Source of the DNA: Gracilaria domingensis
Lineage: Eukaryota > Rhodophyta > Florideophyceae > Gracilariales > Gracilariaceae
Assembly: GCA_022539475.1 (NCBI GenBank)
Contig: VCMS01000052.1
Span: forward strand, 1-64,000
DNA: 64,000 bases
Direction: 5' to 3'
Shown here in pieces: positions 1 to 64,000 of this stretch (positions are counted from its first letter, which is position 1; every line of letters begins with the position of its first letter). The position numbers and the translations under genes are program-made. Below the pieces are notes generated by a model. That model did no database searches. It was not told the origin of the DNA and saw only the letters and a program-made list of their open reading frames with translations.

Positions 1-974
1 GACGAATCCCGAATCGGTGTTGAGGACCTGAAGAGTCCGAGTCCGACCGGCGACTCTGTCTCTTATCACCTTTTAGGTTTTCTTCTTCTACCATTTGTTA
101 CGTCGACGGCTTCGTCTCCTGGCTCGACGCCTTACTCACCGCGCTCTCACCATCTCTGCGCTCTCGACGAGACTACACCAGTAGAGAGTTGGGGAGGTAA
201 AGTCCTCGGCGCGCTCCTCCCTGGAGGATGCTGCCCTTTCCCATACGGCGGTCGAGTAAATCTCTAATCCAGTCGGTTGTGAAAGGAAGGTTAGGGTCGG
301 ACGAATACCAAAGTGGTTTGGTGGTCTGACTGCACCCCCCCACCCCCGGACGCTGGCCAGCGCGCACATAGCTTGCTCATGACGCGGGCTGGCCACATCT
401 CAGGTTGAAGCTTAGCCCCCTGCTGTGCAAGAGCAGCATAACCAATCGGTCGTATGTGTCCTCCGCACACGTTGAGGTACTCCCGTACACACACACAGGT
501 ACCCCAACTTGTCCGAGGCCTCCTGGGAGGCCTCGCTCAACTACACTCGGTGATACTCGTTCCAAAGTCCAGTCGAGGTCCGTAACTGGCAACTCCAACT
601 TGATACAACCGGTTGTTTAACAACGGCGCGGCGCGCTCTCACGCGGAGCCTGCCTCTCCGTCACTTGGTCAGCGGGAAAGGGTCGAGGGGCCCCCAGCCT
701 CTTCGGTCTAACCACTCTCTTCACTCAGTGCGCAGGTTCCTTCCGAATCAGGTCCTCGGGGTGTTAATCCAATCCCGGATAGGACACTGAACCCGGTTGG
801 GGTGACCACATTGGGTGAGCGCTGGCACTTCTATTTTTTGGGTAGGCGCGCGCCCGTTTCTCCATTTTAGGATAACTGGCGTCGAGCCAATTGCTTCGGC
901 AACGGGGAACCAACCACTGGGTATCTCGTTCACTTCCCACCCTCCTCCTCTCCACACACTCTGGCGTATCAAAA

Positions 975-993
975 TTCTAGGTCGGGAGACGCA
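975..993 (-). other. Primer-binding site of element A
   Basis: The minus strand reads TGCGTCTCCCGACCTAGAA. Fifteen bases match the sites next to the left LTRs of elements 1 and 3. It sits just inside the LTR end, as expected for a tRNA-primed retroelement. Confidence 0.5.
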
Positions 994-998
994 AATAT

Positions 999-1629
999 GT
1001 TGGTATAGGCCGGATCGGTGCGAGCTGCTAGTGGGGGGAAGCCTGCGTGGGCTCGGACCGCGGAGAGTTGAAACACGTGACACAACACGCTTCGCGCACC
1101 CACGCTATAAGGCACGGTGACCAAGTGTAAATACGCTGCACATGGTGGCGCACACGTGACACCTAATAGTGTCGGCAGCACCGTCACCGTTGCCTATAGT
1201 GAGAGACAAGTGTATAATACTCCCTTCACTGGGGCGGCAGCACGTATAACCCTCGAGGTCACAAACTATTGAGGATACTTAGCTTACCAATTGGTGATGT
1301 AGAACCGAACTGGTGTCAAATTAGGCCTAGTTGGTGCTTGACTTTAACATTTGGTGTGGGAGGTTGGTCTCGAGGGTTTAGTAAGCCCGAGCGCCCCTCC
1401 CGGCTCTCACGGCCTAGTGCCGTGCCAACCCGGGAGGCATTGTTCGGCACCACCCCGGCACATATCCTACACTACCTCGTATATTAATTCTAAATTTATC
1501 GAGACCATAGAGCTAATAGTCCTGTCCAAGTCTGTGTTGCGCCGCCCACGTGGTCAGTAGACACACTGCCCGGAGCTCGGACGTCACCACTGGTCTTGTA
1601 AGCCCCGTTTGATCTGGCAGCTATCTACA
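999..1629 (-). repeat. LTR of element A
   Basis: About 631 bp on the minus strand, from TGTAG at 1629 to an imperfect end (CCAACA) at 999. The first 220 bp are shared with the fragment at 3409-3652 (same strand), and the first 160 or so with the right end of the window (63835-64000, opposite strand). Shared blocks include GTGTCTACTG, CCACGTGG, GACGTCACCA and an ATTAAT-rich stretch. The 3' boundary is uncertain because it is set only by the primer-binding site next to it. Confidence 0.5.
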
Positions 1630-2539
1630 GTCAAAAACATAAATCTCAGGCTAAAAGTAGAAGCCTTGCTGTCCTCCCTGTGTATGATGTGCTGTGAACT
1701 GTCAGTCATCTGCTAGCACCGTAGATTGTATCTATATTTAAAAGATTTATCCTTCCACAAGGAGGCCGTGAAAAAGACGTCGTACGAGATGGCATATTGA
1801 GACTAACTTTAGAGCCAAACCTCCTCAAGGATACGTTTCGTAGTGCAATTCAACTCAGATAGGACACCCATAGATGGTAACTCGTAAGTTACGAGTACAC
1901 AATCGACGTGGATCCGGAACGGATATGTACATTGTACACTATTGGTTGTTTGGATGGAGTGATCTTTCATATTTTAAGAAATAAACCCGTGGTTTGGTCC
2001 GAAACTGTCAGACTGCGACGGAGGTGCACATGAGGTCTTAGAGTAATCTATTATTTTAGACACTTTGATAACCCTCTACTGGCCGCTAATTCTAGCTCTA
2101 GGTGATGCTCAGCGCATCACAACTCTCCAAGGTCCCGCGTGCGGCTTTCTAACTATTGCAGCGCGATGACTCCACCTCCCTCGCGATCGAGTACCGCAGC
2201 ACGTCCTAGTATCACCGTGGCTCCACCAGGAGAGTGCACGCAGTCACCATCATTGGCCTTGTTTTCTTGTGTTTGTGACCGTGAGTGCACACATTTTGTT
2301 ACCGAATCGTACTTCTCTCTGAGCGCCAGTACTGTGGGTTTGTTTCTGTCTTCTTTTGTTTTTACCATTGTTTGCTTCATTGCCTATTTCTATTGATTGT
2401 CCAATTTAGATGTAACATTAGTCAGATACTATCATTGTCACATCGATATACTACTTTGTTCGCTTTGGCTTTTTCCCCGTTTGGGAGTTTTGAAACTGTG
2501 TAGGCTGAAGCTTCGTGATTTACACCCACAACTGAGGAT
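1630..2539. other. Intergenic, no gene seen
   Basis: AT-rich DNA with only short overlapping frames. From about 2240 it is T-rich with frequent stops. It may hold the start of the degraded transposon whose coding end is visible at 2540-3055. Confidence 0.5.
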
Positions 2540-3055
2540 ACACGGTGCGCCTGTCGCTGGCAAACCTGTCTTGAGAGCGGAGATTGAAGGTGCTTTCGTG
2601 CTATTCCTCTCTTTGATTGCTCCACAATAACGGGGCGTTGAAGAAGAACATTTTGGTTATTGGGTATTTTTTATGGACAATGGGTAACTAGAGTGCAAGA
2701 GCATGCGCGAGAAATTGTACCGAAGAAGAAACCTCAGAGAAGTATTTTGCTTTTTGCAGAAGGCAACGGAATAAGTGTATTGCTCGTGACCAACTTCTCG
2801 TACAGAATTAATTTCGTTTTGTTAAGCCAATGTTGGGCATATTTGCTAGATATTTACTTAGGACAGAGAAAATATAAGCCCTTTGCTTTTGGCGTATGTT
2901 TGGCCATGAAAAACGTTCATGTATTGAAGAACTCCTTGAGATATGAGGATGGGGAATTCTGTCCGAAAAAAAGAAGAATTGTACGCGGTGCGTCTGCTGC
3001 TCCAAAAGAAGCAAGAGAGAGAAAGAAAAGCAGTACCAAAAAAAGGCGAGACTGA
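2540..3055 (+). pseudogene. Relic of DDE (Harbinger/IS5-like) transposase C-terminus
   Basis: The frame 2660-3055 ends with a segment resembling the C-terminus of the transposase at 33556-34809. A block reading NVHVLKNSLRYEDGEF here corresponds to NYHVVKNPLRNEDHEF there, followed in both by a long Lys/Arg/Glu-rich basic tail. Just upstream (about 2635-2660, other frame) EEEHFGYW resembles the catalytic-Glu region EENYFGRF of the second copy. Only the last third of the protein can be traced. The first two catalytic Asp are not visible and the frame is broken. It is a second, older copy of the same family. Confidence 0.5.
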
Positions 3056-3408
3056 TGGTTTGATGATGACAATATCTGCTGATTAAGACAAGGAAAACAT
3101 TGCAGAGCTGTGAAATGGCGTAGACGTGCACCTGCCGCACAATTCTCTTTTCTTATAAAGATGGCACTGTTTTGTCTTCAAACATCTATAGGCTACTAAT
3201 CCTACATGTAGCTACAGAGAAAACATGATAGAATGCTTAGTTCTAAAGTAAAATATGAATGTTTGGCCTTTCTAGCACTGAGTGTTTTATTTCCAAAAAT
3301 ACCCGTCTCTATAAAACGCTGAGTTTCTTTGGACAGATCAAAGATCTACAGAATCTTTTGCCAAACTGTCATTTTCTTTCAGTTTGAGTAATAGGTAGCT
3401 ATTAATTA

Positions 3409-3652
3409 CTTCGGCCTAGTGTGACGTAGGTCACCGGAAGGTGAATTTTTGGTGCACTACCCCTGCCATCTATCTACACTACCTAGTACATTTAAAATTA
3501 AATTCATGAAATTAAACTGAATAGTCCTTGCCATGCATGCAGATGGGCGTCTTACGCGGTACAGTAGAGTGTCTACTAGACACACGCTCAGAGGGCCGTG
3601 ACGTCATCACTTGGTCATGTAGAGCCCCGGCGATCGAGCAAGCTATACTACA
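3409..3652 (-). repeat. LTR fragment (B), same family as element A
   Basis: The minus strand starts TGTAG at 3652 and follows the U3 order of LTR A: a GGGGCTCTACA block, GACGTCA, GTGTCTAGTAGACAC, then an AT-rich part and GTAGTGTAGATA near 3480. Similarity to 1405-1629 is clear though interrupted by small indels, and ends near 3409. No element body flanks it, so it is a solo or truncated LTR. Confidence 0.55.
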
Positions 3653-5783
3653 CAGATATATTGGAAGGACTTCTTCGCAGCATAGGCGCATATTCATTTG
3701 TGTACATAGTTACTGCTGATGCTGGAGAGCATCATTTTTATAGAGGTTTAATATCCAAGCAGAAAAGCAACGCGTAAGCCGATATGTATATTGTGTGCAA
3801 ATACAAACATTGCTGTATACAATGTACCTTTGTTGGAATTTTTTTTCTATTTACGTATTACTGTCCTATTTGTGCTGGAGTTATACTGAACCGGTTGAAT
3901 TCAAAACTTGAGTTGCACTGGAGATCATGTCATGGTTAATCTTCGACGTTTGCAGTCTATAAGAGGTGCAGAAAATCAGTTCGCAGGGGAGAAAGACACG
4001 AAGTCATCTCCCAAGCATTATTTTGTCCGAGAACTTACTGCACGCAATTTCGCAAACCCACGTCGTTTGTTTGTTGCTCGCCACAGTAGACGCTATAGGA
4101 ATTAAAAGTAAATTCAAAGCAATAAGCCTTATCAACGATACATTGAGGGAAATTTGGGTGGGTGGGAAAAAAGAAAGATAAAACTGTTGACTAGATTGTT
4201 GGCTGAGATAAAAGAACAGAGACGTGCAGAGCTGTAGAGGGCTTTGCTTTTAGCGGTAAAATAACCCTGTTGGTTGTATACCAGTACAACACAACAATTC
4301 ATCTCACAGTGAGGACACGAAGAAAAGGAAGCCAGCCACGCAAATCTGCACGCGAAGATGGCTGTCGATTCTCACCCACGCAGATCCAAGAATGTGAGAG
4401 CCTGATTGAACCACTGGATTTGCGTCTCGTTCCCAGATGCTCCAATAAAATATCATCTTCGATTTGTCCATTTCCTTTAGCTACCTATGTTCCATGAAAC
4501 CTTTTTTGACAAATCATGTTTAATTAGTTAGTTTATTAGAAATCTCTGCTCGAATGCACGTCCTGCTTATTTTTATACATAGGTTATTCGAATTGGGCAG
4601 CTTTGATTTTGAATCATTCTCATTCTTCGTAATAATATGGTGATTTCGTTTGACGAGACATCGTTCAACGACATTGTGCATTGTATAGAAGCGTTTGATT
4701 TTAAATCGAAAAGGTTCACAGCAATGCAATTAATCTTATAATATGCACGTGAAAAAGCACAAGCACCTCTTCTCGTTGGAATATGTGCTATTCCAAAACA
4801 TTGGGAGACAATTTAGTTCCAAAAACCTGTTGAGGTGGGCGTGTAAGGTTGTCGATGATAGCCCATATAACTGATGAACTATGTACTTGTCATAAGCAAG
4901 CAGAACAGTGGTTGACCGAAGAGACTGAGATCTTTAAAGCGCATTGGTTTTCTTGTCGCTGCTTAGAACAATGAAAGAGGGATACGGGTTTTAAAACTGC
5001 GTTTTATCAAAATCGTTGAGCTGTTCCATGTCCCCCGACAAAGGTTAGTATTCAGTACTATCGTGGACTTTTTTTGGGACGAACAACAAAAGGTTTTCCC
5101 TTCAAAGAATTCAAATTTTGGCCCGTTTTAATTGCTGAAATTTGAAACATCAACTATGTATGTTTACGCGAGAAAGGAGGGCATGCCATTGTTGGACGCG
5201 GGAGATAGCTATCCTTACCCCTAGAAAATTGCATAGCCAGTCGCCTTGGAACTGGCTCCCACAGAGGAGCCCTGTTTTGAGTTCTTCCAACAAGCAATGT
5301 TTGAACATTGCGTGTATGTTAATTGAATTTGGATAAGGCATGGAGCAAAACATTCAAACAAGAGATCGCATTGACGGTAAATCTAGCGTAAAGTTATGGC
5401 TAGTAGTCAACGTTCTGGAAACGTTAACCTGGTTTCCAAATGGGCAATCGAAAGGACTTCTCTCCATCGAACTGGAACTTTAATTCAAGATGAAATTGGC
5501 TCATCCCTTTTATGTTCGAGTTGGAGTTGTGATGACATGGCACGACACAGATGAAATCTCAACAGTGATAGCGACATCTTACCAGGAAAAGGGTTTCGCA
5601 GTTCAAATGGAGTTCCACTGAGGCTCCATAGAGGCGTGGATCCATGCAATATCTCCACTCGACTTCGGTCTGTCCCATCGAGCTTAAATACGTCTAACAT
5701 GCTCAGCTCGACGAAGAAGAATAGTATCGCATCTCGTGATTCGGCAAGAAAAGGATAGGATCGCATACTTCTCCGTCCTCAAG
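3653..5783. other. Intergenic, no gene seen
   Basis: About 2.1 kb of AT-rich DNA with only short frames. None has a recognisable domain, a convincing signal peptide or codon texture like the genes around it. The last few hundred bases are the upstream region of the gene starting at 5784. Confidence 0.5.
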
Positions 5784-6932
5784 ATGAAGGAATTCGCAGC
5801 GGTTCAGGTGATTCTTTTCGTGTGCTTTCTGCTTTGCGGTTGCGCAGTTCCAATCCAGCCCAATGTTCGTCAGTCCAGAAAAGGGAGACCCAAGCCTATC
5901 GACGATGTACTTTGTATTTCGTGTTATCGAGACCCGATTTTCCCCGGAAACCCAATGATAGAGCCGATGCGTCCTCCCATCATGCCGGTTCTCCCGCGCC
6001 CCGGCGGTTCACGTGGCGGTGCTCGACCAATTCCTCGCGATCCCGCGCCGATCGCTCCACCGATTGTGCCACCGCCAAAAGGCCCTGAAGACCCTCCCGA
6101 AAGCGGTCCACCAGGCGCACCCGAAAGGAAACGTGGTGAGGATGACAGGTCTACTCGTGGTCGGCGGGATGACGGTCGCAGGGATCCTGATGGCCATGAA
6201 GGTGATGACGATCTCGGAAATCTATATGGCATCAACGACTACATGAATGATGGGTACGGCGCGGGGAATGATGGTGAGGACGACAATGGAAACATGTACG
6301 GGCCGCACGGATATCACCGCGACCGAAATGGCAGGCTGCATCCAAACCCGCCCCCTCCAGACGACGACTTTTACCATGACGGCAATGATGGCGACGATGA
6401 TAATGGGAACATTTACGGAGGCAGGGATGACTCATCTGGCAGGGGCCGTTTCGATCGTAGACCGGGTGATCACCACCCAGGAGTCGGGGACAATGGTTCA
6501 AGGGGAAAGGACAAGGACAACGATGATCGAGACTCTGGCAGGAAAACTGAGAGCAGGCCTGGAGGACGTAGGCCTGGCGATCATCATCCGGGCGTTGGAG
6601 ACAATGATCGCGACGATGATCGCGACGATGATCGCAGGGACTCTGGTAGGAAGTCTGATAGCGACTCAGGGGGACGTAGACCTGGCGATCACCACCCGGG
6701 TGTTGGGGATGACGATCGCGACGACAATCGCGACGACGAGCGCGACGACGATCGCGACGACGATCGTGGAGACTCTGGCAGCAAGTCTGACAACGACGTT
6801 GCGAGAGACAGACCTGGCGATCATCATCCAGGCGTTGGAGACGATGATCGCGACGACGACGACCGCGGTGATAGAGACAGCGGCAACGAGAACAGAAGCT
6901 CACCAGGCAGCGAGCTCCCCGATTCATTCTAG
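5784..6932 (+). CDS. Secreted Asp/Arg/Gly-rich tandem-repeat protein
   Basis: 382 residues from the ATG at 5784. I prefer this start to an in-frame one at 5736 because it begins directly with a signal peptide (basic-free start, hydrophobic run VILFVCFLLCGCAV at residues 9-22). A short region with two Cys is followed by a Pro-rich stretch (MRPPIMPVLP, APIAPPIVPPP). Next come two or three acidic units with DDxGNxYG. Then four tandem units of about 33-43 residues open with RPGDHHPGVGD and continue as runs of Asp-Arg pairs (DDDRDD). The composition is extreme: highly charged, with regularly spaced His pairs. No known family is recognised. A cell-wall, matrix or metal-binding role is inference from composition only. 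The repeats are near-identical at DNA level (GACGATCGC runs), so length variation between alleles is likely. The 3' end may be spliced; see 6868-7240. Confidence 0.75.
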   Translation: MKEFAAVQVILFVCFLLCGCAVPIQPNVRQSRKGRPKPIDDVLCISCYRDPIFPGNPMIEPMRPPIMPVLPRPGGSRGGARPIPRDPAPIAPPIVPPPKGPEDPPESGPPGAPERKRGEDDRSTRGRRDDGRRDPDGHEGDDDLGNLYGINDYMNDGYGAGNDGEDDNGNMYGPHGYHRDRNGRLHPNPPPPDDDFYHDGNDGDDDNGNIYGGRDDSSGRGRFDRRPGDHHPGVGDNGSRGKDKDNDDRDSGRKTESRPGGRRPGDHHPGVGDNDRDDDRDDDRRDSGRKSDSDSGGRRPGDHHPGVGDDDRDDNRDDERDDDRDDDRGDSGSKSDNDVARDRPGDHHPGVGDDDRDDDDRGDRDSGNENRSSPGSELPDSF

Positions 6933-7240
6933 ATATTGGCTTGCGCGTTGGCACTGCCCTACTCTGCGGAGCAGTATGTCTCTACTATCGGCGTAAAAAA
7001 AGCGTTGTCTACGACGGCGACGCGAGTCGTGCGCGGCTGTCCCTGGCGCCAGGCGTGGCGCCGCTGCAAAAGTGCGCGAGCGCCACGGAGGCGGCAGCGA
7101 AGCGCGCCGCGGCACGCGCGAGGAGCGTGTCAACGCGCAGCAATGGCGCAGCGGATGCGCCCCGCCACGTCGCACACGCTCTCGTCACCTCCCTCGTCCC
7201 CTCGCTGGCGGGAGGTGACGAGAGCGTGTGCGACCGCTGA
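6868..7240 (+). other. Possible alternative intron (6868-6932) and last exon (6933-7240)
   Basis: The repeat gene stops at 6932 directly after TTCTAG. If 6868-6932 (GTGATA...TTCTAG, 65 nt) were an intron, the reading frame would pass in phase into 6933-7240. That exon would start with a hydrophobic segment (VGTALLCGAVCLYY) followed by RRKK, which looks like a weak membrane anchor with a basic cytosolic flank, then a long Ala/Arg-rich tail. The donor is poor compared with the GTACGT and GTATGT donors of the two clear introns in this window, so this is a hypothesis. Otherwise the gene simply ends at 6932. Confidence 0.25.
7169..7234. repeat. Perfect 25-bp inverted repeat with 16-nt loop
   Basis: The arms 7169-7193 and 7210-7234 are exact reverse complements (25 bp). 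They lie in a GC-rich island (about 6990-7260) just downstream of the repeat-protein gene. No poly-T follows. It could form a strong RNA hairpin if the 3' region is transcribed. Confidence 0.85.
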
Positions 7241-8193
7241 GACACGTCACACACGACGCCGGCGTGGCATGAGCGTCGCCTCTCCCGAGATCGGCTTCCG
7301 CCGCTCATCGATGTTTTCCCGGCATGAGGACTGACGATTGAAGCTTGACACGCGAAGAACAAGGGGTGGAGTGATGTGGAATTAGTTGAAGGATGTAGGA
7401 GTGCTCGACTTGCCCCAAAGCGAAAAAGAGCGCAGCAAGTAGAGTTGTCCGTGAGCGGTGTCACTGTTCGCATTTACGTCTTTACCGACCCACCTAAATT
7501 TGGAACACTAATTCCCCACAATCACAATAACTTAAATCAATTATTGATTTTCTGAAACGGATTTGGCTTAGATTAAACAAAAAAACTCTTAAATTTGGAC
7601 CCAAGTCTGCTAATTCTGGCAATCAACGCGCCCTTTTGTCGCGGCTCTGACGCTTGTACACGGTATTGTACTTGACAGCAGAAGTTCGACTTGAAGCAGT
7701 TGCAAGTTTTGCATGCTCTTCATTCTTTTGTTTGGAAACTGGCACCTGTATTGGCTTAACGTTGGTATACCAACGTTAAGCCTCTCTTTTCGGTTATTGT
7801 GGATGCTGGAGACAATTTTCCGCCCTTGTCCACACACACAAAATATAAAGACACCTCGGGCAAATAATGCCCATTACGAATAACACAGCAACCGTCAAAC
7901 GAATTGCCAGCCCTTCAACTTTTGTTCGTAACGCTTTCGTTCTGTCCCAACCCGATGGCGCAATCTAGCTGTCCGAAAAGTTATTTGTCGAGCATTGATT
8001 CAACATGAGTTTGTCTGGATGTACTGCGCTCCCGGACCTCCCTCTTCAATAATCACCGTCCAGCAATCCACCCGAACCATGTGGAAAAGGCACAGGGTAT
8101 GATAACAGAAGACACAATGCCGCCCTGTGATTGTGTGGAATCGAAATAAGGTTCAGGATACGTCCGCTCAACAAGCCAGATTTCTCCCATTGA
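7241..8193. other. Intergenic, no gene seen
   Basis: GC-rich up to about 7470, then AT-rich. At 7762-7785 a near-perfect short inverted repeat (GGCTTAACGTTGGTATACCAACGTTAAGCC) is present, described here by its halves GGCTTAACGTTGG and CCAACGTTAAGCC. No supported coding region. Confidence 0.5.
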
Positions 8194-8201
8194 GCTATGA
8201 T
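8194..8201. repeat. hAT target-site duplication (left)
   Basis: GCTATGAT, repeated exactly at 8877-8884 on the other side of the element. Confidence 0.88.
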
Positions 8202-8876
8202 CAGGGACTGTCTTACAATATATTGCTATTGCAATATATTGCAATATGCAACAAATAATGCAAATTGCAAAGTGCTCGAGTATTGCAATTTCTATTGCTG
8301 TGTGTACAGTTTCATGACACCCATGACAACCAAAGTACGATCTGAAAGGATCTGACCATTTTACATGCACAACTGCAGGTGTAGCCCTCTACCCCCGACG
8401 GATCGCTCCTCATCTAAATGGAGCAGAAGCGACATTGCTGTACATTGGACACGATTGACTGTTACGTGTAAAAACTGCATATCCAAAACTTTGGACGTAA
8501 TAAAGGTATTTTTGCGATGGAATCCTTCAAATTCGCCAGAGCCTATTCACTGTGACTGGGATACATCAGAAGACGTGCAATATAAAATGGCCACACTTGT
8601 TTTTCGATGTCAATAGCCAAAACTTCTCTCATCTTGGCGTTTTAAGTTTGCTGTTTTATTGACTTATTGCGTTAAATGTCAATGCTTATTTAAGAGAAAA
8701 GAGCCGTATAGTACGCTTATTGCTATTCTATTGTTTGATGCAGTGGGTATTGGAAACGTATTGCAAAATAAAAGGTTTTTACTGCAATACATATTGCATA
8801 AGAGATGAAATATTTTATTATATTGTTTATTGCGTTTTATGAGCAATAAATTGCAATTATATTGTAGACACCCCTG
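8202..8876 (+). mobile_element. Non-autonomous hAT-type transposon, intact ends
   Basis: 675 bp. The left end reads CAGGGACTGTCTTACAATAT and the right end, reverse-complemented, CAGGGGTGTCTACAATATAA. It is flanked by a perfect 8-bp target duplication GCTATGAT (8194-8201 and 8877-8884). CAGGG ends and an 8-bp duplication are the hallmarks of the hAT superfamily. There is no transposase frame. Both terminal 150 bp are packed with TTGCAATA/TATTGCAA motifs, a likely array of subterminal binding sites. A second copy lies at 62897-63555 in opposite orientation. Confidence 0.88.
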
Positions 8877-9173
8877 GCTATGATCTCTCATCCGATTCTC
8901 TTCGCTTGCGCTCAGTGTGAACTATCTCCGTGAAACAATCTCTCAGCGAGCTATCAGTTGATGCATTTAAGAAATGGAACAGAGCAACAGATACGACTTT
9001 ACTTGAAGCTAACCTTCTCAAAATCCATACTTTGAGTCATTGCTCAAGTTTTTGATGCTTCTCACAATCCCCAGTTGACAACAGCGCAAATGACTAATGG
9101 CGATTTCCTAGAGTACTAGAATGCAGAGTAGCCAGTTCTGCATTCCTCCAAACTAAAGGTAAACGGCTTCGTC

Positions 9174-9608
9174 TCAAAAGTTAAACACATCACTACCGTA
9201 AGTGTCGTAGCATTCGCGGCACTTCGTGATATCTGGCGAGCAGGGGGTAGTGCGGAACAGCTCTTGGCACCCAGCCAAATCACCTATGGTTTCTGCGGGA
9301 CCACACGCGTGGCATGTGTTGCAGAGACCGAACCAGCGCAGAGCATCACATGACAGCATTCTGGCACTGGAGCGTACGGAAGACCTAGATCCAGAAACGA
9401 GGGCAGCTTGCTTTGGAATACGAACATCGCAACTGAAACACTGCACACACATATCGGATTCGCGAATATAGTCACAATCGCTAAACCTTGCATGACTATT
9501 CTTCAACCCAAATCTGCTACGAAAGATGCCGCCTTCGACCGAAACGACCACCATGAATGAGATGAGCACAAGTGCAAAGACTGTGGGCTTCTGGGTGATA
9601 GCGAACAT
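9174..9608 (-). CDS. Small secreted cysteine-rich protein
   Basis: 144 residues from the ATG at 9608. The open frame extends upstream to 9704, but the codon at 9608 starts directly into a signal peptide (hydrophobic VFALVLISFMVVVSV, residues 10-24, then small residues). The mature part of about 118 residues has twelve Cys in an irregular pattern, including CVQCFSC, CNTCHAC and CRECY, suggesting six disulfides in an extracellular fold. There is no glycosylation-rich or membrane segment. I do not recognise the family. Similar Cys-rich secreted proteins occur at 49.7-54.7 kb and 58.5 kb, without visible common motifs. It stands alone, with several kb of non-coding DNA on both sides. Confidence 0.65.
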   Translation of the reverse strand: MFAITQKPTVFALVLISFMVVVSVEGGIFRSRFGLKNSHARFSDCDYIRESDMCVQCFSCDVRIPKQAALVSGSRSSVRSSARMLSCDALRWFGLCNTCHACGPAETIGDLAGCQELFRTTPCSPDITKCRECYDTYGSDVFNF

Positions 9609-11084
9609 TGTGCAGGAACTGAAGAAATGGAGGCTCCAGGTGGTGTAAGAGTTCTGGGAGGACGAGGGTTTGGATGACGGATAAGAAGAAATACATGCAA
9701 ACAACGGTGCTGGGCTTCTCTCTTATACCGACTCGTTGCGCTTTTGTCTTTTGGGAGGGGTATGAAATGGATGTAACGTCTTGTCCCCTCGTTTTCTTGG
9801 AAGCAAAAAGGAATCTCGTGTTCATAAAGGACTGGGCACCTACCCTCTCAAGCTGGTCACTCTTGTGCCGAGCCATACTTTTGGCGGAGATTAGGCGCTG
9901 CAACTTGAGTTTAGGCGAGGTTCAACGCACTTAAGTTTAAATCGGAACGGTTGTGTTGTGTTGTTTTGCGTTGCGTTTCAAGGTAAGCTCGTATCACCCG
10001 CGGGAATCTCTATCCAGAACCCTTTCCAAATCATCAGAAGCTTACCGTGGCATATACCATTGTCTCGCTTGCCACTGGCGAGATCTTGATGTGGTTCTAA
10101 GGTCGACAGAAGACTTTGGTCTATAACATGAAACATGATACCGTTGAATAAAATCATCCAGAGCTGTCAAACATATTGTCAAGGCAGAGAGGATACAATA
10201 CAAACTGATTTGATAGGAAAGCGCTGAAATCATCTCGCGATAGGCCTCATATGTTGTAGTGAAGTTTGGCTCTCTTCGCAGAAGAATCAAGTGACCTAAA
10301 CAGAAAAGGCATGAGACTGCTTTCTCGTTTATATGGAGCATTACATAAATCTCATTTTGCCCTAAATTTTGCATCAAGATTCATCCCAATATTTTCCATA
10401 AAAACGCTCGGTGTTGCGAACTCCAATCATCAGTACAAGAAGAGAGAGGACAAATATCAATGTCGAGTTGCAGTCTACTGGGGAATTCTGTGATTGCTTG
10501 GATCTTTAAATTCATGTTTGTTGTAATACCCTGAAAACTTCGCCGTACTTCAGGTGGAATAGCTTTTTAAAATGATTCCATAAACGATACTTTGTGAGTT
10601 TGGGAGCCATCGTGCAGTGCCGGACATGCAAGGTTACTCTTTGACCTTTTTTTCTGCTTAAAAAATATTTGCTTCGTTGGGGAACCGAATTTCGAAGAGA
10701 AAATCAGGAGAAAATACTATTTACTTGATTCTAAAGAGGCAGTTTTGAGCAACAGTAAATATCGAAGATGGGCCATGCAAATGAAGTCACCCTGGGAGAG
10801 ATTACTGCGCAGGGAAGACCACTTGTAGTATGTGAACTGGCACTGTATCTATATATGAATTACATGCAGATATGTTGGAAGGGTAACAGAGAAGCATTGG
10901 CTTGAAACAAATGTTTGTCGGATTGCGCTTATTGTCACCTGAGGACAAAAAAGAAGCTTGGTCTCGATGCCCGGAAGAATTTTTGTCACTCACTTATAAC
11001 AAGACTAGTTCAAATAGTTACTAAATCTCTCTGGCATCACTCAATCTCAAACTCATGGTATTGGTATCACTCTCAGCATAGTCC

Positions 11085-11642
11085 TTATTTTGTACAGCAA
11101 ATGCATGCGATTTGAAAGGGTACGGATATGGACTGTATGATGATGGCAAGAAGATAACGCAGAACTAAGCCACAGAATACCACGTTTTTCTTGGTGCTCG
11201 TCAGCTCGTTTGGATGTTGCTCTAGATGCTCGCAGGGTATGGAAACTGTTACAGACAGCGATTTAACGACCGTTTTCGACAGCACCTCCAAAGTGAAGAG
11301 CACTGCTCTCGAAAACGGAGAAATAGGAGAAACGTGGAAGAGGTGGCGCTCTGTTGTCGTTGGCTGTTTAAAAAGACAAAAACTTGGGTTTTGAGGAATA
11401 CCACTCCCTGCGCAGCTGCAGATTCCTTGCGCTCGCGCCTTCGAAGTAGCTAGAGCGCACTCACATCTCGTAGTGCGCATCTTCCACGATGCGCACTTGC
11501 GCCCAGTCACTATGAGCGACTCGTCTGGCTCGAACCAATCTCCTTCGTCAAAGCGAATCGCTTCCATCTCCAGGCCATCTCGCCACTGCGAGCAACTCGC
11601 TTTCCGAGCTTTCCGTTTACTCCAGCGCAAGAGCAGGATCAT
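11085..11642 (-). CDS. Hypothetical frame, unsupported by any family
   Basis: An uninterrupted frame of 185 codons from the ATG at 11642. The first 80 residues contain an acidic segment (RFDEGDWFEPDESL) and look protein-like. The C-terminal part is Ser/Val/Ile-rich with a hydrophobic stretch near the end. No domain, signal peptide or repeat is recognised. It could be a gene fragment or a chance frame. Confidence 0.25.
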   Translation of the reverse strand: MILLLRWSKRKARKASCSQWRDGLEMEAIRFDEGDWFEPDESLIVTGRKCASWKMRTTRCECALATSKARAQGICSCAGSGIPQNPSFCLFKQPTTTERHLFHVSPISPFSRAVLFTLEVLSKTVVKSLSVTVSIPCEHLEQHPNELTSTKKNVVFCGLVLRYLLAIIIQSISVPFQIACICCTK

Positions 11643-12628
11643 TTTACCCTTGTGTGAGCTTGAATCGTTTCATTGACATGGTATCAGCGGCATCGGTCTG
11701 CAAACCATGGCTTCAGTTTGGCTCCAAGCACTTGACCAGATGCATGTTGAATATTTGTGGAGTATACCTGGACATGCGACTGCCGTGGGTATTTCGGGGA
11801 TTGGCAGAGAACATTATCAGCGCTTTGAGAAGTAAACTTCTCAATGTAAAAGACGCAAAGCTCCTCTAGAAATTATCTTTTGATACATAATTATTTTTCT
11901 TTAAGCGTTCTATCAAGCCAAAACAACTTCTTTATTTTTTATATTAGTCTTCATATAATTAGTATATAAAGACGCTTTTGTTGTGTAAGTGTACAAAATG
12001 TAGCTCGTCTTTATATTCTTATGTGGCATCAAGCAATTCTTTAACATATAATATAATTTAGATAAATATTGTTCGTGCCCTGGAACGGAGTCTGGTGGTT
12101 ATAAAAGCTACTTCGGAACTCCTACAGACCTGATAGTCTGGCAGTGACACGTGAAAATTATTGCAAGATATGTAGAGTGCTTGTGAAAAGTACTCCCTAC
12201 GAAGCGGATGATTTGATGAAGAATCAATGTTTTGACTCCTTAGCTTTGAAATAGATATTTTTAACTTTAAAATAAAAAGCAAAAGTTCTCGAACTCAACA
12301 TGAAATATTACAGAACAAAACTTTTACACATATTTTAATTTAAATGTTGTACTGTAACAAATAGAGCTGGAGAAAGATAATAAAGAAAAACAATACAAAG
12401 CAGAACAGTGTTTTTTGGCTGTGTTTAAACTTTGTTCAGTGATACCTAAATATTTGGAGGTAATGCCAAAAGAACCATCTACATTTGTCTTGTACAGAAC
12501 CTTTCTTTTTGGATATCACCTAAAATGTAGTTCCCAAATGTTTGCATGGAAGGAAAGATTTTTCATCAGGAGCTCATTCATTAAAATGGCAGTGATCGAA
12601 TCACAGCAATGTTCCAAAAAAGGAATTA

Positions 12629-12651
12629 AATGCGCCGTGTGACACGGCGCA
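12629..12651. repeat. Palindromic repeat, also at 46917-46937
   Basis: ATGCGCCG, a 7-nt loop TGTGACA, then CGGCGCAT. A related sequence (ATGCGCATTGTGACACGGCGCAT) lies at 46915-46937, and both have similar flanks (CAATGTTCC/CAATGATCC upstream, TTTTA and T-rich downstream). This suggests two copies of a small dispersed element of roughly 100 bp. Confidence 0.5.
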
Positions 12652-13699
12652 TATTTTTAAATAATTTTACCAGAATATGACTGATACTTTGAAGAACAAG
12701 AGATCATTCTATATATAAGCGCGCACTTTTTGTCAGTGTACCGACAATCTAGAAAGATTACCAAAACTACCGTTAGTGCTGGTATTTATTCCATTTTCGC
12801 TAAAATTTGCTTCACATTTTGGGTTGATAAGCGAGTGTCCACGCCAGTAAAAGCTTTGCAATCACTCAGCGTCAAATGGCTGGTTCAGTTGTGACGAGTC
12901 TCACGCTGCTCTGATGCAGCTCGTAATGAAAATTCTCTTGGAACCCATTTGGCAAAACACGACAATGTAATGTCTGTCTACAAAAGCTCCTGTTCCAGGC
13001 TAAAGAGCAATCCAGGATAAAAGCAGGTGTGTTTTGATTGCTTACGACTGAAAGGCTGAATAAACGAATCAATTTTTCCATGTTTTGCAGAACTATCTCC
13101 TATCAAAAGTAGAGAGTTACCACTTCAATTACCTCAAATCTCCCATCGCTCACACAAATTCTACTAAAAGCATATTTCTATTCAAACAAATTCCTTTGTA
13201 GCGTCCCATGATGACAGATGGCTTTCCTACTGACATCTTTTGTATCCAATCGCTTACATGGTCTCTCATTCCGCTTTTGTTTCTCTATCCGACATTACTT
13301 AACTGCTTCCCCTTCCGGCAACTCTGACGTCCCGGTCAATAATCTTGTTATCTTTCAACGTGATCGTCAGCTCTTCGACATGTAGTTCCTTGTTCTCATC
13401 GATATGACTACTGCTTATTTTGTAAGCGTTCCCGAGTTACAGATAGAAAGCATCGTTTGCGCAAAGCAACAAGCCTGTTTTTGCCGCTTAGAAAGCTGCC
13501 AACCACCCTACAACTCTCACGTTCCCAGTAAACTTATGATTAGCACAACAAAAATCTTCTCCACTCAGCCAATCCAACGAGTGTTTTCTGCTGTTGATCA
13601 GCGCTAGCTTGCAACCGCGGTTAGGAGATCCTGTTCATCTCAAACAATCATCTGACCAAATACCGTGTGTCGAATAATGTTCTCGCTTGTCAGTTATAT

Positions 13700-14356
13700 A
13701 GCGCGCGATGAGCTGCGGCATATGTTACAGGAGTTTACGCCCATGTGAAATGGCACGCTCGGCAAGACTGGAATAACCGAACACCGAATTGATCTAATGC
13801 CGAACACACGGCCAATCTCGCAACACTCTCACAGGGCAGAATGGACAGCGCGACAAGAAGAGAAAGATCAAGTTGAAAAAATGCTCTGCGCTGGAGTGCT
13901 CGAGCCAACTCAATCATCTTGGCCCTCGCCGGTGGTGCTCGCTCCCAAAGCTGATATTTCTTGGCTATTGGGCATCGATTACCGCAAGCTAAACGCTCCT
14001 ACGGTCAAGGATGTTTATCGTATCTCACGAATGGATGAATGTAACGATTTGTTGGGCGACGCGAAACGGTTCACAACGCTAGACGCGAATTGGGGCTATT
14101 GGAAAGTTCCCATGAGGGCTGAAGATCGTGACAAGACGGCTTTCGTTGGTCATGAAGGATTCTACCCATTCAATCAGATGCTTTTGAGTTAACAAACGCG
14201 CCAGCCACATTTAAGAAATCTGTGGATATTTTGCTCGCCCGCTTCGAGTGGAAACCTTGCATGGTTTATCTGGAGGACATCATTGTCTACTCCAACAACC
14301 TTGATGATCCCTTAATCTACGTACGGGATGTGATGCGAGTCCTACGCGATGCAGGC
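13700..14356 (+). pseudogene. Element 2 reverse transcriptase, N-terminal part
   Basis: Parallels 18573-19230 of element 1. Recognisable blocks include LDANWGYWKVP, RDKTAF and TNAPATFKKSVDILLARF. It has a stop at about 13745, a frame change near 14190 and an altered catalytic box: YLED at 14267-14278 in place of YLDD, so one catalytic Asp is lost. It ends exactly at the insertion site of element 1, after codons for LRDAG. Confidence 0.85.
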
Positions 14357-15095
14357 TGTAGTGCAACGCTCATCTATGAGTATTCTGACTGGACTTAGTC
14401 ATATTTCTCGTTTACGGGTTTGCCTGGTACACACCAGTATATGACTAGTAGTTACTAGTGGTTGCCATTGGGATGGTTCGGACACGTGGGACACGGTGGA
14501 GCTGAACGGAGGTTGGCCACAACACGTGGGCGGTTGCCACAATTAGTGGGAAGTTTAGTTGATATTATTTATTAATTTTAGTGAGGACACTACTTAGTGC
14601 GACGGCGTCGCCGCCGTCGCACCAGTAAAGTGCCCCAACCAGGGTGATCCTACCTCAAGGATCTCGGCTCTAGCCACTCTCGCCTTCGGCGGTGCACAAC
14701 TCCTTATCGGAGGGACTCCCCGTTGTAACGGTGCGGCTATCCACCCTGCGTCTCCACAGAACCCAACTTTGGGAGTGTTATAACCATCTGTTGTCGTGTT
14801 CGACCCTGTATAGGGAATACCCCGGCGATACGCCGTACCTCTCTTTTCCCTCTCTCTCTCCTATCTTTCCCTTTCCCCACTCCGTGGTTTCGTCCCTCTT
14901 CGAGGCTACTACACTCGCGTGCGAGTCACCCTTCTCTGCTCAACTCTCAACGCCCCGTCGCGACGGTTTGGCCCCGGTCTTACACCCGGCTAGTTGCGCC
15001 ATTCCAGAGAGGCTCTGTTCTCTGGGTTGCCCTCAGTAGAGGAAGATCCCGAACGTCTTCGTGGTGTCTTTTCCTCGCTCACGGGTTGCACTACA
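14357..15095 (+). repeat. Element 1 left LTR
   Basis: Contains two CACGTG boxes (14483-14488, 14523-14528), an AT-rich promoter-like block (14561-14580) and a perfect 11-bp GC-rich hairpin (14597-14622, GTGCGACGGCG with loop TCGC) followed by CAGTAAAG. A pyrimidine-rich stretch lies at 14840-14880. The order suggests U3, TATA-like element, then a transcript starting near the hairpin. Confidence 0.9.
14597..14622 (+). promoter_or_regulatory. LTR hairpin downstream of AT-rich promoter block
   Basis: The 11-bp arms GTGCGACGGCG/CGCCGTCGCAC with loop TCGC lie about 20-35 nt after the AT-rich block and are followed by AGTAAA. The right LTR repeats it at 25267-25292. Element 2 has an analogous hairpin at 31910-31929. 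Likely at the 5' end of the element RNA (inference). Confidence 0.55.
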
Positions 15096-15098
15096 AAG

Positions 15099-15116
15099 TG
15101 GTCTCCCGACTTAGAA
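15099..15116 (+). other. Primer-binding site of element 1
   Basis: TGGTCTCCCGACTTAGAA starts three bases after the LTR. Its complement would be a tRNA 3' end closing with GGGAGACCA, with C at the conserved position 61. I cannot name the tRNA. Element 3 has the same site with one difference. Confidence 0.75.
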
Positions 15117-15194
15117 AGTTGACCCACTCTTGTGTACCCTCTTTGAGGTTCGTTTTCTCTCGGAAGTTCCCGTGTAACGGTTGGTTGGATACCG

Positions 15195-17395
15195 ATGTCT
15201 CGGAAGCCTTCCGATGCAGAGCCTGCGATCACTCGCAGTCGTTCCACCAACGGTGGTAATCCGACGGATGGTCAACCCCCTTCGAGGATACCAGTCCGCC
15301 CTGGATCTACATTGGGTAACAGACCGTCCTCGCGGACGTCTAACCCGCCGGCACGCCGGACACTTCTGTTTTCCCCGTTGATCCCTCCCACTGATGGGAT
15401 TGCTCCTGCATCTGCCGCTGCCGCACTGGCTCCTGCTGGGCAGGTAAAGGCGACCGCCGAGGCGTCTCAGGCCCGTCGGGAGACGATTGACGACCCCCAG
15501 GGTGCAACCCTGGAAGAGCAGGTTTGCATGCTGCGCGCTGCTCACAATTCCCTTATGGGAGCCCATGATTCCCTCGCGGGAGAAGTCCGGACGCTCCGGG
15601 AGGAAGTCCGCACATTTCCTGTGAAGGATGTTGCAGAGGATCTCCGTATTCTACGGTCCGATGTCAACTCCGTGCTGGAATGCATTGGAGGACCCGCTGC
15701 CTTCGTGGAAGGAATCGAGACCCGATTCGATCGGATTCGAAGCCGTCTGGAGACGTTGAAGAAGGCCGCTATCGCGGAACTTGCCACTCCGGCGGAGCCA
15801 GTTGAAGTGTCGCATCGCGACAAGAACACCGGTCGGGACAAATCACGCCGCAGGCGGCAGGCCAAGGAGCAAAACCAGTACTCCGACTCGGATTCGAGTA
15901 CGTCAGCTGACGCCCCGAATGATTCGGAAAGTTCTGACTCGTCAGAGTCTTCCATCGAAGATGGTCGTGCAGGGCACTCATCACGCTCTAAGCGGTCATC
16001 GGCCACCCAAGGTGTTGTTCGTACCCGGTCGAAGGGACGGAAGCACTCCGGGTTGAAGGAGCTGAAGCCGACGAGCCCGATGTATCGGAAGCTACTCCCA
16101 TACCGGTATTACCGTTTGGAGGATTCCTCATTGGATCGCACACCCCGTGGGACGGGTAAAGTGAAGGACTGCATCCGTCGTATGCAGCTCTCACTGCGTA
16201 ACCAGACCTTTTCTGGAGAGGACCCAGTCCTGGTGCTTGATTTTCTCGCCCGTTTTGTGGCGGAGGCCGATGTTCTCGGGATGAACGAAGGCCAGGCCTA
16301 CATTGCGTTACCGTATTTCTTACGGGGGGTGGCCGAAGACCAGTTCAACTCTGTAAGAGGCTCATCTCGTGCCTCCGAAGGAGGGGTTACGTGCTGGCCG
16401 GAAGCGGTCCAGTACTTGCTGCGCTCGTACGCCACCAACGACGCAATCGGTACGGCCATCCTGGCACTCCGGGACACCCGGCAGAAGTCTGGAGAGACGG
16501 AAACCGATTACTCGGTCCGCCTGAATAAGGCTTTCCACCGTTGTGGTAATGTCTACCCGCAGGGGAACGTTGTACGATGTTCGTCGACGGCCTCGACCCG
16601 GCCATCAAGACTTTGGTCGCCCGCTACCGCGAGGATAAGCGGAAGATTACCTACCTCGAGTTAGTCCAGTACGCTCGAGCGGAGGGTGATGCACTTCGTG
16701 CACGAGGTCCTGTCACCAGGTCGAAGTCCGCCAAGGCGTTGATGATGGAGACCGGATCCCCATCGTTGTCGCTGCACACGAGCGAGGCCTCCCCAAGGGA
16801 GTACGACAACGTCCAGTTGGCCCAGGAAGGCCGGAGTTCCATTCCAACTACGGAACTACCGTCAACGACGGATGCCTCCTTCGATACCGCTCGGGACAGC
16901 ACGCTGCTTTACGCAGATGCAAACCGTGTGAACGGGCCGAAAATCCCGTACGCGAACGGAGCAACCCGTTTTCAACGGCCTGGATGGAGGGACACACGCC
17001 CTAGGGTAGGGTTCACCGATGCTCGGAATAGTAACCCGTGTTCGGGGATGGCAATGCCGATCTGTCACCTTTGCTACACGCATGGTCACATTTCGCCGCA
17101 GTGCCTCCTCTCGATGAGGGATATGTCCATGGTTACGGTGAACTATGAAGCCTTGACTCCAGAGGAGAAGAGAACCGTCCCTATGACGTCGTACTTGCGT
17201 GCGAAGACGGACTTCTCTCACGCTGTCGCAGCACCACCGCCGCAGCGGAATGTCCAGGCACCACCCGTGCATCCAAACCCTCGGCATGTTGCCGAACCCA
17301 AAACCGCTAACGCGGGACCCCACGGCCAACGAGCCCAAGCACTCGTAGCCGAGGAACCTGAGCAGCCGCCGCAGGCGGAAGTTCAGGGAAACTGA
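15195..17395 (+). pseudogene. gag: Element 1 gag, one-base deletion
   Basis: Encodes the capsid/nucleocapsid polyprotein of the retrotransposon. The ATG at 15195 opens a frame running to about 16570, continued in the -1 frame to the TGA at 17393-17395. N-terminal Pro/Ala/Thr-rich part, then a coiled-coil-like segment (EEVRTF...SDVNSVLE). Next come an acidic Ser/Asp stretch (DSDSSTSADAP) and a conserved capsid core (VLDFLARFVAEADVLGMNE, SVRGSSRASEGG, SYATNDA). A CCHC zinc knuckle C-H-L-C-x4-H-x4-C lies near 17060-17103. Compared with element 3, exactly one base is missing in the G run at 16562-16565, which breaks the frame between capsid core and knuckle. This is a real mutation or an assembly error in a homopolymer. 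Without it gag would be a single frame of about 730 codons. Confidence 0.88.
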
Positions 17396-17427
17396 ACAAG
17401 GGACTCTCCCTTTCCGGAGAGGCGTCC
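17386..17427 (+). promoter_or_regulatory. Programmed -1 ribosomal frameshift signal, gag to pol
   Basis: In the gag frame the sequence reads G-GGA-AAC (17386-17392), a canonical X-XXY-YYZ slippery heptamer, directly followed by the gag stop TGA (17393-17395). The pol frame is -1 and becomes open only after a stop at 17359-17361, so the shift must happen in this 34-nt window. Eight bases after the heptamer a hairpin can form: CTCTCC (17404-17409) with GGAGAG (17416-17421), extended by GGA/TCC at 17401-17403 and 17425-17427. Heptamer type, frame direction and spacer length all fit known -1 signals. Confidence 0.8.
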
Positions 17428-19473
17428 TCAGAATTGAGGCTGTTGACGCCCGAGGCGTCGTTGCCTCGCTCCCCGGTGAAAATCTTCTCGAGGAAAGACG
17501 CCGCAGACGCGGATTCGAAACACCTCGGTGTTTTGCGTCGACCATGGATACGGGTAAGGAATAACCGGATCCCGGACCGAATCATGGTGATGGCCAAGCG
17601 AAACTATAAGGTGTACGCTGACCTTGGCCTGAGCCCCCAGTTTATGGTGCGTTACCTGACTGTACTAGACACAGGTGCAGGTCCGAACTTCATCGTGGAG
17701 TCCCTTCTCACACCGCAATTGCGGCAACTTATCCGCCGCAGCATGCTTCCTGATGTCGCTGATGCGAATAACAACCCGTTAACAACGGTGGGAACAATCG
17801 ACTTAGTCGTACGCTTGGGAACCTCCGTGGTGAAGGTCGACTTCATCGTTTGTCGGTCATTGGCTGCCCCAGTCATTTTGAGTTGCGATTACTGCGACAG
17901 GTTTGTCGATGCAATCAGGCCCCGCCTCAGGCGTGTAAAACTCGACGACGGTTCGTCGGTACCGATCGTCCGTCGTCCGCTGAAGCGGTCATCGCGGAAG
18001 CAAGTTCCACTCCCTGCTAAGCAGGCCCCGGCACCGGCGTCGCGCGAGTCCACCAAGCTCCGCGTCGCCGCGTCGATCCGCATCCCGCCTGAGTCCCAAA
18101 TGATGGTGTCGGTTAATTCCCGTCAACACGGTCTTCGGGTTATTCAATCGCTTACCTCGTTGTACGAGAAGTGCCAACTCGCTGTCGCGAATGGCGTTGT
18201 GCAAGTCACACCGGATACTCCGTTTCGGATACTTGTTGCCAACCTTGGCAGCACCCCCCAGTATCTGGTGAAGAACCAAGTCATTGGGTCTGTGACACCA
18301 CACCCACTCGCGATGCTTCCAACGAAGATGACGGCTGCGGATGTTCTCGGATTAGTTACCTCCGAAGAGGACGTCGCCTCATCTAAGGAGGGGGAGGGAG
18401 TCGCAATTCCTGCCGCTTCTACGAGTACCACTACCGTCGCAACGGAGAAGCAACCGACTGACTCGGAACCAAACCCTGTGTCAGGGACAGAAGAGCGTAA
18501 GCCCACGAGCTACGACAAGGTTGACCCCTTGAAGGCGCTCGAGGAACTTGACCTCGGTCATGTACCGGAGTCGCACCGTGAACGTCTAAGAGACATGTTA
18601 CGGGAGTTTACCCCAATGTGGGATGGCTCTCTTGGAGAGATCAATGCAACGGAACACCGTATCGATGTGTTACCGAACACGCGTCCGGTTTCACAACCCC
18701 CTTACAGGGCAGGACCGAAAGCTCGGGAGGAAGAACAGTTCCAAGTGGACAAGATGCTCCGCGCAGGTTTCATCGAGCACGCGCAATCGCCGTGGGCATC
18801 CCCAGTGGTACTGGCTCTCAAGGCCGACGGAACTTGGAGTTTCTGTGTCGACTATCGCCGACTTAACGCCGTGACGGTAAGAGACGCTTACCCAATCCCT
18901 CGTATGGACGAGTGCATCGCTTCGCTCGGTGACGCTACCGTGTTCACGGCATTGGATGCCAATTGGGGATACTGGCAAGTCCCCGTCAGGGAGGAAGACC
19001 GCGATAAGACTGCGTTCGTGTGCCACTCGGGCTCCTACCGCTTCAAGCGGATGTCTTTCGGCTTCACCAACGCGCCCGCTACGTTCCAGCGTGCCATCGA
19101 CATTCTGTTGAGCCGCTTCAAGTGGCGGACCTGTCTCGTCTACCTTGACGATATCATCGTGTTTTCCAGTAATCTGGACGATCATCCCACCCATGTCAGG
19201 GACGTGATGACCACTCTGCGTGATGCAGGAATCACCCTCAAGTTGAGGAAGTGTGAATTCTTCACCGACACCGTCAAGTATCTTGGGCACATAATCCGTC
19301 CAGGACGGCTGACGATCGAGGAAGCTCGCGTCAAGTCACTCGCTAAGGCGAAAGAACCGCGGACTCAAACGGAATTACGCTCCTTCTTAGGGCTGGTCAA
19401 CGTCTACAGACGGTTCGTGCCGAACTTTTCGGACATAGCGGCTCCCCTTAACGCTCTCTTGACTACCAAGTAG
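17393..19473 (+). CDS. pol: Element 1 pol, protease and reverse transcriptase
   Basis: The frame is open from after 17361 and is probably translated as a gag-pol product by -1 frameshifting at 17386-17392. The first ATG-like codon is only at about 17578. An aspartic protease region has the active-site triplet in VLDTGAGPNFI (about 17665-17697). A linker follows, then the RT: start of domain near FCVDYRRLN, LDANWGYWQVP, SFGFTNAPATF and the catalytic YLDD (about 19141-19152), YLGHIIRPG, SFLGLVNVYRRFVPNF. All RT motifs needed for activity appear present. The frame ends at TAG 19471-19473 because a deletion of about 150 bp relative to element 2 joins the end of the RT connection to the middle of RNase H in a different frame. 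Confidence 0.88.
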
Positions 19474-21404
19474 GCTGCGCGCTGTTCCAAACCACTCCCG
19501 AAGGAGAACGAAAACCCATAGGGTACTGGTCACGTTCGCTCAACGTTCATGAACGGAACTACTCCGTTTCGGAGAAGGAGTGCCTTGCAGTCGTATGGGC
19601 ATTATCCACCCTCCGTCCCTACCTGCTAGGTGTGCACTTTACCGTGTACACGGATCATTCCTCGTTGAGGTGGTTGATGAATATCTCTGATCCATCAGGC
19701 CGCCTTATGCGGTGGAGGCTCCGCCTAGCGGAATTCGACTTCGACGTCGTGTACAAAAAGGGGACCCTGAACACCCAGGCGGACGCGTTGTCGCGCTTAC
19801 CCACAAATGGGGAAACTCTGGCCGTCGAGGACGATGATATTCCTTGCTTCGTCGTTGGCGATGATGAGCCGGAACTCCCGGAGTGGCAGCTAGACGACTG
19901 GCTAGATGACTGGGACGATATGGACGCTGACTTCGACGAACTGCTTGTTGCAGGCAAAACCGAGGCTATAAAGCCCCTACCGGGGAATTTTGTCCCGGTA
20001 TCACCGGAAGAAATGATCCGAGAACAGCATGGAGACCCGTTCTGCATCAAAGTCCGTGCCCGACTAAACGGAGGCGACACCCTCCCATTCGAGGTTAATG
20101 ACATCGGCTATCTCATAAGGACAGTCGAGTCACACCCACAAGTCGTGGTACCACACTCGTTACAGACGAGGATCCTACACCTTTCGCATTACGCAAAGTT
20201 AGGTGGCCACGCAGGTGGACGGAAATTGTACCTCACTTTGAGGAGAGATTTCTACTGGCCCGCCATGGCGGTGGATTGTTACGCTACGGTACGCTTCTGC
20301 GCCGATTGCGCGAAAAACCGCGTGAAGCTGCGAAAGAATTCCAAGAAAGTGAAACTATTCCCTGCCAGGGTGCCGCTTGAATTTGTGGCAATCTATATTC
20401 TCGGACCATTGCTTACCACTCGGAGAGGTAACAAATTTCTTCTCGTTATCACCGATCGGTTCTCGAAACTGGTTCGGACAGTACCTCTAAAGAGGATCAC
20501 CGCGTTCACGGTCGCGCAGGCATTCGCCACGCACTGGATCTTCGTGTACGGTTTTCCTGTGGAGTTATTATCCGATAACGGAAAGCAATTCGCATCCCGG
20601 TTCTTCCAGGATGTCTGCCGCATCATGGACGTGAAGAACCTCTTCACGACCACTTACCATCCCCAATGTAATGGGCAAGTTGAACGGTATAACCGTACGA
20701 TGTTGGCATCTCTCCGTTCCTACGTTGCTGACCACCCAAAAACATGGGACTTATACACCGACGCGTTAACCTTTGCGTATAACACGCAGGTACACAGGAC
20801 TACTGGTGTTTCCCCATTCGAACTGGTTTTGTCAAGGACACCCCCGCCATTGGCGTTAGAATCACAAGCTACCTTGGGCAGTTTCCCATCTGTGGGTGAT
20901 TATCGCCAACAATGGAAAGCCTCGCTAACGAAGTTAGTACCGGCTGCCCGGAAGTCAATGGCGAAAGCCCAAGCCGCTTACAAGCGTGATTTTGATGCTC
21001 GCTTGCGAGGAAGGACCCCTGAACCCCTTACGATGGGAAACCATGTCTTCGTACGGAAGGAACACTACAACCCTGAAAAGGGCAAACGTCATAAGCTCTC
21101 GCCTGTGGCGGATGGACCGTACAAGGTAATCTCGGTTGCACCGGACACTGTTGTAGTCGAGATCGCTGACGCGCATGAGCGGATCTCCCGCGACCGCGTG
21201 GTAATGGCCCCTCCACCCTCGTCTGAGGTTACCCCGTCTGATACAGAGCCCGTGTCTACGGAGTCAACAACACCGGTACCACCGGAAACAAATGTGGTGA
21301 CAAGACCGTCCGTCCTGCCCCACCCCCACCGAGGCCTTACAGACCTCCCGAGGCCTTACAGACCTCCCGATAGAGTCGGCGCCACCGACTGTGTCGGACA
21401 ATGA
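19461..21404 (+). pseudogene. pol: Element 1 pol, RNase H (truncated) and integrase (catalytic Asp changed)
   Basis: After the deletion junction the frame carries the C-terminal half of RNase H (IGYWSRSLNVHERNYSVSEK, YTDHSSL, ADALSRLP). The N-terminal part with the first catalytic Asp (DTDASD in element 2) is gone. The integrase has the zinc-binding HHCC region (SHYAKLGGHAGG ... FCADC). In the catalytic core the first Asp is replaced by Tyr (TAT at 20394-20396; element 2 has Asp there), while the second Asp (LSDNGKQF) and the Glu (GQVERYNRT) remain. A GPY-like region (KLSPVADGPYKVI) follows. Pol leaves frame before the chromodomain because a 19-bp direct duplication (21331-21349 and 21350-21368) shifts the frame by one. 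Confidence 0.85.
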
Positions 21405-22701
21405 TCGCCACCAGGGCACCCCCGTTTCTGTCCCATCGCTGGGTTCACCTACCCGCGATGCGGGACATTCTGTTACTCCCCACACCGCTCCATCTGAGGA
21501 GGAGGAGGAGGTTATCAGCTCTGCTGAGAGTCATAAGCCGACGTCGCGTCGTGAGGACAACCGTGAAGCACGGACTATACGGAGCTCTCCGGATGTTCCG
21601 GCCAGTGCGCGGGCATCGCGTCCGCAACGCACGCTCGCACGCCGCACACACAGCCCCGTTGCCGGGAAGTCTACACCGTCGCCGGGTAAGGACACTCACG
21701 CAGAAGCGGATTCGGTTAAGTCAACAGAACCTCGTGGCCAACCAGCCGCGCTGGGTCGAACGAAGTCGAAAGATGTCGCCGGCATCACGCCGACGCCGTC
21801 GGAACGAAGCCCCACTGGGGAAAGCGCAGCAACATCGCGGCCCGCCGCGCGACGCGACGCAGAACGACCAGGAATCCTGGAAAATCCTGCGGAGCAGGCA
21901 CGAGCTGAGGAAAAAGAAGTCCCGAGCAACTCGGTAGAACCCGGCGGTACAGCCGTGGGAATGCCGGACACTCCGGGAAGAGTTCACGTCATGGACGGTA
22001 CGGCACCAAATATTGGGCGTAAAATATCGGCGCAAGCGCAGGCACGCGCGGAGATCACGAGATCGCAAGCCGCCGGCGGTGTTGATAACCCCGGTAACCC
22101 GGAAGTAACCGTTCAGAACGAGAACTTGAGCAAAGAAAGAAAAGGGCCAACGGCGCAGCCGTTGGAGGACACCTGTAACAGGGAGGCGGTTCTCCCGAGG
22201 GAGCTTGACAGCCAACCGTCGCTACAGTCACGTGCAGGCACGGTTGTGAAGCCACCCGAGGTGGGACTCTCCGACGCAAACGGACAAGGCGAGCACACAG
22301 CTACGCCGACGCCGCCGAAGCGGAAGGACCCACGCCGAATGGCGGTACGCAGCGACATCGAAAGCACGTCCCCTCGGAGGGAACTGGCGACGCAAAGCCA
22401 GGCGCGCGCTGTTACCCCCGTCACGGGAACCGTTCCCCCGCAAGGGTTGTCGACCGATGAAGTAACAATAACACGGCAAGGCCGGCAGGTGTACATTCAG
22501 GAGTACATTGTCGACCGAATTGTCGGGCATACCTGGGACCAGGAGGGCATCTTGTTATACCGCGTCCGTTGGTACGGCTACGACCCAGAGTGGGATACAT
22601 ACGAACCTATCGAGCACCTGCCACGCTCGAAGGTCGTACAGTACCACCGCTCCGCGGGGACAGCCACACCAGCGACGCTGGACGATGCCCAAGTGGGATA
22701 A
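21369..22701 (+). CDS. Element 1 chromodomain-bearing C-terminus of integrase
   Basis: Open frame to the TAA at 22699-22701. A long low-complexity linker rich in Pro, Ser, Thr, Glu and Arg precedes a chromodomain near the end: YIVDRIVGHTWDQEG, LYRVRWYGY, DTYEPIEHLPRSKV (about 22498-22647). The aromatic residues Y, W and Y typical of methyl-lysine-binding cages are present. Chromodomains on integrase direct chromoviruses to marked chromatin. In elements without the 19-bp duplication this would be continuous with integrase. An internal ATG at 21391 exists but translation from it is doubtful. Confidence 0.85.
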
Positions 22702-23093
22702 GGTTGCCGTGGAAACGGAGTAAGTCAGATCGTTGGCACACACACGTCATGCGACGGGATTGAGTCCATACCACCTTGGTGGGAATGCTCGCCGTATGGA
22801 CGGTTTGACCGGCTCGCGCCGCTCGAACACCGATTTTCGGAAAGAAGACTCACTCCTGAGGGTTTTTCATCCCGCTCGCTGGTAATGGCCTCGCTGCCAC
22901 ACCATGAGCATGGTTTTTCCCCTCGGAAGGGTGCGTTTTTCGCAGCGCATCGCATCGCATTGCATTAGTCGGCTATGCCGGTGAGGAAGGGATACACCGT
23001 CGAAGACGTGAATGAAGCAAAGAATCTTTTTATCTCAAGGCTATACTACTGTGAACAGGTAATTACCCACGCATGGGGAAGCTCGGCTTCCGT
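22702..23093. other. Element 1 spacer between convergent sense and antisense genes
   Basis: About 390 bp, non-coding on both strands. It holds a short palindrome CCACCTTGGTGG (about 22770). It is where 3' ends of the sense and antisense transcripts would meet. Confidence 0.5.
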
Positions 23094-23759
23094 TTACTGG
23101 CCGTCGCCATCGCCCTCATTCTGAGGAGGCATACCGCCAAGGCGTTGAGCCAAGGCATCCGCCATAGCGGTGACGTCGCCAGAGGCCGCACTAGCACTTA
23201 AACCCGCGCCGCGGAGGAAGCGAGCGATAATCGCACCTTCGTTCACACCCGCCGCCGGGGGATGAGCTGCAGCAGCCGCAACAGCGGGAAGAGCCGGCTG
23301 AGCCGGAATGGGTACCGGAATGGGAACCGGAGCAGAGCCGGCGCCCTCCCCCGCAGGGGTTGCGTCGATCTCTTCGATCATCTCGATATCGTCGCCTCCC
23401 GTGTCCTCGGGCTGATTATCCACCATTGGATCTCCCCGGAGGTACTCTCGGTAATACTCATCCGAGTTCACAAACCCAGTTGGGTGATCGGCCGGCACTC
23501 GCCGGGGAGCAGAACGGAGCTCACCCGCTTCCTCAGCGGTAATCTCCCGATAATCCCACGGGTCGAAGAAGACATAATCGCCCGCAAGAGCGGTATTTCT
23601 TCCCAGACCTGGGCCGTATCCACCCGTGTTCGGGGAATCACCGCGACTACTCTGAGAAAGAGGCACTTTGGTCCAGTCGATACTATCGATATAATCGAGA
23701 AGGCTCAACACCTCGTCGTTGTTGGCACGACCCCCGAGGAAGACTTCCAAGTCCAAACT
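23094..23759 (-). pseudogene. Antisense retrotransposon protein, element 1, C-terminal part after in-frame TGA
   Basis: Same frame as 24983-23760, separated by one TGA. Starts SLDLEVFLGG, then LLDYIDSIDWTKVP, VFFDPWDY, ADHPTGFV. An acidic stretch and a Pro/Ala-rich region follow, then a final conserved segment AIIARFLRGAG. Elements 2 and 3 have IRNLDL and IRSLDL across the stop position, so the protein is normally continuous (about 629 codons). Within this part an ATG at 23756 exists, but there is no reason to think it is a start. Confidence 0.78.
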
Positions 23760-24983
23760 TCAGATGGCCGCCCGCACACGCGAAGGGATGAACCACAGTC
23801 GATACTGGTCATATGCCTCAGCGAAGACAAACGCCGCGGTGCGGACATCCCACTCGGTGACGACAACCGACCACAACCCAGTCCTGGGATCTGTGAGTAG
23901 GTATGACCCTAAGTAGGTGAACACCGGGGGCAACTCGATGTAGCACCCCCGGCATGCTTCGAGGTAACTCCACCACTCTGGCAGAGGCACATACCGACCC
24001 TGTCGGTGCGCAGCCGCGATATGGCGGATCTCCACGTTCTGATACGGAGCGAAGTACCCAAATTGGGATTGAGACCGCCTCTCATGGCGGATGAAGTTCT
24101 GAAGGAAGTTAGACCGCGAACGGCGGGGGAGATATCGAAACTCAGCCCGAAGAATCGGTCTTGTCCAGCATATGGCTTCCTGCCGTGCAACGGGCATTCC
24201 CCGCCAGGCGAAGGTTTCCAACGCCGCTAGGCGGTCGCAGTAACTGATTTCCCCGCAGGTGCGGTAAAACGCCACATCGAAGTCCATCCCTGGCGGGATA
24301 GGAAACTCGAACGGCGCCCGGCCTTGCCGTTTGTAAGCCACCATGACAAAGTTGGCATGGGCTTCTTCCCGGGATTGCCGATTTTCCCGCGCTACCTGAT
24401 GGACAGGAATCGCGATGCGCGTGCGCCAATCCCACGAAGTGGTCACCATTGCCGGGAGGTCCCCCGGAAGGGTGTTGCGTCCGTCGGCATACTCAGTGAT
24501 GAGGTTTTCATTGAACACCGCAGTCGGGTGGAACCACGGAGCGAGCCGGAGGCGCCTCGCATGTCGCCGGTTCGCCGGGTTGAGCCCTACAAGGGAGTTG
24601 AAAGACGGCCAGACCACACCTGGATGGAACCCGAGGACGGGGCTCGCGAGAGCGGCATGCTGCGCGGAGGATCCTCCGACAGTGTTCGATTGCCCCGCGG
24701 ACGGGTTGGAACCCTGTTGAGGGAGCGGAACGGAGCAGAGTCCGGTGAGGCCCCCTTGGGGGAACGGTGGTTGGTTCGGAGGCTGGTTCGGTGGAACACC
24801 ACTCATAGTGAGGTCTAGTTCCGGTGTCGGAGGAAAGTTGATCGCAGGAGCGAGAGAGAGTTCGGTACTCTGAGGAGGTGCTGCTACTGCAGAAGCAGGG
24901 AGCACGTCGTTGACGGGAGAAGGAGAAGAACATACCGGAGGACCGGGGAGCGCTGCACTTATATCTTCTTGGCTCGGCGCCAT
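23760..24983 (-). CDS. Antisense retrotransposon protein (aORF), element 1, N-terminal part
   Basis: 407 codons from the ATG at 24983, opposite in direction to gag-pol, starting 44 bp from the 3' LTR. The first 110 residues are Pro/Ser/Ala-rich. Then come motifs also found in elements 2 and 3: PWFHPTAV, SWDWRTRIAI, RPILRAEFRYL, QFGYFAPYQNVEI, GRYVPLPEWW, GCYIELPP, TEWDVRTAAF, EAYDQYRLWFIP. The in-frame TGA at 23762-23760 replaces an Arg codon of the other copies (a CGA to TGA change). The frame then continues to 23094. No transmembrane segment, zinc knuckle or known domain is seen, so it is not an envelope-like protein by appearance. Conservation over three diverged elements argues for a real protein. 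Antisense ORFs at this place are known in plant Tat-lineage Ty3/gypsy elements; I see no sequence relation I could claim. Confidence 0.82.
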   Translation of the reverse strand: MAPSQEDISAALPGPPVCSSPSPVNDVLPASAVAAPPQSTELSLAPAINFPPTPELDLTMSGVPPNQPPNQPPFPQGGLTGLCSVPLPQQGSNPSAGQSNTVGGSSAQHAALASPVLGFHPGVVWPSFNSLVGLNPANRRHARRLRLAPWFHPTAVFNENLITEYADGRNTLPGDLPAMVTTSWDWRTRIAIPVHQVARENRQSREEAHANFVMVAYKRQGRAPFEFPIPPGMDFDVAFYRTCGEISYCDRLAALETFAWRGMPVARQEAICWTRPILRAEFRYLPRRSRSNFLQNFIRHERRSQSQFGYFAPYQNVEIRHIAAAHRQGRYVPLPEWWSYLEACRGCYIELPPVFTYLGSYLLTDPRTGLWSVVVTEWDVRTAAFVFAEAYDQYRLWFIPSRVRAAI

Positions 24984-25013
24984 CCTGCCCTCGTCGAGGT
25001 TGTATTACCGCCT

Positions 25014-25024
25014 AAGGAGGGGGA
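25014..25024 (+). other. Polypurine tract of element 1
   Basis: AAGGAGGGGGA, two bases before the right LTR (TGTAG at 25027). Element 3 has the same tract before its right LTR (43458-43468). Confidence 0.8.
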
Positions 25025-25026
25025 TA

Positions 25027-25765
25027 TGTAGTGCAACGCTCATCTATGAGTATTCTGACTGGACTTAGTCATATTTCCCGTTTACGGGTTTGCCTGGTAC
25101 ACACCAGTATATGACTAGTAGTTACTAGTGGTTGCCATTGGGATGGTTCGGACACGTGGGACACGGTGGAGCTGATCGGAGGTTGGCCACTACACGTGGG
25201 CGGTTGCCACAATTAGTGGGAAGTTTAGTTGATATTATTTATTAATTTTAGTGAGGACACTACTTAGTGCGACGGCGTCGCCGCCGTCGCACCAGTAAAG
25301 TGCCCCAACCAGGGTGATCCTACCTCAAGGATCTCGGCTCTAGCCACTCTCGCCTTCGGCGGTGCACAACTCCTTATCGGAGGGACTCCCCGTTGTAACG
25401 GTGCGGCTATCCACCCTGCGTCTCCACAGAACCCAACTTTGGGAGTGTTATAACCATCTGTTGTCGTGTTCGACCCTGTATAGGGAATACCCCGGCGATA
25501 CGCCGTACCTCTCTTTTCCCTCTCTCTCTCCTATCTTTCCCTTTCCCCACTCCTTGGTTTCGTCCCTCTTCGAGGCTACTACACTCGCGTGCGAGTCACC
25601 CTTCTCTGCTCAACTCTCAACGCCCCGTCGCGACGGTTTGGCCCCGGTCTTACACCCGGCTAGTTGCGCCATTCCAGAGAGGCTCTGTTCTCTGGGTTGC
25701 CCTCAGTAGAGGAAGATCCCGAACGTCTTCGTGGTGTCTTTTCCTCGCTCACGGGTTGCACTACA
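25027..25765 (+). repeat. Element 1 right LTR
   Basis: 739 bp, same length as the left LTR with four visible substitutions (for example A to T in GCTGAACGG/GCTGATCGG and G to T in CCACTCCGTGG/CCACTCCTTGG). Followed by the target duplication CAGGC and the resumed RT of element 2. Confidence 0.93.
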
Positions 25766-26583
25766 CAGGCATTACACTCAAGCTGAAGAAGTGCGAGTTC
25801 TTTACCGAAACCGTCAGTTATCTCGGCCACGTTATCCGTCATGGACGGCTGTCGATAGACGAAGTCCGTGTGAAGTGCCTCAAAGAGTCTAAACATCCGC
25901 GGACGCAGACTGAACTCCAATCCTTTCTCGGCTTGTGAACCGTTTATCGCCGCTTCATTCCGAACTTTGCGGATATGTCAGCATCTCTAAACGAGCTTCT
26001 TTGAAAGGGACAGCCAGTACAACCAGAAGCGTTCGATGACCACAAGGCTGCGGCTTTTTCATCGCTCATTGACGCGGTGACATCGCCAACCGTTCTATCC
26101 CTACCTAGGGCTGGGTTGCCGTATGCCATCGATACGGATGCGAGCGACTACCAAGTTGGCTGCGCACTGTTCCGGACCACCGAAGATGGCGAAAGATTGC
26201 CAATTGGGTATTGGTCAAGAAGCCTCAACGTTCACGAGAGTAATTACTCGGTATCCGATAGGGAGTGCTCGGCAGTGATCTGGGCCTTGCAGACACTGCT
26301 CCCGTACCTAATGGGGAATCGCTTTATTGTTCACCACGATCATTCGCCCTTGCGCTCGATACTCTCTATCACAGAGCCATCATGCCGCTTGATGCGGTGG
26401 AGACTGCGGGCAGCCGAGTTCGATTTCGAGATTCGGTACAAGAAAGGACTCCTGAATACACAGGTTGATGCTCTTTCCCGTTTAGAAACAGCGGCTGAAG
26501 CCGCGCCAGTGGATGATCTGGAGATAACGTGCTTCCTCACGGAAGACGGCTCGAGCGATGCCGATGAAGATTCGAACGGATGA
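25766..26583 (+). pseudogene. Element 2 RT C-terminus and RNase H
   Basis: Continues the RT interrupted at 14356: ITLKLKKCEFF, YLGHVIRHGR, SFLGL, then a stop (25936-25938), YRRFIPNFADM, another stop near 26004, then a complete RNase H start with DTDASDYQVG and IGYWSRSLNVHESNYSVSDREC, ending near ADALSRLE-like codons. It keeps the stretch that element 1 has deleted. Confidence 0.85.
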
Positions 26584-27918
26584 GACATCTACGATGCTGT
26601 TTTAGCCCTGTCAGACACGCACCCAGAACCGGGCTTTTTCGTACCGATCAAGCCGGAAGAACTAATCTGGGAACAACACAGGGACCGCTTTTGTACTGAG
26701 ATTCGTAGCGGTTTGAACGGTGGAACACGGATGCCTTTCGTCGAGAACGACCAGGGATTCCTCATCCGAACTGTCCGAAACAGGCTACAGATTGTGGTTC
26801 CACACTCACTGCAGTCATTAGTACTGCATCTGTCGCATTATGCGAAGCTCTCAGCCCACCATGGTTGCAGAAAGTTGTACTACACCTTGAGGAAGGACTT
26901 CTATTGGCCAGCGATGGCTTTCGATGCGTATGCCACTGTTCGTGAATGTTCTGATTATGCAAAGAACCGCGTCAAGCTGCGGAAGTATTCCAAGACGTTA
27001 GTACTCTTCCCTGCTAGGGCCTTACTTGAATTCGTGGCTATTGACTTGCTCGGTGAGTTTATTCGCACTCACCAGGGAAACCGGTTCCTACTGGTGATCA
27101 CCGACCGCTTTTCTAAGCTAGTACGGACTGGGCCTTTGAAGAAGGTTACCGCCAGTGCGGTCGGCCAAGCTTTCGTTACACACTGGGTTCTTTTCTACGG
27201 ACCGCAGTTTGCTGCTAAGTTCTTTGAGATCGTCTGCCGCATCTTGCGGATCCAAAAATGGTTTACGACAACATATCATCCCCAGAGTAATGGGTAGGTT
27301 GAACGATCTAACCGCACTATGCTTAATGCATTGCAGAAGTTTGTTGCCGATCACTCGACGGAATGGGATCAATACACCAATGCGGTGACTTATGCCTAAA
27401 ATACGCAGGCTCATCGCACTACTCAGATCTTGCCGTTCGAGCTCGTGCTATTACGCGTTCCACCGTCGGTGGTCATCGATCCACAGCAAATACTGGATAA
27501 GTTCCCCTCGCCCCGCCTACACACGGACGCGTGGAAGGTCTGGCTTACGAAGATCATTCCTACGACTAGGCAGAATATCTGTAAGGCACAGGCCGCCTAC
27601 AAGCGGGATTTTGACGCCAGAGTACGCAAACATGCCCCTCAGATCAGGGAATGTAGCTATGCCTTCATACGGAAGGAATACTATGACCTCGAGAAAGAGA
27701 TGCCTCACAAGCTTTCTCCTATCGCGGACGGTCCCTACAGGGTCGTGGCTGTGACCGACACTACGATGGTTTTTGAGATCAAGGGCGAGCACGAGCATTT
27801 TTCGCGGGATCGCGTAACGCCTGCGCCAAAGCCTGCGTCTCAGGAATTGCAACCGCCATCGTCGGCCCCTACCACATCTACTGGGAAAACAGCCGTCGAA
27901 ACGGAAACGCCTGTTTAA
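26584..27918 (+). pseudogene. Element 2 integrase
   Basis: Zinc-binding region and core are recognisable (SHYAKLSAHHG, VAIDLLGEF with the first catalytic Asp intact, LLVITDRFSKLVRT). The segment holding the second catalytic Asp is missing: FYG runs directly into PQFAAKFF. A TAG replaces Gln in NGxVER at 27295, and a TAA lies at 27397 in the YA-NTQ block. GPY-like motif (KLSPIADGPYRVV) near 27710-27750. Inactive. Confidence 0.85.
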
Positions 27919-29375
27919 CCGTCTGTTCTGCCGCACCCCGACCGCGAACTTGCTGATCTGCCGGCTAAGCCGGAATATCACCAGTCAGTCTCTGCTGCCG
28001 CTCATGTACGCAGGCGGATACTGGCCTCTCCGGAGATACTAACCACCGCCCTCAACGCTCCAACTGAGGAGGGGGAGGAGGCAGATCGCAATTCGTCGTC
28101 TTCGCCGTTAGGAACGCAGCCCGCTTTGCATTCGGGCAAGGGCACACCCGTACGGGGTGCACAGCCGAAAAGCCCGGAAGGACGCTACAGTGAAGTCACT
28201 GAGACTGCCGCCCCGCTCGCGTATAGTACTGCATCGCCGTCACAGGCGGAGACCAGGGAGCCACCCCCTGCTGGCAGAACGAAGCCGGAGAGCCGGAGCG
28301 GAGTCCTACTCAAAGACACCTAGCCGCGCCGCACGCAGGAGATGGACGATCTTCTCTGTCGCCGTCGTTGACGGATGCGCCTTCGCAAGCCTCTGTTACG
28401 CCCAAGGGCACGCCAACGCGTGATACACAGTCGGAGAACCGGAACGCGGAGAAGGACGCGCAGTCTTCGCGAAAACCTAAAAGGGAGCTAACCACTTCGG
28501 TGAAACGCCCAGCCGGAAGTCCGGAAAGAGATAAGTCGGCCCGAAAAGACCGTGCTGTTACGGCAGACCCGACTTCGGGAGATTTTGGCCACTTGCCAAA
28601 TGATGAAACCGTCAAGAAGACGGAAGCAACCACCGGCATGCGCACATTGCGCCAAGTGTCTGGCTTCGCCAGCGAACCACCTCCAGTAAAGGATGACAGC
28701 CCACGAGCTGGGAACGTGCCTGCTGTGAAGCTCGCGGCTGCTGAAAACGGAAATTCCGAATTTGAATCGGCAGCGAACAGCCGTGCAACTGTGCAGGCCT
28801 CACCATCAGCAGTGAATGGCGAAACGCCGCCTCGGGGCACGCCACAGTACCGCTTGCTGGCGCAACACAACGCGGACCGCTCACCCTCTCAACGTGAGAT
28901 CTCGCCGGAACGCCGGAAGCACGCTACTCGAGAACACCGAAGCTCGGCTACAGCCCAACCACACGGGAAAAAGAACCAGGAAACTGGAGGCCTGAGAGTC
29001 AGGAAAACACAATAGCCGAGACCTCTCTCGCCTGGCATACAGGATGCCTTGCCGTCAGGACGGAAGCCGCCGACAGTCGATGGTGCCCGCGACGGGAAAA
29101 GTAGCAGTGACGCCTCAAAAGAGGACACAGAGACCAAGCCGCACGCTAAGCGGAAGGTCCTCGACGAGGAACACGTCGTTGACCGTCTGGTAAGCCACGG
29201 CTACGCCCCGGACAGGGAGCTCATATACCGAGTCCGTTGTACGGGTACCACCCTTCGAGGGATACACCCGAGCCCATCGAGCCTTTGCCTCCTTCGAAGG
29301 TCTTTCAATACCACCGCCGCACACGGACACCGATACTGGCTACGATGGACAATGCTCGAGTGGGTTGACTACCTA
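27919..29375 (+). pseudogene. Element 2 linker and chromodomain remnant
   Basis: Begins SVLPHPDRELADLP after a stop, matching element 1 upstream of its 19-bp duplication. A long Pro/Ser/Arg/Glu linker spread over several frames follows, with one open stretch at 28368-29015. The chromodomain begins at about 29155 (EEHVVDRLVSH, ELIYRVR) and is broken by a frame change near 29245; its second half (DTPEPIEPLPPSKVFQYHR) is readable in another frame up to about 29365. Confidence 0.75.
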
Positions 29376-29752
29376 CAAGCAAGGGATCACAGCCGTTTTA
29401 AAGGCATTATGCCGCGCAATGCGGACAGCTTTCGCTGAACAAGAATGCCGCAAAATGCGGAAGCCACCCTACGGTGCAAGAGAGGAAGACAGTAGAGAAG
29501 AAAGAAGCCAGAACACTGGAAAGAAGTTTACTGAAGAATTGCCATTGCTGCATATGCGGAAAGTTTAACCTTCTCACTGCGGGCTTGCTGTTACAGCCTC
29601 TACGGAGGTATTGCCCACTGAGAAGGGGGAGCACAAGAAGAAAATTTAGAAGCCAAGCCGGCAACAGCCGGATAAGTTTACTTAAAGACTATGGAGACTT
29701 GCTCCTCGCTAGAGAGGTCGATCGCAAGCTTCGATTACCCTCTGTGGGGGGT

Positions 29753-31576
29753 CTAAGAGCCGGATGGACCAGCCCCGGAGGTGATGCTACCGCAGGGAGC
29801 ACTGGAAAAGTGCTGAGCCGCGATGGCTTGCAGGTCCGATTCGCCGGTGATATTGTCCGGAATGGCGATGCCCACGGCTCGCAGGAAGTCGCGAATAATC
29901 GCCGCACGCTGAGTGAGCGAAGCACCGAAACTTCCGGTTGGAGCATCGGGTTGCCTCCAAGGGGCCGCGGGTTCAAGAGCCGCCTCGGCGGATGGTTCGA
30001 CGTCCTCAAAGATGTCGTTCCCTCGCGCCTCAGCGGCCTCGCACTCCTCTGCGGTACCCATAGGGCTACCCTCGTCCATAGGGCTACCTCCCTCAGCAGG
30101 GTCCTCTCCGTCGTCATCGACATAGACGAACCCACGGGGGTGCCCCTCGGGAATAGAACGGTCAGCCCGACGACGCTCAGCCGCTTCGGCGATTCCAATC
30201 ACCTCCCATTCCCATGGGTCAAAAAAGATGAAGTCGCCGGCGTTGACGTTTCGTACCGGGGAACGGTCGTTCAGCCTACGAATCTCGTCTGAAACCTGAC
30301 TGGCAGTCACTTCATCCCAGTTGATCTGGTCAATCACGTCCACCAGTTGGGTGGCTCTTCGTGCGTTACGCACCGAGCCGAGTAATTCGGAAAGATCCAG
30401 GTTCCTGATGAAATGCCGGATGAGATCCGGAATATGCCAGAGACGGTATGTATCGTACGCCTTTATAAGGAGGAAAGCCGCAACGCGGACGGTCCATTCT
30501 GTCGCAAGAATTCTCCTTAAGCCAGGTGATGGATTGTTCAAGAAGTACAACCCCACATGCGTGAGGCAGGGCAGGAGCTCAACATGACACCCTTGCAGGA
30601 CCTCGACCGCCAGCCAGAAAGATGGCAGCGGCACGTAGCGACCACGGCGGGAATGCCCGGCAATCCGTTCAACCTCCGTACACTGGTACGGCGCAAGAAT
30701 CACAAATCGGGAGCGCCACTTCCTCCCGAATCTGAGGCCTTCCTGAAACTGAGACCGTGGAGAACGGCGAAGGTACCGGAATTCGGCGCGAAGAATGGGA
30801 CGAGCCCACAGTGTCAACTTCTGGTGAGGCTGTATGGTATCCGAGTATCGGTCAGTTTCTTCCAATGCGTTGGCTAGGTGGTCGCCATAGCCGACTTCGC
30901 CGACGGTTCAGTATCTAGCCACATCGTACTGGTACTGTGCCAGAACCGGATGCTCATTCGAAGCTCGTAAATGGCGCGCATACCCGATGCGGGCTATTTC
31001 GTTGCGAGCAAACTGTCTCGAGTCATTCCTACCCACAAATAGGAAACTCGGGTTGACCGCGACGCGGGCTCACCAATCCCATGAACGGGTTACGTCAACC
31101 GGAAGCCCACCGTGGAGATAGCCGTCGACAACGTGCGAGTCGGCGTGCTCGTTATCCCGCAAAGCGGCGGCGTCAAGCCAGGGAGCCTGGGCGAAAAGAA
31201 AGTGATGCCGGTGAGGATCCCGGATTCATAGAGCGCCAGGTGTTGGCCACCCTCCCAGGGAAGCCGGTACTTTAGCGTGGAACCAGTCCCATACGGGTGC
31301 CGACCCCGCACCCGGGGCAGGGGCAGGACCCCGGCCGGAAGTTCGCGGCTGCGAAACCGCCAACTGCGGAAGGGGTACCGACCTGAACGGCGCGTTGGAA
31401 ACTTTCATATGAGCCGTCGAAGACGGAGGGCCGCTAGGCGGAGCGATCGGATCGTTCGCGTCAGGCATATCTGTTCGAATCTTGGGAGCAGGAGAGCTTG
31501 CTGCATTCGATTGTGCGTTGTGTTCCGATGATTCCTCGGCAGGCGCATCCATGGGAGAACCATTATATACCCGCAT
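29753..31576 (-). pseudogene. Antisense retrotransposon protein, element 2
   Basis: Homologue of 23094-24983. The N-terminal part from the ATG at 31576 (Pro/Ser/Ala-rich) runs to about 31226, then a stop-containing stretch (about 30866-31225) still shows SWDW and GGLPVDV. From 30865 to 29753 there is an uninterrupted frame of 370 codons: RPILRAEFRYL, KWRSRF, GRYVPLP, ATEWTVRVAAF, KAYDTYRLWHIP, IRNLDL, FIFFDPWEW, EGHPRGFV, AAIIRDFLRAVG. This contrasts with the sense pol of the same element, which has many stops. The same region of the sense strand has no coding role. Confidence 0.78.
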
Positions 31577-31629
31577 TGTGGGGCATGTTGACCGACGGAA
31601 TCGGGCGTCTCATCCTGAGAAGGGGGAGA

Positions 31630-32476
31630 TGTAGAGCAAAACGCCCTCTGTGGGGATGGACCTCAGTGCTTTTTATAGTTTGTTGATCGGTTACCGGCTT
31701 CGACACCTCATGTTATGAAAGGCTACTGTACTAATGGCCCTATTTCGGGACATGACGAGGAAGGGTAGTGTTTCTGCACACGTGTGCTGAGTTGGCCCGA
31801 AGCCAGATGCGCCGTGGTAAGCCTGCCACCGTTTCACACGTGTAGAATGTTGACCGGCAGCGCCGGATAGTTAGATATTTTAGTTGACATTTTCAAGTGC
31901 CCTATATAGGTGGCGGCACCTGCCGCCACTGTACGGGAAGTAAACCTCAAGGAGGCTTCTGTCTCTGACTCCCGTGCCCCTTGCGCACGGTCTTCGTCCC
32001 CAACCTGGCAAACCGCCGCGATCCGGGGCTAGTCATCCAACCTCTACCACTGAGCAGTGCTAGACCGTCGTTACAGCATCCTTTCCATTGTTTTACTGTT
32101 ATTATTTCCGTCTTACGGCTCTTATCAATCTGCTCTCTTATACAGGTTTGTCTCACATTGTCTCGTAATATTTCTCGATCTCGCGAGTCAGTGCACCGCT
32201 GCGCGGCTCGTTTGTTGTTCTTTTTGCCCAACACCGCTCGCCTGGATATCTACACTCGCCGTGGCTTGCCGAAAACATCCGGATCCTAGGCCGATCCTAT
32301 TCACCCCTACCTTCGGCTGCACGCCCGGGGCTGCTCGGATTTACACCCGGGTCGTGTCAGCCCTACCGGAGGGTTCTACCACTATCCCTACCCCTATAGG
32401 GAGCAGGGCTAGAACACCCTGTTGGTGCTTTTCTGCGACGCGGCTGTTGTTTTCCCGCACGCGGGTTTGTACCACA
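31630..32476 (+). repeat. Element 2 3' LTR
   Basis: About 847 bp, starting TGTAGAGCAAAACG after the polypurine tract GAGAAGGGGGAGA. It has two CACGTG boxes (31779-31784, 31837-31842), TATATAG at 31903-31909, a hairpin GTGGCGGCA/TGCCGCCAC at 31910-31929 followed by AGTAAAC, and a pyrimidine-rich part. The end is set at ACCACA (32471-32476) by analogy. No 5' LTR is present to confirm it, and no target duplication can be found because the left end is truncated. Confidence 0.7.
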
Positions 32477-33434
32477 AAATGGAACTGTCTCAAATGACCA
32501 GTACCCAACAGTTATACATTAAAAAATGTTTTCCTTTTTTAAAACAAAGCCCAAATTCATTTTCAGAAACTTGTAATATGAGCCATTAGTATTTATGTAA
32601 GAAATGGATCAGGCTTGGATTACTAGCAATAAAAGTACACTTAATTAAACATTCTTTTCTTTTTCAAAGGAGGCCTTTGTTATGTCCAGCACATTTCGAG
32701 ACTTAGTAAAAAGCATTGGTTCATATTTTCCAGGATTTCAACAAATTTCTAAAAATTGTTCTGTCCAAACGAAAAATAAGTTTTGCAAATTACGTTAATC
32801 TCAAGATTTATCAACTTTGGTGCAAGAATACCTAAAGTGGCACTTCCAAAAACATAGGAATGAGGAAGAGTCTGTAGATATATCAAACCATGAGAATTTC
32901 TCAATTTTATTGTAATAAGTTTGGAAGAAACATTCAAAGCGATTCTTTTCAGTATAGCTGGCTCTCATCTTTTTTCAAGGCTAATTTGAATTGATAGTGG
33001 ACCATCTAAACAATTTTTAGAAAAAGGAAAAGTAAATATTGATTTTCTCTTTCACATTCTAATCAAGGCCTTCTTGCGAGAGAGATTTGCGACCTTTTCA
33101 TAGGGAAGTATGGAAAGCCAATCGGATCGAAATGCGAGACTGCAGAAATTATTATGCAACACAGAACGAAAGCCAGTAGTACGACACGAAACCGACACCG
33201 TGCCAACCTCCACACGCGTGCTAGGGCATTTGCGTCTAAGTCACAACGTACAGCAATAGATCTACCTCAGCTTATATCTCTATCTCGTAAGAATCTTAGT
33301 ATCTTACAAGAATAGTGAGCTTGCAGTAAAACAGAAATATTTCCATGAAAATCTCATGTGTCAAGGTAACTGAATTTACTGTTCAATTCAGTACTTACAT
33401 ATTCGCTCTACAGAAGACTATAAAAAATTTTTAT
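32477..33434. other. AT-rich intergenic DNA
   Basis: No gene seen. It is probably the 5' side of the transposon carrying the transposase at 33556, or host DNA between elements. Confidence 0.5.
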
Positions 33435-34962
33435 TGCTGTAGATACCATTACTAACTGTAGAAAGCTCTCTTAACTGGAGATGTCTCTGTCAACTATAGA
33501 AAGGTGCTTATCAAAGAATCTCCTTTACTCCGGACGTTGATCCTCAAACTTTTCAGTGTCAAACGCAACGAATATGGTTCGTGAACGGGCAGCTAAGGCA
33601 CTAAAATTTATAGAAGAAGCCAATGCCGCACGTCGAGCCGACATTTCCTCTTATTCTGCAGACAACTTCGAAGACTCTGACGAAGATATTGGCTCTGACC
33701 GCCCTGTTTTCGATGTATTCTACGAAACCGAAGAAGATAAAGGAAGTGTACAGATGACAAACTTTATAATTGCAGATTTCGAGCGATTGTACCGCCGATC
33801 TGAAAAGTTTATAACCTCTGCTTGGAAATATGGGAGGGGACGAAAGTCTTCTATATCCTCATTCGACATCTTTTTCGTAACGCTGACGGTTTGCGGGTTT
33901 GGCGAGACGTGGGAAAATCTTGCCCGCCTTTTCTGTGTTAAGCCGGGAGCGTTTCAGAAGAACGTGAATACTTTTGTAGAACTCTTCGAAACCGAGTTTT
34001 ATGTCAACCTCGTAATGGAAACCGAGGAAAAGTATACAGTGGGATATGTTCTAAAGAAAGGCCGCCAGTTCAAGAACTTTCCACACGCCCGGTATGCCAC
34101 CGACGTTCTCTTTCTACACGGAAATCGTCCTCTTCGCTCCACGGATGATGGAAAAATCTACTAAAGTGGTAAACATAAACTCTACGGGCAGAAAGTTGAA
34201 GTGTCTGTGCTTCCGTGTGGGGTCGCAATCAATTGCTCCGACCCTCAACCTGAATCTGTTGTAGACAATACCATTTTCCGCAACAATATAAGCCCATCCT
34301 AACGCTCTACAGAAGCGTGATGGAGAATCAGATGTTGAAGGTGAAAGGTAGGGCGTAGACGAATTTCCTACGTCTTGGTCTGTATCATGGACAAAGGCTA
34401 CACTGGACTTCACACAGTCGTGCGTTCAATTGTTCGTGTTAAGAAGCCACAGAACAGTTTTTTATCTTATTCGGAAAGCCGCACGAATCGAAGCATTGCA
34501 ACAGATCGAATCACTGAGGAGAATTACTTTGGCCGTTTCGAAGGGGTTTGGGGCCTGATAGGATGCAAATGTAAATGGGAGCGGTCTACTCTAGGCCCGT
34601 ATTTTAAGTTTCTATTGCCCATTTCAAACTATCACGTAGTGAAGAACCCCTTAAGGAATGAAGACCATGAGTTTTTTTGGAAGAGCAGAGAACGGCTATA
34701 TTTTATTTGTATTAAAGCAGCAGAAGAGCGGGCGGAGGCGCGTAAGCAGTATTACAAAAGAAGGAGGACGAAGATTCTCGGTGATGTCACTACTCAGCCC
34801 GAGGAATAAGTTGCTGACACTAGTGCTGCTCCTGTGCAAGATGAGAATCAGAACGTATATCCTGAGTCTAACGCTGACACAATCGCTCTTCAACCTTGAT
34901 TTGAGGTCTTATTGTGAGACATAGTTATCTACGATTGTACTGGGTTATCTACAGCCTACTGA
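33435..34962 (+). mobile_element. Harbinger/IS5-like DNA transposon, ends tentative
   Basis: Encloses the broken transposase at 33556-34809. Candidate inverted ends: CTGTAGATACC at 33437-33447 and, reverse-complemented, CTGTAGATAACCC at the right (about 34944-34956). Similarity decays after about 12 bases and I could not fix a target duplication, so the boundaries are a guess. Confidence 0.35.
33556..34809 (+). pseudogene. DDE transposase (DDE_Tnp_4/Harbinger-like)
   Basis: About 418 codons. An N-terminal part with acidic stretch (DNFEDSDEDIGSD) precedes a helix-turn-helix-like region (SSISSFDIFFVTLTV, ETWENLARLF). The catalytic core reads TDVLFLHGNRP (first Asp), then SGKHKLYGQKVEV, IMDKGYTGL (second Asp) and ITEENYFGRFEGVWGL (Glu). 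A basic, Glu-rich C-terminal tail follows. This order and spacing fit the DDE_Tnp_4 family. It is disabled: TAA at 34162-34164, and a region (34300-34370) where the frame is lost and regained, with several stops. Start taken at the ATG-bearing open frame near 33556; the first true ATG is at 33574. Confidence 0.75.
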
Positions 34963-36020
34963 ATTTTCTAAGAACTGTTATGTTCTTTACAGAATAAAAT
35001 GAACCCTAGTTTATGGTCATTGTTGTACTGTAAACGATTTTTCTACAAATTAGTAAGAGATTACGGGTATTTTTGAACTTTTATGAGGTTCTAACGTTTT
35101 CACGAAATACATATGTAATCTGAGGTAGGTTTTATGCACGCCCCGTGATGCTCGCGGCACCGCCTACCGAGCGCACCGGCACTCTCTATACAAGCAAGAA
35201 GCCCAATGCAATTTTGGGAGTGTTACGCCGCGCACGCAGCGTCTTCTGAGCAGAGATAACCGCACTTTGTGCCTCCGTGGCGTCATAAACTGCGGATAAC
35301 CAGGGCATACTCTCACCTGCCCACCCCACTGAGTGACTAGCTTCACGTCGCGCGTGTTGGAAGCACAGAATCGCACCGCAAAGAGACATAGCATATCGGG
35401 CTGGCAGTTCCTACAACTGTTGCAGAAGCAGATACTCATTTACGCATTGACTCTTGCGCACGGACGCAATTAAGCAAACCTAAGTCCCGTAGGATATGGT
35501 TCAAGCTGGCAGAGTAGGACGAGGAACGTCGTCGTCTCCACTTGGACGCCCGCCATTGGTCATCCGGTGCCTCTTCGCTGCAGGGACGGCTGCTCCAGGG
35601 GCTCCATCTCACGTCATAGAGCACACTCGGATGAGTATAGCAGGCCGACACGAGGAAAGACGCGAAAGCACAGGAAGATTCAGACCGAATCCCATGCCAA
35701 GGTTAAAGAGGGGCCGCAGAGAGCGGCAACGGTGATAAAGGTCATCGGATTCTCTCGCCTCTACCGAAAGAATACGTCACATCAAACGCCGCGGTTTCCA
35801 CTTGAATTCTTTCATCAACATGCTGGTCAAGATCAGCTTCGGTCTCTTTCTTTGCAACTTTATCAGCTTCAGCGTCTAGTCGCTCGTGATCAACCAGAGT
35901 AGAACCAACCGCGGGCACGTTTCATGTATCTGCATTATAGAGCAACGCGTTTCGCGGGACAACGTCGCTTATATGATTCATAATAATTGCTTCGGTACGG
36001 AGGTGAAGTATAGCTCTTTA
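34963..36020. other. Intergenic, possible gene relic 35160-35735
   Basis: AT-rich to 35130, then mixed composition. On the minus strand 35186-35389 and 35436-35651 hold short protein-like frames (for example AVYDATEAQSAVISAQKTLRARR) in different frames. I do not recognise them. They could be a decayed mobile-element gene. Confidence 0.3.
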
Positions 36021-36025
36021 TGAGT

Positions 36026-36995
36026 TGTAGAGCAAAACGTGCTCGCCCGATACACGGGGATGGTTTTCATAAATCCCTGATAAGAATGATTCCGGGTACT
36101 CGGAATTTATGAGTATTGGCCCACGGATGGGATGCTTTCGACAGTATTGAGGTACGGTACTCTGAGAGGTCGGCCATGACGTGGCGCAGATGAGTATTGG
36201 TCGCGTGTACGCGTGTGTAGGAATGGGTGTGTTCACACATGTTTTGTTATGATTGTCGGACTTTTTACTGGCCGCTGCCGCGGGTTGTCACGTGCACCAC
36301 GTGTATGGACCTTCTTAGGTGTGCATTAGATTATTTAATTTAGTTTAACTAATTTATCGGTTACGATATAAGAGGTGACCTCCCGGTGACCTCCTTCTTC
36401 AGTAAAGGATAACCGGGTTCGGCTCTGAATTACGTTCGCCTGCGCGAAGTGCACAACTCTCCCAGGAGGGTCACCGCGTACGGTACAAACTACATTCATC
36501 CTTCGGGATCATTCAGGCACTACTGACCTACACAGCTGTTGCCCTCGGGCTTATTTCCGTCTTCGGACCATTCTCGTACTTGTCTTCACTTCCAGCTTAC
36601 TGCTTACCTGTGTCAGGTGGTTTTCCCGTCTCTGTACAGAGTCACTGCCACGTGGGCTTAATACACAACCCCCGTCTCCCGTCGCCGGGTCTCTTGCCGC
36701 TTGTCGCACGCCCCGCCGAGGGTTCCTCCTTTGTTTTTCCCTTCTTTTTCTCCCTTCTACCTAGGGCTTACACCGCTCTACGGGACCTTTCCTCTCGACC
36801 ATTCCGTCACTTTTCGCCGGATTCCTGGATCAGGCCCGTTCACCCCTCAACCTCCGTAGGTATATCCCGTACCACGGGCGGTCTTACACCCGCACTATTC
36901 GTGTTCGGAGGGCGCACCACTGAGTTCACCTCGTCTAGAGGGCAAAGACTCGAACGCCTCGAGAGACGATCCCATTGCCGGGGTTTTGCTCTACA
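36026..36995 (+). repeat. Element 3 left LTR
   Basis: Starts TGTAGAGCAAAACG, ends TTTTGCTCTACA. Two overlapping-range CACGTG boxes (36289-36294, 36298-36303), a TATA-like GATATAAG (36365-36372) followed by GAGGTGACCTC and CAGTAAAGG. Confidence 0.92.
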
Positions 36996-36997
36996 AG

Positions 36998-37015
36998 TGG
37001 TCTCCCGACCTAGAA
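36998..37015 (+). other. Primer-binding site of element 3
   Basis: TGGTCTCCCGACCTAGAA, starting two bases after the LTR. Identical to that of element 1 except one base. Confidence 0.75.
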
Positions 37016-37213
37016 CGGGTTTGATTCTTTTCTTCGTTCTCGTTCTTGTCGAGGAGTCTCACGATTAAGGATAAATTGGTTTTTTGGGAAACTACTGTGA
37101 AACAGTGGACTCTCTACAGTGTTTTATTTGTTGTTCGTCACTTACTCTTGGGAGTATCGAGATCTCTCGTTGTTAATTTGATCTTACCGCTGTTCGGTAC
37201 ACCGTTGCCCGGT

Positions 37214-39285
37214 ATGGCGCCACCTGCGCCGAACTCTCGAAACGGTGTGGCCAGAGATGCTGGTGTGCCTCCGCCTAGGCCTCCGCGTTCTCGCGCCTCG
37301 GTACCTGAAAGGTCGCCTGACAGCTTCGTCAGTCACATCGGGTCCGATGGCCGCTTCTACGGCAGGAGCTCCGCCCGTTACGGGTACTCCGGCCACGGAG
37401 AGACCAGACGATGTGGTTGAAACCCCGGATACTCGTACCTCGAGGCTCAACTGCGTGTCAGTCAGCTCGCGCAAAACTCGTTGTTCGAGGATCTGCAGTA
37501 TCTCAGACGAAAGCTTGACCAAGCTGAAATCGCAGATCCGACCAATGACATTCGTCTCTTACGTCAAGACGTGAATTCCATTTTGGAAAGTCTGGGTGCA
37601 CCAGCCGCTTTTGTTCAAGCTTACCATTCCTCTATTCAGGAGCATCGAGCTGAAATCGATCGCCTAACCACTCGGTTGTCTACTCTCGAAGAGATCATCC
37701 GGAAGGATAACGCAACTGATGCGAAGAATGATGTAAGGAAGAAGCTTCTAAGCGCTCGGGACGCCAGTCTTCGTATCACGGAAATCGACGATCCAGAATG
37801 GAACTCCGTTACGACTCCGATTGGTCTAGTTCCAATTCTAGCGTTCGCTCTGCGAAATCTACGTCATCCACTTCTAAGGACAGTGAGGAAGACAGAGAAC
37901 GGTATGGGATTCGATCCCGCGGAACGAAGTCGAAGGCGACATATGCCGCTCAAGGAGTGATTCGCTCTCGCGAGAAAGGTAGACGTCATCTTGGACTCAA
38001 GGAGTTGAAACCAACGAATCTCCTCTACAGGAAGCTGGTATCGCACCGTTATTACCGATTGGACCATTCATCGTCAAGTCGCACCTCGCAAAGCACCAGT
38101 AAGGTGAAGGACCACATCAGAAGACTGAATATCGTCTTTACGAAGAAATTCGATGGCGAAGATCCAATTATGGTACTGGACTTCCTGGCCCGCTTTGTGC
38201 AAGAAGCCGACATTCTCGGTATGAACGAGGCGCAAGAGTTTCTCCCTTTACCTTATTTTCTGTCAGGGATGGCTGAAGATCAGTTTAACTCGGTCCGAGG
38301 GTCGTCCCGTGCATCTGAGGGAGGTTTCAGTTGTTTGTCAGAAGCGGTCCAATATCTCCTGAGGTCCTATGCAACAGAAAGCGCGATTCACAACGCGACG
38401 CTCGCTCTGCGAGATACTAAACAGAAGACTGAAGAGACCGAAACGGTTTACTCAACTCGGTTGAACCAAGCGTTTCATCGGTGTGGAAATGTGTACTCCG
38501 CTCAGGAGAGATGCACGATGTTCGTGGATGGGTTGAACCGTTGTTTCAAGGCTTTGGGGGCGTGATATCGCGAAGAGAAACGTAGGAGTACGTATCTGGA
38601 ATTGGTTCAGTACGCCCAGGCTGAAGGCGAAGTCCTCCGTGCTCGGCGCCCGCCGAAACCCCGTCGCTCAAGGGCGTTGCTAGTCAACGAGTCATCTCCA
38701 TCTTTTTCCTTGGAACGTGGAAACTCCGTGAACCCGGATCTGGATAACGTCCACTTTGTTGGAAGTGCTCCCGATTCGTACGCGTCTTCTGACATTCCGT
38801 CGTCGTTGACTGCGACCTCGAAAGGTGACCCCGCACTCTATATGAGAGCAACACGGGTACAGGCCGCTCCACTCCCTTACGCGACCAACGGCAACTGTTT
38901 CGTACGCCCAGGATTGGTGAATCCGCAACCGCAACGACGGCCAGATGGTAATCGATCTTTCGAAAAGTCGGTGACGACGATCTGTCATATTTGTTACAGA
39001 CCCGGTCATATTGCACATGTGTGCATGTTTCCCGCTTGGAAGTTACCGAAAATTATCGGGTGGTATGAGTCCTTGTCACCAGCTGACCGTGCTCGCGTTC
39101 CGAGTAAGAATTATGAAGAGCAAAGTGCCAAGCTAGGCAATCCTGTAACAGGAGAGAACGTTCGAGCTGAGCAACCTCGGAGCCAGGCTGAACGGGTAAC
39201 TGTGACCAACCCCGAACCCGGGAATTCTGTTTACCACTCTGGACAGAGTTTGCCGTCGACGGCCGACCCCGCCCAGAAAAACTAA
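37214..39285 (+). pseudogene. gag: Element 3 gag
   Basis: Starts at the ATG at 37214 (MAPPAPNSRNG), broken by frame changes near 37250-37480 and 37800, and by an in-frame TGA at 38563-38565. That TGA stands where element 1 has an Arg codon (VARYRE). The capsid core is well kept (VLDFLARFVQEADILGMNE, DQFNSVRGSSRASEGG, CGNVYSAQERCTMFVDGL), and a CCHC knuckle C-H-I-C-x4-H-x4-C lies near 38984-39025. Its capsid-to-knuckle region is in one frame, which shows that the corresponding shift in element 1 is a lesion. Ends at TAA 39283-39285. Confidence 0.85.
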
Positions 39286-39312
39286 ACTTGGGAGTTCCCC
39301 CTGCGGGAGGGG
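39276..39312 (+). promoter_or_regulatory. Gag-pol -1 frameshift site of element 3
   Basis: G-AAA-AAC (39276-39282) in the gag frame directly before the gag stop TAA; the protease frame is -1. The first base deviates from a perfect heptamer. Downstream, GGGA/TCCC (39290-39299) or CCCCT/AGGGG (39298-39302 with 39308-39312) could form a hairpin. The layout matches element 1 (17386-17427). Confidence 0.6.
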
Positions 39313-40568
39313 CATCTCCTGAGCCGAAGTCGGAGACACCCGAGGCGCCGCTGCTTCGCTTCCCGGTCACTTTCATTAAGAGGAAGATCCTTACGAGGAA
39401 GATGGCTCAATCTGACGTGAACTCAGAGCTTCTAACGATTCTCCGTCGTCCGTGGGTACGGTCCCGAAATTTCCGTAACCCGGATAGAGTCCTTGTGATG
39501 GCCAAGAGGAATTATAAGGTTTACCCCGATCTCGGCTTATCACACCAGTTTATGGTTCTTCAACTGTCTGTGTTGGACACGGGCGCTGCGCCCAATCTCA
39601 TTCACTCTTCGTTAGTGCTCCTGGCACTTCGGGAATTCGTTCGCTACGGTCCAGGCTTGTATATCGCTGACGCGAACAACAACCCGTTGCGGACGGTTGG
39701 TTACTTAACTCTCACAGTGAGACTTGGCACCTACGGGGTGAAAATTGAATTTGTTGTCTGCGATTCACTCGCTGCACCGGTTATACTCGGTTGTGATTTT
39801 TGCGACCGCTTTGTCGAAGCGATACGCCCGAGGTCGAAAACCGTGGAAATGGAAGACGGTACAACCATTCCGATTGTTCGGAAGCCGTTGAGGCGCGCAA
39901 TCCGGAAGCGCGTTCCACTACCGGTGGCTCAGGAGGTTCCAGACGTGAATCCGAAATCAACAAAGCTTCGCATAGCGAAATCCGTTTCAATCCGGCCGGA
40001 ATCCCAGATGTGGGTGCAGTGCGTCTCGAAACAACATGGAATTCGGCTAGTTCAACAGTTTTCATCGTTATACGATCAGCGACATCTCGCTTTAGCTAAT
40101 GGTGTTGTTTCTATCGAGCCCGATCAACCTTTCCAGGTACTGGTTGCCAACTTTGGCAAAACCACTCAGTGGCTACTGAAGCACCAGGTACTGGGTTCGG
40201 TCCTGCCGCATCCGAAGGCACTCGTACAGAGGAGAATCCCAACGTCCGAGGTTCTCGGTGTGCCCGAAGCTAAGGAGGGGGAGGTGCGTCCTGGAAACTT
40301 CGTTTTGTCGGATTCCTCCAGAAATGGAAACTCCGCATTACCAGAAGTAGTTGCTACTGAAGAGGTGAATCTAGTTAGTTCGGGCCACGAACGACCGTTC
40401 AATTCGGTTAAATCAGTGCTGCCCCCTGACACAGAACAGACGAATCCTGTTGAGGAATTAGAGAAGTTGAATGTGTACCATGTCCCAGCGTCTCATCGCG
40501 AGAAGTTGCGAACGGATGCCCGAGCATGGCACGCGCACGATTGTCGTGGTCGCCAATCTGTGGCATAG
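39286..40568 (+). CDS. Element 3 protease region; RT to integrase deleted
   Basis: A frame of about 425 codons in the -1 frame relative to gag. VLDTGAAPNLI is the protease active site (about 39571-39603), and the following region matches element 1 (ADANNNPLRTVG, LAAPVILGCDFCDRFVEAIRP, KSTKLRIAKS). Homology stops after ASHREKLR (about 40507), where element 1 goes on into RT. A deletion of nearly 3 kb removed RT, RNase H and integrase. The last 20 residues are out-of-frame read-through. Confidence 0.82.
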
Positions 40569-41138
40569 AGCCAATCAGAGCTCTTGGCACAAGCCCCGTG
40601 GACCGGGTGAACCGCCCCCCTGCCAAGGGAGTGCCGTACGCACCTCCGTCACCGAAACGGTTATCCCCGTGAAGGCCGGGAGACTCGTCAACTGGAAGTA
40701 CTACCGTTTGTCGGTCTTTTGACTCTCGTCGAATAACGCGATACCGTTGGACTCGTCTGTTCGAGAGCTTTGCAACTATCTCTCTAGCTCGAGGATAGGA
40801 CGCGTAGGACGCGAGTTACAGTACGGCCGCCACAGCGGAATGCGTGGAAAACCGCGAAAGTAAGCCCGTCTCCAACACTTGGAAAGCTTCCCCTGAGTGA
40901 TCTTAAGCAGCTACAGAACCTCTTCAGGTGAAACTGCGTCAGCAGGAGTGGCCCATACGCCATGGAGGCCCGCGAACGGGAAGTGTTCCCACAGGAACTC
41001 GTTATCGAACGCATCGTGAGTGACGTTATGAACCCCGATGGGGAGACAGAATATCAAGTCCGTTGGTACGGATACTCCCCCGAGGAGGATACTTTCGAGC
41101 CGATCGAACATCTACCTCGATCGAAGATTCTCGCCTAA
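40569..41138 (+). pseudogene. Element 3 linker and chromodomain
   Basis: Post-integrase linker fragments with stops, then an open chromodomain at about 40965-41138: QELVIERIVSDVMNPDGE, YQVRWYGYSPEEDTFEP, IEHLPRSKILA, stop. Cage aromatics are present. It has no start of its own. Confidence 0.75.
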
Positions 41139-41584
41139 TACCGACGCAAGCGTTTACCGCCAGGTCCAAACTTGGACGCAGACCAGGTAGGGTGACAGTA
41201 CAACTGTGCCGTGAGGTGAACCGACGGACCCACTTGTAGGAGAATTGTTGATGGTACTACCAAGAAGTTTGGGGTGTTCCTATGGAAGGAAGTATTGAAG
41301 GGATGAAAGAAGAAAGATGATTTCCGTATAATGGACGCCGATTTATCGGAAAGAAGCGAACTACCCTCTAACGGTCCGTGTGAACATGTCGTGAAGCTAC
41401 ACGCATAATGGAGAATCGTATTGGAACGATGGTGCGCCAAAAGCGTAAAACCGGAATCCGGTTATGAAGGAACTGATATCGAAGTCGATCTTATTCTAAG
41501 GAGAAGTTGTACCGCTAGCTATTACGGAGTGCGTTGGTCGCAGAGCCTACCTCAGCCCATCATGGAGAGAACCCACCGTTGGGA

Positions 41585-43390
41585 TCACTGCCATCCTGTC
41601 GAAGGACCGGCACCTCCAGGGTTAGACGGCCCGGCTTGGGGAGGCTGACTCGCGAAAGCCTGCGCGTCCAATGCAAACAGTTGGCCGAGGTCATACATAT
41701 CCGGTGGAACCGGCACCTCAAGTCCGAGGAGTTGGTTGCGCATCGCTACCACGCGAGGGTCGATGTTCCCCAGCGAAGGGCTCACACCCCAACAGATAAG
41801 AGCAACTGGCGCAACCACCACTCCGACAACCAGAACTCCTGCGGAAGCCGTCGACGGACCTCCTGTTGCCGGGTCTTCCACATTATCATCCGCCATTGGA
41901 TCGTCCTCCTCTGCTACGGAGTAATAGTTGTCGGAAAACATGAAACCAATATGGTGATCGCTCGGAACCACTCCAGGAGTTCCGCGTAGGACGAGAGCCC
42001 GCTCTTTCGGTACGGTTACGCCCTCTTAGGGATCGTAATACACGAAGTCACCGGCACCCGGATGTCTTCGCCCTGGCGAACGGTCGTGGTGCGAACGAGT
42101 GCCCCTGGGGACGGAACGGTACTCCAATCAATGGAATCGATGAGATCGATAGGGCTGATGACCTCGCTGACGTTGTCGTCCGAACCGAGCGCGGTGTATA
42201 AATCCAGTGATCTAATCACATTCCGTAACCTCGGAGGCAAATACCAAACACGGTTCTGGTCGTATGCTTCCCATAGCATAAACGTGGCAACGCGAGCGGC
42301 CCATTCGGCGATGAAGAGCATCCAATACTCCGAGTGCGGATTTGCAATCATGCGTGACCACACATAGGATATGCACGGAGGCAATTCCGGGAAACATCCG
42401 CCTGGAACCTCATAGTGAGCCCACCACGATGGGAGTGGAGCGAATCGACCCGCTAGTGCGTCTGAACGCAAACGTTCAACCTCCATGTTCTGGTGTGGAA
42501 TCAGATACCCGAACCGGGATCGCCATTTGCATTCGTTTCGCAGTCGGTCGAAGAAGCTTCCCTCTCCCGAAGGGCGATGTAGATATCGGAACTCCGCTCG
42601 CAGGATAGGCCTGTTGAACAGGAGAACATCCGCCGGCATCGACTCCGGGAAGTTTTCCGCCGCATGGAATTCCGCGAGGTTCGCGCCATACTTGATCTCT
42701 CCGTGAGTTCGGAACAGGGAAAGGTCGAACCCGTATGACTCGGGTATCCTCTCGGGGAACGAGGCTGGGTCCTTTCGAAAGTATACCAATCGTGCCATTG
42801 CCGCAGGCGCTTCATCCATCGTTTCGTATCCACGGGCCGCGCCGTTTCCGTGACAACACGTGAGATGCGACCGCCACGCGGTGTCTCCAATCCCAGGAAT
42901 CCCCCATATCTCGGTGCAGGCCGCCAGGCAGCATACCGTTCTCGGTGTATGAATCCATCAACGCACTGTTGCGAACCGCTGTCGGGTGAACCCAGGGCGC
43001 TTTGGAATAAACCCAGCCTCCTCCGGTAGTCGGATCTTGAACAAGGAGCGATTCACGCGCTATCCAGCCAGCTGAAGTCGCCAGCAAGGGCACCGCCTGA
43101 GCGAAATTCTACGCCGCGACGTCGACCGGGTTCGGTGTAGCCGTGTGATGTTGACTCTGAGGCAGAGGAGCGGAGGCGAAACCGCCGAGATACCCTGTCC
43201 CAGAAGTTGCGGGACCCGAAACGTTCGGAGCCCCGGCTTGGCAATGATGCTCGTTGCCCTGGTGAGGGTTCATCGAATCGTCGATCGCAGAAGAAACTTC
43301 AAGTACTGAATCGTCTGAGTGCAGAGAAGCTGATTGCGCTTGCGCGTGTGTCTCGTTGTGACGAGGAACCGGAATCTCGGATAAGTCCAT
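41585..43390 (-). pseudogene. Antisense retrotransposon protein, element 3
   Basis: Homologue of 23094-24983. ATG at 43390, 80 bp from the 3' LTR. The N-terminal Ser/His/Pro-rich part ends with an in-frame TAG at 43111-43109. The same frame continues (APWVHPTAV, GGLHRDMGDSWDWRHRVAV) to a frame change near 42830. It then runs openly 42819-42016 (RPILRAEFRYL, CKWRSRFGYL, GRFAPLPSWW, GCFPELPP, EWAARVATF, EAYDQNRVWYLP, IRSLDL, IDLIDSIDWSTVP). Another frame change near 42050 leads to VPSDHHIGFMF and a final Ala/Gly/Pro-rich part with a hydrophobic patch (VLVVGVVVAPVALICW), ending at 41585. Disabled, but clearly the same gene. Confidence 0.8.
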
Positions 43391-43457
43391 GGTGGACCAC
43401 GCTTATATGCGAGCTCTCTGATGAGTCTCCGCTTGTAAACCGGATGTTTCCTGCGCT

Positions 43458-43468
43458 AAGGAGGGGGA
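43458..43468 (+). other. Polypurine tract of element 3
   Basis: AAGGAGGGGGA two bases before the right LTR at 43471, identical to element 1. Confidence 0.8.
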
Positions 43469-43470
43469 TA

Positions 43471-44440
43471 TGTAGAGCAAAAGGTGCTCGCCCGATACAA
43501 GGGGATGGTTTTCATAAATCCCTGATAAGAATGATTCCGGGTACTCGGAATTTATGAGTATTGGCCCACGGATGGGATGCTTTCGGCAGTATTGAGGTAC
43601 GGTAACCTGAGAGGTCGGCCATGACGTGGCGCAGATGAGTATTGGTAGCGTGTACGCGTGTGTAGGAATGGGTGTGTTCACACATGTTTTGTTATGATTG
43701 TCGGACTTTTTACTGGCCGCTGCCGCGGGTTGTCACGTGCACCACGTGTATGGACCTTCTTAGGTGTGCATTAGATTATTTAATTTAGTTTAACTAATTT
43801 ATCGGTTACGATATAAGAGGTGACCTCCCGGTGACCTCCTTCTTCAGTAAAGGATAACCGAGCTCGGCTCTGAATTACGTTCGCCTGCGCGAAGTGCACA
43901 ACTCTCCCAGGAGGGTCACCGCGTACGGTACAAACTACATTCATCCTTCGGGATCATTCAGGCACTACTGACCTACACAGCTGTTGCCCTCGGGCTTATT
44001 TCCGTCTTCGGACCATTCTCGTACTTGTCTTCACTTCCAGCTTACTGCTTACTTGTGTCAGGTGGTTTTCCCGTCTCTGTACAGAGTCACTGCCACGTGG
44101 GCTTAATACACAACCTCCGTCTCCCGTCGCCGGGTCTCTTGCCGCTTGTCGCACGCCCCGCCGAGGGTTCCTCCTTTGTTTTTCCCTTCTTTTTCTCCCT
44201 TCTATCTAGGGCTTACACCGCTCTACGGGACCTTTCCTCTCGACCATTCCGTCACTTTTTGCCGGATTCCTGAATCAGGCTCGTTCACCTTTTAACCTCC
44301 GGAGGTATATCCCGTGCTACGGGCGGTCTTACACCCGCACTATTCGTGTTCGGAGGGCTCACCACTGAGTTCACCTCGTCTAGAGGGCAAAGACTCGAAC
44401 GCCTCGAGAGACGATCCCATTGCTGAGGTTTTGCTCAACC
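43471..44440 (+). repeat. Element 3 right LTR
   Basis: 970 bp. Differences from the left LTR are dominated by C/T and G/A changes, clustered in the last 300 bp (for example CACCCCTC to CACCTTTT). The final bases read AACC rather than TACA, but the target duplication TGAGT follows exactly. Confidence 0.92.
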
Positions 44441-44445
44441 TGAGT

Positions 44446-47152
44446 TACAGGTGGATTTTCTAATTACCTGGGAATGGTTATATTGGGAATTAGTGACTGT
44501 CCTGTACACGGCCTTGAAGGATTCTTCACAAACGTAAAGTGCGTGCCACACACATTTTTAAGGAAAGGTAGTATTATTTGTAATATTCTAGATAGTTAGA
44601 ATATTTTACTAATATTTACCCTTTTAGTTGGCTCAGCTACCTTACTTATGTAGGTGAGCTCGACGCATACTGAGCAAGTAAACGCAGCAAGCAAGTGTTG
44701 GCTCTGACTCAGAAACCTTTGGTTCGTGATAGCATGTTGCCGAGAGTCAATACCTGGTAAAGGACTACTGACACACCTTGTGGAGCTTTCCACAACTACT
44801 GTGTGTATGGTTTGCTTGATTTTTTGCTTTTGTCATTGTTTAACAGATACGCATGATTTTTTGTCTTTTGTTTTGTTTGCTTCTTCTTGTCAATCTAGTG
44901 GCTCGCTTTGCTTGTCGTGGTGCGTGCCACATCCGTTTGTTTTACTTTTTTCTGAAATTACAACCGCGGCATTACTGCTGTCTACACAAGCGCACCAAGT
45001 TCTTGGCCAAACGTTTTGAGCTCCCTACGCCTGTCGTGACGATGTGGTTTGGGTTCACACTCGTCTAGTTGCAAAATTTATGGAAGCGCTCTATGTGCTG
45101 TGCTCGTCTCTTCTAAGGAAGTTACATGAACCCTTTCGTGTCTTCGTCTTCTACAGAGGTTTGTACGACATGCATTATCGCCCTTAGCAATCTTTGGAAC
45201 GTTTTTCACCGAAATGGTTGCTTGTTTAACCTCAATTTAGTTCGATAACTCTGGAACTTTTAAACTTAAGAACTGGAGCCTTGCGAACATTTGCAACGCT
45301 AGAAGTCAAATAAATACTAGAAAAAGCTAGAAAAGTAGGCGATGAGGAGAAAACCGAAGGAATCCAGCAAAGATGACTTGTTATAATCCAATGCAAGGAA
45401 GTATCACCTTAACAAATTCGACATATCTGAACAAGGAAGATGTAGAGTATGTTAAACTAGCGGGGTATAAAAATCCAAACGTTTGTATATAAACAGCTAA
45501 TTGCGATATCTGACGTTGAGCTGAACTGAAGGAGAAAACCTTTTTGCGCTAGTCGACTTCTATTTTCCTTCTTTTTCTGGCCTTCTTTGTTACATTTTGT
45601 GTACACCAGTCTTTGTTACTTCAGGTATCTCCACTCTCCCTTAGTTCAATTTTTCCTTAATTTTATACCATGAATTACCAAAATAGCAGTTTCTTGCTCT
45701 TCAGTAGGTGCACATGTACACTGCCGTAGTTTTCAATTCTTTTTTCTTTTCTTTGTCCATGAATCCTGGGTGCGTTGTGCACAATCTTGCTTTTAGGCAG
45801 TGTTTATTTAATTGGCTCTTGGATTTGCAGTGAACTTTGGCACAGGCTGCGTTGTTTATTGATGTTGTTCAAATGTTGTGTTAACTGTTGAGCTACAGTA
45901 TTTTCTCTGAAAATGTAGGCTGGTTCTGTTAAGCTTTTTTTTGTCCTTGCTGGGAAAAGCGGGAAATGGCAAAACTTTCAAAATAGTGAAAAACATATAT
46001 TTTTACGCCAATCAGTAGTCGCGAATTGTTGTAAAGGTTTTGTAATCTACTGCATCTTTGCTTACAGAGAGGCAGAGACATTACAGTGGCAAGGTGTGTG
46101 CAGCCAAGATGTCCGCAAATATTGCGGTAGATATTGGGGAACCTGAAAATGTCGATTATACTCCTTTTCCAAAAAAAAGCACGTCTGTATCATCGAATAA
46201 TTGGGTTGTTAGGTACTCAAGGAATAATATCTTGATAGGCGATAGAATGCTCCAGTGGAATACTTGGTTCTGATTCTTAAGTAAATATCATAATAACAAA
46301 ACTACGCCGTATTCAACACCGATAAAAAGCGACAAAATTTCTATATAACACAGTTTAGTTCGGCGTATTTTTGCTGTTATGATGAGATCTTTGAAGTCAC
46401 ATCAGGAAACTCCAATAGTATAACGACATATCACCAAAAAATATATCCATGTGTTGGGTGAAAGATACTTTTCTTCGTCGAGAACGAAGATAACTGGTAA
46501 CGAATCCTTCGGAAAATACACACTTTCGCGCTGATCTATGCCGATTTAGCCAGCCAGAATGGCAACGTTTCTTTGTTTCGTTAATAAGGCCTGGTGCACT
46601 GTCAGGGAGATGCGAAAAATCTTGCAATTTCAAATTTACTTACTACTATAACATGTTCGATTTCCCGCTTCTCCCAGCAATATATACCTTACTACGCATA
46701 CAAAGGTGCTTGTGCTGTTATTCTGTAATTATAGTAGGTCATTAATGTCTGACAGTGCACTTCTGCCTCATTTGCTATTTTCCGCTCTTCCCTGGGTTTT
46801 GACCACCCTCGTTTTTCTTTTTGGTTAAAAATGGCGTTCACAAGAAGCATGCTTCTCGAAGCACTGATTTGCTGGTAGCACAATGATCCGATAATAGTCC
46901 GAAAAGATCCTGAAATGCGCATTGTGACACGGCGCATAGTTTTGAAAGATTTAATTGTATCAGTTAAGGAAAATTGGAAAGTTCTAAATATAAACCGTTT
47001 ATAGTTCAAGTTTGGGAATGTAGCAAAATGTATGGTTCATGTGCCAAAAATCAACTTTTTGCTATCATAAAAGAAGCAAAACTTGTAAACTAGCTTTAGA
47101 TTTAGATTGATCAAGCTGGGCTAGGAGCTTTTGCGCACGTTCCACCCCTTCA
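44446..47152. other. AT-rich intergenic DNA, no gene seen
   Basis: 2.7 kb, T-rich, with short frames only. Contains the second copy of the small palindromic repeat (46915-46937). Confidence 0.5.
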
Positions 47153-47270
47153 GCACGTGCTCGTCCGAGACATATCCGCCTTAACAGGATTGCTTCCGAT
47201 CTGGAAGCACGTGCTCGTCCGAGACATATCCGCCTTAGCAGGATTGCTTCCGATCTGGAAGCACGTGCTC
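47153..47270. repeat. 54-bp tandem repeat carrying CACGTG boxes
   Basis: Two full 54-bp copies (47153-47206, 47207-47260; one visible difference, TTAACA/TTAGCA) plus the first ten bases of a third. Each copy begins GCACGTGCTC, giving three palindromic CACGTG boxes spaced exactly 54 bp. The array lies 150-270 bp upstream of the ATG at 47423 and may be a promoter element for that gene (inference). Confidence 0.8.
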
Positions 47271-47422
47271 CTGAGATTGATTCCCCTCGATTTTACTTCC
47301 TTCAATTCGCGACCAAAGCTGTAGTATTTGAGATTGCTGCAAGACAACACTTTACCCCCTCAACTGTCGCCCACGTCGGCTTGAATCATCCGCCCCCGCT
47401 CATAGGTCGACCAGCACTCACC

Positions 47423-48682
47423 ATGGAATCTGCTACCGATGACCAGGCGAATGCTGGATACGAATCAATCCCAACCACTGCAGGAGTCTCCGCTTCATCT
47501 GCACAAACTTTGAGCGGAGGCGTGAGCGGTCGTGTTAACTCCAGTTCGTACTTTCGTCGTCTTCGAAGCTTTGTCGTAATGGGTGTCATCGCATCAGTCT
47601 CTGTATTCTATGCTGGAAGAGCAGGTCTGATCGAACGTTGCAATCACTTTCGTAACGCTCATGTATTTCCCACGCTGTCGGAGGCATATCGCGATATTGG
47701 TCACTTTAACACCGGTGCAAGCTATGCATCTCGTGTCAATGCGTACAAGACAGGCTTTAATGGATTCATTCGCAGCGATTCGTGCTCGACGGTAGAAGAC
47801 TTCAGTTTGGATGAGAGGGTTCCAACGAGACAGTGCAGCGCATATAGGTTCTGTAGGGCTCGACTAACTGTTCTTAAGGAGGGAGCTCAGGTGGTGATCA
47901 AAGCTGGGTACTACATCTTTCGTGAAAGAGGCAAGGCTCTCACAGTTGACGCAAAAACCAAGAAGAGAGTGAAGAACACTACGCCTGCGCAGGCTCGCAA
48001 GTGGGCAGCCTCGTTGCTGAGTGGTGCAAGCGCTCGACTAGATGAGGTTGGCTGTACGCTCAGCGTAGACAAGATAGCGGAGGCAATCCTAGAAGCTAAG
48101 GATGAAGTCGTAAGCTGTCCGAAAACAGATGACCCTCGCTGCAGTGTTTTACTAACGATCGGAGAGTGCACCGTTGCGGATTCTAGTGCGAGCAATGGTG
48201 GAACGGAGGAGGAGGAAGAATGCCTGCAATTTGTGGAATCTTCAGAAGGTGTTGAAAGTCTTACGGAGCTGCAGGCTGGATGTCCCAGTGCGCAGTTTGT
48301 GTATAACAGGGTTGGTGTTTCTCTTCCTTTCTGCGAGACAAGCTGCGACAGCCCCGATCCATGTGCAAAGCACACGGTATACATGGATTTCTATGTGCAA
48401 TCGAACAGGTTAGGGAATACGCCAGGAGACTGCCTTTCGGCCTCTCTTATTCCAGCTTACAAGTCGTTGTATTCCACGGTACCGGCCTGTGATTCTGTAA
48501 CACCGGCCTGGATTGATGAAGGTAGGGTTTTGGTCTCTGTGGCAGATGTGTATCAGGGGACCGTTCCCCAAGAACTTCTCAATCTTGCCAAACAGCATGG
48601 TTGCGAACTCACGTATGCATTTTTCGTTAAAAACGGCATGTCGCTGCAGGAGATCGTGGACGGAAGCTGCGCAGCTCTGTGA
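47423..48682 (+). CDS. Type II membrane protein with extracytoplasmic Cys-rich domain
   Basis: 419 residues from the ATG at 47423; upstream in-frame codons to 47381 contain no ATG. About 45 Ser/Thr/Gly-rich N-terminal residues end in FRRLRS. One hydrophobic segment follows (FVVMGVIASVSVFYAG, about residues 52-67) without a cleavable look, suggesting a signal anchor with the rest outside the cytosol. The C-terminal 340 residues contain many spaced Cys (SCSTVEDF, QCSAYRFCRARL, CPKTDDPRCSVL, ETSCDSPDPCAKH, GDCLSASL), an acidic Glu run (TEEEEECLQF) and a final GSCAAL. No family is recognised. Tandem CACGTG boxes lie upstream. No intron is needed to explain the frame. Confidence 0.75.
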   Translation: MESATDDQANAGYESIPTTAGVSASSAQTLSGGVSGRVNSSSYFRRLRSFVVMGVIASVSVFYAGRAGLIERCNHFRNAHVFPTLSEAYRDIGHFNTGASYASRVNAYKTGFNGFIRSDSCSTVEDFSLDERVPTRQCSAYRFCRARLTVLKEGAQVVIKAGYYIFRERGKALTVDAKTKKRVKNTTPAQARKWAASLLSGASARLDEVGCTLSVDKIAEAILEAKDEVVSCPKTDDPRCSVLLTIGECTVADSSASNGGTEEEEECLQFVESSEGVESLTELQAGCPSAQFVYNRVGVSLPFCETSCDSPDPCAKHTVYMDFYVQSNRLGNTPGDCLSASLIPAYKSLYSTVPACDSVTPAWIDEGRVLVSVADVYQGTVPQELLNLAKQHGCELTYAFFVKNGMSLQEIVDGSCAAL

Positions 48683-49161
48683 TGCTTGCATGATGGTCGT
48701 TGAGGCGAAATCCTGAGTTGCTTAGAAAGTAAACGAGCCTTCAACAAATGCCCAAAATCAATCAATTACCGCAAACGCAGTGCTGCCCAATGCTGATTGG
48801 CCAGCTCACCCCTGACAGTGGTTGGTTTTCTTTTGTTACCTTTGCGACCTTCAGCGTCGTCCTGCCGTCTCCAGAGACGACCTCCAATCTGCGACCCCAC
48901 GCCACGCAATGAGTTACTACTTCCTCCTCCTTTCTGATCCTCAAAGGTACACGTGTAGATTCTTCTCTTTACAGTATGCAGCGTATCAATGGGTGTACAA
49001 CGCTATGAGAGCCAGTGTGCGCTTGTGCCATGATGTGTGATTGTGAAATCGTGGACACATTGTCCACCTGGTTTACAGTTTATGACCCGCTTACACTCGG
49101 AGTCTGTCGTGTACAGGCGGCACACGGATCGGAGACTGTACACGTAGTGTCACTCGGGATA
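48683..49161. other. Intergenic, no gene seen
   Basis: About 480 bp downstream of the previous gene; short frames only. Confidence 0.5.
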
Positions 49162-49605
49162 TCAGATAATATCATTATTTGTAGCCTCTGTACTGCTCAA
49201 GCGATTTTTATTGTGGGGCGAGACGCCAGTGATGCGTCGTCGGGCGGCTTCTGCACTGTGGCGAGTCCGGGGGGGGGGTATCCGCAGCACCGCAGTCTGA
49301 TTCGTGAGCCCGAGTGCCCCAGCTGCCGGCTCGGGGCGCAGCGGTTGCCGCGTCGATGATGCGATCGACTGCCGCAGCTCGGCGACCAAATAAATCCCTG
49401 GTGCTGGATCAGACTCCAAAGGCAGATCCAGGGCGCAGGCCAGAAAGTCGGCGGCATGCCCAGCGTGCGCTGTCGTAGCAAGAGTGCGCCAGCTCCGGCT
49501 CGTGGCGCAGGCTGCCTCGATGATGCGATCACCTGCCGCAGCTCGGCGACCCAAATAAATCTTCTTCTGCGTGCCTGGAAATTCCAGACTCACAAAGCCG
49601 CACAT
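49162..49605 (-). CDS. Hypothetical frame built on a duplicated segment
   Basis: An uninterrupted 147-codon frame in a GC-rich island. It contains a direct duplication: 49310-49397 and 49484-49564 share most of about 85 bp (GAGTGCCCCAGCTGCCGGCT..., GATGATGCGATC, CTGCCGCAGCTCGGCGACC, CAAATAAATC). Because the two copies are read in different phases, the encoded protein is not itself a clean repeat. This makes a coding role doubtful. A run of ten G lies at 49269-49278. Confidence 0.25.
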   Translation of the reverse strand: MCGFVSLEFPGTQKKIYLGRRAAAGDRIIEAACATSRSWRTLATTAHAGHAADFLACALDLPLESDPAPGIYLVAELRQSIASSTRQPLRPEPAAGALGLTNQTAVLRIPPPRTRHSAEAARRRITGVSPHNKNRLSSTEATNNDII

Positions 49606-49762
49606 GCATCCAGGGCGTCAAGGGCAGCAACCGACTGTCTGCAGAGCCGACGCTAGCTTGATCAAGCCTCGCATACTGTGTACACATACATTCTCATGCC
49701 GCTACAGCGACAAGTAAGATCGGCACAAAGCCAGGCACGGGGGACCACATGGTTGAAACAGC

Positions 49763-50609
49763 TCACCACACGCCACTCTGTCCGAAAACGCGACACATAA
49801 GTCTCACCGGCGGCCAACAGGAAGAGCATGAACCGGGGAAACCCCCAAAGTGGTTGTAAAAGCACAGCCGACATTTCTGCTTCACTACGTCATAGAAAGA
49901 ACCGACACGACAAGTCTCACATCTGTGCGTGCTTCTGTTGTAGTGTCTTCCAAATGCACATTCGTCCTCTTCAGTTTGCCCGAAACTGGAAGCGGAGCTG
50001 GACGATAATGGTAAACACCAGGGAAATATGTTTGACTCATTCGTGAATGTTCCAGGCGGGCAAGTATCACATTGGGTAGAAAATGCGTTGTAGTGCGTTC
50101 CTGCTGGGCATACACCACAGCTACCATTCCGGAAAACCGCTTGGTCTTTAGGGCAGAAAGTGCAAGTAGCAGACCCGGGTCCCGAATAAGAGCCAGGCGG
50201 GCACGAGAAACATGGATATATATCGACCTTTGTAGAATCCTGCACGACACTGCCAACACATTCCCGGCGTAGTGTAGGCCGCTCCTTTCGGACAAGAACC
50301 ACAAGACTTATTCAGATACATCCACGCTTGCCCGTCGGGGCATGGAGAACATCCTGTTGATCCAACTTCTGAGTACTCTAAAAGAGAACAACGTAAACAA
50401 TCTGTCTGCCCTGCCAGTGGCTGGTAAGATCCCGCATAGCACGGCGAACAGTGACCGAATCTTTCATAACTTCCTGGGTCACAGGGCCTGCATGATCCAT
50501 TTTCAAGAATTTCTGATCCCGGGGGGCAAGCTAATGCTTTTGAACCCCCGTAAAAGGAGGTCAGGATCGCAAGATGGAAGAAATACAAGAGAAAATGCGA
50601 CGATGACAT
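49763..50609 (-). pseudogene. Secreted GCC2/GCC3 (ephrin-receptor-like) Cys-rich protein, one frameshift
   Basis: The ATG at 50609 starts a signal peptide (LLYFFHLAILTSFY). Repeated units of the form C-PxGxY...C...C follow: ACPPGSE, CDPGSYERFGHCSPC, CPDGQAW, CRAGFY, then in the next frame CPPGSYSGPGSATC, CPAGTHYNAFSTQC, CPPGTFTNES, CRVGSFYDVVKQKC. This is the pattern of GCC2/GCC3 or ephrin-receptor-like and TNFR-like Cys modules in extracellular proteins. The first frame would end at 50148 and the second is open from 50302. The switch falls near 50230-50240, at an AAA run in CTACAAAGG. One extra base there explains it, and no intron fits because the Cys pattern is continuous across the point. 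About 282 codons in total, ending at 49763. Pseudogene or sequence error. Confidence 0.65.
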
Positions 50610-52763
50610 GTTCTGGATTGAGAAGAAAGGTTCTGCGGTTCTTGAAGATGTGAAAGCTCCTCATACACTTGAAAAGATTTGACAGTAGTACTTCTAAAGG
50701 GATGAAAAGCTCGTGGGGCATTCAGTTTGAGAATTATCTGAAGCATTCGTGATAAACTTTAAACCCTTAGTGGCTCTGGGAAGCCATTGAAAGAAGAGCT
50801 GCCGTGTTTTGCTTTGCTGCAATGCTTGGTAGGAACTGAAATCAAAAACGTCTTTCCTACTAGCGCCCTCGACTATCAAGAACATTTGACTACAAGGCAC
50901 ACCGTTAGCACCAACTGATTCTGTTCGTTTGTCACATGGGTTTTTTGGGGATTTCCAACTCCGGGATATGAGCCCAGGCAGGTGTTGTGGCAAGCAAATG
51001 AACCATCCAAGTGGGTAGAGAAGAGTAGCCTCAAAATTGCTTTGTTGTCACATCAGCGTGAGCCGTGGCATTCAACAATTTTCTGACGCGTTTCACACAC
51101 ATTTCGTGCAACCTCTTGTTTCCCGAGAGATGAACTAAGCTTGCAACCCATAGACCCGTTATTTTGTGCAAAAAGCGTCTGCAATGTAGAAGCTTGACTT
51201 GGTTTTCTAGCCCGACGAAAGTACAATTTATTACAAATCATTTGAGATTTTTCTTTTTTCTAGAATGATAGGATCCTCATGGCCCAAAGAAAGTTTGGAA
51301 ACAATACCACATAACTCACATCTTATTTGGGTACCCACGCCTTTTTGAGCAACATAACATAGGTAAAAATTCTGAAGATTAAATCTTTCATCTTGAAAGG
51401 GAGAGGAAAGTTTTAAAAAAACGATAAAAGTAAATGGAATGTAGAACTTACTGAAAAGAAATGCAATTATATGCTGTGTTTGTATAAGTACTTTATATTT
51501 CATGGATACCTACATACATGGATTCTAAAACCTAGTTTTAACGATATATGCGGTAAATAGATTTCCGAGGAACGAACAAGTGGATTTATTTGAACGGGAG
51601 TTAGCGGAAGGATGATATATCCAGCGATGTCTTCGACTTCTGCATGCACTGGATTTATCACCGCTTCGCCGCCGTCGCTCGCCGTCGCCGCCTTCGACCT
51701 CGTCTTGCTCTGCTCTCGTATTGCGTGATCGTCGGCGACGGATCTCTCTTTTCAATTTCCCTTCCCACCAGTCCCTGGGAGCAGTGCTGTCCTGGTCGGA
51801 CACACTGAACAAGCATGGTCGTGCCATGCGGTGTAGACGAGCATCATGGGTCGGGCCCGCTCTGTGTCTCCCATTTTACCAACAAATAAAGATCTTCCTA
51901 CGGCGTACTTTTGAAAACTGTTTTGTTTTACTCGTAAACGTCCAGAAATACGCCCAATAAAACTGTAACCCTAGTAAAGTATGCTAGGTTGAGCCGTCAA
52001 CATGGAAAAATAATTCCACGTTGAAGGGTCTCCGTAGCATTGAGCAATACGGATTTCGTTCTCGATGAAAGAGGTATCCTTCCAACCTTCGACATCGCGA
52101 GATGTCGAAATTTTTTTTTCGAGGAAGATTTTGGTACACGGCTGGTACGACAAAAAGACTCGGACCTTGCCCAACAGCACACCAGCAATGCATTTTTTTT
52201 TCTTTTTTTGGCAAAATCAAATTATTCTTCGAGGAATATATCGAGATGAAATTAAATTACAAAATTTACAAAACAATGTTGTCGAAATTTAATTTCGACT
52301 ACAGGCAATACTTGCGCAATTTCCCGACTCTCCCTGTATCTTCAATATTGCACATATATTATTGTTGCAAATTCACCCGCCTATGACGTGGATTTGTGTG
52401 GAATACAAATCCACGTCGACAATTGCACACGCGCAAATGCCAGTTTCGCATCCCATTCCTAATGAGCACCAATCTTCGTTCTAGGTTACCGAAGGTATAT
52501 GCATGTACAAGGGGCTACTAATTTTCGGTCGGGGTAAGACCCCTCCCAAGAGGATACAAGTGCTGAACTACTGTCCAGCCTGCAAGGTGGTGTGACGCAA
52601 GACTATTGCCGCGGAAATATGTAAGTTGGAAATGAGACCTTTTGCATGGCATGAAATCAAGCACATCTTTCTCCGACACGCCGGTTCTTCAGAACAGAAC
52701 CGCCGGTCTCCGCACACTCCCACTGAGCCCAGAGACCCAACGCTTGAGCGTATTCACGGTATC
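50610..52763. other. Intergenic with several palindromes
   Basis: No supported gene. Palindromes: CGACATCGCGAGATGTCG (about 52089-52106), GTCGAAATTTAATTTCGAC (about 52281-52299), and a 13-bp hairpin at 52385-52417. A 100-codon minus-strand frame at 51525-51827 is Arg-rich and unconvincing. Confidence 0.5.
52385..52417. repeat. 13-bp inverted repeat
   Basis: Arms GACGTGGATTTGT (52385-52397) and ACAAATCCACGTC (52405-52417) with loop GTGGAAT. Perfect match, in intergenic DNA 350 bp upstream of the gene at 52764. Confidence 0.75.
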
Positions 52764-54718
52764 ATGAACCTTATCATCACCTCCATTCTAATCGCTCTCG
52801 TGACCCTACCCCGCGTCGACCTCGCCGCGCGGCTCGCCCCAAACTCCATCCCGCCCACACAGCTCATCACCTCGCCGCAGTCATGTGTTTCCCACCTTGA
52901 GTGCCCGTCCAACATGTACTGCAAAGAGCCAACGACGCCAGAGCATATCTCTCCTTACTTTCGTACCGTCTTCTTGGAAGCCCCCACATGCGCCCCACGC
53001 CTGCCGCAAGATTCCGTTTGTCACCAAGTCGGTACCGCTGAGTGTGAAGAGGAAACCTTTTGTGGCTTTCTCCATGATGATAATTCAGAACCGTATCGCT
53101 GTTATCCCCAAGCCTCGGAAGGCTCTCAATGCGCTCTTTCCGCAACTGCGCCTTGCCAGGGGAATCTTGTTTGTCAGATAGAACCGAAGTGTCGCCCGTT
53201 CACGTTTGGACTCGCAGGAGATTTCTGTCAGTATGATAGCCATTGTCAGGTGGATCAGGGCTTCTTCTGTCCGCTCGAAGCGTTCTCTGAACCAACCCGT
53301 TGCACGCAAAGAAGAGCGGCTGGCGGGGAATGCACAGAGTCCTCCCAGTTCGAGTGCGAGGGCTTCTGTGTCAGCTCCGGTAGCATCGAATATGTGAGAC
53401 CGGGCATCTGTCAACCTCTGCAAACGGCAGGCGAAAAGTGCACCGACCATGTTCAATGCCGGAAGAGCACACTGCTTGAAGAACATCGCTCCGCTAATTT
53501 GCTGTGCAATATACCTATTGGACACACGGGCGTGTGCGTTCTGGAGACGGACCTGTTGCGTGAACTCGGGGCCGCATGTAACCCCGCGAATGACAGGTGC
53601 GATGCGAGAAGAGGTCTCAGCTGTGATCGTGTCGGACGCCGATTCAGATGCGTGCAACGTGGTATAATGAATGCATCCGGCGCATACGATCCGTTCTGTA
53701 CACCCAATTCCGATCTGAGCAGCTGTCCTCCCGGAACGGAGTGTCGGCGCGGACTATCGCCGTCCAAGCAGTTTGAGGGCATGTTTACATGTCGCAAGCG
53801 TCGGGAAATCGTACCGCTGGGACATACGTGCGGTGATTGGGAGTTTGCAGTATGTGAGAGGGGCGCGATTTGTGCAGAGGCGCCAGGCTTTGCGCGACGA
53901 ACGGGAGGGTATCCATCGCCTGCGACGCGCACGTGCATGAAGGTGGTGGCTGTCGGGGCGCGTTGTGCGGACTTGTTGCGCTTCAAGTGTCAAGAGGGTT
54001 CTTTCTGCGTGGACGGAGTTTGTCAGCGACAGGAGACTGGCCTTGCTGTACCGGAAAGGTTTGTATCGCTTGACGAAGATTGCTCCGAGTTGAGCTGCGC
54101 ACCAGGAACGGTTTGTGTTGCAGAAGCGCCGGGGCTTGCACGCAGGTGTGCACTGCCGGTGAGGGAAGCTGGTTTGTTGCAACCGTGCTCCGAATCGGCT
54201 CTGTTTCAGCTGGTACGTCTGCGATGATGATGCGTTACGGCTCGATGGCGAATACTGACATATTCTCTCTTTTGCCGCCAATGATGCAGAGATGTAAGGA
54301 CGAGCTGCATTGCAGTGCTGACTCGCGAGGCGAGGGCGAGCGACTGTGTCGGCCGAAGCGAGGAGTGGGCGAACTGTGCGAGACAGACGACGCATGCGTC
54401 GGGCATCTGAGGTGCGACCCTTCGTACCGACCGAGCTCCGAGCGGCGGTGCTTTGACCCATCGCTTTCGCTCGGCATCGGAGAGGCGTGCAACCCGCACG
54501 CCGGGGAGGACGCGCCGCGATGCGTGGCGCACGAGGAAGTGGACGCTCAGCACGGGTACGTGACAAACGCGGTGCCTCTGTCGTGCCTGCCGAAGAGCGG
54601 GGCGTTCGCGTGCCAGCGGCCGACGGGGCTGTTTGAGCAGTGCTGGGCGGAGCTGAACATTGCCTGCGCCGCAGCCGAGCTGCGCTGCAATCGCTTCCAC
54701 GTGTGCGTCCCGCGCTAG
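52764..54718 (+). CDS. Secreted 625-residue cysteine-rich modular protein, one intron
   Basis: Two exons, 52764-54212 and 54290-54718. The intron 54213-54289 (77 nt) begins GTACGT and ends ATGCAG. Removing it joins the frames in phase 0 inside a Cys module, whereas unspliced the first frame ends at 54225-54227. The ATG at 52764 is preferred over 52632 because it starts a signal peptide (LIITSILIALVTL). The mature protein has about ten modules of 45-60 residues with the shape G-xx-C-x5-C-x5-6-C...C, for example SCVSHLECPSNMYC, DFCQYDSHCQVDQGFFC, EKCTDHVQCRKS, ELCETDDACVGHLRC. Spacing resembles Cys knots of the Dickkopf/colipase or prokineticin type. I cannot assign the family. No membrane anchor. 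The 3' exon is more GC-rich than the 5' one. Confidence 0.82.
54213..54289 (+). other. Spliceosomal intron, 77 nt
   Basis: GTACGT donor, CAG acceptor, phase 0. Removal restores a continuous Cys-rich frame. Confidence 0.8.
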
Positions 54719-55574
54719 TGTACCTTACAGTGTACAGTCTTACATAAGGGCAACTTCTAAATAAACAGGCCAATCACTGTACGACGCATATCGGACTCCA
54801 CCGCCTCCGCAGAATGGACACGTGGCAGTGGTGGAAGCGCTGGTAAAGCGCTTCGCCGATGTGAACGCCGTGTGGAGTTCGGATTCGGTTTGAAACATCG
54901 AAAAGGAGCAGTCGCTCTTGTTCTTCCGCTCTTGTCTAGCCAGTGCACCGAGACTCGAGAATGCTCGCTCTGCGCGAGGAAGATGCGCAAAGAATTGATT
55001 TCACGATTACAAGTACATACACTTAATGAATAAATTAGTTTTCCACGCGTCATACGCGAGCAAGATGCCCGAAGAATTTGATTTTTTCATATTTATTATT
55101 CATAATTACAAGTACATACATTTAATGAATGAATTAGTTCCCCACGCGTCGTACTCGCGTAGCAGACACTGCCCCGGCGGCGCCGCGCGCCAGGCGCTCC
55201 TGCGACTGCGGCTGCTGGGGCGCCCGGCCCGCGCGCGCCGGGCCGCATGAGCGGCGCACCAATCGCTTCCGCTGCGGCGGGGTCGGCGTCGACGGCCGGC
55301 CGCAACTTCGCGCAGCGACAGACCACGGCGAGCGCTCCGGGCGCGTGGGCCTGTCGCGCGCGGCTGGTCGTGCTACAAGAACCGCGCGGCGCAGGTTTGC
55401 CGCCATGGCAACCTGTGACCCGTCGGCGGCTTGTGTCGGTGTCCAAGTGCTCTATCAGTGTTCCCTAAGCTTACACATCTCATCTCCTTCGTTTTCAATG
55501 TACCATAGTATAACTTAGTAACGAAATCTAGTTTTCTAAAGAGCGCTTGAGTCAAGCTCATGCCCAATCCCCTT
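54719..55574. other. Intergenic with a 98-bp spaced direct repeat and GC island
   Basis: About 55 bp starting ACAAGTACATACACTTAATG at 55010 recur at 55108 with a few changes, ending in CACGCGTC...ACGCG. The GC island 55160-55410 is over 70% GC by eye. A minus-strand frame 55096-55446 (116 codons, Ala/Arg/Pro-rich) spans it, but its content looks like biased composition rather than a protein. Confidence 0.5.
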
Positions 55575-56639
55575 CTACATCATCATGTTCGCGTCCTGGT
55601 GGTCTCTCCAGTGCCAATCCGTCACATACTTCACGTACTCAGCAGGAATCTCGTACTGCTCCAGCACCAAGCTTGCCCTGAGCTTATCGTTCATAGGAGC
55701 ATTATAGCTACGTACCTGGTGCTGCGCGTCCCCTCTGAAGAAAGCCATTCGATTTTCCGCTGGCGTCACCACCGCTTGAGCCCCATTCAGTATCGTTAGA
55801 GGGTGGGCATCATAGTCCCATGCTTCCAATTGCCCTCCTTCCATTTCTTCAGGAACGAAAACGTACAAGACGTTTGTCTGGTATGGCATGATCTTCTTCG
55901 ATCCGGTGTAGTTCAGAACAATTGCTGAGGATAACAAATACAGACAAATGTGAGTTCAATGAGCGGCAAGGAAGGTATCTTCGAAGACTAGTGGTAACAT
56001 ACCGTCATCAGTGTGCCGCTGAATCGTCAGTTCTTTGTTGAAGTCAGGAACATCGGCCCAAACCATGTTCAGCACCCATCCATTCGTGTTTGGCAGTCTG
56101 TATCTCCTGAAATACTCGCTTAAACAACCAAAAGCGTCCGAGCTTTCCAATTGTTTCATCCCTATCTCATTGAAACTGAGCAAGAATCCGCGAGTGCCAT
56201 TGAAGGTATTGTCATCATTCACGTTGTGGAAACGCATTGGATGCTCCCGTAGACAATTCTGCAAGCGGCGAAATTCTTCCTCAGGCAGTGCATTGTCCTT
56301 CGATTGCAACAGAGGTTGATTCAGATCCGCATTTCGAACAAAGATATCCAGGTAAGCTTCAAATCCTGCTTGAGATTCTGGATAGATTTCTTCAGCAAAC
56401 AAATGCTCGTCGATGGGTTCTGTCGAAGAAAGATGAACATAAGAATGGTTGATTTTTGGACTTCTCCACGAAAGAGCAATGAGCGCACACAGAATTGCAA
56501 AGGCTAGCTGTGACACAGAAAGGAGAACGTTGCATTTGGCTTTACGTATGATAGAATTGGATAAATTCATTTCACCGAGGACGATTGCCATGGACGAAGA
56601 TGGGTTGGGATAGGGACGCGAACTCTCGGCGCTCCACAC
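55575..56639 (-). CDS. Membrane-anchored 2-oxoglutarate/Fe(II) dioxygenase (prolyl 4-hydroxylase-like), one intron
   Basis: Exon 1 56639-56003, intron 56002-55925 (78 nt, GTATGT...CTCAG, phase 1), exon 2 55924-55575. The spliced product is 328 residues; in-frame ATGs at 56591 and 56570 are possible starts. A hydrophobic segment (VLLSVSQLAFAILCALIAL) near residue 45 looks like a signal anchor, placing the enzyme in the ER/Golgi lumen. Splicing creates the iron-binding H-x-D motif (RHTDDAIVLNY) exactly across the junction. The distal His lies in RGDAQHQVRSY, followed by an Arg (LRASLVLEQY) for 2-oxoglutarate. FVPEEMEGGQLEAW is the usual strand between. Such enzymes hydroxylate proline or other residues of secreted proteins with 2-oxoglutarate and O2. 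The substrate here is unknown. The unspliced frame would end just after the His-Asp motif. Confidence 0.82.
55925..56002 (-). other. Spliceosomal intron, 78 nt
   Basis: GTATGT donor and CCTCAG acceptor on the minus strand. Removal brings together the H-x-D motif and the rest of the dioxygenase fold. Confidence 0.85.
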
Positions 56640-58530
56640 ATAAGTAATAAGTCAAAAGAGAAAAGCTTGGCAAGAATCTTGATGATTCTTGCGGAACTTG
56701 TGCCACTGATTTTTGTAGAAGGCTACTTGGTAACAGAAAGCGTTCACTGCCAATCACAATGCTTCTCTTGCCCTCTTGAGATGAGTTATCTAACCTTACC
56801 GCTCATGTAAACTCCGTTAAAACCTTCAAGTGTATCACGAGAGGAAACAAGTGTTAGTGAGCGCTGTCAATTGAGGATTTGAATTGCTGTTCTGTTCTGT
56901 AAATGCTCGCAAGTGCACTTGAATCCTTTGCTTGGGATGCTACCCTTGCGGAACCCTTTCGACCCGATACAGTGCACCCCTTGGACAACGCACTTCCTCT
57001 ACAGTGCACAGGAAACTCAATGGCACAATACATACAGGTGTCCACCTTGCTGTGTTTCTACGCGCTATACTGTCGCTTCCAGCAAGTTTTGGTCTTCTTT
57101 GTTAGGATGAACATCTCTTTTCTGAGAGTCACCATCCCCATCGCCGTGACCCGCTGATAAGTCTTCACGGATAAGACGACAAATGCAGCCTACCCAGTGT
57201 GATTAACTTCATATTTGATATAAAATGAGAATTCATTCCTCATAGAGTGCACTATCCTTATAGTGCACCGATATGACTTGTACAAGGGGGGTTGTATCGT
57301 GGGGTTCATAACGGAAAAGCTCAATTTATTGAAGACTTCAGAAACCTTTTTGGTTAGCTGAACGCCATGTGGTGAATCTGCTTTAGTCAACACCTGTTTC
57401 GTAACAGAGCGAAGCCATTGAGTAAAGTTTACAGTATACGCACGGACGTCCAGGACAATCAACTGGTAGTGCTTGTCCACCACGAATCTCGACCAGATCA
57501 TTCGAAGCCCTAACAGTTATACCTTGTCAGAAATAGCCAGCAGATTCTTGAAACACGCAGTTTACACCTCGCGCCATTCCTTTATTGTTTCACGCAGGGA
57601 AGAGAAAACCAGTGCATCTTCCAGGCGACTATGATAGACGCGAGTAAAACGACCAAGATAGAACGGAGCTTGGATATGGACTGTAGCCACCTTATAGCCA
57701 TATATAAAGATACCACAGCGACAAGGCTGACCTTCACAGACTTCTCGACTTGAATTGCAAAACTACACGTAACGAGGGTAGATACCTAAATCCCTCTCAA
57801 CATCGCTTACAGATATGTCTCAAGACCAGACTGGAACAGTAAACAACCGCTTGCTCGTGCAAAGAAAGATCGTCTAATGTTAGAAACATGTTTCAAACAA
57901 CGTCTTCACCGTGAAGTCGGAGGTTCGTGTAGTCACAGTTCGCGCAAGAAAAGCACAGGGCGGTCGAATTGCAAGGAATGTTTACACTGAACGATTCGTC
58001 CTACGAAGTTAGAACTATCGATCTCGAGTAAGCATTTGTCATCATCAGTTGTAACCTTAGACATTCTTCGGACAGTTAACGTGTAGATAACGTTCTTTAC
58101 TAACGTTATCGATTCAAATCTTGTCGAAGGTTGGAACAATAACTTCACTTTTGTTTTCTACTGGGAAACCGGCGCTTGAGAACATATTGCTAGCGAGCTT
58201 ACCGTCAGCCCAAGGCTGGACATCAAACGAGCGGTGCACGATATTTCGTATTGTGGCACGTTTTTCGATGTTGACACCATTCGTTGCGAACGAAAGTTTG
58301 CACTAAGTACATCTCGTCGTGCCACTCTGTCCCTCTAAGGCTAGCTAATGAATGGCACTCTCGAAACAGTTACCGTAGTTCTCTCAAAAGAGCAGCACTG
58401 AATTGAACGCACCTGCACAACGGAACCATTCCTCTATTTAAGCTCGAACATCCCCATCGATAGCTGCGGAAGTTTTTCGTACCGAAACCGCTGTACATCT
58501 GCCAGTGACGTATATTTCAATTCCTCAGCA
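56640..58530. other. Intergenic, with two uncertain minus-strand frames
   Basis: Minus-strand frame 57501-57190 (103 codons, WSRFVVDKHYQLIVLDVRAY...) and frames across 58310-57933 (VNIEKRATIRNIVHRSFDVQ, then in another frame DDDKCLLEIDSSNFVGRIVQ) read like protein but match no family I know and are not linked. They may be exons or relics of one minus-strand gene. I list them only as a possibility. 58330-58530 is the promoter side of the next gene. Confidence 0.3.
58435..58442 (+). promoter_or_regulatory. TATA-like box for the CKSKGC gene
   Basis: TATTTAAG, about 90 bp upstream of the ATG at 58531. Position fits a core promoter with a 60-bp leader; sequence evidence only. Confidence 0.35.
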
Positions 58531-59628
58531 ATGAACATACTAAAAGTGTTACTCATCAGCATTCTTTCAGTTTGCAGTGTCTCGGCCGAAAATGAAGAGC
58601 TCCCCTCCTTATATCGTCAGTTTTCTACGTTTCCGTTCTTCGGAGCGAATTGTAAGTCCAAAGGTTGCGGAATCGTCCAAGGGCCCTTCGGTCCGGTTTT
58701 CTTTGGCGGTGCCTGCAAGTCGAAGGGTTGCCCAATTCCGCCCGGCGTGAACGTTCCTGGCGTTCCGACGACTCCACTACCTCCCGCCCCGCCCGTCTGT
58801 TGCACTCCGGATGGGTGCTTGAACGGATACCGCACAGAGTGCATCGTGGGTGCTCTGAATCCTCGCCTAGCTGCGCAAGGGTATTTCGTCGCGTCAGGAG
58901 CTTGCTCCGGGCCGCCCACTCGCTTCGACTGCCGCCGTGCCGAGATCGTTTGCTCTGGAAATCGTGCTCGCTGTATCTTCAACCGCTGTCCACCGCCCCC
59001 GCGACCAGCGATGCCGCGGCCACGTCCGATGCAGCCGCGACCATGTAAGGGTAAGAAGCACTGTGCGTACGTCGACCGCCAGTTGGTTGAGGATGAGGGT
59101 GTTGCTCACGATTTGGGCCCGAAAGTGGATACGGAACACCCGTACTTCCAGTTAATCGACCGAATGATCAATCTCTCTTATTCGGGGCACGCGGAATCTC
59201 TGGGCTCGGACGTTGCTCGTCAGCTGAAATTCAAGGGTGGGTTCCCCAGCTGTAAGAGTAAGGGCTGTCCGTTTGGTGTGTTTCCAGGAGCTTTCCAGGG
59301 AGCAGGTGTGCCGATCGGAGCCGGGAACGCAGGAGCGCTCAACCTGGGTGGGAACTTCTTCTTTGGTGGAAACTGCAAGAGCAAGGGGTGCGGAATTGTG
59401 CAGGGGCCGTTTGGTCCGGTTTACTTTGGAGGTGCCTGCAAGAGCAAAGGTTGTCCGCTGCCTCCCGGATTTACTTTAGGCGCGGCGACTCCCTCCCCGC
59501 AGCCTCCCACGCCAGCGCCGCAGCTGCCGGATCGAATTCCGCCGTTTGTGCCGCCGCCTCCAAACTCTTGCTGCCTTGTTCGCCCTTGCAACACGCAGCG
59601 GTTGTGCCGCTGCGTGCTGAACAATTGA
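58531..59628 (+). CDS. Secreted protein with five CKSKGC motifs in duplicated Gly/Pro-rich modules
   Basis: 365 residues. The ATG at 58531 starts a clear signal peptide (ILKVLLISILSVCSVSA). The motif CKSKGC starts at residues 41, 62, 241, 282 and 303, and a degenerate form (CKGKKHC) lies in the middle. Residues 40-70 and 281-311 are near-copies: NCKSKGCGIVQGPFGPV, then FFGG or YFGG, then ACKSKGCP. Between them lie a Pro-rich linker, a Cys-rich central domain (CCTPDGCLNGYRTEC ... CIFNRC), a Pro/Arg stretch and an acidic segment. The C-terminus has a Pro-rich run and CCLVRPCNTQRLCRCV. Each CKSKGC could form a tight four-residue disulfide loop with two Lys. Function unknown; a wall or matrix protein is plausible. 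Its 3' end faces the transporter gene, with 32 bp between stops. Confidence 0.78.
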   Translation: MNILKVLLISILSVCSVSAENEELPSLYRQFSTFPFFGANCKSKGCGIVQGPFGPVFFGGACKSKGCPIPPGVNVPGVPTTPLPPAPPVCCTPDGCLNGYRTECIVGALNPRLAAQGYFVASGACSGPPTRFDCRRAEIVCSGNRARCIFNRCPPPPRPAMPRPRPMQPRPCKGKKHCAYVDRQLVEDEGVAHDLGPKVDTEHPYFQLIDRMINLSYSGHAESLGSDVARQLKFKGGFPSCKSKGCPFGVFPGAFQGAGVPIGAGNAGALNLGGNFFFGGNCKSKGCGIVQGPFGPVYFGGACKSKGCPLPPGFTLGAATPSPQPPTPAPQLPDRIPPFVPPPPNSCCLVRPCNTQRLCRCVLNN

Positions 59629-59660
59629 CGGAGCAGCCAAAGTGTAAGATGGTAGCTTTC

Positions 59661-60992
59661 TCATGCGTGCGCCGTCGTGTTTTCTACAGTAAAGTGAGCT
59701 TTCGACTTGGCGAGGCGCGGGCTGGCGGCCAGCGCGGCGGCGGAGAGCGCGGCGGCGCTCCACGCGAACAGCGCGTAGCGGCCGGCGCGCGCGCCGCGCG
59801 CCACCGTCCACGCGAAGAACACGTCGCACACGCCGGCGGCGCAGCTGGCCAGCGCGTACACCAGGCAGCCGTGGCGCGCGCCGTACGCGCCGCGGCACGC
59901 GCACGCGCTCACCACCGCGCCGCCGGCGCACGCCGCGTACAGCGCGCCGCACGCCGCGGCGAACGCGGCGGCGGCGCCGCGCCGCTCGCTGCGCGCCATG
60001 CTCAGCGCCGCCAGCAGCTGCAGCAGCAGCAGCGCCTGCGCCGTGCGCTTGGCGCCGCTGACGCGCGGCGCGCGCGCGTGGCGCGCGCCCAGCCGGTCGG
60101 CGCACGCGCCCACCAGCGGCCGCGCCGCCATGCCCAGCGCCGTCAGCGCCATGTACAGCGAGTTGGCGCGCCGCAGGTCCACGCCGAACGTGCTCGTCAT
60201 CATGCTTTGGAACCCCACAATCACCGCAAAGCCCGGCCCCACCGTGGCCGAGTACGTCGTCGCGATCAGGTAGAACTGCTCGTCGCAGAGTATGTCGCGC
60301 AATCTCAGCGCTTTACCTGGCTCCATAGTCGAGTAGTGCGGCCCTTCGCCGCCGCCCAGAATGCCCGTTGTCTCCTTTGCCGCGTCGCTCAGACCCCCGT
60401 CGGGGTGCCATCCCTCCGGCGGCTTTCGCAGCAGCAGCGAAACCGGGAACGCCAGCAGCACGGAGATGATGCCCATCACGCCGATGGCGGCGATCGCGCT
60501 TCCCAGCGAGGACGCCAGCCTCCGATACGCTTCAATGCCAGCAATCGAACCAGCGGAGCAGCAAAGTAACCCCACGCCCGCAATCAATCCGGGCGCCTCG
60601 GGCATCCAGCTCTGCATCACATCCACGGAAGAAATGAAAAACACCCCGCATCCAAAGCCGTACAACCCCGCTGACACGTACAGAAGCGCGCCGTTCTTCT
60701 CGCGGAGAGCGATGGCGATGAATATATGCCCGCAGAGCCCCAGACTGCCCACGAGCGACGCGTACACCGCCGAGAAACGTGCGTACGCGCGCGGCACCAT
60801 CTTGTTGATGAATATTCCAGCGAAGAGCATTCCGCAGCACATGCAAAAGCTTGCAATGCCGATGGACATGGTGTACTCGGAGCGATTGATCATCGCCACG
60901 CACACTCCTTGCGCGTAAAGTAGCCCCCCAATTGCTTGAAGCACGAACGAAGCTGGGATAGGAGCCACATATCGATACCTGGAAAGCTCCAT
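59661..60992 (-). CDS. Major facilitator transporter, OFA (oxalate/formate antiporter-like) type
   Basis: 443 residues from the ATG at 60992. Twelve hydrophobic segments in two halves. The N-terminal half is clear: YVAPIPASFVLQAIGGLLYA, SIGIASFCMCCGMLFAG, a loop with basic residues (INKMVPRAYARF), GLYGFGCGVFFIS, GLIAGVGLLCCSAGSIAG. The PPEGWHPDGG loop after the sixth segment is typical of the OFA branch. The second half starts near DEQFYLIATTYSATVGPGFAVIVG. These proteins move small carboxylates across a membrane; the substrate cannot be read here. From about 60150 down to 59680 the gene becomes extremely GC-rich and Ala/Arg/Cys-rich, although predicted segments continue. The N-terminal half has normal composition. 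No intron is needed. Convergent with the CKSKGC gene. Confidence 0.82.
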   Translation of the reverse strand: MELSRYRYVAPIPASFVLQAIGGLLYAQGVCVAMINRSEYTMSIGIASFCMCCGMLFAGIFINKMVPRAYARFSAVYASLVGSLGLCGHIFIAIALREKNGALLYVSAGLYGFGCGVFFISSVDVMQSWMPEAPGLIAGVGLLCCSAGSIAGIEAYRRLASSLGSAIAAIGVMGIISVLLAFPVSLLLRKPPEGWHPDGGLSDAAKETTGILGGGEGPHYSTMEPGKALRLRDILCDEQFYLIATTYSATVGPGFAVIVGFQSMMTSTFGVDLRRANSLYMALTALGMAARPLVGACADRLGARHARAPRVSGAKRTAQALLLLQLLAALSMARSERRGAAAAFAAACGALYAACAGGAVVSACACRGAYGARHGCLVYALASCAAGVCDVFFAWTVARGARAGRYALFAWSAAALSAAALAASPRLAKSKAHFTVENTTAHA

Positions 60993-62896
60993 GGAGCAGC
61001 AAAACGTCCTGGAAATTGGTCACACAGCAGAACACTGCAGCTCGATGCCAAGGGAGCAAAACGCGAAGCAGCACAATCTTCCAGTGGGAGGAGCCCACTT
61101 TAAATCGGCCACAATTGACACTGACGATATGATGTGTCATATGTGAGCCAGTGTTTGCCATATTCAGTTAGGAAATATGTCCGGTGCCCTTCATATCCGG
61201 CGCCCAACTCTTGAAGCTGTAACAGAGTGTCATCGGGTACTCTGCGGCCCGATTTAGCTGCTCTTATCTGGACATCAAATGCAGGAATATCGTCGCGTTT
61301 CCTGACTTGTGCATCCACAATATCAGCACTCAGCTGTGGGCCATGTGCCCTTCAAACGCAGAGTGGACAACGTGACGGGACCAATAGACGTGTGTACAAA
61401 GCTATGTCTCTCTGTCCTGCTCGATGTAGATATTTCTGAATTAAGCATGCTTTTTGATCATTCTGATGCCAAGTCATGAATGAGAAACATGTGCCATATG
61501 GCGCCGGCCCCATGAATGCCTGACGAGTGCTGTCTGTCAAAAGTAGCTGGTTTGAACCACAGGCGATTTACCGCGGTAATCCTGCTGCGTTGCTGAAGTC
61601 CAAGAAGGACAAGCAAACGCGATTGTTGCGCGGCAGGCGCGTAAGCGCGGACACACAGGAGAAGGACAAGTAGTCAAAGAGTAGAGTTGTAAAACGATGA
61701 TTTCTAGTTCTCTATACTTATAGCCATTTCGTGTATCATACCTTAAGCATAGGTTCCACAATCCACGACGTTTGTCGCAGGACTAGGATGAGGTACACGA
61801 ATTCGTTGAAGCTGTCGACTGATTACAGCATCAATTGGCACTCATATGTGTTCCACAATGGGCCAAGCATAGTAGTGGCATCCACGTAATGCCGATGCCT
61901 GGAACTGTAATCATTAACGCATAATTCTGCGATTGACTGCTCGACTGGCCCGCACATCGCTCATGATGATTCACACTATCAGTTTCAGCACTTTCCTGCT
62001 TCTCTACTGCCACGACTGACTGCAACAAGAGTAATATGACGTATTCGATTTGTATTTGGGCGCAATTCAAAGCTGAGTATTCTGTACTGCAGAATAAATA
62101 ATCGATCATTGTCCAGTTGAACTGCAATCTCAATCTCAGATCATTTCTATCTACTTCTAGTTTCTAGTATACTCATTGGCAACATGCTGCCAGCAAAAAT
62201 CAATGACCCACGTGACGTCAGATGCAGGGCCGTATTTGTGACTACATTTTGGACATTGTCCACAAGTCATAGTCATCAAGAAAAATTGCTACTCAGTCAC
62301 ATTTAGTCACGTTCTTTTTCTGCTGTTTAGATGTTGAAGAAAAGGTTTGTACAATCCTCCTGCAATGTTCATGTTTATACAATAAAATGTTTTTCTTTTA
62401 ATAAATTCGCAAGTGTCGTATTTCAAATGGATTGTTATTGCCATGTGCTTTTGCGAGCAGGATTTCATATGTTGGACAAAATGACTGAGTTTTCGAGAGA
62501 ACTCAATAATAGTAATCCTACGACTTATGTCGACCAAGATGAGAGAATTTTCTCCCTTTTCCGGCTGTTACAGCGGTGCATAAGCTTTTTCGGGTGGGTG
62601 TGACGATAGGGCCGTATTTGGCTTAACTTTTTAGCATGTCAAAATGTCAGACTCATCGAAGAAATTTATAAGTCATCCACATTTGATACATTTTCGAATC
62701 TTGTTTTAAGAGTAAAAGGAATTTTATAACTTGTAGTATTTTCATTTAACATTATTGAACGAATTCTACAAAAATGTGTGCAGTCCTTCCAAGAATTTCA
62801 ATTTTCTCTTTCAAAAAGACATTTACATTTTTTTTGCTCTCCAAACAAAGTTTTAAGAACCTCTTTGGTGTCAAAATGAGCGGGTTCGAACCACAC
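60993..62896. other. Intergenic, no gene seen
   Basis: 1.9 kb with short frames. A minus-strand frame of 72 codons at 61318-61100 (IPAFDVQIRAAKSGRRVPDD...) reads like protein but stands alone. Two same-direction AGGGCCGTATTTG sequences (about 62225 and 62608) are repeats of unknown meaning. Confidence 0.4.
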
Positions 62897-63555
62897 AATA
62901 TGTATTGCAATACAAATTCTTTTATTTTGCAATACGTTTCCAATACCCACTGCAACAAACAATAGAATAGCAATTAGCGTACCATACGGCTCATTTCTCT
63001 TAAGTAAGCATTGATATTTCACGCAATAAGTCAATAAAACAGAAGGTAAAACGCCAAGATGATACGCAGTTTGAGAGAGTTTTTGGCTATTGACATCGAA
63101 AACAAATTGTAGAGAGTTTATATTGCACGCCGTCTAACGTATCTTGGTCATTGTAAATACGCTCCGATGGAATTGAAAAAATTCCATAGGAAAAATTCCT
63201 TCATTCCATTCAAAGTTTTGGATATGCAGTTTTTACAGGTCACAGCCAATCCCTTTCAATGTACAGCAATTTTGCTTCTGCAACATTTAGATGAGGTACG
63301 ATTTTGTCGGAGGTATATCTGCAGTTGTGCATGCGACATCGTCAGATCCTTTCAGATCGTACTTTGGTTGTCGTGGGTGTCACGAAACTGTACAGACAGC
63401 AATCGCAATTGCAATAAGGTAGACGCTTTGCAATATCGAATGCAATAAAGAAGAAAAGTGCAATATAAATTGCAATACTCAAGCACTCTGCAATTTGTAA
63501 TATTTATGGCATATTGCAAAAAATTGCAATAGCAATATATTGTAAGACACCCCTG
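62897..63555 (-). mobile_element. Second copy of the hAT non-autonomous element, one end lost
   Basis: Aligns along its length in reverse orientation with 8202-8802, including GGTTGTCGTGGGTGTCACGA, AAAACGCCAAGATGA and TTTGGATATGCAGTTTTTAC blocks. The outer end at 63555 reads, reverse-complemented, CAGGGGTGTCTTACAATATA, identical in type to the first copy. The other end lacks the last 74 bp, so no target duplication can be shown. Confidence 0.82.
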
Positions 63556-63834
63556 GCTGCACCCTGAGCAGGACAAGCAGGCGCGGGGTTTGCACGGCAG
63601 AAGCGTAACTGCCGAGGGCGTAATTGTGATTAAGCAAAATATTGGTGGGTAATGACGAACTACGACTGCAAAAGACCTTTTTTTTCGTTTAGTCATAATG
63701 AGGTTAATTCGTCTCTTCAAGCATTAGAATTATTATCAAACCTTAACTCGAATAGTAAAATTTCTTTCGATAGCCATTGCACTAGATCTACTGTTTCGTG
63801 ATTTACAAAAATGAATTCAAAATTCTACTGGCAA
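63556..63834. other. Intergenic, no gene seen
   Basis: About 280 bp between the hAT copy and the LTR at the window end. Confidence 0.5.
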
Positions 63835-64000
63835 TGTGGAATAGCTCGGCCAGATCAACAGGGGCTCTACAAAACCAAATGGTGACGTCAAGAGCTCCCG
63901 GGCACGTGTGTCTACTGTACCACGTGAGACGCGCAAGCGCAGGCTTAACCAGGACTAATTAGTTTACTTTCAGTAATTTAGAATTAATATTTACTAGGAA
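63835..64000 (+). mobile_element. Start of an LTR (C), same family as A and B, cut by window edge
   Basis: Starts TGTGGAATAGCTCGG and follows the U3 order of LTRs A and B: GGGGCTCTACA, TGGTGACGTCA, GAGCTCCCGGGCACGTG, TGTCTACTGTACCACGTG, then an AT-rich block (TTTAGAATTAATATTTA) at the very end. Points rightwards, opposite to A. Confidence 0.65.

Follow-up and report, generated by a model that had tools for sequence, protein, structure and literature searches.

Several LTR retroelements carry a gene in antisense orientation ahead of the 3' LTR. In the Retand elements of flowering plants, the antisense open reading frames (ORFs) bear a Transposase_28 domain (PF04195) (PMC11963269). The maize element Grande carries gene23 in antisense orientation between pol and the 3' LTR, with a promoter upstream of the gene and a nuclear protein as its product (PMC7264820), and Boty of Botrytis cinerea has an antisense gene, brtn, at the same place (PMC7264820; PMC8365987). 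Retroviral antisense genes such as HBZ of HTLV are likewise located near the 3' LTR and have their own promoter (PMC11963269, PMC10186651).

Here, we analyzed a window of 64,000 nucleotides from the red alga Gracilaria domingensis (assembly GCA_022539475.1, contig VCMS01000052.1), which contains three retrotransposons (E1, E2 and E3) with a common antisense gene. This architecture is already known in kind; the protein family and the host group are new. A search by title and abstract, with subscription journals mostly outside its reach, found no description of an antisense ORF in LTR elements of red algae. A first, sequence-only reading of the window had named antisense ORFs in plant Ty3/gypsy elements; beyond plants, the fungal Boty has one at this place too (PMC7264820).

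The comparison with the described systems shows both parallels and differences. The Retand elements are non-chromoviruses of flowering plants, and their region between pol and the 3' LTR is much longer than that of the algal elements (PMC11963269). The algal gene is like gene23 of Grande in its antisense place, and its candidate promoter is marked by a TATA box. By its published description, Boty is, like the algal elements, a non-plant LTR element with an antisense gene, its host being a fungus. The promoter of HBZ lies within the 3' LTR, whereas the algal TATA box is found in the internal region. In the available parts of two accounts of the known systems, a fixed internal TATA box and a lysine desert are absent from the descriptions (PMC7264820, PMC11963269).

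Anatomy of the three elements

E1 is a full element with paired LTRs, primer binding site, polypurine tract and target duplication. Its 5' LTR (14357..15095, plus strand; 739 bp, TG..CA) is 99.3% identical over 742 aligned bp to the 3' LTR (25027..25765, plus strand), and the 5-bp target duplication CAGGC is present at 14352-14356 and again just after the 3' LTR. The primer binding site TGGTCTCCCGAC (15099..15110, plus strand) follows right behind the 5' LTR, a motif that is also found behind the 5' LTR of E3, and the polypurine tract AAGGAGGGGGATA (25014..25026, plus strand) abuts the 3' LTR. A gag-side ORF (15147..16664, plus strand), presumed to be gag by its position, matched no Pfam family above the cut-off. 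The pol region (16550..22701, plus strand) is split over several frames and encodes reverse transcriptase (RT), RNase H, integrase and a chromodomain (Pfam matches RVT_1, RT_RNaseH, Integrase_H2C2, rve and Chromo). The best PDB match of the RT was the Ty3 RT (4ol8, E 2.2e-60). The order RT, RNase H, integrase, together with an RT that is nearest to Ty3 among the solved structures, identifies E1 as a Ty3/gypsy element.

On the minus strand, E1 encodes the antisense gene at 23094..24806, counted from a proposed start methionine (MSGVPPNQP) and interrupted by one in-frame stop. The gene sits between the chromodomain and the 3' LTR, flanked by the LTR pair of E1, and does not overlap gag-pol, as the last pol ORF ends at 22701. 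E2 carries a C-like copy (29753..31576, minus strand; likely start near 31468) with three in-frame stops, and E3 a copy of the D/E subfamily (41585..43390, minus strand; likely start near 43272) with several stops and frameshifts, so that all copies in the window are damaged. The sequence-only reading had reported the same minus-strand protein, with its named blocks, at 23094-24983, 29753-31576 and 41585-43390. A tblastn search with 17 family members matched all three places and confirmed that the gene is common to the three elements.

A chromodomain (PF00385) is located at the integrase C-terminus in elements of the A, B and C subfamilies. The idea of an antisense accessory gene in a non-plant, chromodomain-bearing Ty3/gypsy lineage is supported; the chromodomain would fit a chromovirus, but chromodomain elements exist outside the chromovirus clade as well (PMC12477816).

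The two other elements are incomplete. The LTRs of E3 (36026..36994 and 43471..44439, both plus strand) are 97.5% identical. Between them, tblastn did not find the RT and integrase cores (36026-44439), while gag-side sequence, the chromodomain end and the antisense gene are retained. From this layout, E3 is probably a non-autonomous deletion derivative. E2 (25766-31650) begins within RNase H, immediately behind the 3' LTR of E1, and no 5' LTR of E2 was detected within the window; an insertion of E1 into E2 would explain this, as would a truncation of E2.

Distribution of the antisense gene

Searches of the 77.9-Mb genome of G. domingensis gave at least 102 matches with an A query, at least 70 with B and at least 107 with C, where the three sets overlap and only the best candidates were scored. 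These numbers place the gene far beyond chance. Many genomic copies are open across 600-720 codons: among the matches listed, 23 of 70 for B are full length, stop-free and open over at least 715 codons, 62 of 107 for C are stop-free within the match with an open frame of at least 594 codons, and 11 of the first 20 for A are stop-free with open frames of 605-673 codons. The gene is present across four deep subfamilies (A, B, C and D/E), whose proteins are 38-48% identical over 456 ungapped columns.

Scoring the best 8000 database candidates yielded 16 listed relatives, among them three from Gracilariopsis chorda and one each from G. domingensis and Agarophyton chilense. The database protein of G. 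domingensis matches the genome with 99% identity along its longer part and 92% along its second part. Divergent relatives (P0005, P0007 and P0011-P0017) are located on environmental contigs, which indicates that the range of the family is wider than the Gracilariales. A scan of viral and prokaryote contigs confirmed no member.

Selection on the antisense frame

The antisense frame is under purifying selection. Its ratio of nonsynonymous to synonymous change (omega) was 0.18-0.37 in 11 of the 13 pairs that were not saturated at synonymous sites, the two weak pairs being A-A (0.57) and A2-A2 (0.78); the remaining 32 of 45 pairs were saturated and left out. For the core of the protein, 8 of 9 pairs had an omega of 0.10-0.40, and the pair with the truncated copy L026 had 0.87. 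Pooling eight young A copies resulted in a value of 0.63, as expected where recent neutral change dominates. The sequence-only reading had named a ratio near 1 with frequent stops in young copies, or a constraint on the plus strand, as the findings that would speak against a conserved protein. Neither was observed: comparisons between subfamilies gave an omega far under 1, and the constraint does not lie in the plus-strand frames.

In the same 11 pairs, four other frames had an omega of at least 1.05, the plus-strand frames among them one of at least 1.11. A fifth frame, the plus-strand mirror of the wobble positions, reached 0.29-0.49, which is what one might cite for a chance ORF or a shadow of plus-strand constraint. 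Yet this frame holds 13-24 stops per copy, a pattern to be expected where wobble positions coincide. Stops and protein-level homology together refute this explanation, to which we assign a negligible probability.

Another alternative is that the minus strand acts as RNA only, in that its transcript forms a duplex with gag-pol RNA to regulate or silence the element, the ORF being incidental. Since the gag-pol RNA must cross the region to reach the 3' LTR, the two transcripts would be complementary. An RNA role has been raised for plants in a review (PMC7264820). A purely RNA-based function is, however, hard to reconcile with selection at the protein level and an identity of about 40% at which synonymous sites are saturated, or with the many open copies and the relatives in other genera, and we regard it as improbable. 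An RNA role and a protein role could coexist.

A TATA box on the minus strand

A TATA box in antisense direction occupies a fixed place inside the 3' end of the elements, 58-60 nt from the complement of the polypurine tract. In the window, it reads GATATAAG in E1 (24958..24965, minus strand; offset 59), TATATAAT in E2 (31562..31569, minus strand; offset 58) and CATATAAG in E3 (43402..43409, minus strand; offset 59). The box was present in every subfamily where the edge between polypurine tract and LTR was found, namely as TATATAAG in C, TATTTAAG in B, GATATAAG or GGTATAAG in A, CATAAAAG in A2, CATATAAG in D/E and TATATAAT in the E2 lineage, while the 44 nt between the tract complement and the box are only 18-55% identical between lineages. 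It is kept in 37 of 38 LTR-edge rows and lost in L014; this count is based on 40 pattern rows minus two that do not mark an LTR edge of this gene (the second row of L026, and L038), with L001 being the same copy as E1 of the window. None of 5000 shuffles reached the score of the five lineages (mononucleotide shuffling, shared ancestry ignored). As a control, a sense-strand TATA box with at most one mismatch was detected in three of five LTRs (E3, E2 and C) and in neither E1 nor B.

The earlier proposal of an antisense promoter in or next to the 3' LTR thereby gains a candidate site, at the level of sequence. A scan for bacterial promoters returned no promoter-like site, but covers sigma-70 types only and has no bearing on a eukaryote. 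Behind the stop codon of the gene, a list of minus-strand poly(A) signals had a single match in A but no match in B and C.

The position of the box also affects the start codon. Transcription starts about 25-35 nt behind a TATA box, so the ATGs first noted at 24983, 31576 and 43390, which are at most 18 nt upstream or 12 nt downstream from the box, would fall outside the transcript and are probably not the true starts. The next conserved methionine of E1 is at 24806. From this position the frame of A, A2 and C reads MSG or MSN, while other residues come after the methionine in B, E2 and D/E; relatives beginning at the same methionine are P0013 (MSG), P0012 (MSN), P0005 (MSD) and P0017 (MSE). 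Both the TATA position and these relatives point to the later methionine as the probable start. The upstream part of the ORF as first noted in E1 (24807..24983, minus strand) contains the TATA box and is probably promoter and leader instead of coding sequence. Omega for the stretch before the proposed methionine ranged from 0.10 to 1.72 over nine pairs and is not uniformly that of unconstrained sequence; in the equivalent of 24807..24983, A shows weaker selection, and B and C give a mixed picture.

Domain layout and lysine content of the protein

The protein consists of an N-terminal tail rich in Pro, Ser and Ala, a core of about 310-325 residues that is rich in Arg, Trp and Tyr and holds the invariant blocks, and a C-terminal tail. 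The latter is acidic (net charge -8 to -23) in 10 of the 11 proteins that have it, the exception being P0005 (+2); in the Gracilaria and Gracilariopsis forms it is acidic with a short conserved stretch at the end.

The sequence-only reading could not name a domain, and searches against Pfam, NCBIfam, PHROGs and PDB sequences agree, with no relative above thresholds. The single NCBIfam match was at chance level (E 0.053), and a PDB sequence match to H2B tails (best E 0.19) was judged compositional. With hmmscan, none of 10 family members in one run and none of 20 in another matched Transposase_28 (PF04195); the same model had no match in the genome, a search in which the positive controls were equally silent. 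HBZ has a leucine-zipper (bZIP) domain, and Pfam scans up to E 10 revealed none in the algal proteins. Near the C-terminus, we observed a conserved two-helix-like stretch (e.g. P0013 510-536), possibly a small module for binding nucleic acid or envelope. The only lead to a known family, a match of this stretch of P0013 to Ish1, was below threshold (E 0.092), concerned 1 of 20 members and was dropped.

In position, between pol and the 3' LTR, and in size, the gene resembles env, which would suit an envelope-like or structural particle protein. The antisense orientation argues against such a role, as do the missing Pfam family and the hydropathy profile: over 12 proteins, the maximum of the 19-residue mean was 1.12-1.86, with charged residues inside the top stretch. 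An envelope-like gene would be in sense orientation and encode a transmembrane segment, neither of which was found, and we consider this role quite unlikely.

The composition shows an extreme shortage of lysine. The proteins contain 1-2 (A), 2 (B) and 2 (C) lysines compared to 8.8-11.3 expected from base composition, with Asn in excess; E has 5 compared to 9.8 expected, and the gag-pol ORFs hold 9-47. The ratio K/(K+R) is 0.02-0.10, compared to 0.24-0.38 for the gag-pol products of these elements. The coding frame has fewer lysine codons than the +1 frame in 10 of 10 cases, and fewer than the +2 frame in 8 of 10; AAR words are rare in one non-coding frame of C, too. Among 21 open frames of at least 550 residues, 19 have 1-4 lysines and the other two 7 and 9. 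In P0001, the longest lysine-free run spans 610 of the 617 residues and in P0006 684 of 721; it reaches 426 in A and 318 in C, in contrast to 74-106 in the gag-pol ORFs. Distant relatives are lysine-plentiful (P0005, P0011 and P0016, 20-35 lysines), while P0013 has 4; the shortage is therefore characteristic of the Gracilariales branch and of some other members.

In such long conserved lysine-free stretches, the algal products resemble lysine-desert proteins. Lysine deserts have been described for proteins of the ubiquitin-proteasome system, where the long lysine-free stretches include disordered regions (PMC10169902). Those are host proteins of the ubiquitin pathway, whereas the algal product is encoded by a retrotransposon and no ubiquitin-related domain was found in it.

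Possible function of the gene product

Weighing these data, we favor, with somewhat better than even confidence, a third, antisense and separately expressed accessory gene of a chromodomain-bearing Ty3/gypsy lineage of red algae. RNA polymerase II would start about 25-35 nt behind the minus-strand TATA box, and the gene would thus have its own transcript, apart from the gag-pol RNA. The product may act inside the cell, probably in the nucleus, where it might regulate or chaperone the RNA or DNA of the element itself or act on host chromatin. By analogy, it would work like gene23 of Grande or the retroviral antisense proteins, with which it has no known kinship. The lack of lysine might protect it from ubiquitylation and make it long-lived.

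A more specific version appears possible but clearly less secure: an ancient antisense regulatory gene with its own internal promoter, purged of lysine to escape ubiquitin-dependent degradation and independent of the antisense genes of plants, fungi and retroviruses. If true, a mobile element would keep its regulator stable against host protein quality control, and a retrotransposon would evade ubiquitylation by composition. The literature places antisense genes at this position in elements of flowering plants and of a fungus, and this work adds red algae, with no kinship found where it is testable. The recurrence suggests that a third gene with separate expression has been selected for repeatedly in LTR elements. 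The algal family is suited to testing, since many young copies are open, the TATA box predicts the transcription start and the lysine shortage predicts stability.

The protein could also restrain its own element and control copy number like a self-limiting factor. A separate promoter would let the dose track the copy number, and long-lived proteins would fit dose sensing. The self-limiting factor of Ty1 is a gag fragment. In contrast, profile comparison found no kinship of the algal protein to the gag-side ORF of its element (probability 0.1%), and copy-number control is in our view an unlikely role.

Linkage to the retrotransposon

Of 68 places with an integrase similar to that of E1, at least 34 are followed within 9 kb by a typed copy of the gene, in antisense orientation in 34 of 34. 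The list of typed copies is partial, and the remaining 34 places are not thereby without the gene; two of them, C45 and C171, do show a match to it. Among four loci picked by integrase alone, L038, L039 and L041 hold the gene, and L040 matches L039 at 97.8% identity until it breaks off ahead of the antisense gene. The integrase tree and the antisense-protein tree agree in topology, which is weak evidence, as it concerns one split among four lineages, expected by chance in one of three cases, with an integrase support of 71.

Transduction is known for retroelements (PMC7264820), and the gene could accordingly be a captured host gene or another transposon nested in the elements. The same place and orientation across four deep subfamilies speak against this origin, as does the result that no host gene and no Pfam, NCBIfam, PHROG or PDB entry was related above thresholds. 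We give capture very little credence, though one of ancient date may have occurred. Just past the end of a B element, locus L024 contains a further open frame of 1016 residues (6453-9503, plus strand) with no Pfam match; the sequence common to B copies ends at about 6009 in this locus.
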